This document shows, piece by piece, positions 1 through 64,000 of a DNA stretch of 64,000 nt; position 1 is the first letter of the stretch; the number at the start of each line of letters is the position of its first letter. The DNA is from Porphyra umbilicalis (taxonomy: Eukaryota > Rhodophyta > Bangiophyceae > Bangiales > Bangiaceae): the NCBI GenBank assembly GCA_002049455.2, contig KV918786.1, positions 372,001 to 436,000 on the forward strand, in the 5' to 3' direction. The notes beneath the pieces are model-generated. The model searched no databases. It saw only the letters and a program-made list of their open reading frames with translations, and was not told the origin of the DNA. The position numbers were made by a program, and so were the translations under genes.

Positions 1-534
1 CCCCCTGCCGGGCTCCAGCCGTCGCTGATGATGCCAGCTGCTGGGTTTCCGAATGTTGGGCGCTCAGGTGGCGCACCGGCTGGCACCAGCCCGTCGACGA
101 TCGACGGAGATCGGGGCGTCAAGCGCCAACGTGCGGGTCAAGCTCCGGTCTCCCTCGTCGCTCCCGTGCCCGAGCTACCTGCTCAAGCTGTGGATCGTCT
201 CACTACTCCACTTTGTGGAGATGGGGGTCAAGGCGTGCCGTTGCTACCTCTGGGGCTCCCTGGTGGTGCGGATCTCCCGCCATGTTATGCACCAGCTCCT
301 CATCAAGTCGCCGGCGTGGCCCAAGGTGGTGGCTTTGCGCATACACCATTGGTTGTAAGTGGGGCTGCGCCTGTAGGACCATCGGCTTTGAGTCGGGAAC
401 AGGAGCGGGAGGAGCGTCGACAAAGTCACGCTCGTGTCGAGGCGGACATGCGTGCATCGCAGGCGTCTGTTAGGAGTATATTGGCAGCGAGGCCGACCTG
501 GCCGGCCAAGGAGCCAAGGACGGGCGCCTCATAA
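1..534 (+). CDS. hypothetical protein, 5' end outside window
   Basis: The frame is open from the first base to a TAA at 532-534, with ATG codons at 28 and 31, so the gene may begin outside the window. I do not recognise the product. The first two thirds are rich in Pro, Gly and Ala. The last 50 residues are strongly charged (a SREQEREERRQSHARVEAD-type helix) followed by a short basic tail, a composition that looks translated rather than random. It is convergent with the broken helicase gene to its right. It could be the tail of a transposon structural protein or a host gene. Confidence 0.3.
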   Translation, partial: PPAGLQPSLMMPAAGFPNVGRSGGAPAGTSPSTIDGDRGVKRQRAGQAPVSLVAPVPELPAQAVDRLTTPLCGDGGQGVPLLPLGLPGGADLPPCYAPAPHQVAGVAQGGGFAHTPLVVSGAAPVGPSALSREQEREERRQSHARVEADMRASQASVRSILAARPTWPAKEPRTGAS

Positions 535-797
535 GGCGAGAACGATGGCCATATAGAACCGTTTCTATCCTTGCTGTTTGCCGTTAGCTGACTAGAGCTG
601 TCTGCGGGCCACCTTCAAACAAAGCTACGACAGAGCATACCCATTGCCGCCCGACTGCCGGCGCCGTCCGCACGCTTTGTCCTATTGTACTAGAGTCTGA
701 ATGCGTTGCTGGGGAGCACACATGAGCTGGAGAAACTGTTGTGCCTACTGTACCCGTCCCTAAGAGAAAAAAGAGAAAAACAGTGGAGCACCCGTAT

Positions 798-2510
798 CTA
801 CAAGCGCTCCCATCCCCGATTCTTGGAAAGGGCCAGCGGGTCGGCAATAATGCGGCTCGGAGTGAACGACTTGATGAACAATGAGGCCTTGTCGGGCACC
901 CGGTTGATGGCCGTGTTGACCATCCCCGGTTCAAAGCACTCGGCCAGGTCCAGCACCGCCTCGGACACCGACAGGCTCTGGGACATGTGGATCGTGTCCG
1001 CCCAGCCAACCACAAAGGGAACTTGGGTGCGGACGGCCTGCAAGCCCGGGTGGGCGAGCAAGCGCGCCGTGAAGGGCACCGGCGGGCAGAGGACCTCAAT
1101 CCACGTGGCGCCCGCGTTGCGCAAGCCGAACGCCCCGCGCTCGACCCCAGCTGGAAGCACGTGGTTCTCCAACCGCACGACGGGGGTGCCGTCGGGCTCG
1201 TACGCCACGATCTCACCAATGCTCCCGTGGCAGATGCCCAGCGCCTGCTAGCGGTTGGTGATGATCTTCACGCGTGCATGCAAGCAGTGCGCGACGGTGA
1301 CGGGCGCGACGCAATCGTGCAGCACGGAACGGAGCGTCTGTGCGGACACGGTGTCCGGCTCCACCGGCGACACACTCAAGTCACGGTCGTGGTTCAACAT
1401 GGCCTTGTAGACCGCGCGGAACGGTTCGGGCAGCTGGCCACCCGACAGTCGGTCGAGGCACTTCCGGTTTTGCTTCAAGACCGTCTTGTGGTGCGGCATC
1501 AGGTGAAAGACCTTGTGCTTGATCTGCTCGTACTTGTTGCCGTCCACCCAGCAGGCATCGACTAGCTGCAGCACCGCATCGGTGCACTGGCCGACGCGGG
1601 CGTCGGCAACAGCATGGGTGAAATCAGGGTCGGCTTGGCGGAACTGCCCGGTTAGGTCCAGCGCCTTATTGCCGAACAACTTCGGCCACCGCAGCGACGG
1701 GAAGGCCATCGGGCTCTTGAAAGGCCCGAGTTGCAGAAAGTCGCCAAACGCAAACCACAGGCAGGGGGGTGACGAGGCGCCGCGCGCTTGGGATAGCAGC
1801 TCGTACATGATGCTCAGCTTATCGGCCCCAAACATGGACACCTCATCGAGTAGGAGAGCGCGCACTTTGCGCAGACGCCGCTTGATCGGCTCGAAGCGGC
1901 TTGTCGCGAGAAGAGTTGCGGCTTCTTGGGTAGGGTTGGCTAGCGCGGGCTCGTAGTCCCGCACAAAACCGAAAAAGAAATGGAAGGTGATGCCCCCGAC
2001 TGTCTTGACTGACGTGCCAGTTGGGGCCACCACCACCACCGTGCCGTCCCCAGGGAGCTTCTGCCTCAGGTAGGCGTGTAGGTGTCGGAGGAGAGTTGAC
2101 TTGCCCGCCCCAGGACCACCCGTGATGAAAGCGCTTGAGTTCCGCGCCCACAGCCGCTCACACACCTCGTCCCACTTGCCTTGAGCGGCGAGCTTGCCGA
2201 TGACGCCCTGGTGCACGGTGCGGGTTGCCTCTCCGTCATCACCGCACGGTTGCACAACCGGCTCTGCATCAAAAGACGGCGTGGGGGGAGCCAAAGCGAT
2301 CAGCGTATCGGGCATCTGCAAAGGGGGACCGCCAACACAGGCCCGGCGCCTTGCATGGCTGGCGAGGAGAGATGGAGGCGGCGCGGGGGGCGACAGCGGC
2401 GCCACACAACGTGACGAAAAGCCCGCGGAGGCCGCCCGAAAGTGCGCCGAGAAGGAAGACGGCGGTCGCAAGGCCGACCATGAAGGAGCGGCCGACGCGG
2501 TTACCTTCAT
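798..2510 (-). pseudogene. PIF1-like DNA helicase, one in-frame amber stop
   Basis: This is a superfamily-1B helicase of the PIF1/RRM3 group, which unwinds DNA using ATP. Reading from ATG 2510, Walker A (GPGAGKST) is near residues 132-139. It is followed by APTGTSV, Walker B (LLLDEVSM) and the motif III-type GDFLQLGP. The frame stops at TAG 1248-1250, but the same frame continues without shift. The continuation has the expected NGS-like HGSIGEIV segment, the TIHMSQSLS motif (canonical TIHKSQG) and a degenerate ALSRV (AINRV) before the true stop at 798. A single CAG-to-TAG or TGG-to-TAG change would explain the break. An internal ATG at 2315 is an alternative start. Full length would be about 570 aa. 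Stand-alone PIF1-like genes are often dispersed with mobile DNA. Whether this copy was ever part of a transposon cannot be told here. Confidence 0.85.
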
Positions 2511-2591
2511 CCTTGGACGCCGAGCCCTTCGATGACCGTCGTCCAGCGCCGCAAGCGCCTCATCAACCGCTGCGGAGAACGACGCGTCCGT

Positions 2592-3332
2592 TCAAAGACG
2601 GGCTCCGCCGCCCTCGGGGACAACGCGTACACAGAGGGACGGCGTCGCCGAGCGCTTGCCCAACACGGAAAGCGAAGAAGCTGTCGACCGCGCCGAGCGG
2701 GACGACCGCAGACGGTCGGATCCGTCCGAAGCCGAGCCGACGCTTGGATGAGCTCCCGCGCTCGTCATCGACACCAGGGAGAGCTCGGGGCTGGATGAAG
2801 AGCTGGGTGTGCTGGGCACAGCAGAGCAATACTTGACGGGGTCGCCACACAGGGCGCCCGACGCATCCACATCATCGGCCGAGCACGACACGACGCCCAG
2901 CAGGGCTTGCCCAGCACCAGAAGCGAGCCACGACAAGGACTGCGCGGAGGAAGAGAAGCGCCGCAGAACGCAAGTCCCCAACGCCTCGTCTGTGAGCAGT
3001 GCCAGACTGGACGCCAGGCCGGCCCGGTGCAGCTGGAAGGAAGCCCCCGAGGACTGCGAGACGATGACGAGCCAGTCCATGGGCGCCCACGCAGTTAGTG
3101 GCTCTGCCGCCTTCGTCAGCTCGGCAGCGCTCAAAGTGGCATCGACCTTGATGTTGTCGGTGACCCAGCTACGAGCATCCCCTTTCGTCGGGAAGCAGCA
3201 TGTGGCAATCACACTGTCACCATCGGACGACAAGATCCTGCGACACAGGCCTTCCTTGTCCGGTAAGTTGTGGATGGCCGCCTCGGTGGGTGACAGCACG
3301 GCCACAAACTTACAGGCTCCGCGCGACTGCAT
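2592..3332 (-). CDS. hypothetical protein upstream of PIF1-like gene
   Basis: This is an open frame of 246 codons. I chose the ATG at 3332 (MQSRGACKFVAVLSP) because sequence upstream of it is low-complexity. The first 130 residues look like a folded domain, with alternating hydrophobics and a segment FPTKGDARSWVTDNI that resembles the short RNase H1 N-terminal/VPg-type domain, though I would not assign it. The last 100 residues are Ser-rich. It lies on the same strand 82 bp upstream of the PIF1 frame, so the two may be exons of one gene joined by an intron, or two proteins of one mobile element. Unknown function. Confidence 0.4.
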   Translation of the reverse strand: MQSRGACKFVAVLSPTEAAIHNLPDKEGLCRRILSSDGDSVIATCCFPTKGDARSWVTDNIKVDATLSAAELTKAAEPLTAWAPMDWLVIVSQSSGASFQLHRAGLASSLALLTDEALGTCVLRRFSSSAQSLSWLASGAGQALLGVVSCSADDVDASGALCGDPVKYCSAVPSTPSSSSSPELSLVSMTSAGAHPSVGSASDGSDRLRSSRSARSTASSLSVLGKRSATPSLCVRVVPEGGGARL

Positions 3333-6300
3333 TTCAACAATAACTCGACGACGTGTGGGATAGTGAAGCGAGGAATAAGCAGCGAACCACAAGTAAGGTG
3401 TCGAAGACAGCGCAACACAGACAGAGTACGATGCGCCGGGCTGGGAGAGGCGGGTGGGGGGCGAAGCTCCGAGGAAGCAACAGAGTGCAGCCGTCAAACA
3501 AAGAGGACAGCGCGGGAGGGAGGCCCGAAGCGGAAACGAAGGCCCACAACAACGGCAAGAGGTCAACGCTTCCGGGCGGGGGAAAAAGGCGGGCATGACT
3601 CGCGCGAACGGCCAAACGTCGCGAGGCGGGAGCTCTGACGTGTCAGCACGGGTGCTACATCTCGATCCGCCACGTCATAGATGATCTCGAAGCGTGGCGA
3701 TCCGGCGTGGATCAGACTGAGATTCCGCCGCCATCCACATTTCCTTGCACGCCACTTTGCATCATCACATAAGTCCAACAAGATCCGCATTTAGCGATAC
3801 CTACCAGTCTCTGCTGGCACTCAGCCAGAAGCCCTTGAGACCGGCCCTGGCAGCCCCCCGTCAGCATGAGCAAAACCCCCCAACCCGTGCGGGCAGCATG
3901 GCACCAAGAACTGAACGACTGCTCGGGGAAATCAGCACCCTGAGCAGCATCGGCATGACGGCACAGACGCAATGAGCGCGTAGTGCGGGTTGAAGAAAGA
4001 GCTCCAGGCCATGTAGAGCGTTCATATCGAAGCAGGCCGACATGCTGCCGCTCAGAGTACGTCCTACGACCAGTGTGGCACTCTGGAACACAATCCATCT
4101 GTAGTGATGCGTGAGTGAAGAGGGTCGCTCTCTTGTTGCCTATCCCCCGGGTCTCTCCTCGCCTTGTCTCCTCTCTCCCTGTACCCGCACGCGTCCCGCC
4201 TCTCGCCGCTTCCAATGGCACGCCTGTTCCTTGACCCCCCCGAGCGCGCGCACTCCGTGCGGCGCCGTCTCCACGCGCCGAGCTGCGCGTCGCAGTGCAG
4301 CTGCCCCGAGGCCGTCGCGCCTTTGCTCTTTCGAGCGCCACGGCGCGGCCGCGACGCACCGCGTCCGTCGCGCCCTTGCACTCCGTCGTGCCCTTGCACT
4401 CACCACGGAGTGGCCGCGCCACGCAACGGGAGAGCGGACACGACCGTTCCCCCGCGAAAGCACGCGACGGCGCGTGCAACGTGTGCTGGCGCGCCGGCCG
4501 CTCGGATGCATCGGTCGCCGCCACGCTCGCCGAGGGGCGGGCGCGTCTGCCCCCCGGCACCGAGTGCTTCACAGTGTGGCTCGACGGTTCAAAACCATGC
4601 AGACCAGAAGGACTTGCTGCCTGCGCGTTGCATCGGATTGCGCCTTCCGCCGAGCTCATCGACGAGAAGGCCGGCACAAACAGTGGCAGCCTCGGTGGAA
4701 CCTTGGGTCCTGAGCTTCGTTGTACAGCTTCCGTCTGATGCTTTTGGCGACCGGCCTGCACCCCCGACCATGCATCCTTTCAATGGTTGCACACAGTTAT
4801 GGTGAATGCTGGTGCAACCCCTTTGTCGGCCGTCGAGGAAGTGTGGGCCCGAACTGCTCAAAGGTTTGACATGCGGTCGGAAGGGATTCAGCACGCCGGC
4901 GAGTTCCGCTGCTGTAAAATCCAGCGCGCTACGGAAGTGCCACCCATGCACACACAAGGGGGTCCCCTGACTTGACTACTACTCAACCTGCGAGCTGGCT
5001 GTGGCAGGCTTGTTCAGGTTTGTGCTTGCGCAGTCGTGCCATGGTACATTATCTGGTGTTGTATAGTGTGTGGATGCTGGCGGACCTGCTGCCCAGTCGC
5101 GCATTTTCGGCAGGGTGAGGCGTTGCGAGCAGGTTGCTATCACCGAACGTGACTATGCTGGCAGTTCCATCCTGGTTTGGACGTCGGTTGGTGCACTGCC
5201 CCACAAGCTTCTGCAGTTCTCAGTCGGCGCGCCGTTTTACTGGTGGCGTATTGCGTGCACTCTACTTGCTAGTTTAGTTGCATATCTGTAAGTTGGTCGA
5301 CGTCCCGCCCACGTCTTCGTCCTTAACGTTTTTCTCGTGGCGGACTGGACGTGGTTGCAGCCTGCCACGTCGCTGACATGTGGCACTGTGCCAAGTAGTC
5401 TGCCGTATTGAGCGAATCTTCGTTTGGCAGTCTGGTACAGTACACCGCCCAGCGGAAGAGCCAAGCGCCTCACGGCCGCCAGCGTCTTCGTCCACTTTGT
5501 GTGTTGAGGTGCGTGCATGATGCTGGCATTGGTCGCGTCCTGTGGTGTGTCTCGCTCAGACTCACGACACTGAGGTGGGCAGCCGAGTTATGGCTGTCTG
5601 GTAGTTGCTACTCGCTGCTGGCGCTGGTGCTGGTTTCTTTATGTGGATCTGCTTGCTGAGCTGCCGGCCACCTCCCTCCCCCTCTTTTTTCGGGTGAAGG
5701 TGCCGCTTTTCTGTTCTGCCCCCACTGATTGGCGATGCTATGTGAGCTGCCTGTCGCGCAAAACCTCGCGCTTGCACACACTCACCGCCCCCTGGCTGTT
5801 CTCGTTGGCTCACATGGTTTGTTTCCTCCGTTATCCGGGTGCTCCTGACGATTCCTGATATGTATGGATGCTCTCTGTTGTGGTGCGACGGTGCTGGCTT
5901 TCCAGGTGCGAGCATACCTAGTTGGTCCTTGGCTTCCACACCGGCGTCCAGGCCGTGTAGGGGGGCATGGCTGAGACCGTCGGCTCTGCCAGCGGCGCGG
6001 ACTCGGCCACTGGCGGCCGGGGAACCATCGGCCAAGCGGTGATGGTCGCAACGACCGCCAGCGGGTGGATGCAGACGGCAACAATCGTTCACTTGGAGGC
6101 GTTGGGAGTTGGGATGGGTGTCGGCGCCATCAGCACCGTCAGGGTTTGGTGGGTTCCCGCGGCGATGCCTGGGGGGAGTTGCTATGTGCCTACTCGACAC
6201 TCGGAGCCGAGTGCCTAAAGCAAAGCCAGTCTGTTGTTCCCTCGCGGTCTGTTGTCCTGGGACTGCGGTGAACAGGATAGCGAGTTGCTTCGGGAGCCCT

Positions 6301-6356
6301 GCCCGGGGTTGTAGGAGACAACGTGTTGGAGAACAATACAGATCATTTTTATAGAA
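3333..6356. other. 3 kb without a confident gene
   Basis: The sequence is of mixed composition. Around 4160-4560 it is very CpG-rich and gives overlapping Arg/Ala-rich frames on both strands with no recognisable motif. A short plus frame at 5967-6218 (MAETVGSASGADS start, 83 aa) has a natural composition but no family I know. Nothing else is supported. Confidence 0.5.
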
Positions 6357-9300
6357 TCATGCATCATCCTCGTCAGAGCCCAACCTTGGCTCCTCAGGAG
6401 GGACAGACAACACCGAGGAGAAGCCCAACGAGAACAAACTGTCAAAAAACAAAGCAAGGGCAATGCGATGTCGGAGCGCCTCGATGTGCTTCTGCGAGAA
6501 GTGCAACGGTACCCCCAGAGACAAACAATCAGCAGCGGCAAGAACAAAGACGCCACAGCTGCCCCCGTCGTGCTGCTCTGGCAGCCTGTCGATGAAAAAC
6601 GTCCGCCACGACTCCACCGCCCACGACGCGCCCGTCTCGTCCCCCAATCTGGACCGCACCTCGTCGCCGAGCCACCGCTGAACGTTGGCCACAGCGCCGC
6701 GCGAGTCGACTGCCCCGAGCGAGTCGTAGTAATGGAAGGTGCGATGTTTGATGTCCACAGTGACCAGGACCCAGTGGCAGCGGGCGATGTTGATCGGCAC
6801 GAGCACTAGGTCGACCTCCTCCAAGTCGAGTCGCCGCTTCTTGCCCCACTGCCGCACACCGTCGTAGTCGTAGCACCCCATCCTCGCCGACAACTTGGAG
6901 TAGAAGTAGGTTGACGGCATACACACGCGCACGCCGAGCGGGTGACCGCCATCGGCGGCTGCAGCAGCAGCGCCTGTCCGCAAGGATGACCGGTGGTTGA
7001 TTAGCGCCGAAAACGAGTTCATTAACTCGTCGTTGAGCCACGCCACGCCCTTGAGCAGCTCCATGTCCGCCACCCGCAGAGTGATCCGTGCCTTGTTGAC
7101 GAGTCGAATGACCTCGGCGCCGTCGCGGTGGCCCGTTATCTCGTTGACCAGGCGTGCCTCCGCGCGTGTGACAGGGGTAGAGATCAAAGCCTTGGCGCTG
7201 CCGTCCGCGCCCGCGTCCGCCAACGCATCAAACTCCGCCTGCAGCTGCACGTGCGCCGGGTTGATAACGACCTGGTCGGCAACAACAGTAGCGGCAACAA
7301 GTTGATCTTCCGTTGGCCCGTCTTCTTCAGGATCTTGTGCGGGCTCGCCGCCAGTGGCATCGGCGTCGGCGGCTCGGGCGTCACCGTAGTGCGCATCCAG
7401 ACCCGGGGGAGGCGGAGATGCTGGGTCAGCAATGGCGCCGCCGTTGACGCCTTGAGCATCATGCTGCCCCGCGAGCGCCGCCGCCACGTCGGCCGACGAT
7501 TCGACCGCGTCGCAAGGGCACACGGAGATGCGCTCGCACTGGTGGGCAATCTTGGCATGGAAAAAGGGCGACAGCGGGATGTGGTCGTTCTCTCCCGCAG
7601 AGTTGTCGGCGTGGAGCCGGTAGATCTTACGCAAGTTCATAAACGCGACCTGCACCATCCGGTGCGACATGTACGTCGCCGGTGCCATGTACGCCAAGCT
7701 CGTGCGGTTGAAGACGGACACGGAGTGGGACACCTCCGCCGCTTGTGTTGCCACCCCGGCTGTGGTGCCGAGACTTTCGTCTGGCATGTACACCGGGGAG
7801 CAGGAGTGTGTGATCGAGTGTGGGCGGTCAAGGATGCACCGCACCCCGTGCGCCCGCATGATGACGCGTACCCGCCGCATAGCGTTCTTGTCAATCTTGC
7901 ACGCAACTTCGTAAAATATGGCAGTGGGCAGGGACGCAAAGCGCTCCAGCACGATAGAAAGTGCCTCTCCGACGCTCTCGGCGCGGAAAAGACAGCGGAA
8001 CCCGAGCGTCACGACGTGTGGACACACGACGTTAAGAACGCCCTGCGACAGCCCCGCCGTGATGGAGAAGGCCTTATTGCAGGTGTCCCCGTCCCCCTCA
8101 GCATCGGCAACGTGGCGGTCCTTGCCGCGGTACCCGACACGCCGCTTGGCGGCGAAGGAGTCGACAATGCCCGGTCGCACCCGCAGCAGGCTCGCAAAGA
8201 ACTCAAAGCTGACTAGCGGGTCGTCCTCGTCCAACGCGTCCAGGTCCTTCTGCTCCGCCCGCCACCGCTTGTAGTCCTCGGGCGTAGGCGTATTCTTCCA
8301 CCGGTCGCAATAGGCCTTGTTCTTCCACGCCGGTGCCGCCTTGGACTTGAGCATGGCCTGCTTCTCAAAGGTGTCATCGACGTACTTCTCAAAGACGATC
8401 GCCTGCAGCAACAGCTCGCCGACGGCCTTGCGAAAGCGGACGTCATCATCCACATCGTCGGCAAACCGGCCGAGGAAGCTGGTCAAGAAGCCGACGTCGT
8501 CGACCGCCTTCGTCAGCTTCTTCCAAGCGTCCTTGTTCATCAGACGGAGCGTGTTGGCGAGCAGGGTGACGGGCTCGGTGTCCTTGCGGAGGAACATGCC
8601 CGTCACGGTCTCCGTCAGCATGGCTTGGAGAAAGGGCCGCACACAGATCCAAACGCCATCGTCACTGCGGGAATACTCCTTGAAGGCGGGCGCGCAAATC
8701 CCGGTCCGGTCCCGCCAGGTCTCGAGCGCCTTCTTTGCAGGCGGGCCATTCTCACCCAGAACCGTATTTCCGGCGGCGTCGAGGCGCAGCGCGTCCTCAA
8801 GCGTGCTGCCCACCCGGGCGCGTTTGCGCCTCGGCCCCGGGTCGTCCGCCGCAGACTGGGCCGGCGCATCAGCCGCCGACTGGGCCGGCGCATCAGCCGC
8901 CGACTGGGCCGGCGCATCAGCAGCGGCAGCGACGGGCGGCACGGCCCGTCCCTCGGGTGCCTCCACGCCGAGGGGGAAAAAGCGAAAAAAGACGGTGGCC
9001 GCGGCGGCCTCGGGCGTCGGGCGGGCAATCGTCGATATTGTACCTCGCCATTCCCGCAGCAGCCCGACCTGCGTTGGCGTCAATGGTGTGGATGATCGGA
9101 GCACCTTGAGGACGGCACCGCGTAGCGCCGCCTTCTTGACAATGCACAGGTTCGACGCGGGGATGTCGAGGACGGGGCAGTCGTCGGCGGGGCGGAACGG
9201 GTTGGCGTTGTCAGCGTCTGAGCACCCCACAGCCTGCGCGTCAATCACGACAAAGGTCGGGCTCGGCCCGCACCTCGGGCACCGCCCGGTGCCTGGCGGG

Positions 9301-9581
9301 ATCTGCACCGTGCGGATCGCCATCGTCCCGAGTTTGACCACGTCTTGCCGACGAAGCGTGAATGAGCGCACGTCCGACGAGACGTGGCGCGTTGCCGCTG
9401 TGTACGTCGTGCGTTCCGCAATGATGAAGGAGATGATCTTGCACACAACCCCGCGCGTGAAGAGTAGCCATTGCCGGTGCTTGTTGCGGCGGCGCATGGC
9501 AAAGACGGAATCGGCGTTCCCGTAGTACTCTACCGCGCGCCTGCACGCGGGAGCGTCGCAGTCCCATCTCCCCACCCACAC
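6357..9581 (-). CDS. KDZ/Zisupton-like transposase, main exon with Ulp1 protease
   Basis: This is the catalytic part of a DNA-transposon protein. The exon begins after a CAG acceptor at 9584-9582 with VWVGRWDCDAPAC, and position numbers here run from codon 9926. A C..C...YYGNADSVF segment (about 120-145) and CPRCG (216-220) match the N-terminal zinc-cluster pattern of KDZ elements. The transposase core follows: CPHVVTLGF (635-643), the YDIAC-like FYEVACKID (671-679) and the DRPHSITHSC stretch (700-709). The C terminus is a C48/Ulp1 cysteine protease with His1051 (HWVLV), Asp1068 (YYDSLG), Gln1118 and Cys1124 (QHDGGSCGVF), so the catalytic set is complete. KDZ/Zisupton proteins in other eukaryotes combine SWIM, transposase and Ulp1 domains in this order. 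There is no stop or frameshift over 3.2 kb, so the copy may be functional. I found no terminal repeats. Confidence 0.8.
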   Translation of the reverse strand: MWVGRWDCDAPACRRAVEYYGNADSVFAMRRRNKHRQWLLFTRGVVCKIISFIIAERTTYTAATRHVSSDVRSFTLRRQDVVKLGTMAIRTVQIPPGTGRCPRCGPSPTFVVIDAQAVGCSDADNANPFRPADDCPVLDIPASNLCIVKKAALRGAVLKVLRSSTPLTPTQVGLLREWRGTISTIARPTPEAAAATVFFRFFPLGVEAPEGRAVPPVAAAADAPAQSAADAPAQSAADAPAQSAADDPGPRRKRARVGSTLEDALRLDAAGNTVLGENGPPAKKALETWRDRTGICAPAFKEYSRSDDGVWICVRPFLQAMLTETVTGMFLRKDTEPVTLLANTLRLMNKDAWKKLTKAVDDVGFLTSFLGRFADDVDDDVRFRKAVGELLLQAIVFEKYVDDTFEKQAMLKSKAAPAWKNKAYCDRWKNTPTPEDYKRWRAEQKDLDALDEDDPLVSFEFFASLLRVRPGIVDSFAAKRRVGYRGKDRHVADAEGDGDTCNKAFSITAGLSQGVLNVVCPHVVTLGFRCLFRAESVGEALSIVLERFASLPTAIFYEVACKIDKNAMRRVRVIMRAHGVRCILDRPHSITHSCSPVYMPDESLGTTAGVATQAAEVSHSVSVFNRTSLAYMAPATYMSHRMVQVAFMNLRKIYRLHADNSAGENDHIPLSPFFHAKIAHQCERISVCPCDAVESSADVAAALAGQHDAQGVNGGAIADPASPPPPGLDAHYGDARAADADATGGEPAQDPEEDGPTEDQLVAATVVADQVVINPAHVQLQAEFDALADAGADGSAKALISTPVTRAEARLVNEITGHRDGAEVIRLVNKARITLRVADMELLKGVAWLNDELMNSFSALINHRSSLRTGAAAAAADGGHPLGVRVCMPSTYFYSKLSARMGCYDYDGVRQWGKKRRLDLEEVDLVLVPINIARCHWVLVTVDIKHRTFHYYDSLGAVDSRGAVANVQRWLGDEVRSRLGDETGASWAVESWRTFFIDRLPEQHDGGSCGVFVLAAADCLSLGVPLHFSQKHIEALRHRIALALFFDSLFSLGFSSVLSVPPEEPRLGSDEDDA
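8854..8925 (-). repeat. 24-bp tandem repeat x3 inside transposase gene
   Basis: Three consecutive, almost identical 24-bp units encode three copies of AQSAADAP in a Pro/Ala linker between the N-terminal zinc clusters and the transposase core. The unit length keeps the frame. Confidence 0.85.
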
Positions 9582-9762
9582 CTGATGGCACCAAGGGTGC
9601 AAAAGATCCAAACAGGGAATGAAGCAGAGTCGAGGAGTAATGATCCTTAACGACGAGTCAGAACCAGTGACAAACACAGACCAAGCTGGCACGAGACCGA
9701 GCTCGCGGTGCTCAGAAGTGGCCAGGCGAAGGAGCGAGAGACACATGACAAGGCAGGGGTGA

Positions 9763-10821
9763 TCAACACAAGAGAGTGAGGCAAGGTACCCGTAAAGGAG
9801 GTGCAGTAGGATGGTGCGTGACCAGGAGACCAGGATCCTTGGTGGTCTTGTGCCGGTCGGCTCGTTCATGGCCGCAGCTCCCGCAAAAGAGCTCGACGAG
9901 AGGGATCTCCAGGTTCCGCAAATCACCCAGCGACTGGGACGTCTCTATCAGTTGACCGAGGAGCTTGACGTGCGCCGCCTTGTTCTCTGACCGGCCGGCC
10001 GAGCGTTGCAGGATGAGCCCCCGCCAATCTGCAGTTCTCGCCCACACCGCCCCTTGATCCAGCTCAGCGGCGCACGGCATCATGTTGCGCGGTGTCCGCT
10101 GCGCCACCTTGCTCTGTTCAATGTCGCGTGGGCCCCGCACCGTGTCGCCGGCCTGACCTTCCAGGCCCTCGTCCTCCTCCTCATTGTTCAGCATCTTTGA
10201 GCGGGGAGCCGCTGCGGTCTTGCGGGCTTCCTTGCGCGCCTCGACGACGGCAGGCGCCGACCCAGAGTCAGGGTGGTTGAAGCCCTCGGGCCCTTGCGCG
10301 TCACGGGCAACACGTACATGACCGCACCGACCTCGGAAGCGTCGACAGCCAGGCGCAATGCAGGTCGCGACGTTGCTGGTGGTGAACGTGACGACCAAGT
10401 ACACCGCATGGTAGAGCACAGCCCATGCGAACGACTGCCCGTACACGTCGAACACGGCATACTCGGCCGAGTCGGCACGGAGGCGCATGCGGGCGCGAAA
10501 GGTTGACAAGGAGACGCACGCGACGCGCAGCGCCTTCACCAATGCCGCCGTGTGCTTGCAAGTTGTTCTCCTGGATGACACCGACAAAAAGAGGGCATTC
10601 TGCGTGCCGCCAAAGCAAGAGCACAGAATACCGTCGCGGCACGACACCCAGAGGATGGAGAGATCCGCCTTTCCAGCGCCCGAGCGGAGCACAATTGCCC
10701 TCGATGGCGACGCCGGGTCCCCGACAACACGGGCTGTCACGGGGGAGGGGTGTTTCCCCATCTGGCGACGGGAAGGCAGCCAACAAGTCCGACGGATGCA
10801 AGCCGCCAAGGTGTCCACCAC
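9763..10821 (-). CDS. KDZ/Zisupton-like transposase, upstream exon with SWIM finger
   Basis: This is the upstream exon of the same mobile-element protein. It carries a SWIM zinc finger of the form CxC-x18-CxH (Cys67, Cys69, Cys88, His90, at about 10552-10623), a DNA- or protein-binding module usual in MULE and KDZ transposases. A second cluster, Cx4Cx6CxH (154-168), follows. Then comes a charged segment with EEEDEG and, near the end, a CGSCGH pair. The frame overlaps the next exon's ORF but in another register, so an intron must join them. The acceptor is CAG|GTG at 9582/9581, and the donor is either GTCACG near 9822 or GTACCT near 9788. The codon at 10821 is GTG, so the true start lies upstream, probably in the same frame at 10828-11349, which is separated by one TAG. 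Confidence 0.6.
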   Translation of the reverse strand: MVDTLAACIRRTCWLPSRRQMGKHPSPVTARVVGDPASPSRAIVLRSGAGKADLSILWVSCRDGILCSCFGGTQNALFLSVSSRRTTCKHTAALVKALRVACVSLSTFRARMRLRADSAEYAVFDVYGQSFAWAVLYHAVYLVVTFTTSNVATCIAPGCRRFRGRCGHVRVARDAQGPEGFNHPDSGSAPAVVEARKEARKTAAAPRSKMLNNEEEDEGLEGQAGDTVRGPRDIEQSKVAQRTPRNMMPCAAELDQGAVWARTADWRGLILQRSAGRSENKAAHVKLLGQLIETSQSLGDLRNLEIPLVELFCGSCGHERADRHKTTKDPGLLVTHHPTAPPLRVPCLTLLC

Positions 10822-12694
10822 GTAGTCCTACACAAGCATCTTCGGTCGTGCCGACCGCACCCGACGTTGTGGAAGGGGGTCGGCCGGAGGTGGTGCCGGG
10901 GAACCAGCATGCCCACCGTGATCGCCCTCCACACCACCAGTGAGCGCCGATTCGTCAGTGGACGAAGGATCCCCCGTAGCGCCGCGCCCAGGTGCCACCA
11001 CGGGTCGCCGTCTCAATGTCCGACGGGCGGGAAGAAGCAGTGGGGCGGTCCCATTCTGCCGCAGCACGTCCAGGTCGTCAGACCACCCGCGCGCCACTTG
11101 ACCGCCGCGGGCGCCAGAGTCATTCGCGTGGACGACACGACCGAAGGACGGACGCAGAGGACGCGTGCCAAGCTCATCCAACACCCGTTGCGCTTGCTGC
11201 ATCGACGCCGCAAACCAGGAAACAACGGGCCGCGCCAACAAGGGCGGCGGCCTCGGGTCCATTGTGTCCCAGCGGCGCCCGCCGCCGGAGCGCCGACGGC
11301 GGCAACCGTAGCACCGCCCCCCGCACCCCCCCCACCTGCGCAGCGGCAAAACAACAAGGCCACAACGGTGGTGGACGGGCGCCCAACGACCGCGTCGAGA
11401 AAGAGCTCAAACGCACCCGGGAGAGCCAAAACCGCCGGGCGCCGCGGCGGTGGCGCCGGGCCCCGCGGTGCCGACCGCGGCGACCGCAGCGCCGCCCCCC
11501 GCCTCCCCCCCACTCGCGCAGCGCGAAAAAGCAGGGCCAAAGGATGGTAGAAGAGCACAGACAATCGTGTCAAGGGTCAGCCCATTGACGGCGGGGAGCA
11601 TCTCGAGTCGCTGCGGCGACCAAAAAGCGGAAATGCGCGCGCGCGCGCCAGCACTGCCAAATCTGCGATCAGGAGCGGATCAAGCGAGGAGGGGATGGGT
11701 AAAAGCTGCTAGGGGTGTAGAGGGAAGGGGAAAGGTGCGAATGGCCAAGGGGGAGCCCGTGAGCGCCAGCACGACTCCGTACAGAAGGCAGCCGTACCGC
11801 CACCGTACCAGGCGCTGGCAGCACGACGAGGACGATTGCCCTCCCAAACCGGCGCCGCCGGAAGCGTCGATGCCGACGTGTCCAGATCCAGATCGCACAT
11901 GTCTGGGGCCCGCTAAAAAATATCCCCGGACATGTCTGACGCTCATGTCTGAGATGTCCGTCTGTGTGTGTCAACAGGCGTAATTGGTGACGGATCGAAC
12001 CTGGTGTCTGACGGGGCCCTGGGCGCCCAGGGCGCACTGAATGCGCGCACCTGATTGGCTGTTGCAGGGCACGCGGCTGTGGACGCAGCCGGAAACTGGG
12101 AGAGTAGATGTCGCGGGTTCCTTCACGACGCACCCCGTGGGGTGTGTGTCCTCCCCCCTGCGAGGCCATTGCCTTCCGTCCTCCCCCCCTGACTCGCCTT
12201 CGGGCCATGTCCGTCGCCGCGCTGCAGGTGCGTGCCGCGTGTGGTATTTTGGTGCGACGCCCACCACGCCCCGCCCACTCCACCAGACTCGACAGGGCCC
12301 GCCACGGCTCCATCGCCAGCCGTGTTATGGGCGATCGGTATTAGTTGGGATCCCCCTGCCACCCCCCACCTGCCTCGCTAGGCACATCAGCGCGAAGCCT
12401 TCGTCGCTTACACTGGCGCTCTGTCTCCGTTGCGGCCTGGTGCGCGCCGGCAGCCGGCTGGGCTGTGCATCTCGCCGGGCATGAAGCGTTCGGCCAAGGG
12501 CTGCCGCGGGGCGCGTCCGGGGGGGGAGGCACCAGCAGCATGCATCGGGGGGGCACCATGGGGGTGTGCGGGGACGCTCGGCGCGCTGCAACCGCAGCGC
12601 GTGTCGTGGTGAGAGCCCGATGGCCCACGCGGGCAGCGCGCCCGAGTCGAGCTTTGCACGCACGCGCGGCGCGCGGTTTGCAGCACGCGTGCAG
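10822..12694. other. GC-rich upstream region with an internal duplication
   Basis: The minus frame 10828-11349 looks protein-like (LLARPVVSWFAASMQQAQRVL and onward) and probably belongs to the KDZ transposase N terminus, but TAG at 10828 separates it from the SWIM exon. A segment of about 60 bp at 11295-11357 recurs imperfectly at 11471-11533, with an offset of 176 bp, mostly CCGCCCCCCGC-type sequence. From 11600 to 12690 I see no gene. A perfect short palindrome (CCCTGGGCGCCCAGGG) lies near 12018-12035. Confidence 0.5.
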
Positions 12695-12703
12695 CATAAA
12701 TAG
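12695..12703 (+). promoter_or_regulatory. TATA-like box of the C2-domain gene
   Basis: CATAAATAG stands alone in a CpG-rich stretch, 129 bp upstream of the ATG at 12832, with a pyrimidine-rich leader (12745-12825) between. Position and contrast with its surroundings suggest a core promoter element. Confidence 0.4.
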
Positions 12704-12831
12704 CGTCGCGCGCCGCGCTGAGCTTATTGTCCCTCAGCCGGCACACGTGTTGTGCCCGATCCCGCTCCCCCGCTCCACCCATTCCTTCTCCCCTTCTCAC
12801 CCTCTTTCTCGTTTACTTGTTTGCTGGCAAG

Positions 12832-13483
12832 ATGGTGCAGATGGAGGGCAAGCTGACCGCTGTCCTCATGAGCGGCTCGGACCTCAAGGGCGATGACGGT
12901 ATGCTGGATTGGTGCAGTGTGCCTAGGTAGTGGCGACTGGTGGACATGCGCCTGCCCCATCCCCAGACCACATCCGGTTAGCCTCTTCTCTGGCGGTGTT
13001 GGGTGCTTTGCGGGCGAGCCCCGTGGAGAACCAGGCGCCATGCGCGCGCGAGTCCCTTAGCTGACAACCTGCTCGTGTGCCCTTCGCTCCCGGTCCTTTC
13101 TTGTTTTATCATTTGCGCCTTTCTCCCATTCTGAAGCCTACGCGATCGTCAAGCTCGGCAAGAAGCAGGTCATCAAGACCAACAAGGATGACTCGCACAA
13201 CCCAGAGTGGAACTTCACGCGTGAGGTCCACATCAAGGGTGACTATGAGGAGATGACCATTGCCGTATACGAGGACGACGACTTTTCGTCGGACGACTTC
13301 CTCGGCTCGGTCACCATCCCCGTCTCCCGCCTGTCGGGCGGCCCCGTCAACGGCACGTTCGCGCTGCAGACCAAGGAGGGCGAGCCCGCCGGGGAGATCA
13401 AGGCCATCTTCTCGTTTGAGGCTGGGGAGGTGTCCATCTTTGACCAGCTCAAGGACAAGCTCCATGATTCGGACTCGGACTAG
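12832..13483 (+). CDS. small single C2-domain protein (two exons)
   Basis: Exon 1 is 12832-12898 (MVQMEGKLTAVLMSGSDLKG...). The intron is 12899-13136 (GTATGC...GAAG) and exon 2 is 13137-13483, giving 137 aa. The product is almost wholly one C2 beta-sandwich, the calcium/phospholipid-binding fold. LTAVLMSGSDLK forms strand 1, DAYAIVKLGKK is the equivalent of the DPYV motif, HNPEWNFTREV is the usual NPxWNE region, and the acidic loop YEDDDFSSDDFLG supplies the second set of potential Ca-binding Asp residues. The first loop reads KGDDAY, so most but not all canonical aspartates are present. The tail is acidic (HDSDSD). No membrane segment is seen, so it probably docks on membranes from the cytosol. 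The reverse-strand frame through it is a shadow. Function beyond lipid or Ca binding is not known. Confidence 0.85.
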
Positions 13484-13881
13484 GAACTGGGTTTGTTGCA
13501 CAGCCGTCGGTGCGCGCCACCGTGTTGAAGGGTTTGCGGGGTGTGTGTTAGACCAGCCGCTTCTGGTTGATGCTGTATATTTTTACCCTTCTCGGTCCCT
13601 CCTTGCCCCATGCAGATGGTCCCGTGCGACCCGCGGTCCATCGCCCCAAAAAGACCACGGAGCAGATGCTGGTCGGTGGCGTACCTTTCCACCTCTCGCA
13701 TAGCAAACAGCCGGGAACGCCGAACCCCGTCACTCTGACAAGAGAGGCGAGGAGCAAACCGTGCGCCATCCGCGCAGACAGGAGACTCTGGTTGCCACGT
13801 GTGAGGCCCGCTCATCGAATGCGGATCAAGCCGGCCACGCTGGTGTGCTTCAGATTGCATCTGCGGTGGTCGTCTCTCTAG

Positions 13882-14150
13882 TGTCCATTCTACTGACCGC
13901 CTCATTTGAGCCTCTCAGGCTCATTTGAGCCTATTTTTGATGCCTCTCTGTGACCAGGTTCCGGCCTCGGCTGCTCTTTCTGAGAATAGATCCGGACTCA
14001 GCGCAGTCCACTTACGGCTGTGTACGATGAAAACTCGGAGGGGGTGCCCCAGACACCCCGAAAAGGCCGCGTTTCCAGGCCATATGAGAGGGAGCCTCAT
14101 TCGAGCCTCATCTGAGGCTCATTTGAGCCTCGGGAGCAGTAGAATGGACA
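13882..14150. mobile_element. 269-bp piggyBac-type MITE with CTAG target duplication
   Basis: The 14-bp termini are perfect inverted repeats (TGTCCATTCTACTG at both ends), flanked directly by CTAG at 13878-13881 and 14151-14154. Inside each end are palindromic motifs of the GGCTCATTTGAGCC kind (13901-13935 and 14090-14133). There is no coding frame. Terminal bases, flanking CTAG and palindrome layout match the piggyBac-like element at 50617-53448, so it is probably moved by that or a related transposase. It sits about 400 bp downstream of the C2 gene stop. Confidence 0.85.
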
Positions 14151-14446
14151 CTAGGGCTTCCACCTCCACTCCCCCCCCGCACTGACTCCTCTGCCGTCGT
14201 ACGCCACGCCCGAGTCTTCCCTCCTCCCCCCCTACCCACCACGTGTGAGCGCGACATGTGCTGCCTCCTCCACCGGGCGCATATTGGTTTTGCCTCGTTC
14301 CTGTTCCCCGCCCGAACCGCGCTGTCGGCTGCGTCGCTCCCGCCGCCACGCGCCGCTTGGGCGGTTACCCGCCGCCCCCCCTTCCACGGGCGACCGGCCC
14401 GCGGCGCCGCGAGTGCCCCCCCCCCCCCCCCCCCCCCCCGTTGGCA

Positions 14447-15294
14447 ATGGCCACCCCCTCCCGCCCGCCCCCCTCCACCGCCTCCCCCGACGCCATCGTG
14501 GCGGCGCTGGACACCATCCGCGGCCGCATCGACGCGGCGGTGGGGTCGGCGTCCCCCCCCCCACCGCCCCCGTCACGCTCATTGCCGTCTCCAAGACGCG
14601 CCCGCCCGACGCCATTGCCGCCGCCTTTGACGCTGGCCAAGTGGACTTTGGGGAAAATTACGTGCAGGAGCTGGTCGGCAAGGTCGCCGACTGTCCGCCG
14701 GGCGTGCGGTGGCACTACATTGGGGCGCTCCAATCCAACAAGGCCAAGGTGCTCGTCGGGGAGGTGCCCGGCCTCGCGTGCGTGCAGTCGGTGGATCGGT
14801 CCAAGACGGCGCGGGCGTTGAACAATGCGGTTGTTAACCGGCAGCAAAAGGCGGCAGTCACTGACGGCGACGGGCAAGCAGCAGCAGGGGAGGGGGCAGG
14901 AGCGGCCGACGGCGGCGACGGCGGCGACTCCCTCGACGTGATGGTGCAGGTCAACACGTCGGGGGAAGAGTCCAAGAGCGGCTGCGCTCCGGACGAGGCG
15001 GTGGAGCTCGCCCGGTACGTTTCCGATGAGTGTCGGGCGCTGCGGCTGGTCGGGTTGATGACCATTGGCGCGCCCGACACCGAGTCGGACCGCCCGCCGG
15101 CCTTTGAGGTGCTCCTCCGCGTGCGTGGGGAGGTGGAAGCCGCGCTCGACCGGGGGGAGGGGGGGGGGGGGGGGGCGCGCCTCGGCCTCTCCATGGGCAT
15201 GAGCGGCGACTATGAGGCGGCGGTGCGGTGTGGGGCGACGGCCGTGCGGGTCGGGTCGGCGATTTTCGGGGCGCGCGACTACTCGGCGGCGTAG
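14447..15294 (+). CDS. PLPBP: YggS/PLPBP-type pyridoxal-phosphate-binding protein (one frame break)
   Basis: This is a pyridoxal 5'-phosphate homeostasis protein of the YggS/PROSC family, which binds PLP on an alanine-racemase-like TIM barrel without known enzyme activity. Landmarks in order are TLIAVSKTR (PLP-lysine motif), FGENYVQEL, WHYIGALQSNK, VQVNTSGEESKSG, LRLVGLMTIG and LSMGMSGDYEAAVRCG...VRVGSAIFG. The natural N terminus (ATG 14447, SPDAIVAALDTIRGRIDAAVG) is in a different frame from the rest. The switch falls in a run of ten C at 14553-14562, so a homopolymer miscount or slippage is likely. An ATG at 14256 would add a Ser/Arg/Pro-rich leader that looks like an organelle transit peptide, but a 23-C run (14416-14439) separates it. 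An insert of about 25 residues rich in Gly, Ala and Asp interrupts the middle. Confidence 0.85.
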
Positions 15295-15537
15295 GACCGG
15301 GGGGAGAGGAGGGCAGTGGCGACCGCCGCCGGGTCCGCTCGAGTGTTGTTCCACTGCGACAAAGAAAAGTCAAGGTACCGACACCAGCAAACGGGGGAGC
15401 AACGCGGCACACCGCCGCCCGGCGGTACGCCGCCGTCATGCTGCCGCCACGGGCCGGGCGCACTCGGGGGGCGCCACGTGAACGTGAGTACCCCCCCCCC
15501 CCGCCGCACCATCGCACGCCCCCCCCCTCCACCGCTC

Positions 15538-16812
15538 TCACACCCGCAACGATGGCGGCAGGTCGTCCCACCCACAGCCCCCCCCCCGGGCGCCCATCCC
15601 CCCCACGGCCTTGCCGGCGACGGCGGTGCCGAGCGCCATGAGCGCCTCCACCCCCGCGCCCGCGACGAGCCCCACCGCCACGGCGCCAATGTACGCGTCG
15701 CCCGCGCCGGTCGTGTCGACGACCCCCCCCGGGGGGAGCGGCCACGCCGGGCAGGCGACCACGTCCATCAGCTCCCCCGGCTCGCACGAGGCGCAGTCCG
15801 ACGGCGGCGGAAACGTGGTGTGCGCGACGACCACGTCGACGCCGCGCGGCGCGTACATCCGCGGCGCGCCGTCGGTCGGCGGGGAGCGCCGGAGCATCGT
15901 CGCCCCCGCGTCGCCGGCGGTGGAGATGACCCACGCCGCCCGCGTCGCGCCCGTCCGCAGCAAGTCGGCCATGGCCGCCTGCGTGCCGAGGCAGTGGGGC
16001 GCGTACAAGCGCGGAAAGGCCGCGTTGCACACGATATAGTCGACGAGCGGGAGGAGTTGGGCGGTGCCCGCCCGCACCTTTTCCGCGTCCATGAGCACGG
16101 GGATGCCCGCCGCAACGGCGGCGGTGGCGAGCGGCACCGCCGCTTCCGCCTGCCGCCCGTCGACGTGGAGGAGCGCCACGCCGTCGAGGAGCCCCGCCGC
16201 CGCCGCGTCGGCGGCCGTCAACTCGACGGCCGCGGGGCTGTGCACGCACGTGCGCGTGCCGCCGGCCGCGTCGACGAGGATGTAGGTAAAGGGGGAGGTG
16301 AGGCCGGGGGCGACCACCACCGGCGCCGTGTCGACGCCCTCGGACGCGAGGCCGCCGAGGATGGCGCCGCCGGCCGCGTCGTCGCCGACGAGGGCGAGGA
16401 CGCTCGCCCGCACGCCCAGCCGCCGCGCCGCGACGGCCGTGTTGGCGGCGTTGCCGCCGCCCGAGGTCGACGAGGCCGTCGTCCGGATTTTGGCGTCGGG
16501 GGTGGGGAAGGCGTCGACGACGGCGGTGTAGTCGAGGCCGGCGGCGCCGACGCAGAGGATGCGGTGGGGTTCCAAGTGGGGGAGCAGGGCGGCCGCCGCG
16601 GGGGGGGGGGGGGGGGACTGGCCATCCATCGTGGGGTGCGGAAATCGGCGGCGGGGGGCCCGAGTGGGTGCTTGCCGGGAAAGGCAGCGGCGGCTCGAGA
16701 CGGGCCGCTGCCGGGCGGGGGCAGCCGCCCAGCCAGCCACAAAGCACGGCACGGGCAGACTGGTGGAGGGGCCGGGTTGACCGGAAGACCAGACGAAGCA
16801 GCTGCTATTCAT
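15538..16812 (-). CDS. pfkB/ribokinase-family sugar kinase, plant plastid type
   Basis: This is an ATP-dependent kinase of the pfkB family. From ATG 16629 the core runs ILCVGAAGLDYTAVVDAFP, PDAKIR, then the family signature 1 GGGNAANTA and SPFTYILVD with TRTCVHSP. Later come VLMDAEKVR and signature 2 DTTGAGDAYIGAV with the catalytic Asp. The DAKIR and SPFTYI..TRTC..P pattern is what I recall from plant plastid pfkB-like proteins of unknown substrate. Upstream in frame, ATG 16812 adds 61 residues rich in Ser, Arg and Pro, consistent with a transit peptide, which is why I give the longer start. It is convergent with YggS (244 bp between stops) and divergent from ADC synthase. Substrate not assignable. 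Confidence 0.85.
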   Translation of the reverse strand: MNSSCFVWSSGQPGPSTSLPVPCFVAGWAAAPARQRPVSSRRCLSRQAPTRAPRRRFPHPTMDGQSPPPPPAAAALLPHLEPHRILCVGAAGLDYTAVVDAFPTPDAKIRTTASSTSGGGNAANTAVAARRLGVRASVLALVGDDAAGGAILGGLASEGVDTAPVVVAPGLTSPFTYILVDAAGGTRTCVHSPAAVELTAADAAAAGLLDGVALLHVDGRQAEAAVPLATAAVAAGIPVLMDAEKVRAGTAQLLPLVDYIVCNAAFPRLYAPHCLGTQAAMADLLRTGATRAAWVISTAGDAGATMLRRSPPTDGAPRMYAPRGVDVVVAHTTFPPPSDCASCEPGELMDVVACPAWPLPPGGVVDTTGAGDAYIGAVAVGLVAGAGVEALMALGTAVAGKAVGGMGARGGGCGWDDLPPSLRV

Positions 16813-17190
16813 GTCTAAAGAGCCTATCCGCCGGGGACGTGGCCGTGAGCAGCGGTGTGGTTGGTGGTGGTGGTGTCCCACATGCAGGGGTGAAGCCGGC
16901 CACAAGAGCGTGTCAAGGACCGCAGTCGTAGCGCGCACAGAGAAGGTGGTCACTGACCATCAGGCATAGAGATCACGAACGACAGCCACGTGTGCAGGAA
17001 GTGGTTCTGTGGCCAAACCAATCCGCGCACACGTGTTCGGTGCTGTCGAAAATGATTCCGTCACAGATCTAGTCTCAATGCGTGGATGACGATGCGGGGC
17101 AAGAGTCCTCTCAGGAACAACGAGGGCTACTGTACCTTGAGTTGGCTCAATCGCCCAGCTCGTCGGTTCCACGGTCGTGCAGTCGCGTCG
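16813..17190. promoter_or_regulatory. shared upstream region of pfkB and ADC synthase genes
   Basis: This is 378 bp between divergent starts (16812 on the minus strand, 17191 on the plus strand). It is less GC-rich than the genes on either side and has no open frame of note. By position it should hold both promoters, but I see no clear core element. Confidence 0.4.
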
Positions 17191-17610
17191 ATGCGGCGGC
17201 TCGCTCCTCTTCGACCCCACACTTCACCTCGTCATTGCTGCTACCCCCCCGCCCCCCCCCCTCCACGCGGCCTGTTCCACCGACCATGGTGCGGCCGTCC
17301 CCCCCCCCCCCACTCCCCCACCCCCAACAACCCCATCTGTCACCCCCCCCCCGCCACTCGGCCCGTCCGCACGCTCCTCATCGACAACTATGACTCGTAC
17401 ACGTACAACCTGTACCAGCTGCTCGCGACGGTCAATGGGGTCCCCCCCACGGTCGTAACCAACGACGCGTACCCGAGCCTCGCGTCTGCCATCGCGGCCA
17501 TTGGCCCATTTGATAATATCGTCGTGTCGCCCGGCCCGGGCACGCCCGATGCGGCGGCGGATTTACCCGCCCTCGCCGCCGACGCGCTGGCGTCGACGGC
17601 CGGCGCGGGT

Positions 17611-17641
<31 letters not shown>

Positions 17642-20600
17642 GCGGCAGTGGTGGCGGTAGCCCCCTCCCCGTCCTGGGCGTCTGCCTCGGCCTGCAAGGC
17701 CTGTGTGCGGCGGCGGGCGCGCGCGTCGGCCCCGCCCCCGACGGCCCCGTCCACGGCCGCCTCGCCACGGTCGAGCGGTCGCCGGCGGGGCGGGGGTGCC
17801 CCCTCCTCGGCCGCCTCCCCGTCGACGCGTGGCAGGCGGTGCGGTACCACTCGCTGGCCGTCGACGCGGCGGGGCTGCCCCCGTGGCTCACGCCGACCGC
17901 GTGGGCGGCGGGCGTCACGGGGGGAGGGGGGGGGGGGGGCGGGGGGATGGCGTTGATGGGGGCGACGCCCCTGAGGTGGTTGCCAATGGGAATGGGGGGG
18001 GGGCGGGGGGGGTGGGGGGGGCGCCGCCCCCTGCGGGAACCACCCCGCCGCAGGTGTTGATGGCGGTGCGCCACACGAGCCGCCACCTGTATGGCGTGCA
18101 GTTCCACCCCGAGAGCGTCGCGACCGAGTATGGGGCGGAGCTGCTGGCCGCGTTTCGGGACCTGACGCTCGAGGCGGCGACGGCGGCGGCGGCGGCCGCA
18201 GCGGCGGCGGGGCAGCCACCGGGGCTTGCGTCGGGAGCCGCGGCGGGGGCGGCGCCCCCCCCGCCCGCGCCGAGCCCGAATGGCCGGGGGGGTGACGGGG
18301 AGGCGCCCACCAATGGCCACGCCGACGCCGCCCGCCCAGCGGCGGCCGCGCCCGCCGCCGTCACGGCCGGGGGTGACCGCACCGTCGCCACCGACGACGC
18401 CGTGCCGAACGGGGCGACGAATGGGCACGCCCCCCCCTCCCCCGCGTCCCCCCCCCCCTACACCGTCACGGCGGTGCGCGTCGATGGCGCGACGGGCGCG
18501 GACACGGAAGCCGCCTTTGTGGCGCTCTACGGCGACGCCCCCGGCGAGTGTTTTTGGCTCGACTCGTCGAGCAGCTGCGCGCGGCGGCGGCCGCCCGGCA
18601 GTGACGCCGCCACGGAGCGGGGGGGCGTGCCCCCTTGCGGCGGGGCCATCACCGCGGCGGCGGCGGCGGCGGCGGCGGCGGAAGCGGCGGCGGTGGCGGA
18701 AGCGGCGGCGGCGGGGGACCCCCCACGTCGCGCGGGCGCTTTTCGTTTATGGGCGACGTGTCGGGGCCGCTCGGCCACGTGCTGCGCTACGACGTGGTCG
18801 CCCGCACGCTCACCGAGGTGCGGTCGCTGCCGACGGCGGCGGGTGGCGGCGGCGGCGCGCCGTCGGCGCTCGGCGGCGGCGCCACCGGGGCGCCACCCCC
18901 ACCCCGGTGCCCCCCCCCGCGGACGCGCCCGCCGTCAACGGCATCTCCCCTCCTTGTACTACCACCACAGCGACGACGGCGACGGCCGTCACGACAAGCA
19001 CCCCCTGCGACTCCTTTTTTGACGCCCTCGACGAGCGCCTCGCCGCCGCGGGGGCGGGCCTCGGCACCCCCCCGTCACGGCGCCCGTCCCGTTTGACTTT
19101 CTCGGCGGCTACGTCGTGCAACTCGGGTACGAGCTCAAGCGCGAGTGCCCCGGCGTGCGGGTGCCCAACCGCCACGCGTCGCGGTCGCGCGTGGCGGCGG
19201 GGGGGGCCGGCGACGCCGTCGCGCTGTTTGTCGACCGGCTGGTGGCGGTCGACCACGGGGACGGGGGGGTGTACTTGCTCGCCGTCACCGAGGCGGCGGC
19301 GGGGGGGGGGGCGCGCCGCCGCCCGTGCCCGCCGCCGCCGCCGCCGCCGCCGCCGCGGGCGCAGGCGGCGCCGCCGCCGCGGTCGGCGGCGCTGCCAATG
19401 GCCACGGTGGCGGCGGGGGGGACGCCGCCGGCCGCGCCACCGCCCGCGTCAAGCGGCGGCGCGTGGCGTCTGCCAATGGCGGTGCGGGTGGCGGCGGCGG
19501 CGGCGGCGGCAGCGTCGTCGGCGGCGGCGGCCTCGACGCGGCGGCCGAGGCCGCCCTCGCGTCGGTCGACGCGGACACGCGCGCCTGGTTCCGCGCGACC
19601 GCCGCGGTGTTGGCGGCGCTGCCGTCGACCTCCCCCCCCCCCCCCCCCCCCGCGGTCCCCCGCCCCCCCCCCCCACGCTCGGGGCGGGCACCCCCCCCCC
19701 CCCCCCCCCGCGCCTGCGCTTTGCCCTCGAGCGCCCCCGCGCCGCCTACCAAGCCGCCGTCCGCTCGTGCCTCGCCCACATTGCCGCCGGCGACTCGTAC
19801 GAGTTGTGCCTCACGACGCGCCTCGTGGCGCGGGTCCCCCCACCACGTGCGGCCTCGCCCTCCACCGCGCCCTGCGGGGTGTCAACCCCGCGCCCTACGC
19901 CGCCTACCTCCGCCTCACCCCGACGGTGGCGCTCGCGTGCTCCTCCCCCGAGCGCTTCCTCCGCGTCTCCCCCGGGGGGGTGGCCGAGTCCAAGCCGATC
20001 AAGGGCACCCGCCCCCGGGGGGGGGACCCCGCCGCCGACGCGGCGCTCGCGGCCGGCCTCGCGGCGTGCGTCAAGGACCGCGCGGAAAATTTGATGATTG
20101 CGGACCTCGTGCGCAACGACCTCGGCCGCGTGTGCGTGCCGGGCTCCGTCACCGTCCCGTCGCTGATGGCCGTGGAGACGTACGCAACCGTCCACCAGCT
20201 CGTGACGACGGTGCGGGGGCAGGTCGACGTGACGCCCCGCCGGCGGGTGGGGGGGGTCCCCGCCGCGGCGACGGCGGCGGCGGTGGGGGGGGCAAGCGCG
20301 CCCCCGCCGCCGCCACCCCCCCCACCGCCGCGTCGGTCGTGCGCGCCGCGTGGCCGATGGGCTCCATGACCGGGGCGCCCAAGGTGCGGACGCTCGCCCT
20401 CCTCGACGCGCTGGAAGCGTCGCCGCGGGGCGCCTACTCGGGCTCTGTTGGCTACCTGTCCCTGTCGGGCGCGGCGGACCTCAACGTGGTCATCCGCGCG
20501 GCGGTGCTCGACGGCGCGGCGGGGACGGTGACGGTGGGGGTCGGGGGGGCCATCGTCGCCCTCAGCGCCGTCGACGAGGAGTTTGAGGAGGCGCTGCTCA

Positions 20601-20715
20601 AGGGGGCGGCCGTGATGCGCGGCGTGGCGACGGCCGTGACGGGCGCGCCCGCGTACGAGCTGTGTGTGGACGGGGGGGGGGGGGGGGGGGGGGGGGGGGC
20701 GCGGCAGCAGAGTGA
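17191..20715 (+). CDS. aminodeoxychorismate synthase, PabA-PabB fusion (several frame breaks)
   Basis: This is a bifunctional folate-pathway enzyme making 4-amino-4-deoxychorismate from chorismate and glutamine. The glutaminase half has [10 protein letters not shown] (~17380), SPGPGTP, nucleophile Cys in GVCLGLQ (~17682) and GVQFHPES (~18095). The synthase half has [40 protein letters not shown] (~19790), PIKGTRPR (~19995), [10 protein letters not shown] and GSMTGAPK (~20357). The Lys in PIKGT and the fused order are those of plant ADC synthase; anthranilate synthase has PIAGT. ATG 17191 opens a leader like a plastid transit peptide, in frame with the glutaminase. The frame changes several times (near 17935, 18600-18730, 18900-19080, 19260-19700, 19840, 20240-20310), each in or next to C/G runs or GGC repeats. 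A 28-G run at 20672-20699 precedes TGA 20713. Large Gly/Ala/Pro inserts make it about 1,170 residues. GLQ replaces the usual GHQ. Confidence 0.85.
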
Positions 20716-21370
20716 GCACCGCACCGCGCTGAGCAGCGGCCATGCATATGGCCGTGTCGGTGGGGGTGGCACGGCGCTCTGTCCTTTTTCGCGTGGAGCG
20801 CACCGGCCACGCTCGGCGTCGGCAGCGTCACGTGCGACCGTCTCGACGACTGTGCCCGTGCCCGGCGTGGTCCGGACGTGGGTGTGCAGCGAGGGGCAGA
20901 AAAGCGACGGTTTTACACACTCTCGCTGTGTGAACTCGATCTCTGTCCTCCGGGTGGCTGGGAACTCAAGGCTGACAAAGAGTGTGCACGCAGATCAAAT
21001 CCAAACAACTTGCACACAGAGTCATGACAAGTATCATGCTGGCAGCGTTACTTATAAGTGCTGCCACGAACATAAGTCCTGCCACGAACAACTTGAGGAC
21101 TCTCTCCCCGTCTGCAGTCTTTCGTGGAAAAAAATGTGAAGTGTTTCATCAGTGTGAAGACCTTTTATGGACTGCGTGAACAGGTCTATGGCAACAACAA
21201 TTACCACACAACGGGGCCTGGCAGAAGTCGCGGCGGTGGCTCTTCCGCAGCCGGCGCGCAAAGGACCGTGTTACTCCCCCATACTGCGTTTTCGTGGTCG
21301 TAGCGCCCCACACTCCTCTTCGCGGTGGCCCTGCATCCAGTACACTGCTGCCGCCTCGGCGGGCGCGGTT
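20716..21370. other. intergenic spacer between ADC synthase and satellite
   Basis: This is 655 bp of ordinary composition and no credible gene. A short near-repeat (CTTATAAGTGCTGCCACGAA then CATAAGTCCTGCCACGAAC) is at about 21050-21090. It may include the ADC synthase 3' UTR. Confidence 0.4.
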
Positions 21371-24300
21371 GCCATTCGGTGTCAAGGGGGGCGGCCGCGG
21401 CGGCTGATGCCGCCGCCGTGCCGCTGCGGCGGGCAGGGCCTTGGCACGTCGGAGGCGGGGGGGGGCGTCGCGGGCGGCTGCTGCTCTGCCACTGTAGCGG
21501 CCGCGGCAACTAGGTATCGGGCGGGGGCGGAGGCAGTAGATGTCACAACTGCCTTGGAGGGGGCGGCCGCAAGTCGGTGTCGCGGGGGAGCGGCGGCGGC
21601 AGTTGTCGCTGCCGCCGCGGCGGGCACGGCGGCGACTCAGTGTCTGGCGGCGGCGGCAGCGGCGGCTGTTGCTGCCGCCGTGAAGGCGGCCGCGGGGCGG
21701 AGGCGGCGGCGGTTGCGGCCGAACCGGGGGCGGCGGCGGCAAGTAGGTGTTGGGGTGGGGGCGGCGGCGGTGGCTGTCGATTCCGGCGCAGGGACGGCGG
21801 CGGCAGGTCGGTGTCGGGGGGGGGTCGGCGGCGGCGGCTGTTGCTGCTGGCGCGGTGGTAGCGACACGTTGGTGTCTGGAAGGGGCGACGGTCTCGGCTT
21901 TTGCTGGCTGTGCGGCGTCGGCGGCGGAAATTCGGTGTCGCGAGGGGGCCGCGGTGGCTCCCGTTGCTGACGGCGCGGCAGCGGCGGCAACAAAGTGGTG
22001 TCGGCGGGGGGAGGCGTCCGCGGCTGTTGCTGGCTCCGCCGCGGCCGCGGCTGCCATTGGCTGTCGGGGGTCGGGCGGCGGCCTGGGCTGTCGCAGCCGG
22101 CGCGGAGGCGGTAGCGGCAGTACAATGCCGCGAGAGGGCGGTGGCCGCAGCTGTTGCTGCCGTGTCGGCGGGGTGGCGGCAGCAGGTCGGTGTCGCGTGG
22201 GGGCAGCGGCCGCCGCTGTCGCTTGCTGCGCTGCAGCGGCAGCAGCAACTCGGTGGTGCGCGGGGGCGTCGGCCGCGGCTGTTGCTGTCGGCGCGGCGGC
22301 GGTGGCGGCAGGTCCGTGTCGCGTGGGGGCGGCGGCCGCCGCTGTTTCGCGCTGTACGGAGGCGGCGGCAGCAGGTCGGTGTCGCGTGCGGGAAGTGGCC
22401 GCCGCTGTTGCTGGCTGCACGGCAGCGGCGGCGGCAACTCGGTGGCGCGGGGGGGCGTCGGCCGCGGCTGTTGCTGTCGGCGCGGCGGCGGTGGCGGCAG
22501 GTCCGTGTCGCGTGGGGGCGGCGGCCGCCGCAATTTCTCGCTCTGAGGAGGCAGCGGCGGAAATTCGGTGTCTCGGTGAGGTGATGGCGGCGGCTCGTTC
22601 TGGCGGCGCGGCGGCGGCGGCGGCGAGTGTGTGTCGGGGGCGGGCTTCGGTCACAGCTGCTGCTGTTGGCAAGGAGGCGGCGGCGGCGCGTTGGTGTCTG
22701 GGAGGGACTGTGGCTACGGCATCCGCTGGTTGCGCGGCGGCTGCGGCGGCAGTCGAAGTTGGGGAGCGGCGTCGGCGGAGAGTGTTACGGCTGGCGCGGG
22801 GGCGGCGACGGAAAGTCGGTATCAGGCGGGGGCCGCCGCTGCGGCTGTTGCTGCTGGTGCGGGGGCCGCGACGGCGAGTGGGTTTTGGAAGGAGGCTACG
22901 GCGGCGGCTGTTGCTGCCGGCGCGGAAGCGGCGGCGGCACGTTGGAGTCTGTGGGGGGCAGCGGATGCGGCTTTAGCTGGATACGCGGCGGCGGCGGCGA
23001 CAGTGTGGTGTCACGGGGGGGCGGCGGCGGCTCCCGCTTCTGGCGGCGCTGTAGCGGCGGTGGCGAAATGGTGTCGAGAAGGGGCGGCGGCCGCGTCTGT
23101 CGCTGGTTCCGCCGCGCCGGCGGCAGCAACTCGGCGTCGGTGTCGGCGGCGGCGGCGGCTGTTGCTGCCGGAGTGGCGACAGTGGGGGCAATTCGGTGTC
23201 GCGGGGGGGCGTCGGCCGCGGCTGGTGGTGCTGTGTCGGCAGTGGTGACCGCAGGTCTGTGTCACGTAGGGGCGGTGGCCGCCGCCGAGGCTGGCTGCAT
23301 GGCGGCGGCGGCGGCAACTCGTTGTCGCAGGGGGGCGTCGGTCACCGCTGCTGCTGTCGGCGCGGCAGTGGCGGCGGCACGTTGGTGTTGCGGGAGGGCG
23401 GTGGCTGCCGCTTTTTCTCGCTGTGCGGTGGCGGCGGCGGATATTCGGTGTCGTGGGGGGGGGCGGTGGCGCCCGATGCTGGCGGCGCGGGGGCGGCGGC
23501 GGCTTGCTGATGTCGGGGGGGGGCACCGGCCGCAACTGTTTTTGGCTTCGCTGCGGCGGCGGCCGCAAATCGGCGCCGGGGGGGGCCGCGGCCGAGCCTG
23601 TTGCTGGCCTCGCGGCGGCGGCGGCGGCACGTCGGTGTCACGGGGGGGTAGCGCCCGCTGCTGCTGCTCGCTGGGCGGCGGCGGCGGTGGAAATTCTGTG
23701 TCTGTGCGGGGTGTCGGCAGCGGCTGTCGGTGTTGCTACCGGCACGGCGGCAGCGAAGGCAAGTTGGTTTGGAGTGGGGGCGGCGGCTGCGACGAGAAGT
23801 AGGTGACGTGGTGGGCTGGGGGGAGTGACTGTTGCTGCCTGCGCGGTGGCGGCGGCGGCAATTCGGTGTCGGGGGGTGCGGAGGCGGTGGGTATTGCTGC
23901 CGGCGCGGGGGTGGCGGCGGCATGTCGGTGTCAGGGGTGGGTGCCGGCCGCGGCTGCTTCTGGCTTCACCGCGGCGGCGGTGGAAATTCGGTGTCCGGTG
24001 CCGTCTTCGGCCGCGCGTGGTGCTGGCTGCGCTGCGGCGGCGGCGGCAACTCTATGTCGGGGCGGGGCGGCGGCGGCGTCCGCTGCTCTAGGTGCGGCGG
24101 CGGCGCCCGAGAGCTGGTGTCGTGGGGGGGCGGCGGTCGCGCCTGTTGCTGGCTCCGCTTCGGCGGCGGCTGCCGTTTATTGTTGGAGGAGGGCGCCGGC
24201 GGCGGCTGTTTCTGCTGGTGCGGCGGCGGCGGGGGAAAGTCGCTGTCGCGGGGGGGCGACTGCCCTGGGTGTCGGTTCCGGGGGCGCTGTGGCGGGGGCA

Positions 24301-24690
24301 GGCTGTTGTGGGGGAGGCGTGGCAGCCGCGGCTGCTGGCGCCGGCGCGGGGGCTGCGCCGGCGCCTTCGTGTCGTAGTGGGGCGGCGGGAGCGGCTGTTG
24401 GTTCCGGCGCGGCGGCGGCGGCGGAACTTTGATGCCAGGGGGGAGCGGTGGCCGCCGCTGTTGCTGGCTGGGTGGCGACGGCCGCGCCCCATTCAGTGTC
24501 GCGGGAGAGCCACGGCTGCGGCGGTTGCTGCCAGCGCGGCGGCGACGGCAGCGTGTCTGTGTGGAGGGGTGGCCGGGACGGCAAGTTGCTGTCGGAGGGG
24601 GGCGGCGGCAGCGGCTCTTGCCGCTAGCACGGCGGCGGCGGCGGCCAGTCAGTGTCGGGGGGGGGCCGCTGCTGCGGCGGCGCCACGATC
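21371..24690. repeat. 3.3-kb degenerate minisatellite, about 63-bp period
   Basis: Roughly fifty diverged units each contain a GGCGGCGGC block, a TGTTGCTG-like block and a GGTGTCGCG-like block. The period is about 60-63 bp, best seen at 22180-22530, where 21-residue units repeat in several frames. Because the period is a multiple of three and stop codons are rare in such sequence, long open frames exist on both strands (for example 507 codons on the minus strand from 22672). The frames encode Ala-, Arg- or Pro-rich repeats of 21 residues. I treat these as by-products, not genes, although an extensin-like repeat protein cannot be excluded. Confidence 0.8.
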
Positions 24691-25440
24691 GGTGCCGGCG
24701 GCGGCGCGGGCGGTGCCAACGGCGGCTGCGACAAGCTGCAGTGCACGGCGTGGCGCACCGTGGGCTGCTTCCTCTCCCAGTTCCCCGCGGGCTTCTTCGT
24801 GGCGCTCGGCGCCGCACCAGCGAGAGGTGCTGAGGACCTCGTGGTAGCCCCCGCCGGACTGGTCAGCGCCGAACTGGCGGACGCGGACGGAGTCAGCCGC
24901 GCGACGGCGGTCGGCGGGTGCGCAATGGGAAAGGTCTACGCGGAGCCGTTGTCCTCAGAATTGCATACGCCGGCTGCTCGCCGCCGTCGACATGCGTTGT
25001 CCCGACTGGACCCGATTCACGGCGGTGGTCCACACGCCGCTGCCGGGTGGCGGGGGCGGGTGGGGGCGGGGAGTGGGCGGGGGGCGTCGATGGGATCGGC
25101 GGCGGATGTCAGGGGGGCGGGAGCGGCGGCGGTGGCAGTGGCGGCGGCGGCTGCAGAGAACCTTGAACCCCACCACCGCCGACAGTGGCGGCGGTTGTGG
25201 TGGCGAGAGGCGGGGGCTGTTTTTCTGGCCTCGACAATGAGAGGGCACATACACGAGGAGGACGTGCGTGCTCCCACTCAAGGCAGTGTGCCTTGGCGTG
25301 CACGCTTCTTTTTTTCGTCGGTGTCTTCAATCCGTGTCTGCTTTGTCGGGTTTCAAGCATGCTATCGTGCGTGCGCAGCCTCCGACATTGGTAGCGGGTA
25401 ATCAGCGGTACCGCGATAACAAAAAAAGCACATTTATGGG
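24691..25440. other. GC-rich flank of the satellite, no confident gene
   Basis: A plus frame (24652-25401) stays open and includes a stretch of natural-looking sequence (ANGGCDKLQCTAWRTVGCF onward), but no motif is recognised and it starts inside the satellite. The rest is G-rich low complexity. Confidence 0.35.
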
Positions 25441-26808
25441 TCACGCCACCAGGTTGTACGTCTTGCGCCAATGCGCCCGGGCCGCGGAGGCCTTGTTCTT
25501 GAAGATGGGACTCTGCAGCTTGTCGATCGCCACGGAGCGGCGGCGCGACTGGTTTCTTCCCTGCAAACAGGCACGCAGTGTAGAGAAGGAGGCACTACCA
25601 AAAGGTCGGGAGTCGGGACGGGCGGGCGCAAGTCGGTTGTCCACTGCCCCAAAAGCGACTTCCAGCGCTTCCCTCTGGGAACGGGAGAAGCAGAAGATAT
25701 CCTCGGGGACGTACAACTCAGGAAGAGTCAGCGCCGTGCGGCAGCTTTCTCCAAGCACGTCTACGGTCCACGCCAGCATGCGCACGTAGATATGGTGCAC
25801 TTTCTTTAGCTTGCTCAGACTAGTTTGCAGTGTCGACTCGCGAAGTGTGACGGCCAATGCCGCGTTGATGGCCTCCAGTCCGGAAAAAAGACCACGAGAC
25901 GACGGGTCCCCGTGCCCGAGCGCCACAATAGTGCCCAGCACGTCCATGAGTGGGCCCCTCAACGGGGGCTCGATGGCCGTCGACGGCACCGCGAGCGGGA
26001 AGGAAGAGGAGCCCGGAGGGGTGGCCACGTCGACCAGCAGCGGTGGGCGGGGGGTACAGGCAAGAGCACCAAGAGCACCGGTGGGTAGATAGGGTGAAAT
26101 GCCGGGGAGCACGGCAGGAGGAACAGAAGGCGGCGGAGGGGGTACGGGGGAAGACAAGCCGGGGAGATGCGGAGCGCTAATGAAGGAGGGCGTCAGCCGA
26201 ACAGGTACGGAGAGGCGGGGGGTTGACGTCATCGTAAGTACCTTGGCGTCACTCTGAGCTGCCCAACAGCGCTCCTGAAAATCCAGTCGACGCTTGGCGA
26301 GCTCCATATTAACCCGATGCTGCTCCATTTCAAACGCCAACCGCGCGCGAGAGACGGCCATCATAGCGTCCGATGTGTCCGGCGAGACGTCTACACGTGG
26401 AGGAGAAACGAGAATTGAAGAAGCGCCGACGGGGAGAGGGGGTGCCGTCGGCACTGCCCTCACCGTAGGCAGTGCGGGATGGACTCGAGACGCCCGTTGT
26501 TCGTGCACCAACGCATGTCGAAAGGAGATAAGGTCACGCACGACGCATCGACGCAACGCGGCGCCGCCTGCGCGCTTCTTTGAGTGCAACAGCATGGCTT
26601 TGACATTGTAGTCCCCTCCCAGCCGCAAGTTCGCGTTGTACGACGCGACGAGCTTGATCAGGGATGCCAGTGTGGGGTGGAGAGGCAACGTCATCCCACG
26701 TGCCGCACATAGAGCCGACAGGGCAGGGCGCGTGGGGTCGGGGGGAAGGTGGATGGGGTCAGGCGTGGAAAGGATACCACAAGAGACGATAGTGGCATCA
26801 AATGCCAT
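25441..26808 (-). CDS. hypothetical protein with central helix and Pro-rich linker
   Basis: This is a 455-codon frame from ATG 26808 (MAFDATIVSCGILSTPDP). The ORF extends 118 codons further upstream, but that part looks non-coding. Three parts can be seen. The first is an N-terminal domain of about 110 residues with LIKLVASYNANLRLGGDYNVKA. The second is a charged helix AFEMEQHRVNMELAKRRLDFQ that could form a coiled coil. After a Pro-rich linker, the third is a C-terminal domain with VHHIYVRMLAWTVDVLGES and a basic tail. I do not recognise the family. The frame is unbroken and less GC-biased than the host genes at 14-20 kb. Given its neighbours it may belong to a mobile element, perhaps as the partner of a transposase, but no transposase is adjacent. 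Confidence 0.5.
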   Translation of the reverse strand: MAFDATIVSCGILSTPDPIHLPPDPTRPALSALCAARGMTLPLHPTLASLIKLVASYNANLRLGGDYNVKAMLLHSKKRAGGAALRRCVVRDLISFRHALVHEQRASRVHPALPTVRAVPTAPPLPVGASSILVSPPRVDVSPDTSDAMMAVSRARLAFEMEQHRVNMELAKRRLDFQERCWAAQSDAKVLTMTSTPRLSVPVRLTPSFISAPHLPGLSSPVPPPPPSVPPAVLPGISPYLPTGALGALACTPRPPLLVDVATPPGSSSFPLAVPSTAIEPPLRGPLMDVLGTIVALGHGDPSSRGLFSGLEAINAALAVTLRESTLQTSLSKLKKVHHIYVRMLAWTVDVLGESCRTALTLPELYVPEDIFCFSRSQREALEVAFGAVDNRLAPARPDSRPFGSASFSTLRACLQGRNQSRRRSVAIDKLQSPIFKNKASAARAHWRKTYNLVA

Positions 26809-27171
26809 CGTGAGTGGCTTGTGGAGACAGCAACGGATACTCCGATGGAGGCACGGTGCCTGGCGATGGATCGAGCTGGGCGGGGGACGCGGAAAGGAAA
26901 GGACCTGCGTGCAGATGTCGTCTCGCTGTGACTGTCGGTCGGGAATTAACGATGCAGGCAAGTACCTGCCTTTCCAAAAGCCGTGGCGGGAACCTCGCCG
27001 GGAGACAACTGAGTTTCCTTCTCCGAAACTTTCCAGGCGCAAACCACGCAAAGAAACCGAGTTTGACGAAGAAATACAGGCAATGACAATGCGCATTCCA
27101 ATGAGCGCCAATCCGACGGTACCAGTGTTGAAATTGGCAAGCATTGCAGTGAACTTGGTCACTGGGGCGCA

Positions 27172-27231
27172 ACGTGGAGTTCACAGCCGCAACGTGGAGT
27201 TCACCGGGCGCCACGTGGAGTTCACAACTGC
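27172..27231 (+). repeat. short tandem repeat, CAACGTGGAGTTCAC x3
   Basis: Three copies of (C)(A/C)ACGTGGAGTTCAC occur at about 19-bp spacing, the third with one change. No function is apparent. Confidence 0.7.
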
Positions 27232-28711
27232 CCGCCGGTCTTCACACATACCGAGTTAATACACTGTGGAGCGGCTCTTAGAGCAAATCTGGCCATCCAT
27301 TGGTGTAGACGCCGAATTCTGGCCATCTATTGGCTCTGGTTGATGCTGTCAGTGTGATGTTGAATATGCAGAGCTTTCGAGCCAGATCTGGAGACGAAAA
27401 CAACGTGGCCGCACATGTGCGCGCTTTTTTCCAGGACTCGGCCTGTGCGCGCGACGCGACGGCCCCAGCTGTGACACAGCTGCAGCCGTTGGACTCACAG
27501 CACACAAGGCCATGGTTTTCTGGTTGCAGAGGCGCGGCGCGCACACTTGAGTTCACGTCGCTCGTGCCCCCATGGTTGCCATTGCTTCAACAAGGAGTGA
27601 ACACCTTCGCGGCCACTACCCGTTGCTCACTGCAGCAGACAGCCACCAAAGTGCGTTTACCGCCTATTGTCCAAGCGCCCGCCCTCAACTGTTCCATTGA
27701 CTGGTGCACTCGCATACCCTCTCGATGATCACTGAGCACCCCGCGATTTCTCACACCCCATTCTCACACCATATCCATCACATTGCCTCTCTGCATGCTG
27801 TCTCCTCCCTCACCCCATAACCGCCCCCGGATGCCGTGCCACCTGTGCTGATTGGACCTGCTGCCTCCCGGATGCTTCTCCCAGTCAGCATTGGTGCTCT
27901 CTCTTTTCCTCTCTCTTCTCTCTTCCTCGTCGGCCTACACGCGTGGCGGGTACCAAAGGCACGTAGAGTGTGGAGGGTATGTGTCCATCGGCGGTGGTGG
28001 TTGGCGGCACGCCTGCTCCTCTTTCTGTCTTGAGCGATGGTAAATGCTGCATCCCGTGGGAACTTTGTGTTCGTGCCAGTGGGTTGGCGGCACAATATGT
28101 GGGCGGGTGGCGCTTGGCAAGACGCAAGTGAGTGTGAGAGACGGCTCGTGGAGTATGGGGTGGGTTTTCTCGTTCGGATGTGCTCCCGACTCACTTTTCT
28201 GCCGCCGTCCCATCGTCTTCAACTAACTGCTGCACCGCCCGCACGAGATTTCGGCTCAATTAATTTGTTTGGCCTCCAACGGCAACTCTCCGGTCTTGAT
28301 CAATTCGGGGCCGCACAGCCCCCCCCCCCTCCGCATTACCCTGTTCAGGCAGGATGAAAATTGTGTCGCGTCACAATTTCCTCTCGGCCACCCAGCTGTC
28401 TGCACGTTGCAGGTCCATTTTCGTAGGCCATATGTAATGCGCAGAGCTCTAGGAGCCACCCTAACTGGGTGTGCACAGCGCATACCAGAAGAAGGCACTG
28501 AGCCACGCGCCTCCGTCCCCCCTGAGGACTATTCACGACCCTTGCCAGATCCTGAGACAGTTCCGCCACATCCGCCTCATTCCGCGATAACAACTCGGAC
28601 TGCTCGAAAACAAATATATAGGAGCACCTTGGGCGCGACTCATTGCCCCGCGGTGGTCGACTTGGATGGGCGCCCTTGTCCGCGCGCTCCTCCTCCACCG
28701 TTCACCCCTAC
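27232..28711. other. 1.5 kb without recognisable gene
   Basis: The composition is moderate. Two copies of TCTGGCCATC(C/T)ATTGG occur near 27287 and 27317. Open frames are short and without motifs. Confidence 0.5.
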
Positions 28712-28885
28712 TATTGCTGTCTTCCCAATTTTGGCCGATGTGGTCGAAGTCGAGACAGGCTCTTGGTCAACTGCCCATTGGTCGAACGACTTTATCCGGC
28801 TGAATGGATGGCTGAGAACCTGTTTTGCACAGTTGATCACCCCTCTTGACATCGACGGCATCGGATAAAATTGGGAAGAGAGCAA
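28712..28885 (+). mobile_element. mariner-type MITE, family B, copy 1 (174 bp)
   Basis: It starts TTGCTGTCTTCCCAATTTTG and ends with the imperfect inverse ...AAAATTGGGAAGAGAGCAA. TA flanks it at 28710-28711 and 28886-28887. There is no coding capacity. The same family occurs at 28888-29059 (inverted) and 55625-55796. Confidence 0.85.
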
Positions 28886-28887
28886 TA

Positions 28888-29059
28888 TTGCTGTCTTCCC
28901 AATTTTGGCCGATCCCGTCGATGCCAAGAGGGGTGATCAACAGTTTGAAACAGCGTCTCAGCCATCCACTCTGCCGGACAAAGTTGATTGAGCAATGGGC
29001 AGTTGACCCAGACCCCTTCTTGACTTCGACCACATCGGCCAAAATTGGGAAGACAACAA
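28888..29059 (-). mobile_element. mariner-type MITE, family B, copy 2 (172 bp), inverted
   Basis: This copy is joined to copy 1 by a single shared TA (28886-28887) and is in the opposite orientation, so the two form a palindrome of about 350 bp. Its outer end reads GGGAAGACAACAA, flanked by TA 29060-29061. Terminal inverted repeats are about 27 bp. Confidence 0.85.
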
Positions 29060-29061
29060 TA

Positions 29062-30749
29062 TTGTGCTTCTCACAAAAACTGGACCTCGGTGCATCAGCT
29101 TCCGTTGCAAAATCACTGTTTCATTGGCTCAGGGGGCGGTTCATGATGCTGAAGCGGATTTTGCGGATCCAGATTTTGTTAGAAGCACAACAAGTAGGTC
29201 CTCCAGGGCAGGGACCAGGTATTACTAGCGAAGCTTCCACTTTTCGTGAGAACACAGACACACAGTTTTAGAACACTTCAGCAATCACCAGTCCGCACTT
29301 TGTTTCCACCTACTGTAAACGGTACTCTGTCCCAGTCGACGTCGAAGGAAATGAAGCAAAAAATGATGCAGAGTGCCCCTCACTTCCGTAGCATCCAGCG
29401 GTTGGTGAGATTCTGCACCATTCAGGATGGTACCGACGTCTCCGTCCCTCAGGAAGATGTGCATTGTCCATATGTTGCCGCGCCGTGGCCTTCCTTCACG
29501 GACGCAATGGATGGCCACATTTTCCCGGCCTGTCGTGCTCTGCTGTTTCGTGTCGGACATACGGAAAACTCTCACTGCCTGTGAGGCATAGTACTGGTCC
29601 CGGCCGAGGTGGGAGTGAGCTGGACAGTGTCCGCACCACGGCCGGAGCGCCACCCCCCACAAGCTGGAAATCTGCGCAGTGCAGTGGTTCTCAGTGTGCA
29701 CTTTTCCCATGTGTTTTCCGTCGCACGAACCAGCTGCTTCGCCCAGTCTACACAATATGTAGAATGGGTGAAGTAGCTGATTCATGTGAAGTGTCATGTT
29801 GCTGTGGTGATGGAGAGTAATTGGCATTGTGATGTATTATTCAGCATAAGTGTTGTACATTGAGGGAGCGTGTCTTTTCGATGCTGTCATAGAATTCCGA
29901 GCTTCGTCACTTTAATGGCGGCTAGTCGTCCTTTCCCTTTGCTCTTCTGACCACAACGGCGTTGAGTCCCTTTTTTCTCACCCAGTTGTCGTTGCGTCCT
30001 TTTCTCTTCTCTGGTTGTAGCGTCCCCATTCTCGGTCCCCATTTGATATCTTCATCTTTGTCGCATCGTTCTCAGTATCAAGCAATGGTCAGCAAAGCAA
30101 GTAAGCACAGCACCCGGCGCGCCGCCACACACAGGGGGAATTCGACAGCGGGGGCCGGCAGATGCAACAAGAGATGAGTGAACACCCGGCAGGGGCCGGG
30201 GGGGGAGAACGGGGACGTAGAACGCATGGAGGAAAATATCGAACGTGAGTACAGCGCGACTTGCACGGCGTGCGGATGGGGGGAGGGAGGGAAGCAGAGA
30301 AAGGGGCAGATGCGGCGCGCGGGCGCAAACAAAGGGGGAGGGGGGGGGGCAAAAAAAGGGGCGGATGTGGAGTGCGGGCCCAAAGAAGGAGCGGATGCGG
30401 CGCGCGCGTCGAAGAGAGGGCATGGCGGTGCGGTGATGACGATGAAGTGGTGGTGTGACAGGCCCGACGGAGGGGCGAGATGGCGAGATGGCGAGACGAC
30501 GGCAGAGAGCGGAGATGCAGTGCTGACACTGCCGCAAAGAGGCGCGCTGCTGACCATTTCTGGGCCCTTGAGTGGAGTATATACAGTGGGGGTTCCCCGA
30601 AGGCATCTGTAGACGCTTTTGGAGGAATCTGTAATCGCTTGCATGTGTAATCTATCTGGACCAGAGCGATCGTGAGCCATCAAATGCTGAAACGTGGATA
30701 TTCTTGATTGGGCGTCCAGATGGGATCATCCAATCAAATGGCCTAGAGG
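29062..30749. other. 1.7 kb, no confident gene
   Basis: A minus frame at 29285-29827 has a CDGKHMGK segment that faintly recalls the DGKH motif of PIF/Harbinger nucleases, but the remainder does not support it. From 30180 to 30460 the plus strand is purine-rich with three loose repeats of GCGGATGCGGCGCGCG type. Nothing else is seen. Confidence 0.4.
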
Positions 30750-31158
30750 GTGACCATCAAACTGACTAGGGCCATCCATTCCATGCAACGTGGCTGGCTG
30801 AGCGTTGAGAACACGAATGGATCCCTACTAGAATCTTCGCTAATAAAGGCACCCCTACATTCGCTCCACTGGTCTGCACCGTTCCTGGCGCTTCCCCCCT
30901 CTTGGCTTTTCGCACTCAGCTGCGGCGCGGTCCACAGCACGGACACGATCCGACTGCGCGGCGGAGGTGCCGGATCGGACCGACGCCTTGCCTCAGCCAT
31001 GGCCGGTCTGCCGCGCGCTGTCAGTGACGCAGTACGAGTTGTTGGGGGGGTGAGTCCTGACTTGCGCGAGGTCTCCATGGTGCTTAATGTCGATGAGGCG
31101 CGTGCGCCAGTGTGTAGTGCGGGGGAGAGAGCTCCGCTCACTGTGTGGCTGAAGAAAG

Positions 31159-32793
31159 TTGCTGGGCTTCTCCGCAGACTGGCGCCGCACGAGCGTGCGC
31201 AGTGGGACGGTGTCTTGGGCACCCTCGAGACTCTTTCACCTGTTTGCGGTGCCATATAGGAGGGCTCTGGCGCGGCGGCCGAGCTCGTCGGACTGGCTGA
31301 GCTTGCCGGAGTGGGGAGTATATGCGGCTTGGCCAACCGGGCTGCCCCACACGCGCGTGACCTGGTGGGCCGTTTTTTTTAAAAGAGCATCGAGCAGGGA
31401 TGTTTTTCTGGGGATGTGCGTATGAGCCCGGCCCATTTCGATGAGTTGGTATCTCTCACTGAACCGCACCTGCCCCGTGGCCGTCGTGGCCCAGCGGCGA
31501 TCTCAGCCGCATGACACATTTTCGCTGTGCTCTTTTGGATGGCACAGGGTGGTCCACAGGGCGTGATTGCGGGTGCCGTTGATGTCGCTCAGTCGACATT
31601 TTCGAAGTTCTGCGATCATGTCATCCAGGCCATGCTCGTTGCGCTTCCCGTTCCTTCGTGGCCCACTCAATCCGAGCGCCTTCGCATCAATTGCGAGTTT
31701 TCCGAGATGACCGGCGGCAACGCCGTCGGATGGGCTGGGCTGTACATTTCGTGTTTTTTTTTCCTCTGCTGCTCCTATATGGCCGGAGCCGGTGATCTAT
31801 ACATGCTGGCTGGGAGAGAACATCGTCTAACTGACTGTTCTTTGGCCTATTCTCTTCTTGTGCTTCTTGGTGTAGATGTGGCGCTGTGGATGGCTGCCAC
31901 ACCCAGATTCTCACCCCTTACGGGGAGCACAAAGAGGAGTATACAGACAAGAACTCAAAAGTTTCCCTCCTCAAGCTGGCCATCAGCGACACCCACCGCG
32001 TTTGCTACTTTGTTGGTGGCCTGCCATGGTCACAGGGCGACTCGCTGGAGCTTCGAACCCGATCTTGGCACGCGTCGATGTTCGAGGAGGACATGAGCTC
32101 TCGCCCTCTATCGGTTCGCGAGTTCATACTCGGCGACGCAGGGTTCGCTCTGACTGCTCTCCTGGTATGTGTGACCTGCGTTGCGTTCAGTTAAGAGGTT
32201 TGGAGGGGTGGGGGGTGTCGGGGGTGAGGCACTGGCAAACAAGGAAGACGGCTGAAGCTTCAGCGGGACCTGCCCGCTCGAGATTGAAGGAAACTTGGGA
32301 AAGAGCTTGGAGAAAACACACGGAATATTGACGTAACCAGGACTTTTGTTTTTCTCATTGTTGGGAGGAGATCTTCTATCTTCTCCTTTCTTGGCACGTC
32401 TTCCGCTCTGTTGCGCACTCCTTTTACTCCCTTCCGGGAGGCCGAAGTGCATGGACCAAACGTTTACAGCATGCGTCGGTTCAATCATCTGCACGCCAAG
32501 ATGCGGGTCGTCGTTGAGAATTGTTTTGGCCGCCTTAAGGGCCGATGGCGTGTGCTACGGATGATCTGCGCACACCCCGACCTGGAGGCACGTGTCCAAG
32601 AAATGTGTGCTGCTTTGCACAAATTTTGGAGGCACGGGATGTGGCATATGAGGGTGAGAACGAGGACGTCTCCAGTGACGCCTCGGTGGAAGACGTCGAA
32701 TGGACTGCCTCCGACAAGACGGCGCATGTGGCAGGGTGTGAGCGTCGTATCGAGACTGTGAAGGCATTAGGCCTGCCGTGGGCGGAGGGCTAG
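31159..32793 (+). pseudogene. PIF/Harbinger transposase (nuclease), decayed, with intron remnants
   Basis: This is a DDE nuclease of a PIF/Harbinger DNA transposon. In order it shows WWAVFFKRASSRDVF; MSPAHFDELVSLTEPHL from 31422; an HTH-like stretch FAVLFWMAQGGP..VAQSTFSKFCDHV; VDGCHTQI (first Asp, 31886); ILGDAGFAL (second Asp, ~32128); and NHLHAKMRVVVENCFGRLKGRW (catalytic Glu, ~32500). Intron edges are visible at an acceptor ending 31875 and a GTATGT donor at 32166. There is a register change at about 31420 and an in-frame TGA at 31512-31514, so this copy is probably dead. The C-terminal frame ends at 32793. The Myb-like partner lies downstream on the opposite strand, the usual two-gene layout of these elements. 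I could not find terminal repeats. Confidence 0.75.
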
Positions 32794-33279
32794 TAGGTTG
32801 CTGTGTTAAGAATGTATCCGAGGGAGTGCGGTGGGACGGGGCAGGGGGAGGGATGTGATGGGGGGGGTGGGTAGAGCGACTGCATTGGTGGAAGGCTTAA
32901 AAAGATGAAAACCTCCTTGGCAGGGCGAAGGCCGTGCCAATGAAGAGAGAAGAGATTGAGACGACTGTGCATCCTCGCTGTGTCACTGGAGAACGGGTGG
33001 GTAGGGAGGGGGGCGGATGAGGCCGACGGAGGCTGGCAGATGCTGGCACGTGATTTTTTCAGAGAAATACGAGGATATCACTGATCATTCCGGGTGGTCG
33101 AGGCTTGTATTCTGTCGTCCAGTCATAGAGCGGGACCCGATGTCGAATATTGTCGGGTCAGCCTTGACAGCCGCAGGGACAAATAAGGGCAGACATGCTG
33201 TAGGGGTAGAAAAAACGGGATTTTCAATGAAACAAGAAAGACACGCCAGAAAAGAACGATCAGAAACAACAATGTACGG

Positions 33280-34248
33280 CTACGCGCAGCGGGCCTTGTC
33301 TGCAAAGGCGTTCATCATATTGATGACCGCCTGGCGCACGTCCCAATCTGTCGGACCGTCTGCAGTCGCAGAGCCGCCGCCACCCCCCCCGCCATCCCCC
33401 CCTCCACGTCGGCGTGCTGCCGCGTCCGCGGCGGCTTTCTTCAACGACAGTTTGTACTCAAAATTGTTGCACACCGCCGCGGAGGTCGTCATCTTCTTGG
33501 CCTTATTGGGCGGGGAGGCCGCCGAAATGTCTGCTGCCGTCTTCTCCCCGGGCGGGACCATGCTGCCGTCACGACCCGAATCCTCCGAGTTGTCCGACTC
33601 CCCATCGTCGACGCCGGACCTGTCCCCGTTGTCCCATCCCCTCACGTCGGTGCCTTCATCGCCGTCGCGCCCGTCGCCCTCGGTCTCGCCCGCCTCCCCC
33701 ACCGCGCCCCCCGCAACCGCCGCACTCGAGGAGGCGCCCGCTGAGGCCCGTGCCCCGTCCGCGGCGCGTGCCGAGCCAAACAAGACAGGGTCACGGGCTG
33801 AAGATTGAGCGGAAACCGGCAGCCCTTGAATGCCGAGCGGCACAACCCAAAAAGCACGCACCCTCCAAACTTGAGAAGGATGTCGTCTTTTTCAGCCGTA
33901 CTCAGCCCCGTTTTCTTGAGGTCCTTGCACGCATCATTGTAGCGCGAGCGTTTGTTCTTGATTTTCTTGTCCACCCACACTCTTGATTGACCGGTTGCGG
34001 GCTACCTCCAAGTCGGCGGCTGGGGTTGCGTCGACGAATGCCTTCAGCATCACCGCCTCCATGCGGCGCTTCTTGTCCCCCGTGCAACTCCCGCGGTACT
34101 CCGCCCAATGCGCCGAGGCCGCCGTCATGACGCCAATGGTTTCGCCTGTTGAAAAGTTCTTCGGCCTCCCGGCACTTGGTGAGGCCCGGCGGCCCACATG
34201 CAGCTGGCCGCTCCGGGCAGGGGTCTTGGGGGGGGAGCGGGTCACCAT
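33280..34248 (-). pseudogene. Myb/SANT-like partner protein of Harbinger element, frame-broken
   Basis: Convergent with the nuclease, this frame encodes a basic helical region like the trihelix/Myb-like DNA-binding protein of PIF/Harbinger transposons: NFSTGETIGVMTAASAHWAEY, GDKKRRMEAVMLKAFVDATP, then VWVDKKIKNKRSRYNDACKDLKKTG. A one-base register change at about 33968 splits the domain, and a second register change near 33860 (short intron or frameshift) leads into an acidic linker and the C terminus KAKKMTTSAAVCNNFEYKLSLKK...DVRQAVINMMNAF. The ATG at 34248 is taken as start. Function inferred: it brings the nuclease to the element's ends. Confidence 0.5.
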
Positions 34249-34423
34249 GTCTGGTACTCAACGCCTGGGAGGCCGGCCGGGCGGGGAAGGGGGAGGGGGA
34301 AGGGATAGGGAGTGGTGGATGTGAGAGCGACAAGCGTTGGTGCTGGGGGGGGCGGTGGGGGGACCAGACAGTCTGTGGCGTGCGAGCAACTCACAGCCAG
34401 GTGGTCGTCGGTCTACGCATGTA

Positions 34424-36833
34424 TTGCTGGTCCCTTCATTTTGTCCTGGCGGCCAGGGACTGGGACTGACTGCATTTTCACAATAGCGGCGAAAGTTGTT
34501 TAAACATTCATGTATTACATATCGGATGCAAACAAGTTGGAAACCAATACAAAAAGTAGGCATGTAAGTACTTCGATCTCGCTAGTAAGCCTTGTGTGCC
34601 CTGTGGAAACAGGATACGTGCCTCCGCTGCCAGCCAAATGGGAGACTCCCGACACACTGTGTCCCACCTGAGCAGGAAGCCACTGTTTCTCCCCTTTAGG
34701 ACCCTTTTTCTGGGCCTAGATGCCGCTCGCTGCCTGCAACAGGCCAACATCCACGGATTCTTCAATCTTTCTTGACATTTCTTCCGGTGCATGGCTCTCG
34801 TCTGTTGAATGATTTGCCACACATGGGCCTCACAATCGCCGCTCGGGTTGGCTCGGACAAGTGTGACAACTTGTCTTGCACGATTCGCGCCACGCAGACG
34901 TCCCGACGTCTGGCGTACCGCTTGTGTCGACACGATGAAGTCAGCGCCAATGCGTCGGCTTGCTGTGTCGCTGCACCTCAATGATGGGAAGAGCCTAGAG
35001 ACGGCAGCTCGTCACACGCGAATGTCCCGCAGGACACTGACTCGCTTTTTGGCATACGTCGAGGACACGGGTGAGGTCCACTATGCCCCCAAGAAGTGGA
35101 ACACTCACGCTAACTGCTTTGTGAAGTGCCCAGATCTGCGCTCTGCGGTGCTTTTTGCTGTTGAGCAGTGGCCAGAGGCTGTTCTGGACGAGACATCGGA
35201 CTTTGTCACTAACCTTCATCAACTGCTTGGCGAGGATGTTGTTATTTCTCCCTCCTCCGTTTCTCGTATACTCGCTGCCAATGGATTGACGCGTAAGGTG
35301 ATCGAGACTGCCTTTATTACGCGAAACGAGCTTGACCGCGCGCGCTGGGTCCTTGATCAGTGGGACATTCCCCTGCGCGCTAGAGTTTACGTGGATGAGG
35401 CGCACCGCTGCGGACGGTCTGCCAACAGGAAGTGGGCCTGGTCACTGCGTGGGCATCGAGCCGAGTGTTACCTAACGAGCTCTCGGGGGGTGAGCACGAG
35501 TTTCTTCGTTGCCATGAGCCACGACCGGGTGCTTGACTGGAAAATCACGCAGCCGCCCCCCGGCCAGACCTCCGTCGACTTTTTGCTTTTCGCTCTGGAA
35601 AACGTGCTGCCGCACATGAACGCGTATGACCCTGCGTTGCCCTGGTCCCATCAGAACGAGCGCTGTGTTCTGATACTCGACAATGCTCGGGCTCACGACC
35701 AGGCCGCAATCGCCCTGATTGAGGCCGCTGGGGTGCTGGTGCGGCTCCTGCCTCCCTACAGCCCCGACTTCAATCCGATTGAGGACGTGTTCTCAGTCGG
35801 GAGCAGCTGGCTGCGACGGCACGTCATGCCCGAGCAGTTCAACGAGTGGCCCTTATTTTGCATTGCGCTCATGCTATCCTATATCTCGCCGGCCATGTGC
35901 CGTGGCTTTGTCAAGGCCGCGGTGCACAACTACACACTGTACATCTGACGGCCCGTAAGTGATGCCCTCCCAACTGCCTCTTATCGATACCAGGAAAGAT
36001 TGACAGCAGCGGTGCGCCACTGCTCTCACTAACTCAACCATTACCAACGCTTTCCGTCCCGCTGGTTCTCGTTCCCCGATCATACAGGCCTCACTTTTCT
36101 GTCACTGGATGCAACCCTGAACACAGAGAAGGTGAAAAGGCTGAGATCCGCGGCAGGCGCTCGCCGCCGGTCGGCGCGCAACGGGATGTTTCATGCGGGC
36201 CGGCGTCGGGAGCCTGGCACGACGGCCGGCGTGATTGGGCCGGCCGCGGTGGCGGTTGGGCAGTCGGATGGGCGGTGGGACGAACTGATGCCGGAAGTCC
36301 AATACGGGGGAAAGATCGGTAGCGAGCAGTTCTTGGCATGCAGAACAGCGGTGTTAGAAATTTGATCGAGGTCTGTATGAACGCAACTCAACAGTTATAG
36401 CCGCTACGAGCTGCCCCCAACCGCACGCACTGCAAACCAAATGCCAAGAGCGTACCCGACGTCTGGGGCGCCCTGGTGACATGAGCGCCGGCCGAGGCTC
36501 CAGAACCAGAAGGACCACCGGCCATGCTCGGCAGCCTTGATGACAAACAGGTTGCCAGTTGCTGAAGGCCTGGAGCTGCATGGCGACAGTGACAGACCAC
36601 ACGTCGACGACGAAGCTCGCGACGTCGACGGTGTGGAGAACGAATGTGGCCATGAGATCGGCGCCTTATGTGCCATAACTGTGACCACAACTACGCGGCA
36701 GGCCATGTAAATTGTGGACTTTGTCTTTGAAACAACGTTGGACTTTTCCTAATCTTTCAAGGAAATGTTTTCATCACCAACTAAGAGTCAGTCCTAGTCC
36801 CAGGCCGGCAGGACAAAAGTGGGAGACCAGCCA
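34424..36833 (+). mobile_element. Tc1/mariner-type transposon, 2.4 kb, TA-flanked
   Basis: The left end (34424 onward) begins TTGCTGGTCCCTTCATTTTG, and the right end, read inward from 36833, begins TGGCTGGTCTCCCACTTTTG. The two ends agree at roughly 80% over about 50 bp, including GTCCTG.CGGCC.GGGACT.GGACTGAC. TA flanks are at 34422-34423 and 36834-36835. The transposase occupies 34935-35948. Nearly 900 bp between its stop and the right end is non-coding, which is long for this group and may hold a nested insertion. The MITEs at 37535 and 45308 have matching ends. Confidence 0.8.
34935..35948 (+). CDS. Tc1/mariner (IS630-type) transposase, intact
   Basis: This is a DDE transposase of 337 aa. 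I chose ATG 34935 (MKSAPMRRLAVSLHLNDG) because a helix-turn-helix follows directly (KSLETAARHTRMSRRTLTRFL), as in this family; upstream in-frame sequence lies in the non-coding leader. The catalytic triad is present: Asp in RVYVDEAHRCGRS (~35394), Asp in CVLILDNARAHD (~35679), and Glu in PPYSPDFNPIEDVFS (~35781), with 33 residues between the second Asp and Glu. The NRKWAWSLRG and PYSPDFNPIE blocks are diagnostic of DDE_3/IS630-Tc1. There are no stops or frameshifts, so it could be active and is the best candidate to move the family A MITEs. Confidence 0.9.
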   Translation: MKSAPMRRLAVSLHLNDGKSLETAARHTRMSRRTLTRFLAYVEDTGEVHYAPKKWNTHANCFVKCPDLRSAVLFAVEQWPEAVLDETSDFVTNLHQLLGEDVVISPSSVSRILAANGLTRKVIETAFITRNELDRARWVLDQWDIPLRARVYVDEAHRCGRSANRKWAWSLRGHRAECYLTSSRGVSTSFFVAMSHDRVLDWKITQPPPGQTSVDFLLFALENVLPHMNAYDPALPWSHQNERCVLILDNARAHDQAAIALIEAAGVLVRLLPPYSPDFNPIEDVFSVGSSWLRRHVMPEQFNEWPLFCIALMLSYISPAMCRGFVKAAVHNYTLYI

Positions 36834-36835
36834 TA

Positions 36836-37534
36836 TGTGCGGCGCCCCACGCTGCGTGAGCGTTTGGCTTGCCAGGAGCGGCGCGCTCTCCATGAGAAAA
36901 AGGACGGGCAAGTGACGGCAGTGATTATCCCTGGGGGGGGACCTCCGGGGGGACCGGCGCTCGGTAAGCAGTCCCTCCAGGGACGATAAGTTGGAATGAG
37001 CCGATTTATTCTTGGGGGGGGACCGCTGGGGGGACCGCTCGGCAGGTGGGGGGACCGCGCTCGTCCGCGGCGCAGCCTCCACATCTACAGGGCGCACGCG
37101 AGAGGTTTAAGAACCGAAGCGGGAGCCCACGCGCAGCGCTCCCAGGTGAATTTCCAGATTGAGAGATGGACCCGTAACCTCTGCCGCGCGGGCCGCCGTG
37201 CAGTGTTTCCCAGGGCAAATCCTAGTGGCAGGCACGCTCCGCTCTGCGCGAAAAACGCAGTGTCATCTCGGCACCCTCGGGGCCCGGCTCCGGCGCTGCG
37301 CGCCTTCGCTGCGGGCCCCGAGGGTGCCTCGCTGACACTGCGTTTTTCGCCGCAGTGCTCGCTACAAATTTTATATTGAAACATGATACGTGCATTCCGG
37401 GACATGTGATTGGTTGGATGACGATGAGAATTGACCAATGAAACTGTGTCGCTCAGCTGTCTGAAACTGAATCAAGTCGTTTTCAAATCCCCGGTCCCCC
37501 CGGCGGTCTCCCTACCTCGAATGTGGGTAGAATA
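36836..37534. other. spacer with G-run repeats and a large hairpin
   Basis: Two related blocks of G7-8ACC..GGGGGGACC form (about 36930-36955 and 37012-37055) precede the hairpin at 37248-37350. No gene is seen. Confidence 0.5.
37248..37350. repeat. large inverted repeat (39-bp arms, 25-bp loop)
   Basis: Arms 37248-37286 and 37312-37350 pair at 36 of 39 positions, both containing AAAAACGCAGTGTCA and GGCACCCTCGGGGCCCG. It would form a very stable stem-loop. No flanking duplication is obvious. It could be a small foldback element or a chance survivor of an inverted duplication. Confidence 0.85.
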
Positions 37535-37932
37535 TTGCTGATCCCCGAATTTTGTCCTGGTGGACAAAGACTGACTTGCCGACCGACTCTCTACACCAAT
37601 TAGATGTGCCCCTGGGACTGACTAGGTGCTCCAGATTGCTAACATGTGCCCATACGGCCTGGAAATTAACATCAGCTCCTCTTTTTTCCTGCACTTCTGG
37701 CAAGGAGACTGTGGAAAATCTTATGATCTCGCGCGGGCAGCTTGCTCTGCGCCAAACAAATCGGATCAAGCGGCGACAACAGTGAGTTATGCTGGATGCA
37801 AGGTCCTGGCACCGAATGCGGGATTTTGATTGGCTTCGTTGCCTTCTTACTGTCGTTTTAGACCAATACAGTGCTGTTAATTACAGTCATTCTTTGTCCA
37901 TGTCCCTCAGGACAATACTTGTGGATCAGCAA
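37535..37932 (+). mobile_element. mariner-type MITE, family A, copy 1 (398 bp)
   Basis: The ends are TTGCTGATCCCCGAATTTTG and the imperfect inverse ending GTGGATCAGCAA, flanked by TA (37533-37534, 37933-37934). Its interior matches the 45308-45706 copy along its whole length. The right end has decayed more. End sequences match the mariner element at 34424. Any open frame inside is not a gene. Confidence 0.85.
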
Positions 37933-37934
37933 TA

Positions 37935-38759
37935 GCCTACTCGCCATGGCGCGGTTGCGTGCTGGTGCTTGCCTCTTTGCATGTGATTTCAACATTCATT
38001 TTCTCATTGCTATTGGTGCTCTGAAACCAAGTCAATATCAAATATATAATTCCTATATTTGGGGCCTGAGCCGGTTGCTGAGCAAGGTTCTGAGCAACAG
38101 GAAACCGTAAATAGGCCTCTAGTTTCCCTCAGCGCAGTGCACCTCGTTGCTGGATCAACCACGAGCCCGGTTCTGACTCAAATGTGCTCGTTCAGAACTT
38201 GCACGACCCCTTGTAAACGTCTCTGTCGAGCGTTTTTCCCCTGCTTCACGACTTGACAGTATTCAATACCAGCCACCGAAGCGGCAACTGTCCCTCAGTG
38301 AACGGCGAAAGGGAATGGTCTTGGTATCGTGAACTCACTTCCTACCAAGATCTGTGATAATTGCCGACTGTTGGATCCCTTCTCCTGTCCCACAATCCGC
38401 CTCTCATACACTTAGGCTCATAATAGAAACCAGGGGTTTCCAAGCGTACCAAGAAAGTGTGTATTTGCGCGTTCATTTTAGTGCGTGGATACTCAGACGC
38501 CCAAGGAATCGGCCGAGTGGCGATTTTATGCCACCCAGTATTCCTCGTCAAAATCTTTACGCAGCACGCTCGGAAGGGATAACCAAATCCGTACCAACTC
38601 GCGGCTGACGGTCCAGACCAGCAAGATCTCCCGCGTAACCAACAAATGGCGCAGCTGTGCACAGAGATCTCGTGTGGTCGCCGCTTGGCACAGCACAAAG
38701 CAGGCATCGCGGCGCCGGAGCGGTCAAGAGCGCAGGCAACTGCCCTGTGGCACGCTCAA
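37935..38759. other. 0.8 kb without recognisable gene
   Basis: This may include the eroded 5' half of the Harbinger relic that follows, but no motif is readable. Confidence 0.4.
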
Positions 38760-39208
38760 GCTAAGCTGTAATTTGCCGATCGCGAATACCTGGCCGGCGA
38801 CAAGGGTATGCTGGGCTCAAAGCGCGTCCTTCTTTCGCACAAGGAGCCAGCGGCCTACATTTATGCAAACCGGAAATACAAGTACCAGCACGCGTGGCGT
38901 CGAATTTCGGCCGAAGAGGTCATTGAAGTCGTCAAGGGCGCTTCGGCAGCCTCAAGGAGCTACGAATGCCCGGGGCTTGCGACGCTGACTTTACAAGAGT
39001 AGTGGAGTGGGTGGCAGTGTGCGCTATCCTCCACAACATCTGCATCCGGCTTGGCGACATTTCCCCTCACGATGCCGCAGCGGATGCACCTACCAACGTA
39101 GGGGGCGAATCTTTGGCGCCCCTACCCCCCGCGGCGAGTGCAGCGAGGAGCCGGGTGCAGCAGCATGTGTTACAGTTTATGATTGCCAAAGAACTCTATC
39201 ACGGGTAA
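38760..39208 (+). pseudogene. PIF/Harbinger transposase 3' fragment, frame-broken
   Basis: The readable part starts at FADREYLAGDKGML (second-Asp region: the D of GDKG). It continues ANRKYKYQHAWRRISAEEVIEVVKG (catalytic Glu region), then changes register near 38940 to GRFGSLKELRMPGACDADF and VVEWVAVCAILHNICIRLGD, the typical C-terminal LHN block. It ends at TAA 39206-39208. The N-terminal half and first Asp are not recognisable. As in the copy at 31-34 kb, a minus-strand partner frame follows. Confidence 0.65.
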
Positions 39209-39277
39209 TGCAAATGATAATAGGGTGTCTTTTTGTCCTTAGATGTCGTAATGCAAGAGAAGTATAGTACACATAAT

Positions 39278-40305
39278 CTACCGCGGCCCAGCCGCCATCT
39301 CGGCAGCCAAAAGGTCCTTGAAAATTAAGTTGCCTGGCTCGGCCAAGATGAGCCGGGTAAGATCAGCCACGCGCTGGGTGCGCCGCGCGTTCGACTTGGC
39401 CTGGAGCTCGCGGTCGTCCCGGCGGCTATTCTCAACGGTGGTGGTGGAGACGGCCGCCAGAATGTCGGCCATGGCCTGGTCCGAATGGGCGGCGGAGGCA
39501 GCAGGATGTGCATCGCGCCCAGACCGCCCACTGGCACCACCCGGGGGCATCACCAGGGGTGCGCGCTGCAGCCCTGGGCCGGTAGAGCGCCATCAGCTCG
39601 CGGGGGGAGTCATCATGCCGCCCCTCACCGCACGTCCCCCCACCTCAGTGTGTCTCGCCGCCGGCCCTCATTCGGCACGCGAACGCGTACTGGTCCCACA
39701 GCCTCCGACCGGCGCGCCCTCTTCCGACCCGCCGTCCTCCCCACTAGAGCTCTTCTCGTCGGCATCATCGCCCTGTCGCCCAAGCAGCTCCCACACATCC
39801 CCAATCATAGCTGCCCTGGCGTCATCGCTGGCAGTCGCCGCCTCACTGGTGCCAATTTTGACCGCTGATGGCCCCCCAGTGGGCGATGGTGGCGCCACAG
39901 GGAGGGCGCCACTGACGTGAACACCCGATTGCCGGAGATTTCCAACGTCAGGCATCGTAGAGTCGGCGAACTCGAGCATTTCTTGAACTTGGCTTGTGGT
40001 ACCATTCCAGTCACGAGCTTCCATTCGTACAAGGTCCGCCACTCCCATAGCCACCTGGTCTCCGGTCGTCCCCATGAGCCCGTGCACGAGCTCGGCCGCC
40101 CGGAAAGCTTCTGGTCGGCCTTCACAACACGGCAGAGCGCCTGCGTGTCGCGGCCGAGAGCAGCTAGGGACACATGCGACCTGTAGAAGGGCGGCGTCCC
40201 AGCATCGAGCCCGGAAGAGGATGAGCGCAGCGTCGCGGCGGCGGCAGAGGCAGCAGCCGCGCCGGCTCCCCGTTCATCGAGGTTCGCCTTGAGGACGTCC
40301 GCCAT
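39278..40305 (-). pseudogene. probable Harbinger partner protein, frame-broken
   Basis: Three overlapping minus frames (40305-39805, 40087-39668, 39553-39278) give one plausible acidic/helical protein read across register changes: MADVLKANLDERG start, RMEARDWNGTTSQVQEMLEFAD middle, and DRELQAKSNARRTQRVADLTRLIL end. It is convergent with the nuclease relic, the layout expected for the second gene of a PIF/Harbinger element. I cannot see a clear Myb motif, so the assignment rests on position. Confidence 0.3.
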
Positions 40306-40613
40306 GACGTTGTTTACGTGCAGTTGTAGGGTTCATGCGGACGACGCGTGAGCGGACACGTGAAAGGTGACCTCCCTGGCCCATTTCTGACGATGAGGAA
40401 GCACTCTTGAATAGTCAGCATCACGCCGCGCACAGCAGCCTCGTCGCTGGCGTTGTTGCTCGCGTTGGCACTCTCACGCTCCCCGACACCACCGTTCTAT
40501 TTGGCAGCATGATCACGGCGGCGGCCACGAAGGCCACGCCCGCGGGAGCCAGCACCGCGGCCACAGGCTTGGCCGGCACCGCCGCGGCGGGCGACGCCGC
40601 CGCGTTAGACGCC

Positions 40614-41007
40614 TTATTGCAGTCGCGTGGTGCGGCGGAGATCTGCACGACATGTGGATAGCCCGGCACTTGCTGCCGCTGTGGCAGCCATGCGATTGTC
40701 CCACGCCGCGTCGTCAATTTGCGAAAGGAGGTCGACTGGAGCAGGTGAGCGCCGCGCCACGTGGTGATACACAACAGCGTCTCGATGACGCACATGTCTG
40801 ACGCGTCGGGCGGCACCAGTTCTTGTGTCTGATAGCCGTCGACCGGACGAAACGTGGCTGTCGGTCGGGCTGCCGCTGTCAAAGCGGGCCGAGGACATTG
40901 CCGCTGAGAGCGAGCATGGTGCAGAGGCAGCCGAAAAAGCGGCTGTTGAAGGGGACGCGCCACCACCTACGCCAAAGGTGACAGCGCCAATTTTCTTGCT
41001 CCTCACA

Positions 41008-41048
<41 letters not shown>

Positions 41049-41144
41049 TGCCACCGCCGCCGCCGCCGCCGCCGTGTCGGCCGCCGTCGCCATCGTCTGG
41101 CCGGCGACCGATGCAGTGGCCGCCCCAGACTCCCTCGGCGCCAT
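40614..41144 (-). CDS. hypothetical protein with poly-Ala tract
   Basis: ATG 41144 (MAPRESGAATASVAG) opens 176 codons. A GCC microsatellite (about 41010-41070) encodes a 15-20 residue Ala run, followed by VRSKKIGAVTFGVGGG and a Ser-rich region ending TCRADLRRTTRLQ. No family is recognised. Overlapping minus frame 40421-40966 is also open, and I cannot tell which, if either, is used. Together with the preceding frames it may be part of the Harbinger relic's second gene. Confidence 0.25.
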
Positions 41145-42189
41145 ATAAAGGCATTGGCGAAAAGGCACACGTGTGGAAAAAAAGAAAAAGAACGAGGTGC
41201 CGTGTTGGTCACCGATGACACCAATAAATTGGATAGACGGAAGCTTACAAGCAAGATGGGAGTGCCAGGAGGAGGGAGGGTCGTAATCAAGACGAGGGTG
41301 GTAAGGAGTTCTCAAACACGGGGGTGATCTCATGCACGGGGGCGTTCTCAAACACTGGAAGCGTCGTCGACGTAGGGATGCAGGGCAACCAGGTGGAAAG
41401 GAGGAGACTCAAACACGCGGATGACCGCGGCGCAGTATGCGTCGTGGTGTTCGAGCAGCTGTGCAACAGGTGACCCGGAGCACGATTGAGGCACGTGTGT
41501 GCCTCTTCAGCGCTAGGAAGCACAAAACTAGCAGCGCAGGGCACGAGCAACGAGCCTGTCACGCAGTAGGTGGTTGGATGCGAAGCAAGAGAACAGAGGC
41601 GGGGTGACGGCATCCAACGCCCAGCGACGCGCACAATGAGTAAGCGTGTTACGATCTGTCGCGTCACCGGCGGCCGCTGAGCGCGTACGATCTAGGCACG
41701 TTGGCTGGGATGGTTGGCAACAGAGATCGGAAAAGCGCCCGCGCAACGCGTGTGCGCGGCTGCGCCGCGGCACCGGCGCCTATGGTGTGCGCGGGGCCGC
41801 TGTGAGAGGGGTGGGTGCGCTGACCCCACGGCCCGAGCCACGCCCACGTATGGCGTGTGGGCGGCTGCGACGCGGCGGCGGCACCCGCTGTGTGCGCGGG
41901 GCCGCTGTATCAGGGGTGGGGGCGCAAGCAAGATTCGCTTTTGCAGGCCCCCTCGTTGCGACAGCAAGAAGCCAGCGCTGGACCCCGATCATTCCCGCGG
42001 CCGCTTGGCACGATCGGATACCCTCGTCTTCATATGGGTTCTCCTTTAATTACTTTTAGATGCCAGAAGTCTGGCCATCTTCTGTTTCTCTGATGCCGAT
42101 TGTTCGGTAAATCTTATTTAGCTGCCGCGTCTCCCCCCCATCGCGGAGGCTGAGCGACCCCTCGAAATGAGGCTGCACCCATTGTTGAA
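41145..42189. other. 1 kb, no confident gene; imperfect 105-bp repeat
   Basis: Sequence around 41750-41840 (..GTGTGCGCGGGGCCGCTGT..) recurs at about 41860-41935, giving a plus frame (41646-42059) with a duplicated 35-residue Arg/Gly-rich segment. This is unlikely to be a gene. Confidence 0.35.
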
Positions 42190-42335
42190 TCAGCCTAGTG
42201 GCGCGGGTGTGGTTATGCGGGGTAGGGTGGGGTGGCGCGGGTGGGGTGGGGTGGCGCGGGTGGCATGGGTGTGGTGCGGTGCGGTTAGGTGGGGCGCATG
42301 GGGTGGGGTGGAGTAGCGTGGAGTGGGGGCGGTAG
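42190..42335 (+). repeat. G-rich minisatellite (GGTGGGGTGGCGCGG type)
   Basis: This is about 145 bp of degenerate GGTGGGGTGGCGCGG / GGTGTGGTGCGG units, with G and T on the plus strand throughout. The G-run spacing could allow quadruplex formation. Confidence 0.75.
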
Positions 42336-43240
42336 ATGAAATGGAGTACGAAGCGTGGAAGACAGCGCACTTCAATATGGCCCGAAAACCCTGTCGTCCG
42401 CGCGATCGTCGTGCCACCACTGTGTCCACCACGTGCCAAGTCCGGCGTCGAAGAGGCTCTGGCAAAATCTGGCACAATCTGGTGCGTGACGGGGTCCCTC
42501 CTGCTGCCCGAGGACTGCAACGTTTAGGCGCGCGCGTGCTGGTGGTCCGTGCGCGCTACGGCATGCCCCAGCGAGAGTGCGGCACCGCTGGGACTGAGGC
42601 CCAGTTCCGCGCGAGAGAGGCCCCACGGCGACCCCCACAGGCACGAAAACAAGCCGTGGCCGTGCCTCGATCATAGTCAAACGTCACCGGCAGACGTTAT
42701 AAGGGCTGTCAACATAAGCTCGTACGATATTTTGGATAAGAACTCTTATCCCACTGACAATAGATCCCTGTCCAAAAAGCTCTGCTATCCTTATTCTTAT
42801 ACGTCTTGGACGATCAAGTGCATTTGACGAGGTAAACACAAGCTGAGTTCAACTATCTGTCGTTTCAGTGCCTGTCAAGCCATGCCTTTGTGGGCTCAAG
42901 TCGGGCATCAAGTTGTTGTAGGTTCCTACGGAGGGTCACGCACCAAGATATTACCTTACAGTTCGCTCACACTGCTCTTGCTTCGCCTTCACACTCTTGC
43001 CCACGGCCCACCTCTTCCCCCTGGAGGCCTCCTGTGCCAGCATGGTATGGCGCCCAAGCGGCAGCAGAGCGAGTGCCGGGGCCATCTGCGGGTCAGTTCC
43101 ACTCTTGACGAACGCACTTGACAGATCGACAAGCCCATCTAGCTCCTCGAGCGTGAAGCCGCATACAGTTTTGAATTGCACCAACCCATCCTATGCACTC
43201 AGGATGGCAACCTCTGATGCGCCTGATGGATACATCAAAG
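42336..43240. other. 0.9 kb before the tandem duplication, no confident gene
   Basis: A frame at 42997-43332 ends inside the duplication. Its last 30 residues (SDAPDGYIKASASTY) loosely resemble the copy 2 upstream frame, suggesting older homology across the junction. Nothing else is recognised. Confidence 0.35.
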
Positions 43241-43365
43241 CGTCGGCGTCCACGTATGCTTCTGAACGCACGCTACGCGTAAATGAGTCAATTGCAGTGT
43301 TTGAGGCACGTCCCGGGTTTATGCCGCCATAGCGCTGGGCTCCATGGTTCACGGAAGATCGCCCG

Positions 43366-44639
43366 GTGGCACTACACTTCACGCAGTCCTGTGGCGAGTT
43401 TGTTATCGCCGTCCGGGAGTCCACCGAGCATGAACATGATTCGTGGTCAGCTTTGACCGCCGCCGGCCCCTTAGAGCTTTCCTGCGTGGCTGAGCCCAGA
43501 GAAGACGTCCTCTCCGAGAAAGATCTATACTTAGTGTATGTGTCGCTGTGCGTAGACATGTTCAATGTGCATAAGCTTCGCCGTGTAAGCCCAGAGGGCT
43601 ACTACGGGGGTTGCACCTCTTTGTGCTTGGAGGATGGTGCGTTTTCAGCTCGTCCTCCCTCCTTCTCACCCCCTGGAGCAAGCCCGCAAGCTCTGCTCAG
43701 AAAGATCATCGACAACTTGATGAAAGTGGGTAAGGAGGGCTTGGCTGTCTGTGACGCTTTCAAGAAGGAGAGCGTTGTCATTCAAGTATACATATGTCTC
43801 GGTGTCTTTGATTTTCCCATGGCCGCAAAGTTCTCTAACTCGATCGGCGCCCAAGGCACGGAGCACTGCACAAGCTGCGACATTGTCCACAAAAAAGCGG
43901 TCACAGAAAGGAAGGAGCGGGCGATGAGCAGCACTGTTTCTTTCAATGTGAAGTACTCACGGTACTCGAGAACGCAAAAGCGACCTTCTCTCATCATGTC
44001 TGTTATGAAAAACACACCGGGCTGTCGACAGACGCAGTGAGGGACGCACTCCTACTGAACGGCATTACAGACAAGGCTGGTAGTCTGATTGTGCGCCTGG
44101 CCGAGGCCCGAGGACCTAGAACGTTTGACAGACACGAGCACGACCCAATTTCTCCTTCACATCTACTGTACTGCAGCATTGGCTCACACTTACTTATAGA
44201 AGCGCACGAGACACTCTCGGTCGAGCAGCGAGACAAGGTCATGCGGGAAATGCGCCTCAGCGTGAAGCATGCTCCGACACACACGATACAGTGATCATTC
44301 AAGCCCAAAAGAAAGGGTGGCACAACTTTGTCAATGTCAGATTGCGCAGTGCTTCTCACCGTAGGCCCCGCAGTGTTACAGTATCTCGTGCATAACACTG
44401 CCAATTACTCTCATGCAGTGGCTACCCTCAGAGCTTTCGAGGCCCTGCGACGGTCTTCCACTGTTCTGTTCCACGTGCCAGCAGCCTCATCCGAAGGGGA
44501 AAAGGCCATGAAAGAGCGGCCGACCGTCGCTGGACTCCAAAGTATCAGCGAGAGCCTCATGATTGAGCTACGTCAACCGTTACCCTTTGAAGCAAATTGG
44601 GAGTGCCCGTCGGTGCGTCGTGTACTGCAACTGCTATAA
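43366..44639 (+). pseudogene. Tnp2/CACTA-like transposase relic, copy 1
   Basis: Three consecutive plus frames (43366-44040, 44037-44294, 44328-44639) read as one broken protein. The first has CVDMFNVHKLRRVSPEGYYGG, SPPGASPQALLRKIIDNLMKVG, VFDFPMAAKFSNSIGAQG and CTSCDIV. This order (D.F, pG..p..l, l..D.p...k, C..C) recalls the Tnp2-type transposases of CACTA-like elements. The second and third continue as helical sequence (DALLLNGITDKAGSLIVRLAEARGP, and LQYLVHNTANYSHAVATLRAFE). Register changes near 44030 and 44300 mark decay, and both are shared with copy 2, so decay predates the duplication. The family call is tentative because no catalytic triad is identifiable. Confidence 0.4.
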
Positions 44640-45307
44640 GGCACTCTCCCACTTGCCCAGCTGTAGTTCGCGATATGTTTGCTCATTTTCGAGAAGTTCC
44701 ACCGACATTCGAAGCGGGAGGTGAGCCAGAGCAACAGTTGGAGCCCCGCTGAGTACTCAATGCAAAGGTGTAGAGACACAGAGCAATACTTCAGGGTGCT
44801 GGCCATGCCAGGAGCACATGGGATTCCTGCTTCGGGGCCTCTCGGTCAAGAAGGCCATCCATTGAAGTTTTGTTGCTCTTCATAGCCTCGGCCCACACAA
44901 ATGACATGCACCGTACACCAAATTGCGTTGGCGTCCAACAGCAGCCGCACGCACAGTTCTGGGACCCACCGAGGACGTCTGAACAAGTCGTGCGCTCAGC
45001 GCGACTCTGGAATTCTGGCGCCAAGCCACGCAAGCGCATCGATCGGTCGCCATCCGAGAAGGGTCCACAGTGTCTCTGCTAGAGAATGGAGCCGCCCCCT
45101 AGCACGAGTCCGGCTCCGTTGTCGTGGACAGCGGAGACTGGCGCTTTGCCCGTGTCCAGTCCATCGCAACCATAGATGGCGAGCTCCTAGAAGGTACCAG
45201 CCATGGAGCTTACCGTCTTAGGACAGCCTGCTGAGGTCACAATTGACACTTCAGCCGAATTATGATTGATGCCAGCTGACCGTGTGAGGCAGCTTGTCTT
45301 CGTGCTA

Positions 45308-45706
45308 TTGCTGATCCCCGAATTTTGTCCTGGTGGACAGAGACTGACTTGCGGACCGACTCTCTCCACCAATCAGATGCGCCCCTGGGACTGACTTGGC
45401 GCTCCTGATTGCTTCCATGTGCCCATGCAGCCTGGAAATCAACATCAGCTCCTCTTCTTTTCTGCACTTCTGGCGAGGAGACAGTAGAAAATCTCAAGAT
45501 CTCTCGTGGGCAGCTTGCACCGTGCCAAGAAAAGCGGATCAAGCGGCAACAAACAGTGAGTTCTGCTCGATGCAAGGTCCTGGCACAGAATGCGGGCTTT
45601 CTATTGGCTTCGATGCCTTCTTACTGTCGTTTTAAACCAATAGAGTGCTCTTATTCAGAGTCAGTCTCTGTCTCTGTCCCCCAGGACAAAATTCGGGGAT
45701 CAGCAA
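45308..45706 (+). mobile_element. mariner-type MITE, family A, copy 2 (399 bp), empty site known
   Basis: The ends are TTGCTGATCCCCGAATTTTG and its near-perfect inverse. TA flanks it on both sides (45306-45307, 45707-45708), while the duplicated sequence has one TA at 53676-53677. The insertion is therefore exactly 399 bp plus a 2-bp TA duplication and postdates the segmental duplication. It shares its full interior with the copy at 37535. Confidence 0.95.
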
Positions 45707-46723
45707 TACCTTGCAGGCAGCACAACAAGATGTTTACCAACATATCTGGCTTCCATTTCAAGAGTGGGTGGCTAGGTGGGTTAATGGCCACTGGTGATTC
45801 GGTAGGGGGGTGTTTTGAGCAAACTGCTATCTTGCTTTCTCTGGATGCATCACCTCACGGAACAGATCTTGAAATACAGTGTCATGGAACTATCACACGT
45901 AAAAGAGAATGCGGCGAGCACACCAACCTCCAGGCCCCACCCGCTCCCTGGGAACGTCAGAACATGGATATCAAGACCCGGAGACTATTAACAGACAATC
46001 GATGATAACCAGAAACGAGTCTTGTCAAGAGCCACCCTTTCCTCCTCCTCCCTCGAACCTCTTCAGCCTGCCTACCAACAGGCGCATGTTAGTATTGGCC
46101 AGCCGCTGCACCAACACAGGAGTGTGACATCTCACCAGGACCTTCGAAGTCGGCAGGCCCATGCGGAGCCAATTGTGCTCTTAGTTTTAACATGTCATGT
46201 GCGCACCGCCAGCATCACAGTGGCGCATTTGCAACCGCATCATCACCGAGCTGCTCAATGCACGACGAGAAGACACCCGTAGAAGTTCATGTCACTACAC
46301 CACAGTGAGGGCATGACGCGCCGTCGACAGCGTGGTCTGTAGCAGTTCCCTATATCGTGTTCGGGAGCCCCAAGGGCTCGCCGTCCGGCTGGATCACATT
46401 TTCAACGATAAACTGTTGGACAGCTCGTAATGCGCTTACCAGGGCCACAGCAGAGGGCTTTTTGCCCCCCCAGCCTGGATGGGAGTCCATTTTCATAGGT
46501 TGAGGACAGCGTTGAGGTACTCTTCCAAGTACGACACCATCACGACCACATGGCGACTAGTCACTTCACTTCTCCGGTGCGTCCATGCAGAATTGGGTGG
46601 AGCTGTGCTCCTTGGCGCCGGCGCTGTCGATGGTAGCTGGAATGATGTACGGACGCGGGGGCTACAATGCGCTCGTTGGGCCAGCGCTGCTCCGAAGCTT
46701 TGGGGACTGCCCCGCCCAGCGAC

Positions 46724-47056
46724 ATGAGCCAACCACGGCGATTTAACGAGCTCAAGCCCAACCTGTCGTACCTGGTGGCTCTTCAAGACGGCGCACGGGT
46801 GGCGGTATTCTCCCACTCCCAGCACTTTCTACGAACTGAGAACGGAAGCTGCGTCCGCAAGCGGATCGAGCCGCACACCGTGGTTCTCAACTGCGGCGAT
46901 ATCATCACCTCTCGTCAACATCTTGTCCATCACGGCGCCGCATCTATCGGAGTGAACCATCGAGTTCACTGGTATGCCGCTCAGCGAGACGTGAGAGCGT
47001 CCCTATTTGATCCTGGGCCCAAGACCGGACTTTCCCGAGGGCGTGAGGGAGTATAG
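46724..47056 (+). CDS. small protein with 2OG-oxygenase/cupin-like C-terminal motif
   Basis: This is a 110-codon frame from ATG 46724 (MSQPRRFNELKPNLSYLVALQDG). The C-terminal half, IEPHTVVLNCGDIITSRQHL then VHHGAASIGVNHRVHWYA, follows the GD...(H)..H.G......N.R.H.Y layout I know from short 2-oxoglutarate oxygenase-like or cupin-like proteins in algal genomes, where the two His would be metal ligands. It lies in the unduplicated part of unit 1. It may be a cargo gene or ORF of the surrounding relic transposon. The N-terminal Fe ligands are not evident, so the call is weak. Confidence 0.3.
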   Translation: MSQPRRFNELKPNLSYLVALQDGARVAVFSHSQHFLRTENGSCVRKRIEPHTVVLNCGDIITSRQHLVHHGAASIGVNHRVHWYAAQRDVRASLFDPGPKTGLSRGREGV

Positions 47057-48388
47057 AGTTTCTCATGCAGCCACATCGATTCTCGAGGTTAGTTTGGCAT
47101 AAACATGAGATCGTCCTGAATCGGTTCAGAGATCGGCTCAGGGAGGTCGGTCGGAGTTTCTAGAGGAGTGTCCGGACGAGATATCCTACGCGGTACAGGA
47201 CGAGTCGTGGAGTTAGTCATGAGTCTATCCTGTGAAATTTTCCCGTGGCGTCGTCTGGACCGTCTCCAGGATATTGTTGAGGATCAGGTGAGGCCTGTCT
47301 TCGGGGACTGTCCTGCAGACAGTCTGCGAAATCAAACGACAGGAAAGGCCATGCATACGCCCAGGGTACAGTCAGAACATTGACTCTGGTCACAGTTGGC
47401 GGGCCAGACAAATCACTGCACAAAAGAAGGCTTTTGCATCACAAATCTCCTATAGGAGTGGTCCGTGCACCCTGTAGCACCAGCCGGGATACTCTTGGGT
47501 GGCCACGAATCCGGTAGTCAGGCGAGGAGCCTCACACCTGATTGATATGAAGACGGGAGCCTCGCTTGCCACCGGCGCATGAGCCTAAGCCTCTCTCATT
47601 AGGTGACGTTCGGAGGTGGCTGTGCCCCCCTCTTGGCCAGAGTTCCTTCCCATGTTGCCCCTTTAAAGTTTCGCTTCAATGTCGTGCACGCCTCACCGCC
47701 TCCGCTCCGGGCGCGTGCCGAGCTCGTGGTACCACCTATCCTCCCGTCGCACCGTATGGCGTCAGTGCCTGGACCTTTTGGATGTCTCCGTACTTTGTAC
47801 ATGCGTAGCTGATGTTGCTCGGCTGTCTTTTGATTTGACTTGTACCAGCAGCGGACTCCATTTGGCCTATTGCGTATTGTGTGCTTCCACCAATGTTGTT
47901 GTGTGACTCCACGTACGCTCGCACAGAGCGGTAGAAGTATCTGTTCTGCAGTCCAACCTATTCTCATCCAGTAAAACATATAGCGTCGCAGACGTGGCCC
48001 GCGAGGTCCTGCCTTCGATGATCTCAATGATGGGAACCTTTAGCATAAGGAAGAACAGCACGTGACATCGGGCTCTGTCGCACAAGCTGTAGACTTGGTG
48101 GATACCAAATCCAGTTTGGAAAGCCAAAACCAACATAGGTTGGGCACCAGGGAGGACGTCGCTCTGTCCTCAGACTCTGGGCGTGACGGGTGTCCCTCAG
48201 AACACTCGGAATTCTCCTGCGACGCTGAGGGCTTTGCATCGCGTCGAGAGTTCTCGTGCTTCGGATACCTGTACGGCAGATCGCGTGTCAGACTGAGGCA
48301 GTACGACAGTACGCGAGAGGCAGAGAACTCCTTTGATCCTACAGAAAAATTGCTGGCGCGGTGGCGCTTGTGAAAGCTGCGCGAGCAC
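47057..48388. other. 1.3 kb spacer of duplication unit 1
   Basis: Only short frames are present. A plus frame at 48062-48373 is possibly the N terminus of the Tnp2-like relic. Nothing else is recognised. Confidence 0.4.
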
Positions 48389-50173
48389 ATGTTGAAGTCT
48401 GCAATCCCCTTGCAACGGGAAAAAACAACGCGTCAGCTCCCTGTTGGAGAAGGCAAAGCAATGCGTAAGCTGCCGGATGTGGGAGTGTTCTACATGACAT
48501 TTTCTCAGCACCTGAAGAGAGACTTTACGGATCACGTAACGACAGCTCTGTTCCACAACAAGGAAGACTCGCGAATGGGCACAGCTGAGCGCCCGGCCGA
48601 GCTCTTCGAAACAGTGGCAGCCAGGGACCCCGCCAGGATTAATTTGAAGAACGTCTTCTTCCGTGAGTCATACAGGTTCCACATTGGATGCACTGCCAAG
48701 GTCTCATTTGATGACGCGAACGCGTTTGAGGCGCGCTTATTGAGCACCTCTATTGCGCTTGATGGATACAACTGCGTCGGCGTCCACGTATGCTTCTGAA
48801 CGCACGCTACGCGTAAATGAGTCAATTGCAGTGTTTGAGGCCCGTCCCGGGTTTATGCCGCCATAGCGCTGGGCTCCATGGTTCCCGGAAGATCGCCCGG
48901 TGGCACTACGCTTCACGCAGTCCTGTGGCGAGTTTGTTATCGCCGTCCGGGAGTCCACCGAGCATGAACATGATTCGTGGTCAGCTTTGACCGCCGCCGG
49001 CCCCTTAGAGCTTTCCTGCGTGGCTGAGCCCAGAGAAGACGTCCTCTCCGAGAAAGATCTATACTTAGTGTATGTGTCGCTGTGCGTAGACATGTTCAAT
49101 GTGCATAAGCTTCGCCGTGTAAGCCCAGAGGGCTACTACGGGGGTTGCACCTCTTTGTGCTTGGAGGATGGTGCGTTTTCAGCTCGTCCTCCCTCCTTCT
49201 CACCCCCTGGAGCAAGCCCGCAAGCTCTGCTCAGAAAGATCATCGACAACTTGATGAAAGTGGGTAAGGAGGGCTTGGCTGTCTGTGACGCTTTCAAGAA
49301 GGAGAGCGTTGTCATTCAAGTATACATATGTCTCGGTGTCTTTGATTTTCCCATGGCCGCAAAGTTCTCTAACTCGATCGGCGCCCAAGGCACGGAGCAC
49401 TGCACAAGCTGCGACATTGTCCACAAAAAAGCGGTCACAGAAAGGAAGGAGCGGGCGATGAGCAGCACTGTTTCTTTCAATGTGAAGTACTCACGGTACT
49501 CGAGAACGCAAAAGCGACCTTCTCTCATCATGTCTGTTATGAAAAACACACCGGGCTGTCGACAGACGCAGTGAGGGACGCACTCCTACTGAACGGCATT
49601 ACAGACAAGGCTGGTAGTCTGATTGTGCGCCTGGCCGAGGCCCGAGGACCTAGAACGTTTGACAGACACGAGCACGACCCAATTTCTCCTTCACATCTAC
49701 TGTACTGCAGCATTGGCTCACACTTACTTATAGAAGCGCACGAGACACTCTCGGTCGAGCAGCGAGACAAGGTCATGCGGGAAATGCGCCTCAGCGTGAA
49801 GCATGCTCCGACACACACGATACAGTGATCATTCAAGCCCAAAAGAAAGGGTGGCACAACTTTGTCAATGTCAGATTGCGCAGTGCTTCTCACCGTAGGC
49901 CCCGCAGTGTTACAGTATCTCGTGCATAACACTGCCAATTACTCTCATGCAGTGGCTACCCTCAGAGCTTTCGAGGCCCTGCGACGGTCTTCCACTGTTC
50001 TGTTCCACGTGCCAGCAGCCTCATCCGAAGGGGAAAAGGCCATGAAAGAGCGGCCGACCGTCGCTGGACTCCAAAGTATCAGCGAGAGCCTCATGATTGA
50101 GCTACGTCAACCGTTACCCTTTGAAGCAAATTGGGAGTGCCCGTCGGTGCGTCGTGTACTGCAACTGCTATAA
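48389..50173 (+). pseudogene. Tnp2/CACTA-like transposase relic, copy 2 with extra 5' part
   Basis: The 48900-50173 part repeats copy 1 almost base for base, including its frame breaks. Upstream, outside the duplicated block, a frame from ATG 48389 (MLKSAIPLQREKTTRQLPVGEG) runs to 48799 with VGVFYMTFSQHLKRDFTDHVTTALF and FRESYRFHIGCTAKVSFDDANAFEARLL. It joins the block through another register change at about 48775. That frame may be the natural N-terminal part of the same transposase. A further frame at 48062-48373 (Ser/Arg-rich) may precede it. Confidence 0.4.
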
Positions 50174-50616
50174 GGCACTCTCCCACTTGCCCAGCTGTAG
50201 TTCGCGATATGTTTGCTCATTTTCGAGAAGTTCCACCGACATTCGAAGCGGGAGGTGAGCCAGAGCAACAGTTGGAGCCCCGCTGAGTACTCAATGCAAA
50301 GGTGTAGAGACACAGAGCAATACTTCAGGGTGCTGGCCATGCCAGGAGCACATGGGATTCCTGCTTCGGGGCCTCTCGGTCAAGAAGGCCATCCATTGAA
50401 GTTTTGTTGCTCTTCATAGCCTCGGCCCACACAAATGACATGCACCGTACACCAAATTGCGTTGGCGTCCAACAGCAGCCGCACGCACAGTTCTGGGACC
50501 CACCGAGGACGTCTGAACAAGTCGTGCGCTCAGCGCGACTCTGGAATTCTGGCGCCAAGCCACGCAAGCGCATCGATCGGTCGCCATCCGAGAAGGGTCC
50601 ACAGTGTCTCTACTAG

Positions 50617-50675
50617 TGTCTTTTCCCCTGATCGCGAGGATCAATTGATCCTCTCTTGAGGATCAATTGATCCTC
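50617..50675. repeat. left terminal and subterminal repeats of piggyBac-like element
   Basis: A 15-bp imperfect terminal repeat is followed by two copies of GAGGATCAATTGATCCTC (from about 50636 and 50657). These palindromes are candidate transposase-binding sites. Confidence 0.85.
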
Positions 50676-50958
50676 ACCGAAAATCGTCGATTCTGAGCTG
50701 TTTGCATATGAGAATGGGCTTTCGACGGCTCACGACTCATCCCCTTCTCTGTTTGTAGCAAAGGGGCACTCCGTAACCACTCCACCACCATGTCTGATGC
50801 AGGCAGACACGAGGGCCTTCACATATCGACAAAACTGGCTCATCGCACATTCCCTCTCTACACAAGAAACGCTCGCATCTGCAGACATAAGAGAGCTCAC
50901 AGCTCCGACCTCACAAACAACGCGCCTGCATCGGCAGCCACACTGTGCGCTCAATCTA

Positions 50959-53268
50959 CTACACCTCGAGATTGTGAGTGGCCCGCAGATGCTGCGAAAA
51001 GCACTGGCGGCCCTCCCGCGGTGCACACAAAAAGACCTCCTCTCCACCACACTCGCGGCAAGTCGAACACACCAAGGTCGTGCGCCGCGTCTTGCAGACT
51101 CGGCAGTTGCGCTGCGCCAGGAATGCAGATTCCGAGGAATCAGTCAGATTCCTGCGCTTCAACGTGGGCGTCAGATGCGTGCCCACGCCGTAAGATGATG
51201 CGACCTCAGGAGGCCCCGCCGCCGATGCCGACACGGCACGATCTCGCAAGCCTGTCGAATCGTACCGGTTCTCGATTAGGTCCGCTGCCAGGTCCTCGTA
51301 GAAGTGCGCTTGAGTCTCGCGACCCAGGGGGCCACGAGCCCCAGCGTCAAGTATCCAGGAGTCCACAACACACATGCCGAGGATAGACATATTCACTCGC
51401 GTCGACCAATCGTGGGTGCCGTACTTGTGCTCAAGCCGTAGATCGTCCTGTCGGCAGCGATTGTGGCGATCGATTCGGGCACACGATTGATAGTAGACCT
51501 CCGCAACTTGCGGCTGACGGATAGTCAGGGGCACATGTTCCGACTCCTCCGCGCCGGTTCGCCACCGCAGCCGCTCAATCGGCGCCCCGTCGAGACAGGT
51601 AGATGTTGTCGAAATGAAGTAGCGACGGTCACGATCTACCCACATCGCGGCCATCAGGTCAATTTGGCCAGCCGCATCTCGATGGTACAGCGAGGCACTC
51701 GAGCCACGAGACGGCACCTCCAGCGTGGAGAGAGCAGCCATTGGGTACCGTGTCGTGGAGTTCTTGACAACACCGACGAAGCGCAAGCCCATACTTTTCA
51801 GCTCCAGGGCCGCCTCGACGCTGGCAAAGTACGAATCTTCACACACAACTCGATCCGTACCCGCCCAGTTGGAAACTAGGCGCTTCAGGACGACATTCCC
51901 GTGAAGCAGGCGGCTCTCAGTGGGGGTAAGTCGCTGCGGCTGGTCCCCTGTAGTAGTCACGAGTTGGAGGTAGAGCATAATGCCGCTTCGCCCACATGCT
52001 GTGTTTTGGATCTCACAGCCATTTTCAGGCTTGCGATCAATCGCCACATACATAGGTACCCCCCGGTCGCTCCATCCGCCCCCCTGGCCGTACCATTCGC
52101 TCATGGACTCATCAACACAGAGGAGGTCGCTCGGTCTCACGTGTGCCGCGCGGTGAGCGTTGAAAGACGTCACAAAGTCATTCACCAGCGACCATCGGCG
52201 ACGCTCGGAGCTCACAGCAGGGTCCGTACACTCCTCACTATAGGTCATGCAAGACCACAGCGAGTCAAAACGGTCTCGTGACATACCTGTGAGCTGGCCA
52301 AAGCCGGGCGCCGGGATGTACTTGTTGCGCGCCGTCGTACTCCAAAGCTCGGACCTGGACCCGAACTCGTACCGGGTGCCCAACAACAGGACCCCAACGA
52401 ACTTGAGGACTTCTCCCGCGGTAGTTGCGCGCAGCCGGCGAGCAGAAAGCTTGACGGAGGTCAGCCTGACCATCCGACTAAGTTGGTCGAGAGGAAGCAT
52501 CGCCAAAAAGATATTGACAGCGTGACGCGTGCGCCCTGGGCCCATGGCGTCACCCTCCTCCGCAATGGTCTCGCCCGACAGCAGACGGACGGACCACGAC
52601 CGGCGCGGGACGATGCCGCCGATGGAAAGCGTCACTACCTCGGCAGACCAGGTGTAGTCATGGATGGTCACAGGGGCCACTGTGGGCTCTCCTGCGCTGC
52701 CGGGCGCCGTCATCATGCGTGTCGGAGTGGATGTCATATGCTGGGTGGGTGCGTCTGGGTGAGACGGAAGCGAACGAGAGGTAAGCGGCGCGGGAAAGCC
52801 TTGCGGCATCGATCCCAGAGGCATCGGCGCAGACGCCTGGGAGGCGGGCTTCACAGGCGCCTGGGTCATCGGCGGAGCAGCACCGCACTTCACGTTCAGC
52901 AGCATCAGGTGCTTGTCGACTTCTCCGCTACTAAGTTGCCACGTTGCATTGACGCCCGTCATAGAACGCCCGTTCTTGACCTCCCGAGTCACACTCGTGA
53001 CCACCCCGGTCACAAGCTTCGTACCGGCGCATGACCTATACAACCGGGCGCATTCCGAAAAGTGCTTAATGTGCACGGCCTTGGCATGAACCGAGGCACC
53101 GACCACCAGGCGGGGGTCAGCAGACCGTCCCATGTTGGGGACGAGCACACGAGTCCTCGCAGTGAGGGAGGGAAGGCGGGGGGGGGGGAGGAGAGGCGGG
53201 AACAAAGAGGTGGGGCGGACGGGAGAGCTTCGAGTGGGGGAGCCCGCGCCGCTCAGGGAAAGCGCCAT
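50959..53268 (-). CDS. piggyBac-like transposase, intact
   Basis: This is a 769-aa DDE transposase (DDE_Tnp_1_7 type). ATG 53268 gives a Pro/Ser-rich leader, and ATG 53133 (MGRSADPRLVVGAS) is an alternative start. The core begins with the domain FLAMLPLDQLSRMVRLTSVKL and RFDSLWSCMTYSE. Catalytic Asp residues are Asp386 (LLCVDESMSEWYGQGGGW), Asp478 (VVCEDSYFASVEAALEL) and Asp600 (YYQSCARIDRHNRC), in the spacing and context of piggyBac proteins. The C terminus is a Cys/His-rich domain: CRVCKTR, CSTCREC, FLC, then CFSQHLRATH, the zinc-binding end module that recognises element ends. There is no stop or frameshift. It is surrounded by its own terminal repeats, so the copy may be autonomous and active. 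Confidence 0.9.
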   Translation of the reverse strand: MALSLSGAGSPTRSSPVRPTSLFPPLLPPPRLPSLTARTRVLVPNMGRSADPRLVVGASVHAKAVHIKHFSECARLYRSCAGTKLVTGVVTSVTREVKNGRSMTGVNATWQLSSGEVDKHLMLLNVKCGAAPPMTQAPVKPASQASAPMPLGSMPQGFPAPLTSRSLPSHPDAPTQHMTSTPTRMMTAPGSAGEPTVAPVTIHDYTWSAEVVTLSIGGIVPRRSWSVRLLSGETIAEEGDAMGPGRTRHAVNIFLAMLPLDQLSRMVRLTSVKLSARRLRATTAGEVLKFVGVLLLGTRYEFGSRSELWSTTARNKYIPAPGFGQLTGMSRDRFDSLWSCMTYSEECTDPAVSSERRRWSLVNDFVTSFNAHRAAHVRPSDLLCVDESMSEWYGQGGGWSDRGVPMYVAIDRKPENGCEIQNTACGRSGIMLYLQLVTTTGDQPQRLTPTESRLLHGNVVLKRLVSNWAGTDRVVCEDSYFASVEAALELKSMGLRFVGVVKNSTTRYPMAALSTLEVPSRGSSASLYHRDAAGQIDLMAAMWVDRDRRYFISTTSTCLDGAPIERLRWRTGAEESEHVPLTIRQPQVAEVYYQSCARIDRHNRCRQDDLRLEHKYGTHDWSTRVNMSILGMCVVDSWILDAGARGPLGRETQAHFYEDLAADLIENRYDSTGLRDRAVSASAAGPPEVASSYGVGTHLTPTLKRRNLTDSSESAFLAQRNCRVCKTRRTTLVCSTCRECGGEEVFLCAPREGRQCFSQHLRATHNLEV

Positions 53269-53402
53269 ATCTGACCAACCCCGCCATTTTCCGGACGCCC
53301 AAGTACTCCGACGGGTAAACAGGCACCGCTGAGTCCATTTCTGGTGTCAGAATTGAGCAGCTGTGGCGCCAAGCGAAGCTACACGCGCTCAAGAAAGGGA
53401 AA

Positions 53403-53448
53403 CAATTGATCCTCTGAAGATCAATTGATCCTCTCAGGAGAATAGACA
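53403..53448. repeat. right terminal and subterminal repeats of piggyBac-like element
   Basis: Two copies of a CAATTGATCCTC / GATCAATTGATCCTC motif lie directly inside the terminal TCAGGAGAATAGACA, mirroring the left end with small changes. Confidence 0.85.
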
Positions 53449-54613
53449 CTAGAGAATGGAGCCGCCCCCGAGCACGAGTCCAGCTCCGTTGTCGTGGACA
53501 GCGGAGACTGGCGCTTTGTCCGTGTCCAGTCCATCGCAACCATAGATGGCGAGCTCCTAGAAGGTACCAGCCATGGAGCTTACCGTCTTAGGACAGCCTG
53601 CTGAGGTCACAATTGACACTTCAGCCGAATTATGATTGATGCCAGCTGACCGTGTGAGGCAGCTTGTCTTCGTGCTACCTTGCAGGCAGCACAACAAGAT
53701 GTTTACCAACATATCTGGCTTCCATTTCAAGAGTGGGTGGCTAGGTGGGTTAATGGCCACTGGTGATTCGGTAGGGGGGTGTTTTGAGCAAACTGCTATC
53801 TTGCTTTCTCTGGATGCATCACCTCACGAAACAGATCTTGAAATACAGTGTCATGGAACTATCACACGTAAAAGAGAATGCGGCGAGCACACCAACCTCC
53901 AGGCCCCACCCGCTCCCCGGGAACGTCAGAACATGGATATCAAGACCCGGAGACTATTAACAGACAATCGATGATAACCAGAAACGAGTCTTGTCAAGAG
54001 CCACCCTTTCCTCCTCCTCCCTCGAACCTCTTCAGCCTGCCTACCAACAGGCGCATGTTAGTATTGGCCAGCCGCTGCACCAACACAGGAGTGTGACATC
54101 TCACCAGGACCTTCGAAGTCGGCAGGCCCATGCGGAGCCAATTGTGCTCTTAGTTTTAACATGTCATGTGCGCACCGCCAGCATCACAGTGGCGCATTTG
54201 CAACCGCATCATCACCGAGCTGCTCAATGCACGACGAGAAGACACCCGTAGAAGTTCATGTCACTACACCACAGTGAGGGCATGACGCGCCGTCGACAGC
54301 GTGGTCTGTAGCAGTTCCCTATATCGTGTTCGGGAGCCCCAAGGGCTCGCCGTCCGGCTGGATCACATTTTCAACGATAAACTGTTGGACAGCTCGTAAT
54401 GCGCTTACCAGGGCCACAGCAGAGGGCTTTTTGCCCCCCCAGCCTGGATGGGAGTCCATTTTCATAGGTTGAGGACAGCGTTGAGGTACTCTTCCAAGTA
54501 CGACACCATCGCGTCCATATACCGACTGAACTCTTTTTGATTTCACTAGTCAAAGATCCTGGCGTTGTCGCAGCACCAGTCGCCATGGGCTAGCTTCTGA
54601 GCCGCTAGCCGAG

Positions 54614-55521
54614 CTATTTTCCGAAAGGGACGTGGATCGTGATCTTTGTACCCCGTTGCGCGGCTTCTTCGAGCGCATACGAGAGCCACCCGGTGCACGC
54701 CAGGATCACTGCCGAGGCTATTTCTGGTCCCCCATTGAAGCCACTGTGCAGTTCTTTGTACCCAGTACACCGAAGTCCCTGTTTTACATTTTTTTGAACC
54801 CAACGCGAATGGCACGCGCGAGGAAAAGAGTCGCGGGCCACAGGCACGCTTTCACAGCGCGTATCTACCAAACATCTCATTCAGCCGCTGCCAGTACAGC
54901 CGGGTCCATGTGTTCTCGCATGACGCGCTCCGCTCGCGTACGTTCAAGGGCTCGAATAAAAAACCAGAACTTCTTCGAGCCCCTCTGCAGGCACAATGTG
55001 GACGGTAATAGACTGTCCTCCACGTGCCAGCTGAAATAGGAGCCTCTGGAACCAGTTTTGAGCACGCTTCTGTGAATCCTGTCGTACGTAGATGCGGCAA
55101 CGAGCATGGTGTGGTGGTTTAGTGTGCGTGGATTTCTAAATCGATGGCGAGGAGGAGCAGGAGCCGCGATAGCGGTACACGTCGGATCACCAAGGCTCCT
55201 ACCGCACCCATCCTCGCTGCGAGGTGACGTGTCTGAGAGATAATACACATCGATTGGTCTTGGCTCACCGCCGTTCACCACCTTCTCCTTCTCAGCAGCG
55301 GTTGTCCGTCTGACCCATGTCAAGCTCGCATCGTTCACGCTGCTCAGGAAGCTTTTCACATGAAAGTACTTGTGCTCTGCTCGAGGGGCGTCTGCTCTCT
55401 CTCTGACTTTCGTGTTGATCTCCGCACCTGACCACCGAATTTCCCGTTCCGACGACAGCTGAGCACGTAGTTCACGGCGCTGAACGCGAAGGTCTTCAGT
55501 AGGTCGGCCAATGCGTTGCAC
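54614..55521 (-). pseudogene. JmjC-domain protein, frame-broken
   Basis: This is a JmjC-type 2-oxoglutarate/Fe(II) oxygenase domain, the fold of histone demethylases. The first frame (55521-54877) contains TGSRGSYFSWHVEDSLLPS (His166 and Glu168 as first two iron ligands) and LCLQRGSKKFWFFI, matching the usual F.WH.ED..L.S...L..G..K.W. It stops at 54877. The next frame (to 54614) supplies the rest of the domain: VKQGLRCTGYKELHSGFNGGPEIASAVILACTGWL, with His45 of that frame as third ligand (canonical YH.GFN.G.N.AEA.N.A...W). All three ligands survive, so the break near 54880 is either recent, an intron, or an assembly error. The first 130 residues are charged and unassigned. Target is unknown. 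Confidence 0.65.
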
Positions 55522-55624
55522 ACAAAGGTAGGGAACTGTGGAGAGGTTTGAACCCGCACCCTGATTTAGTCCACGGAAAGTCGTTTTAGCACACGACTGG
55601 ACGCAGGGCGTTTCTCGGGTGCTA

Positions 55625-55796
55625 TTGCTGTCTTTCCAAATTTGCCCGATGTGTTCAAAGTCAAGAAGGGGTCTGGTTCAACTGCCCATTGGTCAATCAA
55701 CTTTATCCGGCTGACTGGATGGCTGAGACGCTGTTTCACACTGTTGATCACCCCTCTTGACATCGACGGGATCGGCCAAAATTGGGAAGACAGCAA
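55625..55796 (+). mobile_element. mariner-type MITE, family B, copy 3 (172 bp)
   Basis: The ends are TTGCTGTCTTTCCAAATTTG and the inverse ...AAAATTGGGAAGACAGCAA, flanked by TA (55623-55624, 55797-55798). Same orientation as copy 1 at 28712. It sits between the JmjC frame and the next minus-strand gene. Confidence 0.85.
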
Positions 55797-55915
55797 TACC
55801 ATGAGAAACCCGTGCGCACGAAAAGCCCGAAGTCACCCAATGTGTGATCGAATCAGACTATGCATTCAAAATTCAGGCACCGATGCTATTTCAGTTAGAG
55901 TGCCGAGTGGAACTG

Positions 55916-56872
55916 CTAGACGAATGGCTGTAAAGACCGAAGCTCGTGGGCGGTCACCGCTAGTTTCTCGCATGGCTGCTGTACCGGGCAACGATCCTCC
56001 TCGGCTTCCTTGTTGTGGCCTGAGGAGGCCTGTCCTCCTCTCATGACATGCACACTGTGGTCCTTCGCATCTGCTTGGCGCTCGGTAGGAGTGGCACGAC
56101 TGCTGCCAACCGCTGAGGCCCCACCCACTCCGGACGTACCGCAGTTTTGGGCGCTCGCGACAGCATCTTCAGCCTCTAGTTGCTGTTTGTCGCTAGTGTG
56201 CGGGCATGACAGGTCAAAGCGGCTCCAGAGTCCTGTAGGCGAGCACGAATAAGACAGAGCGCCTGCAAGGAGCCCGATATCTTCGCCGTCTAAGTTAGAC
56301 AGTAGATCACCGCGACATGAAATAGATACTCCATCCACCAACGGTAGATCACCCTCGAGACGGCCAACTCGTACGGTACAACGATGAATGGATTCCTCTT
56401 CCCCTGTGCCGGCGGGTGACAGCGATGCGTCGCCACGCGCGCCGGCAGGCGGGAATGGAGGGGGGGGGCGGCGTGGGACGGGGGGCAATGGAGCAGGCGA
56501 CGTGTCGCGTGCCGCGCCGGTGACGCTGCCACCCGCTGAGCGAGTCGACGACGGCGAGCGGCGCGGGCCGGGCACCGGGCGGGAGTGGCGTGGCGTTTGC
56601 CCCGGGGAGCGGGCGGGCTGCGAAGTAGCGGCGGCGAAGGCGGATGTAGGTGTGAGGCCGGAGGGCTGGGGGGGGTGAGGCTGTCGTCGAGCCGTGCGTG
56701 ATTGGGACTGTCGCAAGCACGGCGTCGCCTGGGTGGGGGGGCGGCACGCCTCGGGGCGGACGGCTCGGGCGCGCGCGCCTGCACGTGGACGCCCGCAGGG
56801 ACATGAAATAAACAAACACCAATGCAGTGCATGAAAATATAGCCACGTGCCAAGTGAAGCGCGACGCGGCAT
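55916..56872 (-). CDS. hypothetical protein
   Basis: This is an open frame of 318 codons. The first half is Pro/Arg/Ala-rich and may be leader or non-coding. The part from about 56400 downward looks like a real domain: SIHRCTVRVGRLEGDLPLVDG, ISCRGDLLSNLDGEDIGLLAGALSYSC, LWSRFDLSCPH. It is followed by an acidic tail. It lies on the same strand upstream of the JmjC frames, so the two may be exons of one gene with the MITE in an intron. Family not recognised. Confidence 0.35.
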   Translation of the reverse strand: MPRRASLGTWLYFHALHWCLFISCPCGRPRAGARARAVRPEACRPPTQATPCLRQSQSRTARRQPHPPQPSGLTPTSAFAAATSQPARSPGQTPRHSRPVPGPRRSPSSTRSAGGSVTGAARDTSPAPLPPVPRRPPPPFPPAGARGDASLSPAGTGEEESIHRCTVRVGRLEGDLPLVDGVSISCRGDLLSNLDGEDIGLLAGALSYSCSPTGLWSRFDLSCPHTSDKQQLEAEDAVASAQNCGTSGVGGASAVGSSRATPTERQADAKDHSVHVMRGGQASSGHNKEAEEDRCPVQQPCEKLAVTAHELRSLQPFV

Positions 56873-57209
56873 GTTTCAAGTTCAAATAATGCTTCGGAAC
56901 TTACACAAATAGATGGTCTTCGATCACAGCACAACTCCAGGTCAGGGTGTTTTCGCGTAAGCGCCTTCAGTGGTTTTATCGTTTCGCAAGTCCAGGGTGT
57001 TTTCGCAAACGTGCTTTCAGAACATTGAGTGTGTCAAGTAGCTAAGCCAGTTCGGTCTAGGGTATTTGCGCGAACGTGCCTTCTTATTCTCACTTCCGTC
57101 AACTACATGGCGCTCCTCGTCATCGCGGACCACCTCTTGACTTGTTGCTGGCGCGGGCGGCGATCGGCGGCTGGCGGTACCAGCGTCTGCGAGCGCCCCC
57201 CCCCCCACC

Positions 57210-57350
57210 ATGGACGGCGACGCTGTGGGCGCGGCGACCCCCCCTGAGCTTGTCCCCCCCGCCACTGACGTTGGCAACACCGCCATGGACGGTGTGGTCG
57301 GTGGCGGCGGCTGCGGCGCCGAGGGCGGCGCGGCGGCCAAGGCCGCCGCT

Positions 57351-57397
<47 letters not shown>

Positions 57398-59623
57398 GGC
57401 CGCGCCGTCTGCCGACGCCGCTGAGCCGGCCATGATCGACGATACTGGCACGGGCAATGGTGGCGGTGGGCTCGCGCCGTCGGCGGAAGCTGGGACCCTC
57501 GCGGGTGTGGCGGCGGGGGGGGACGCCGACGCGGCGGACGTGGCCGCGGACGAGGCTGACGATGGCATGCCGATAACGGCCCTGGACATGTCCCACGAGC
57601 CGACGGGTGGGCTGGGGGTGGGCTACTCGCTCCCAGAGACGCTAGAGGTATGGTGGGAGGGCGGCGCTTTTTGCCGGATGTTGCGCTTGTTGGGCGTCGT
57701 TACGCCCGACGCCCGGCGGTCGGTACCGCTCGGGCGCCAGACGCCCCCTTGCTTGCCCACTTTGGTCTCTCCGGCGGCGTTTTCAGCAGAGAACTGACAC
57801 CCGCTGCCCCATTGGATATCTTTGTGCGCGTTGCCCCTCTCTGCCCCTCCCCCCTGCGTCGGTGCCCGTCTTGTGCCCACCCGCCGGCGCCCCCTCGGAC
57901 GCCGGGTCGCGACAGGAGCTCGACTGCACCAACAACCGGATCACGTCCATCACCCCCCCCCCCGCCTCCCCGCGCTGCGCGTGCTCAGCCTCCGCCAAAA
58001 TGCCATCACCGCCCTCCCGCCGCTGCCCTACCCCGCCCTCACCCACCTCGACTTGTACCTCAACGCGCTCACGTCTGTGACGGCGGCTGCGTTTCCGTCT
58101 GGTGCGCACTTGGAGATGCTCGACTTGTCGTTCAACGGCATCAAGAGCCTGGGGGCTTTCCCCGACACGGCCGTGCTGCCGGCGCTGCGGGAGCTGTTTT
58201 TGATACGCAACCGGGTGTCCCGCATTCGGGGGCTGCGGCTGTCCGCGCTGCGGATGCTCGAGTTGGGTGACAACCGGCTACGGGTACGTTTGGGGGGGGG
58301 GGGGGTCTGAGGAGATGGACGCGCCGGTCGGTCGAGCATCGGCACTGGGGGCTGTGGGAGGGCCCTATGCGTTCGTGGTGGCGCGGGGGAGCTTGCGGAG
58401 AGCCCTCGACCAGACCATCCACTGACACGACGTGGCCTTCTCTGGCAACGTTCCCACGGCCTCGACTGCGTCGCGTCCCGCCCCTCTCCTCGCCGCCCCG
58501 TGCGCAGTCCATCGATGACCTGTCGGGCGTTCCCGGCCTGACGTCCTTGTGGCTCGGGCGCAACAAAATCACTGAGCTCACCGGCCTCGACGCCGTGCCG
58601 GGGCTGACGCAGCTCGGCCTCCAGTCCAACCGCCTGACGTCGCTGGTGCCGGGCCTGGCGCCGGTCGTGGGCCTGCGGGAGCTCTACGTCAGCCACAATG
58701 GGCTGACGAGCTTGGAAGGCATTGGCCACCTGGTGCGTTGGTGGGCGGGCGCGGGTTTGCTGCGGGCGATGGGTCTCGGTCGCGATGTTGGTGCGGGGCC
58801 TGCCCATTCGTCACTGGAGTCTCATTGCCGAGGTGCTGGCGAGGTTGTGGCGGACGCGCTACTGACAAGGTACTCCTTGCTCTCGTCGTTTGCGTTTTTT
58901 TGTTTTTTCTCTTCTCCCATGTGTCCTCTGACCGGTCTCGCCTTGTTCGACGTCGGCAGACACAATTACACACGCTCGACGTGGCGAGCAACCGCATTGA
59001 GTTTATCAGCGACATGGAGGCGCTCGTCAACTTGCGCGAGTTCTGGGTACGTTTCTCCCCCGTCTCCTCACCAGTGACGCTCTGGTGGACCCGTGTGCGC
59101 GCGGCCGCGTCTGCGCTCTAGACGTCTGCCCCGCCTGCTCTTGGGCGTGTGTGCCCTGTCTGGGTTGTCGCCGCCACCCCTACGCGTACTAACGCCCCTT
59201 TGCTCCCTTGCTTGCCGCTTGGGCGCCCCCGCCGCGGTGGCGTCTTGCGCGCATCCGCCCCCCCCCCCTGCCGACGCCGCTGGCGGCCCGCCCACAGATC
59301 AACAACAACCGTCTGGCGAGTTTTGACAACCTCGCGACGCTCGCGACGACGTGCCCCGCCCTCGCCACCGTCTACCTCGAGGGCAACCCGCTTGCGGACG
59401 ACCCCGACTATGCCGCCCGGTCGCTCGGCGTGCTGCCGGCGGGCTTGTCCCAACTCGACGCCCTCCCGGTCCCCCTCGTCCGCCGCCGCCTCAGTGAGGG
59501 GCCCGCCGCGCTCGCGTGGGCGGGCATTGGCCGCGTCGCCGCGGCAGACGCCCCGGTGGGGGAGGGGGAGGGGGAGGGGGAGGGGTGGGGGGGGGCGACG
59601 CGGATGCCATGGCGCCGTCATGA
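57210..59623 (+). CDS. SDS22/PPP1R7-like leucine-rich-repeat regulator of PP1 (5 exons)
   Basis: This is an LRR protein of the SDS22 family, which binds the catalytic subunit of protein phosphatase 1. Exons are 57210-57647, 57916-58283, 58508-58732, 58960-59046 and 59298-about 59623, all with GT-AG borders. The short 22-residue SDS22-type repeats run ELDCTNNRITSI, LRVLSLRQNAITAL, LTHLDLYLNALTSV, LEMLDLSFNGIKSL, LRELFLIRNRVSRI, LRMLELGDNRL, LTSLWLGRNKITEL, LTQLGLQSNRLTSL, LRELYVSHNGLTSL, LHTLDVASNRIEFI and INNNRLASF, then the cap ATVYLEGNPLADDPDY. The N terminus is Ala/Gly-rich and acidic with a GCC-coded Ala run. Exon 2 is one base off a multiple of three because of a C run (57953-57963). The end requires a register change in the G run near 59590 to reach TGA 59621, so the terminus is approximate. 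Introns are 213-268 bp. Confidence 0.85.
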
Positions 59624-59783
59624 CACGCACCGCGCGGGGGGCGCGGCGCCCCCCGTCCGCTGGGGGGATGGGAAAAATGAAGGACCCCCGTCCGCTGGGA
59701 TGGAAAAAATCAAGGACCCCCGTTGCACGCTCTCCCCTGTGCTTCTTTTTAAAGGCGAGACGCTGCAGACGCGCGTCGCCCTG

Positions 59784-60029
59784 TCAAGCGACGTTGCCCG
59801 CTGCTCCGCCGCCCCCACCACAACCGCCGCCCCCACAGCACCCCCCCTCGGCGACGGCCGCCGCGCCAGCGTCGGCGCGTGCGCCCCCATCGCCCCCACC
59901 GGCGCCCTCCCCCCCCCCACCGCAGGCGTCTGCCCCCGCCCCGACCACCGTCGCCGACGGCCCCCCCCCACGACCCCCCCCGCCGCCGCACCCCCCCCCC
60001 CCCCCCCACAGCAGCCGCCACCACCTACA

Positions 60030-60064
<35 letters not shown>

Positions 60065-60286
60065 ACGCCCGGCACTCTGCCGCCACCGCCACCGCCGGCG
60101 CCCCCACCCCCCCCTCGTCGGCCACCCACGGCACCCCCCCCGCCAGACGGCGCACCGCCGCCTCCCCCCCCAACGCGGCGACGCCCCGCGCAACGGCGGC
60201 GGGGATGGGGCCCCCCCCCTCCGTGGCCGTCCAGCCACGCACCAGACGCACGAGCTCTACCCGCGCCTCGTCGGCAGCGGCGGCGG

Positions 60287-60338
<52 letters not shown>

Positions 60339-60587
60339 CGTCGCGGCTGGTGGGCGGCGGCCGCCGCCGCTGCGGGCGGCGGCGAGGGCGCCGACCACCC
60401 ACGCCGGCCGCGCGGCGGCGGCGGCGCCCGCGGCCACGGCGGGCGGCACCGCCGCCGCCAGCGCTGCGGCGCGCGCGTCGCCGGCGGCGGCGGCGGCGGC
60501 GGCGACCGCCGCGCGCGACGCGAGGATGGCCGTGGTGTGGGCGGGCAGCGGGTCGGGGGCGGTCGGGTCGTCGTCAAGGTCGTCCAT
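59784..60587 (-). CDS. hypothetical Ala-rich protein
   Basis: ATG 60587 (MDDLDDDPTAPDPLPAHTTAILAS) opens a frame whose first 200 residues have natural features: an acidic start, a long Ala-rich helical region with ARPAWVVGALAAARSGG, a Gly run, then ADEARVELVRLVRGWTATEGGGPIPAAVARGVAAL and VRRLAGGVPWVADEGG. Beyond this the frame enters poly-Gly coded by a 32-C run (60032-60063), so the true end is uncertain. It is convergent with SDS22 and divergent from LTO1 (367 bp between starts). Family not recognised. Confidence 0.4.
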
Positions 60588-60954
60588 GGTTGGGGGGGAG
60601 GGAGGGGGAGGGAGAGGGGAGAGAGAGGGGGGGGACGGTGGTGACGTGGGGGAGGAGGGGGGGGGGGGGGGGGGCGCCGCTTGGCTGTCGGTCGGGCGGG
60701 GGGGGGGGGGGGGGGGCGCAGTCGCGTGGCAGACGCGGTGGAGGGCGGCCGCGGTAGGCGGCCGCGGGGATCCGCACGTGATCCCGGCGGCCGCCCAACC
60801 GCCGCCGTCGCGGCCGCCGCCGCTGCGCCCGGGGGGCGGCGTGGCTGGCGAGGCGCGCAGGCACCCCCGCCCCCCCCCCCCCCCCCCCCCCCCCCCCGTG
60901 TGCCGACGACGCGTGCGTCGGCGTCCCCCACGCCCCCCCCCCCCCCAAGGCGCC

Positions 60955-62141
60955 ATGGCCATGGATGGGGACCTCGCCGACGCCTTTGACGCCCTCCTCA
61001 ACGTGGAAGCCGACGCGGTCGCCGACGCGGAGCGCGCCGCCGCCGCCGACGCGTGGGCGGCGGGCGCCGCCGAAGGCGCCGCCGTCGGGTGGACGACCGG
61101 CAGTGATTTGGCCAAGGAGGCGTTTTTCTACGCGTACGTTGGGGGGGGGGGGCGGCCCGCCGTGTGGCGCCGCCCCCGTCGGGCTGGCGGCGGTCGTGAC
61201 CGATGGGCGTTGCGTGCGCGGGTGTGCCGTCCGTCTCCCGCCCTCTGGGTGCGGGGCGGCCTGACTCACCGGGTTGACCGTTCACGGGGGTGGGGTGGGT
61301 GCGCTGCTTGTGTTTTTTTGTTGTTTTTTTTGCTGTGGCTGGACACGCGTGCCCGTGGTCGTGGCTCGCTCCCCACAGGGGCGCAACGGCCGTGTGGGCG
61401 TCGGACGTGGACGCCCTCTCGCCGCGGTATGCTCGCAACGTCTGCGGTGTCCGGTGGCGGGGGCGCTTCCCGCGTGGGTGCTCGTTGCGCGACGGGTGGG
61501 GCGGGGGTGGGGTCGGGCCGCTCCCTGCGGCTGCGCGCGTATCGGCCGGCCGCGTCGGTGCGTGCGGGTGGGGCGAGCGTCCGCCAGTGCCAATGCCGTC
61601 CGTGCCGGCCGTGTGGTGCCGGCCTCGGACCGACGCGGGACGCTTCGACGCGCACCCGCACGCTCCACACGGGACGCCACTTTGTGCACCGCCCGTGCTG
61701 CTGCGCCATGCTAACCGGCCCCTATACGCCTGCGTGCGCCCCTCGTCATGTGTTGGCTGTTGCTTGCCACACGGCGCCCGTCCCCCCCAATGGGCTGCTC
61801 CCCCCCCACGGGCGACCCTGCCCCCCGCGACCCTCCCCCGTGACCCCCCCCCCCGCCGCCGGTCCTCCCCCCCCCGCCACCCCCCCGCGTCACGCAGTGC
61901 CCTGCGGGCGGTCGTGGCCGCCTCTGCCGCCGCCGTCGCGGCCACCCGCGCCGTCGCGACCATCACGCCGACGCCCTGCGCGGCGGCGCCGACCGTCGAC
62001 GTGGCCGCCGCCGTGGCGGCCGCGCGGGTCCCCTTCCGCACCGCCGCCGCGCTCGTGGCGGCGGCGACCCGCCGGCCGCCGGTGCGGTACCCGTGGGAGC
62101 GGCGCGTCACCGACGCGGGCGGCGACGCGGACGCGTTTTGA
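60955..62141 (+). CDS. LTO1: LTO1-like adaptor for ABCE1/Rli1 Fe-S maturation (3 exons)
   Basis: Exons are 60955-61133, 61379-61426 and 61898-62141, with GT-AG introns and consistent phases, giving 156 aa. The N-terminal half has DAFDALLNVEADAVADAERAA followed by the deca-GX3-type helix WAAGAAEGAAVGWTTG and LAKEAFFYA, the hallmark of the Yae1/LTO1 family. Exon 2 encodes GATAVWASDVDALSPR, and exon 3 has ALRAVVAASAAAV and VDVAAAVAAARVPFRTAAALV, matching the C-terminal R.(K/R)F. segment. In yeast and human the LTO1-YAE1 complex links the cytosolic Fe-S targeting machinery to the ribosome-recycling ATPase ABCE1. Length is close to the 130-160 aa usual for LTO1. Strong Ala bias weakens the similarity, but three exons fitting one domain supports it. 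Confidence 0.7.
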
Positions 62142-62160
62142 CGCCCCGTTTTTTGTGTGT

Positions 62161-62179
62161 GTTTTTTTTTTTTTTTTTT
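62161..62179 (+). repeat. T homopolymer downstream of LTO1-like gene
   Basis: A run of about 19 T lies 20 bp past the stop codon, the longest A/T run in this otherwise GC-rich section. It probably lies in the 3' UTR. Confidence 0.8.
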
Positions 62180-62427
62180 GCGTCTTGTCGTGGTGGGGTC
62201 CGCCCGTACCACGCCGGCGGGTGCCCACCCCGGGTGGTCGTCAAACCCCATGCTTCTAGGTGCTCGCGTGGCGCGCCCCGCGGGCGCGCTGCCCCCAAAA
62301 CGCCCCCCGACCCGCACGGCTGTGGATAAGAGTATAGGGACGAAAAAAAAAACGGCTGTACAAGGTCGTCCCCGTGCGGATGGCGCGGGGGGGCGCGGGC
62401 GCGCGCCCCCCCCCCCCCCCCCCCCGC

Positions 62428-64000
62428 TCACGGCGTCGGCCGGCGGCGCCACCCGAGGGCGCCCGCGACGACGCGGAGGACGCTCGCCCCCCGCCGCGGC
62501 GGCCGCCCGCCGCCGCGCGTCGGCCGCGGCGACGCGCCCCCCGGGGCGGCGACGCCGAGGAGCTCCGCCGCCGCCGCCGCCGCCGCCGCCTCCTCCGCCG
62601 CCCGCGCCCACTCGTTGGCGCCCGCGCTGCTGACGCGGCGGCCGCGGAGGCGCCCGCCCGCCCCGCGCCGCGGGACGGCGGCGGGGGTGCGCGCGCCCGC
62701 CCCCCCCCCCGCCCCACGCACCGCCTCGGCGGGCACGAGGGCGGTGCCCGCCCGCGCCGCGTTGGCCGCCGCAACGGCGGCGGCGAGGCGGGAGCCGCCG
62801 CCGCTCACGGGCGGCGCGCTCGCCGTGGCGCGCGCGGGGAGGTGCCCCGCCTCCATTGCCGACACGACGCGGCGGCCGCCGGCGGGGGACCACCGGCGGC
62901 GGTCGCCGCCGCCGCCGGCCGCCGTCGCCGCCGCCCCGCCGCCGCCGCCAATCCCCCGCCGCCCGCGCGTGTCGGGGGCGCCCCAGCCGCCGGGGGGGGA
63001 GCCGCCTGCGCCCAGGGGGGGAGGACGGCGCCGCCTCGGCGGGGGGCGGCTCCCGCTCCCGCTCCCCGCCCGGCGGCCGCCGCGGCGGCAGGCGGCCGCT
63101 CGCCCAGGAGCGGGCGGCACCCGCCCCCCCGCCTGCGGGCGGCGGGCCACCGACAGCGGCGCCCGGCGGGGCGACAAACGCAGACGCGGAGGGGGGCAGC
63201 CCCGAAAAGGACGCGTCGTCGTCGCCCGCAAGCACCGTCACGGCGGCGTCGAGGTCGGGCCGCACGACGAGCGGCTCGATGAGGGAGACGCGGCCACAGA
63301 GGAGGGTGCCGAAATCGTCCCCGGGGCCGAGCACCCGCCGGCTCGGCGGCGCCGCCGAGGCGGACGGGCAGAGGAGGCGCCCGCCGCCGCCGTCGCCGTC
63401 GCCCCCGACGCCCGCCGCCGACGCAAACGGCGTCGACGCGCAGCGGGTGGCGGGCGGCTGCGACGCGGGGGGGGCGGCGCGGGGCTTGCGCAGCCGCCGC
63501 TCCCGCCGCGGCGGCGGCGCGCCCGCCGGCGAAACGGACACGGGGGAGGCGGGCGGAGACCCGCCGTCGCTCCCCGACCCGCCGCCCCCGTCCGTGGCAC
63601 CCGACCGGGCGGCGGCGGTGCTGTCCCGCCGCACCGCCGCCGTCGTGGCCGCCGCCGCCGCCGTCGACGCGGCGGTGCGCGCGATAAACACCTTGGGCCG
63701 CGGCAGCGCGCGGAGGGAGGCGGACGACGGCAACGCCGACGCGACCGCCTCAGAGGCGGAGCGCGCCGACACGGACGCGGTCAGTGGCGGCCCATACGGG
63801 GCGGGGGGGAAGGCGCCGTCGGCGGGCCGCTCGCCGCCGTGGGCGACCGACCCGCCGCCGTCGCCGGGGGCGGGGAGGCGCAGCAGCGGCAACGCCTTGG
63901 CCGCCGCCCCGTCGGCGCGCGCGGCGGTGGGGCGGGCGCGCACCGGCGCGGCGACGCCGTCGGGCACCATCCCGTCGACGGAGGAGGCGGAGGAGTCAGA
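62428..64000 (-). CDS. hypothetical protein, 5' end possibly outside window, one frame break
   Basis: The minus frame is open from the right edge, with ATG 63970 available (MVPDGVAAPVRARP). It reads through ASLRALPRPKVFIARTAAST, a basic segment RRERRLRKPRAA, then RRVLGPGDDFGTLLCGRVSLIEPLVVRPDLDAAVTVLAGDDDASF. It continues best in another frame from about 63100 ([73 protein letters not shown]) to a stop at 62428. C/G runs at the switch suggest a homopolymer break. Family not recognised. It is convergent with LTO1. Confidence 0.4.

Follow-up and report, generated by a model that had tools for sequence, protein, structure and literature searches.

A piggyBac-type transposon flanked by CTAG in the red alga Porphyra umbilicalis

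TTAA is treated as the hallmark target of piggyBac transposons, and the structural explanation for it is a T-A contact formed within the target once this has melted. The 64,000-nucleotide stretch of Porphyra umbilicalis DNA analysed here (the window) holds an element that a preliminary description, made from the letters alone, took for a piggyBac relative duplicating CTAG. The question raised by this locus is whether the element belongs to a lineage with its own target choice or is an ordinary piggyBac that came to lie at an unusual site. The features on which the answer draws are listed below.

50613..50616: left target-site duplication CTAG (sequence and empty-site alignment)
50617..50631, plus strand: left terminal inverted repeat TGTCTTTTCCCCTGA (end comparison)
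50636..50653: subterminal palindrome 1, GAGGATCAATTGATCCTC, candidate transposase-binding box
50658..50675: subterminal palindrome 2, also GAGGATCAATTGATCCTC, candidate transposase-binding box
50959..53268, minus strand: transposase open reading frame, 769 aa, DDE_Tnp_1_7 (PF13843)
53396..53414: right subterminal box, a degenerate palindrome
53416..53433: right subterminal box GAAGATCAATTGATCCTC
53434..53448, minus strand: right terminal inverted repeat TGTCTATTCTCCTGA
53449..53452: right target-site duplication CTAG (sequence)
45079..45082: single CTAG of the paralogous empty site (alignment)
13878..14154: MITE of a 286-bp family, TGTCCATTCTACTG ends, CTAG on both sides

As the preliminary description had stated, CTAG was read on both sides of the whole element, and the inverted ends begin with TGTC, the two terminal repeats being identical at 13 of 15 positions. 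Perfect subterminal palindromes of at least 12 bp were present at no more than 5 of the 11 ends examined. The proposed empty site was also confirmed: the left flank, one CTAG and the right flank align to it over 597 bases without a gap and with 4 mismatches (1 left, 3 right). A paralogous locus with a single CTAG is consistent with the state before insertion and with seamless excision alike.

The minus-strand reading frame is open throughout. PF13843 matched its product with an E value of 3.1e-38 (132 bits against a cut-off of 22.4), and no other Pfam profile matched at E up to 1. A PDB search with the single transposase sequence gave no real match; the best fold matches of the predicted structure were piggyBac and piggyBat, far ahead of all others, at about 17% identity in the aligned structure. 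The catalytic triad, D386/D478/D600, lies in this piggyBac fold, and an SH3/Tudor-like barrel is predicted at residues 48-131. The C-terminal Cys/His module (residues 698-765) has C722, C725, C734, C737, C748, C756, H760 and H765, which are conserved in 77-81 of 83 alignment rows; none of the Pfam zinc models matched it, and it is regarded as a putative zinc module. The claims of an intact three-Asp transposase with such a module, and of its piggyBac identity, are borne out by residues, domain and fold, and neither domain nor fold places it elsewhere. Relative to piggyBac, the omega loop is predicted to be 6-7 residues longer, in a region modelled at low confidence (pLDDT below 50 over residues 390-417). 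Two piggyBac residues that contact the hairpin or the target, R275 and N440, are near-fixed as Y in the CTAG lineage.

When the four bases flanking other copies were tabulated, as had been proposed, CTAG preceded 89 of 107 distinct exact-core ends and TTAA none, in a subset of the genome sequence and after removal of duplicates that agreed over 40 bp of flank and 60 bp of element. Flank letters were mixed from -14 to -5, except for C at -6 in 56 of the 107 ends, and near fixed from -4 to -1. Genome-wide, in raw counts with duplicates included, the exact core TGTCYWTTCYMC occurs at 774 places against 187 for a reversed-pattern control, and CTAG stands directly before it at 531 places against 1. 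The other copies lie at CTAG, and not at TTAA or random tetramers, which had been named beforehand as speaking against the idea. Two copies with both ends read deviate from CTAG/CTAG (C151, CTAG/CTAA; C217, CTTG/CCAG). CTAG/CTAG also flanks 38 MITEs; the one in the window is 269 bp long and 93% identical to the consensus of its 286-bp family.

The CTAG transposases form a clade of their own (SH-aLRT 100, no bootstrap), which a very long branch (length 2.68) connects with the 10 piggyBac rows of the tree, 8 of which come from named animals; in this tree, which has no outside group, a position inside piggyBac proper and one beside it are both possible. Of the 120 diatom and metagenome relatives listed, 17 were placed in the tree, and all fell in the same clade (e.g., Fragilaria crotonensis P0085). 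These relatives share with the algal element, single changes aside, the signature WYG...GG.W...Y.AIDRKPE.GCEI. Their DNA ends were seen on one contig only (L114), where the left end lies at CTAG; the right end was not found, even in the whole 33-kb record. A second relative on a MAG contig (L115, 54% identity) had no CTAG in its 3,427 bp and no recognisable ends, and a second alignment used as query led back to the L114 contig alone (L139). In viral_contigs, neither the element's own end nor the window protein gave a match. CTAGTGTCTATTCYMC occurred there at 17 places (L116-L132), of which one (L118) had an inward-facing end pair, 5.3 kb apart and with a mismatch in one end, and another (L119) sits in an unrelated-looking coding stretch; as tblastn found no transposase relative, these places were dropped as chance. 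The expectation of a distinct CTAG subgroup is supported, with the correction that the group is many diverged families plus MITEs and not a single element.

That the element is an ordinary TTAA piggyBac, flanked by CTAG through coincidence, mutation or a rare integration, draws on a laboratory data set in which piggyBac used TTAA at 23,026 of 23,417 integrations and CTAG at 9 (PMC3499496); the assertion that piggyBac is strict for TTAA accordingly holds as a rule, but not absolutely. Against this reading stand the hundreds of CTAG ends and the absence of TTAA among the 107 distinct ends of the genome subset. Moreover, once the places at CTAG and those a single base away from it are subtracted, 774-531-64-24-22-13 = 120 core places are left, fewer than the 187 of the control, which leaves little room for a TTAA class genome-wide. 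For the end family in this genome the TTAA reading is already refuted, and for the element we give it next to no credence. CTAG could also seem enriched, irrespective of target choice, if a few insertions had been multiplied by segmental duplication or had nested in one another. Some copies do lie side by side with a single tetramer in common (L020, C258, C67), and some loci are segmental duplicates (L045 equals L134 over 309 of 309 bases). The 89 of 107 ends that remain at CTAG after de-duplication, and the contrast between mixed outer flanks and a near-fixed tetramer, make this very improbable. Several transposon superfamilies commonly use TA-containing targets, and membership in another of them (Tc1/mariner, PIF/Harbinger, Kolobok) with a convergent end might be considered on that ground. 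Such membership is scarcely conceivable given the sole PF13843 match, the clear margin of the piggyBac and piggyBat head folds, and the subterminal palindromes and C-terminal Cys/His module, as in piggyBac.

A more serious alternative concerns the length of the duplication: the element may end in GTGTC...GACAC and duplicate TA alone with a 2-bp stagger, the C and G outside being only preferred. Single-base deviations numbered 64 at -4, 24 at -3, 22 at -2, 13 at -1 and 18 at +1. A plain 4-bp copy predicts equal numbers at -4 and -1, and the roughly fivefold excess at the outermost base (p 3e-9) counts against that simple form; at -1, deviations are also no more frequent than at the first base of the element itself. 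Six -1 deviations had a readable other end, of which three match as 4-bp copies (L053, L102, C270) and three do not (L133, L136, L141). Among the 13 listed -1 deviations, the other end matched in C148 and C270 and was unmatched in C104, C357 and C17; C24 and C338, identical in sequence, are one-ended, C258 has a CT junction on its other side, C105, C185, C461 and C503 showed no other end within the stretch read, and C34 lies outside the comparison. Two mismatches in the core at its -1 end are the reason why L053 is counted beyond these 13. A duplicated variant, CTGG/CTGG at C10:513665-515088, fits a 2-bp and a 4-bp copy equally, and PiggyMac of Paramecium, a piggyBac relative, is described as acting at TA boundaries (PMC6143343). 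However, the three whole-tetramer non-palindromic duplications (L053, L102 and C270) would each need two independent matching changes under a TA copy, the active sites in the piggyBac structure mandate a 4-bp offset (PMC7351741), and the asymmetry could also arise under a 4-bp stagger if a donor CTAG flap were trimmed by its outermost base. Duplication of TA alone is unlikely. A 4-bp duplication has the three tetramers in its favour and the imbalance between -4 and -1 against its simple form; whether exactly CTAG or only its TA core is copied at every insertion is less clean than first described.

The element is very probably a DNA transposon of the cut-and-paste type that falls in the piggyBac (DDE_Tnp_1_7) superfamily and belongs to a large lineage in algae with CTAG-recognising transposases, which suggests that the target choice of piggyBac is open to evolutionary change. 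If it works as piggyBac does, a dimer of the transposase would bind the TGTC ends and subterminal boxes, the 3' ends would be cut, 4-nt hairpins would form from the flanking CTAG and be opened, and the ends would be joined at positions 4 bp apart across the melted CTAG. Two properties of importance to the TTAA mechanism as published are retained in CTAG: it is palindromic, so that the donor site could reseal without a scar, and its bases 1 and 4 are complementary (C-G replacing T-A) around an unchanged TA core. The different target is accompanied by the predicted longer omega loop and by the near-fixed changes at the two contact positions. A fuller account, tentative and at slightly less than even chances, is that an ancient piggyBac-type lineage of red algae and diatoms changed its target through a remodelled omega loop while keeping palindromy, TA core and complementary outer pair; the donor CTAG flap would travel along and be partly built into the new site, and the hairpin mechanism would have left its mark on the genome in the outer-base asymmetry.

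A natural CTAG lineage shows which parts of recognition are changeable and which are possibly fixed (TA core, palindrome, complementary outer pair), and offers concrete residues and a loop for swapping. This could lead to a transposon that is seamless and uses a different target word, a help in GC-rich genomes; the window itself contains 66 CTAG and 34 TTAA.

Among algae, piggyBac-type annotation is likewise reported as TIR/PiggyBac families in the haptophyte Tisochrysis lutea, the accessible part of that report giving no target-site data (PMC5963040). In the passages available from piggyBac literature, CTAG figures in readthrough of stop codons (PMC10085805), Helitron ends (PMC5857283, PMC5704228), a restriction site (PMC4260951), integration counts (PMC3499496) and primer design (PMC3073922); a Repbase entry is possible. 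PiggyMac is likewise piggyBac-related, and the algal Cys/His module matches 6zop in a profile comparison, though weakly and non-significantly (E 0.79); PiggyMac is a domesticated DNA-elimination enzyme with a loose end consensus, whereas the algal element is a transposon. With piggyBac of Trichoplusia ni and with piggyBat, the algal element shares the DDE_Tnp_1_7 domain, DDD triad, overall fold, C-terminal Cys/His module, subterminal palindromic boxes, palindromic target with a TA core and single-target empty site. It differs from both in its CTAG target and TGTC ends, and from piggyBac in the longer omega loop, the two tyrosines, and the N-terminal barrel, where piggyBac residues 1-117 are disordered (PMC7351741).

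The piggyBac-like element and the other features of the window are as follows.

1248-2510, ORF for a PIF1-like helicase
6357-9926, ORF with an Ulp1-protease domain (Peptidase_C48)
13878-14154, short CTAG-type element (MITE) of a 286-bp family
14245-15294, alanine-racemase-like, probable host gene
15538-16953, PfkB kinase, probable host gene, 80% identical to a Pyropia vietnamensis (Bangiales) protein
19145-21139, chorismate-binding enzyme, probable host gene
34809-35948, ORF with a DDE_3, Tc1/mariner-type transposase domain (E 5.5e-16)
50617-53448, piggyBac-like element, 2,832 bp, with a CTAG copy on either side
50959-53268, minus strand, its transposase, a single open reading frame of 769 aa

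The helicase and protease ORFs are perhaps parts of other mobile elements, and the window's GC content of 64% fits the 64-68% given for Bangiales in the available text of PMC7423979. The two ends of the element have 13 of 15 bases in common; the left end is followed by two identical 18-bp palindromes and the right end by degenerate versions of them. The preliminary description had placed CTAG on both sides of the element and an empty site, with a single CTAG at 45079-45082, in another copy of the surrounding segment. Both claims were borne out by the sequence, and the joined flanks match the empty site over 597 aligned bases with 4 mismatches and no gaps. The repeat supplying the empty site is 43240-46006, pieces of which recur in 48774-53975 at ~99% identity; the spacing is 5,534 to the left of the element and 8,370 and 7,969 to its right.

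Across the assembly (83.8 Mb, 665 contigs), DNA similarity search revealed many diverged or partial copies besides five more that are nearly full-length and 91-97% identical, and the DDE_Tnp_1_7 domain gave at least 61 matches. The end core TGTCYWTTCYMC occurs at 774 places genome-wide versus 187 for a reversed-pattern control, and CTAG directly precedes it at 531 (control, 1), all counts being raw places with duplicated loci included. Tetramers one base off were DTAG at 64 places (control, 3; 41 TTAG, 15 GTAG and 8 ATAG), CVAG at 24 (3), CTBG at 22 (1) and CTAH at 13 (1). By subtraction, 120 places were neither CTAG nor one base off, and because this is below the control's 187, a sizeable class of TTAA or random targets is unlikely. 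The tabulation of flanking tetramers that had been proposed as a check gave CTAG at 89 of 107 distinct ends and TTAA at none; the other 18 were TTAG (5), TTTG, CAAG and CACT (2 each) and seven singletons. Both ends were CTAG in 43 of 65 pairs. Position -6, two bases outside CTAG, was C in 56 of 107 ends (p = 2e-5 against 32%); the target preference may extend past the tetramer.

Copies on contigs C497, C35, C312, C14 and C164 also read CTAG on both sides. Among the matches listed, so did elements with more distant transposases on C2, C3, C11, C15 and C23, located by the exact coordinates of the ends surrounding each domain match. The transposases on C2, C11, C15 and C23 share 48-58% identity with that of the window element. 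Among the copies read at both ends, C151 (CTAG/CTAA) and C217 (CTTG/CCAG) departed from CTAG/CTAG. Two MITE families of 250 and 286 bp have 52 full-length copies in the examined loci and the window, 38 of them CTAG/CTAG; since four 250-bp copies equal the consensus exactly, sequence comparison points to recent movement.

The window transposase had 322 protein matches, with one of the 120 listed coming from the diatom Fragilaria crotonensis. A quick tree was built from 40 rows, 5 near-copies or fragments having been dropped from the 45 prepared. In it, the 17 of the 120 listed relatives that were used, two transposases from contigs outside the assembly (L114 and L115) and the assembly's own families formed one clade (SH-aLRT 100) opposite 10 piggyBac comparison rows. 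Within this clade, L114 and the Fragilaria protein were sisters (SH-aLRT 100). The L114 contig is listed in IMG/VR, but is probably non-viral in that part because a Plavaka-type transposase is also present there. In L114, CTAG followed by TGTCTATCCTCC lies 284 bp upstream of the listed ORF start (0.0003 expected per 300 bp under simple shuffling), and this end is followed by two palindromic boxes, one of them imperfect. This suggests, on one end of one element, that CTAG is older than the split between the red-algal and diatom sides. CTAG was absent from the 3,427 bp of L115, whose contig is binned as Rhodobacteraceae. A perfect palindrome of at least 12 bp was found within the first 80 bp of 5 of 11 element ends, versus 56 of 2,000 random 80-mers; the remaining 6 carry similar imperfect boxes, judged by eye.

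Because CTAG is palindromic around its central TA, duplication of 4 bp and of 2 bp leaves the same trace at perfect sites. We consider a 4-bp stagger quite probable. Whole tetramers were copied at deviating sites in locus L053 (GTAG/GTAG), locus L102 (CTAT/CTAT) and contig C270 (left end TTAG, right end CTAA when read outward), as expected for 4 bp, whereas duplication of TA only would need coincidence to produce them; CTGG/CTGG at C10:513665-515088 is compatible with either. However, pure 4-bp copying predicts equal deviation at the outermost (-4) and innermost (-1) flanking bases, and the counts were 64 versus 13 (p = 3e-9), with 18 at the element's own first base. Changes at -1 in loci L133, L136 and L141 also had no match at the opposite end, again as a 2-bp duplication would have it. 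When the hairpin opens in piggyBac, the element keeps the four flanking nucleotides of its donor site as a flap, which is reported to be dispensable for the reactions in vitro (PMC7351741, sections available). If, with a 4-bp stagger, such a flap were partly used for gap filling after insertion, the donor (CTAG) would supply the inner bases and the target the outer one, and by analogy this would yield more deviation at -4 than at -1.

At three places (L020 150-210, C67:135446-135473 and C258:75564-75591), CTAG-type elements adjoin and have one tetramer in common, as though the next element had inserted into the site duplicated by the first. Loci L071, L110 and L142 contain junctions reading GACA-CT-TGTC, in which a TGTC end and the adjoining GACA end (or what remains of one) are separated by two bases in place of CTAG; such junctions may stem from errors in processing the hairpin or flap.

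When the CTAG clade was aligned jointly with piggyBac sequences, its omega loop, which follows the first Asp, proved 6-7 residues longer. Counting from the catalytic triad numbers of Trichoplusia ni piggyBac, sequence alignment places R275 at Y393 of the window protein (Y in 83 of 83 rows of an alignment of its relatives) and N440 at Y593 (Y in 81/83), and Y283 is kept as Y407 (83/83). Of the 10 piggyBac comparison rows (8 from named animals), 9 have R or K at the first of these positions and 8 have N at the second. In the piggyBac structure, R275 and N440 contact hairpin or target, and TTAA stringency is ascribed to a T0-A3 hydrogen bond (PMC7351741, same sections). The longer loop and the Y393 and Y593 changes may be target determinants, and C0-G3 in CTAG would keep the complementarity of the T0-A3 pair. 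Laboratory piggyBac in human cells integrated at TTAA in 23,026 of 23,417 cases, with CTAA at 110, TTAG at 100 and CTAG at 9 (PMC3499496, first column of the table). In that column, outer T-to-C and A-to-G are the changes best tolerated by the canonical enzyme, and this outer-base tolerance is a plausible path between TTAA and CTAG.

A piggyBac lineage that targets CTAG did not turn up in the literature searched, which comprised neither subscription journals nor Repbase, and in papers with both piggyBac and CTAG, the CTAG passages looked at concern other matters. The window element is like piggyBac in its anatomy, domain and fold but differs in its target, TTAA having been looked for and found at none of the 107 ends tabulated. 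For this reason we describe it as a CTAG-targeting piggyBac-like lineage, not a standard piggyBac.
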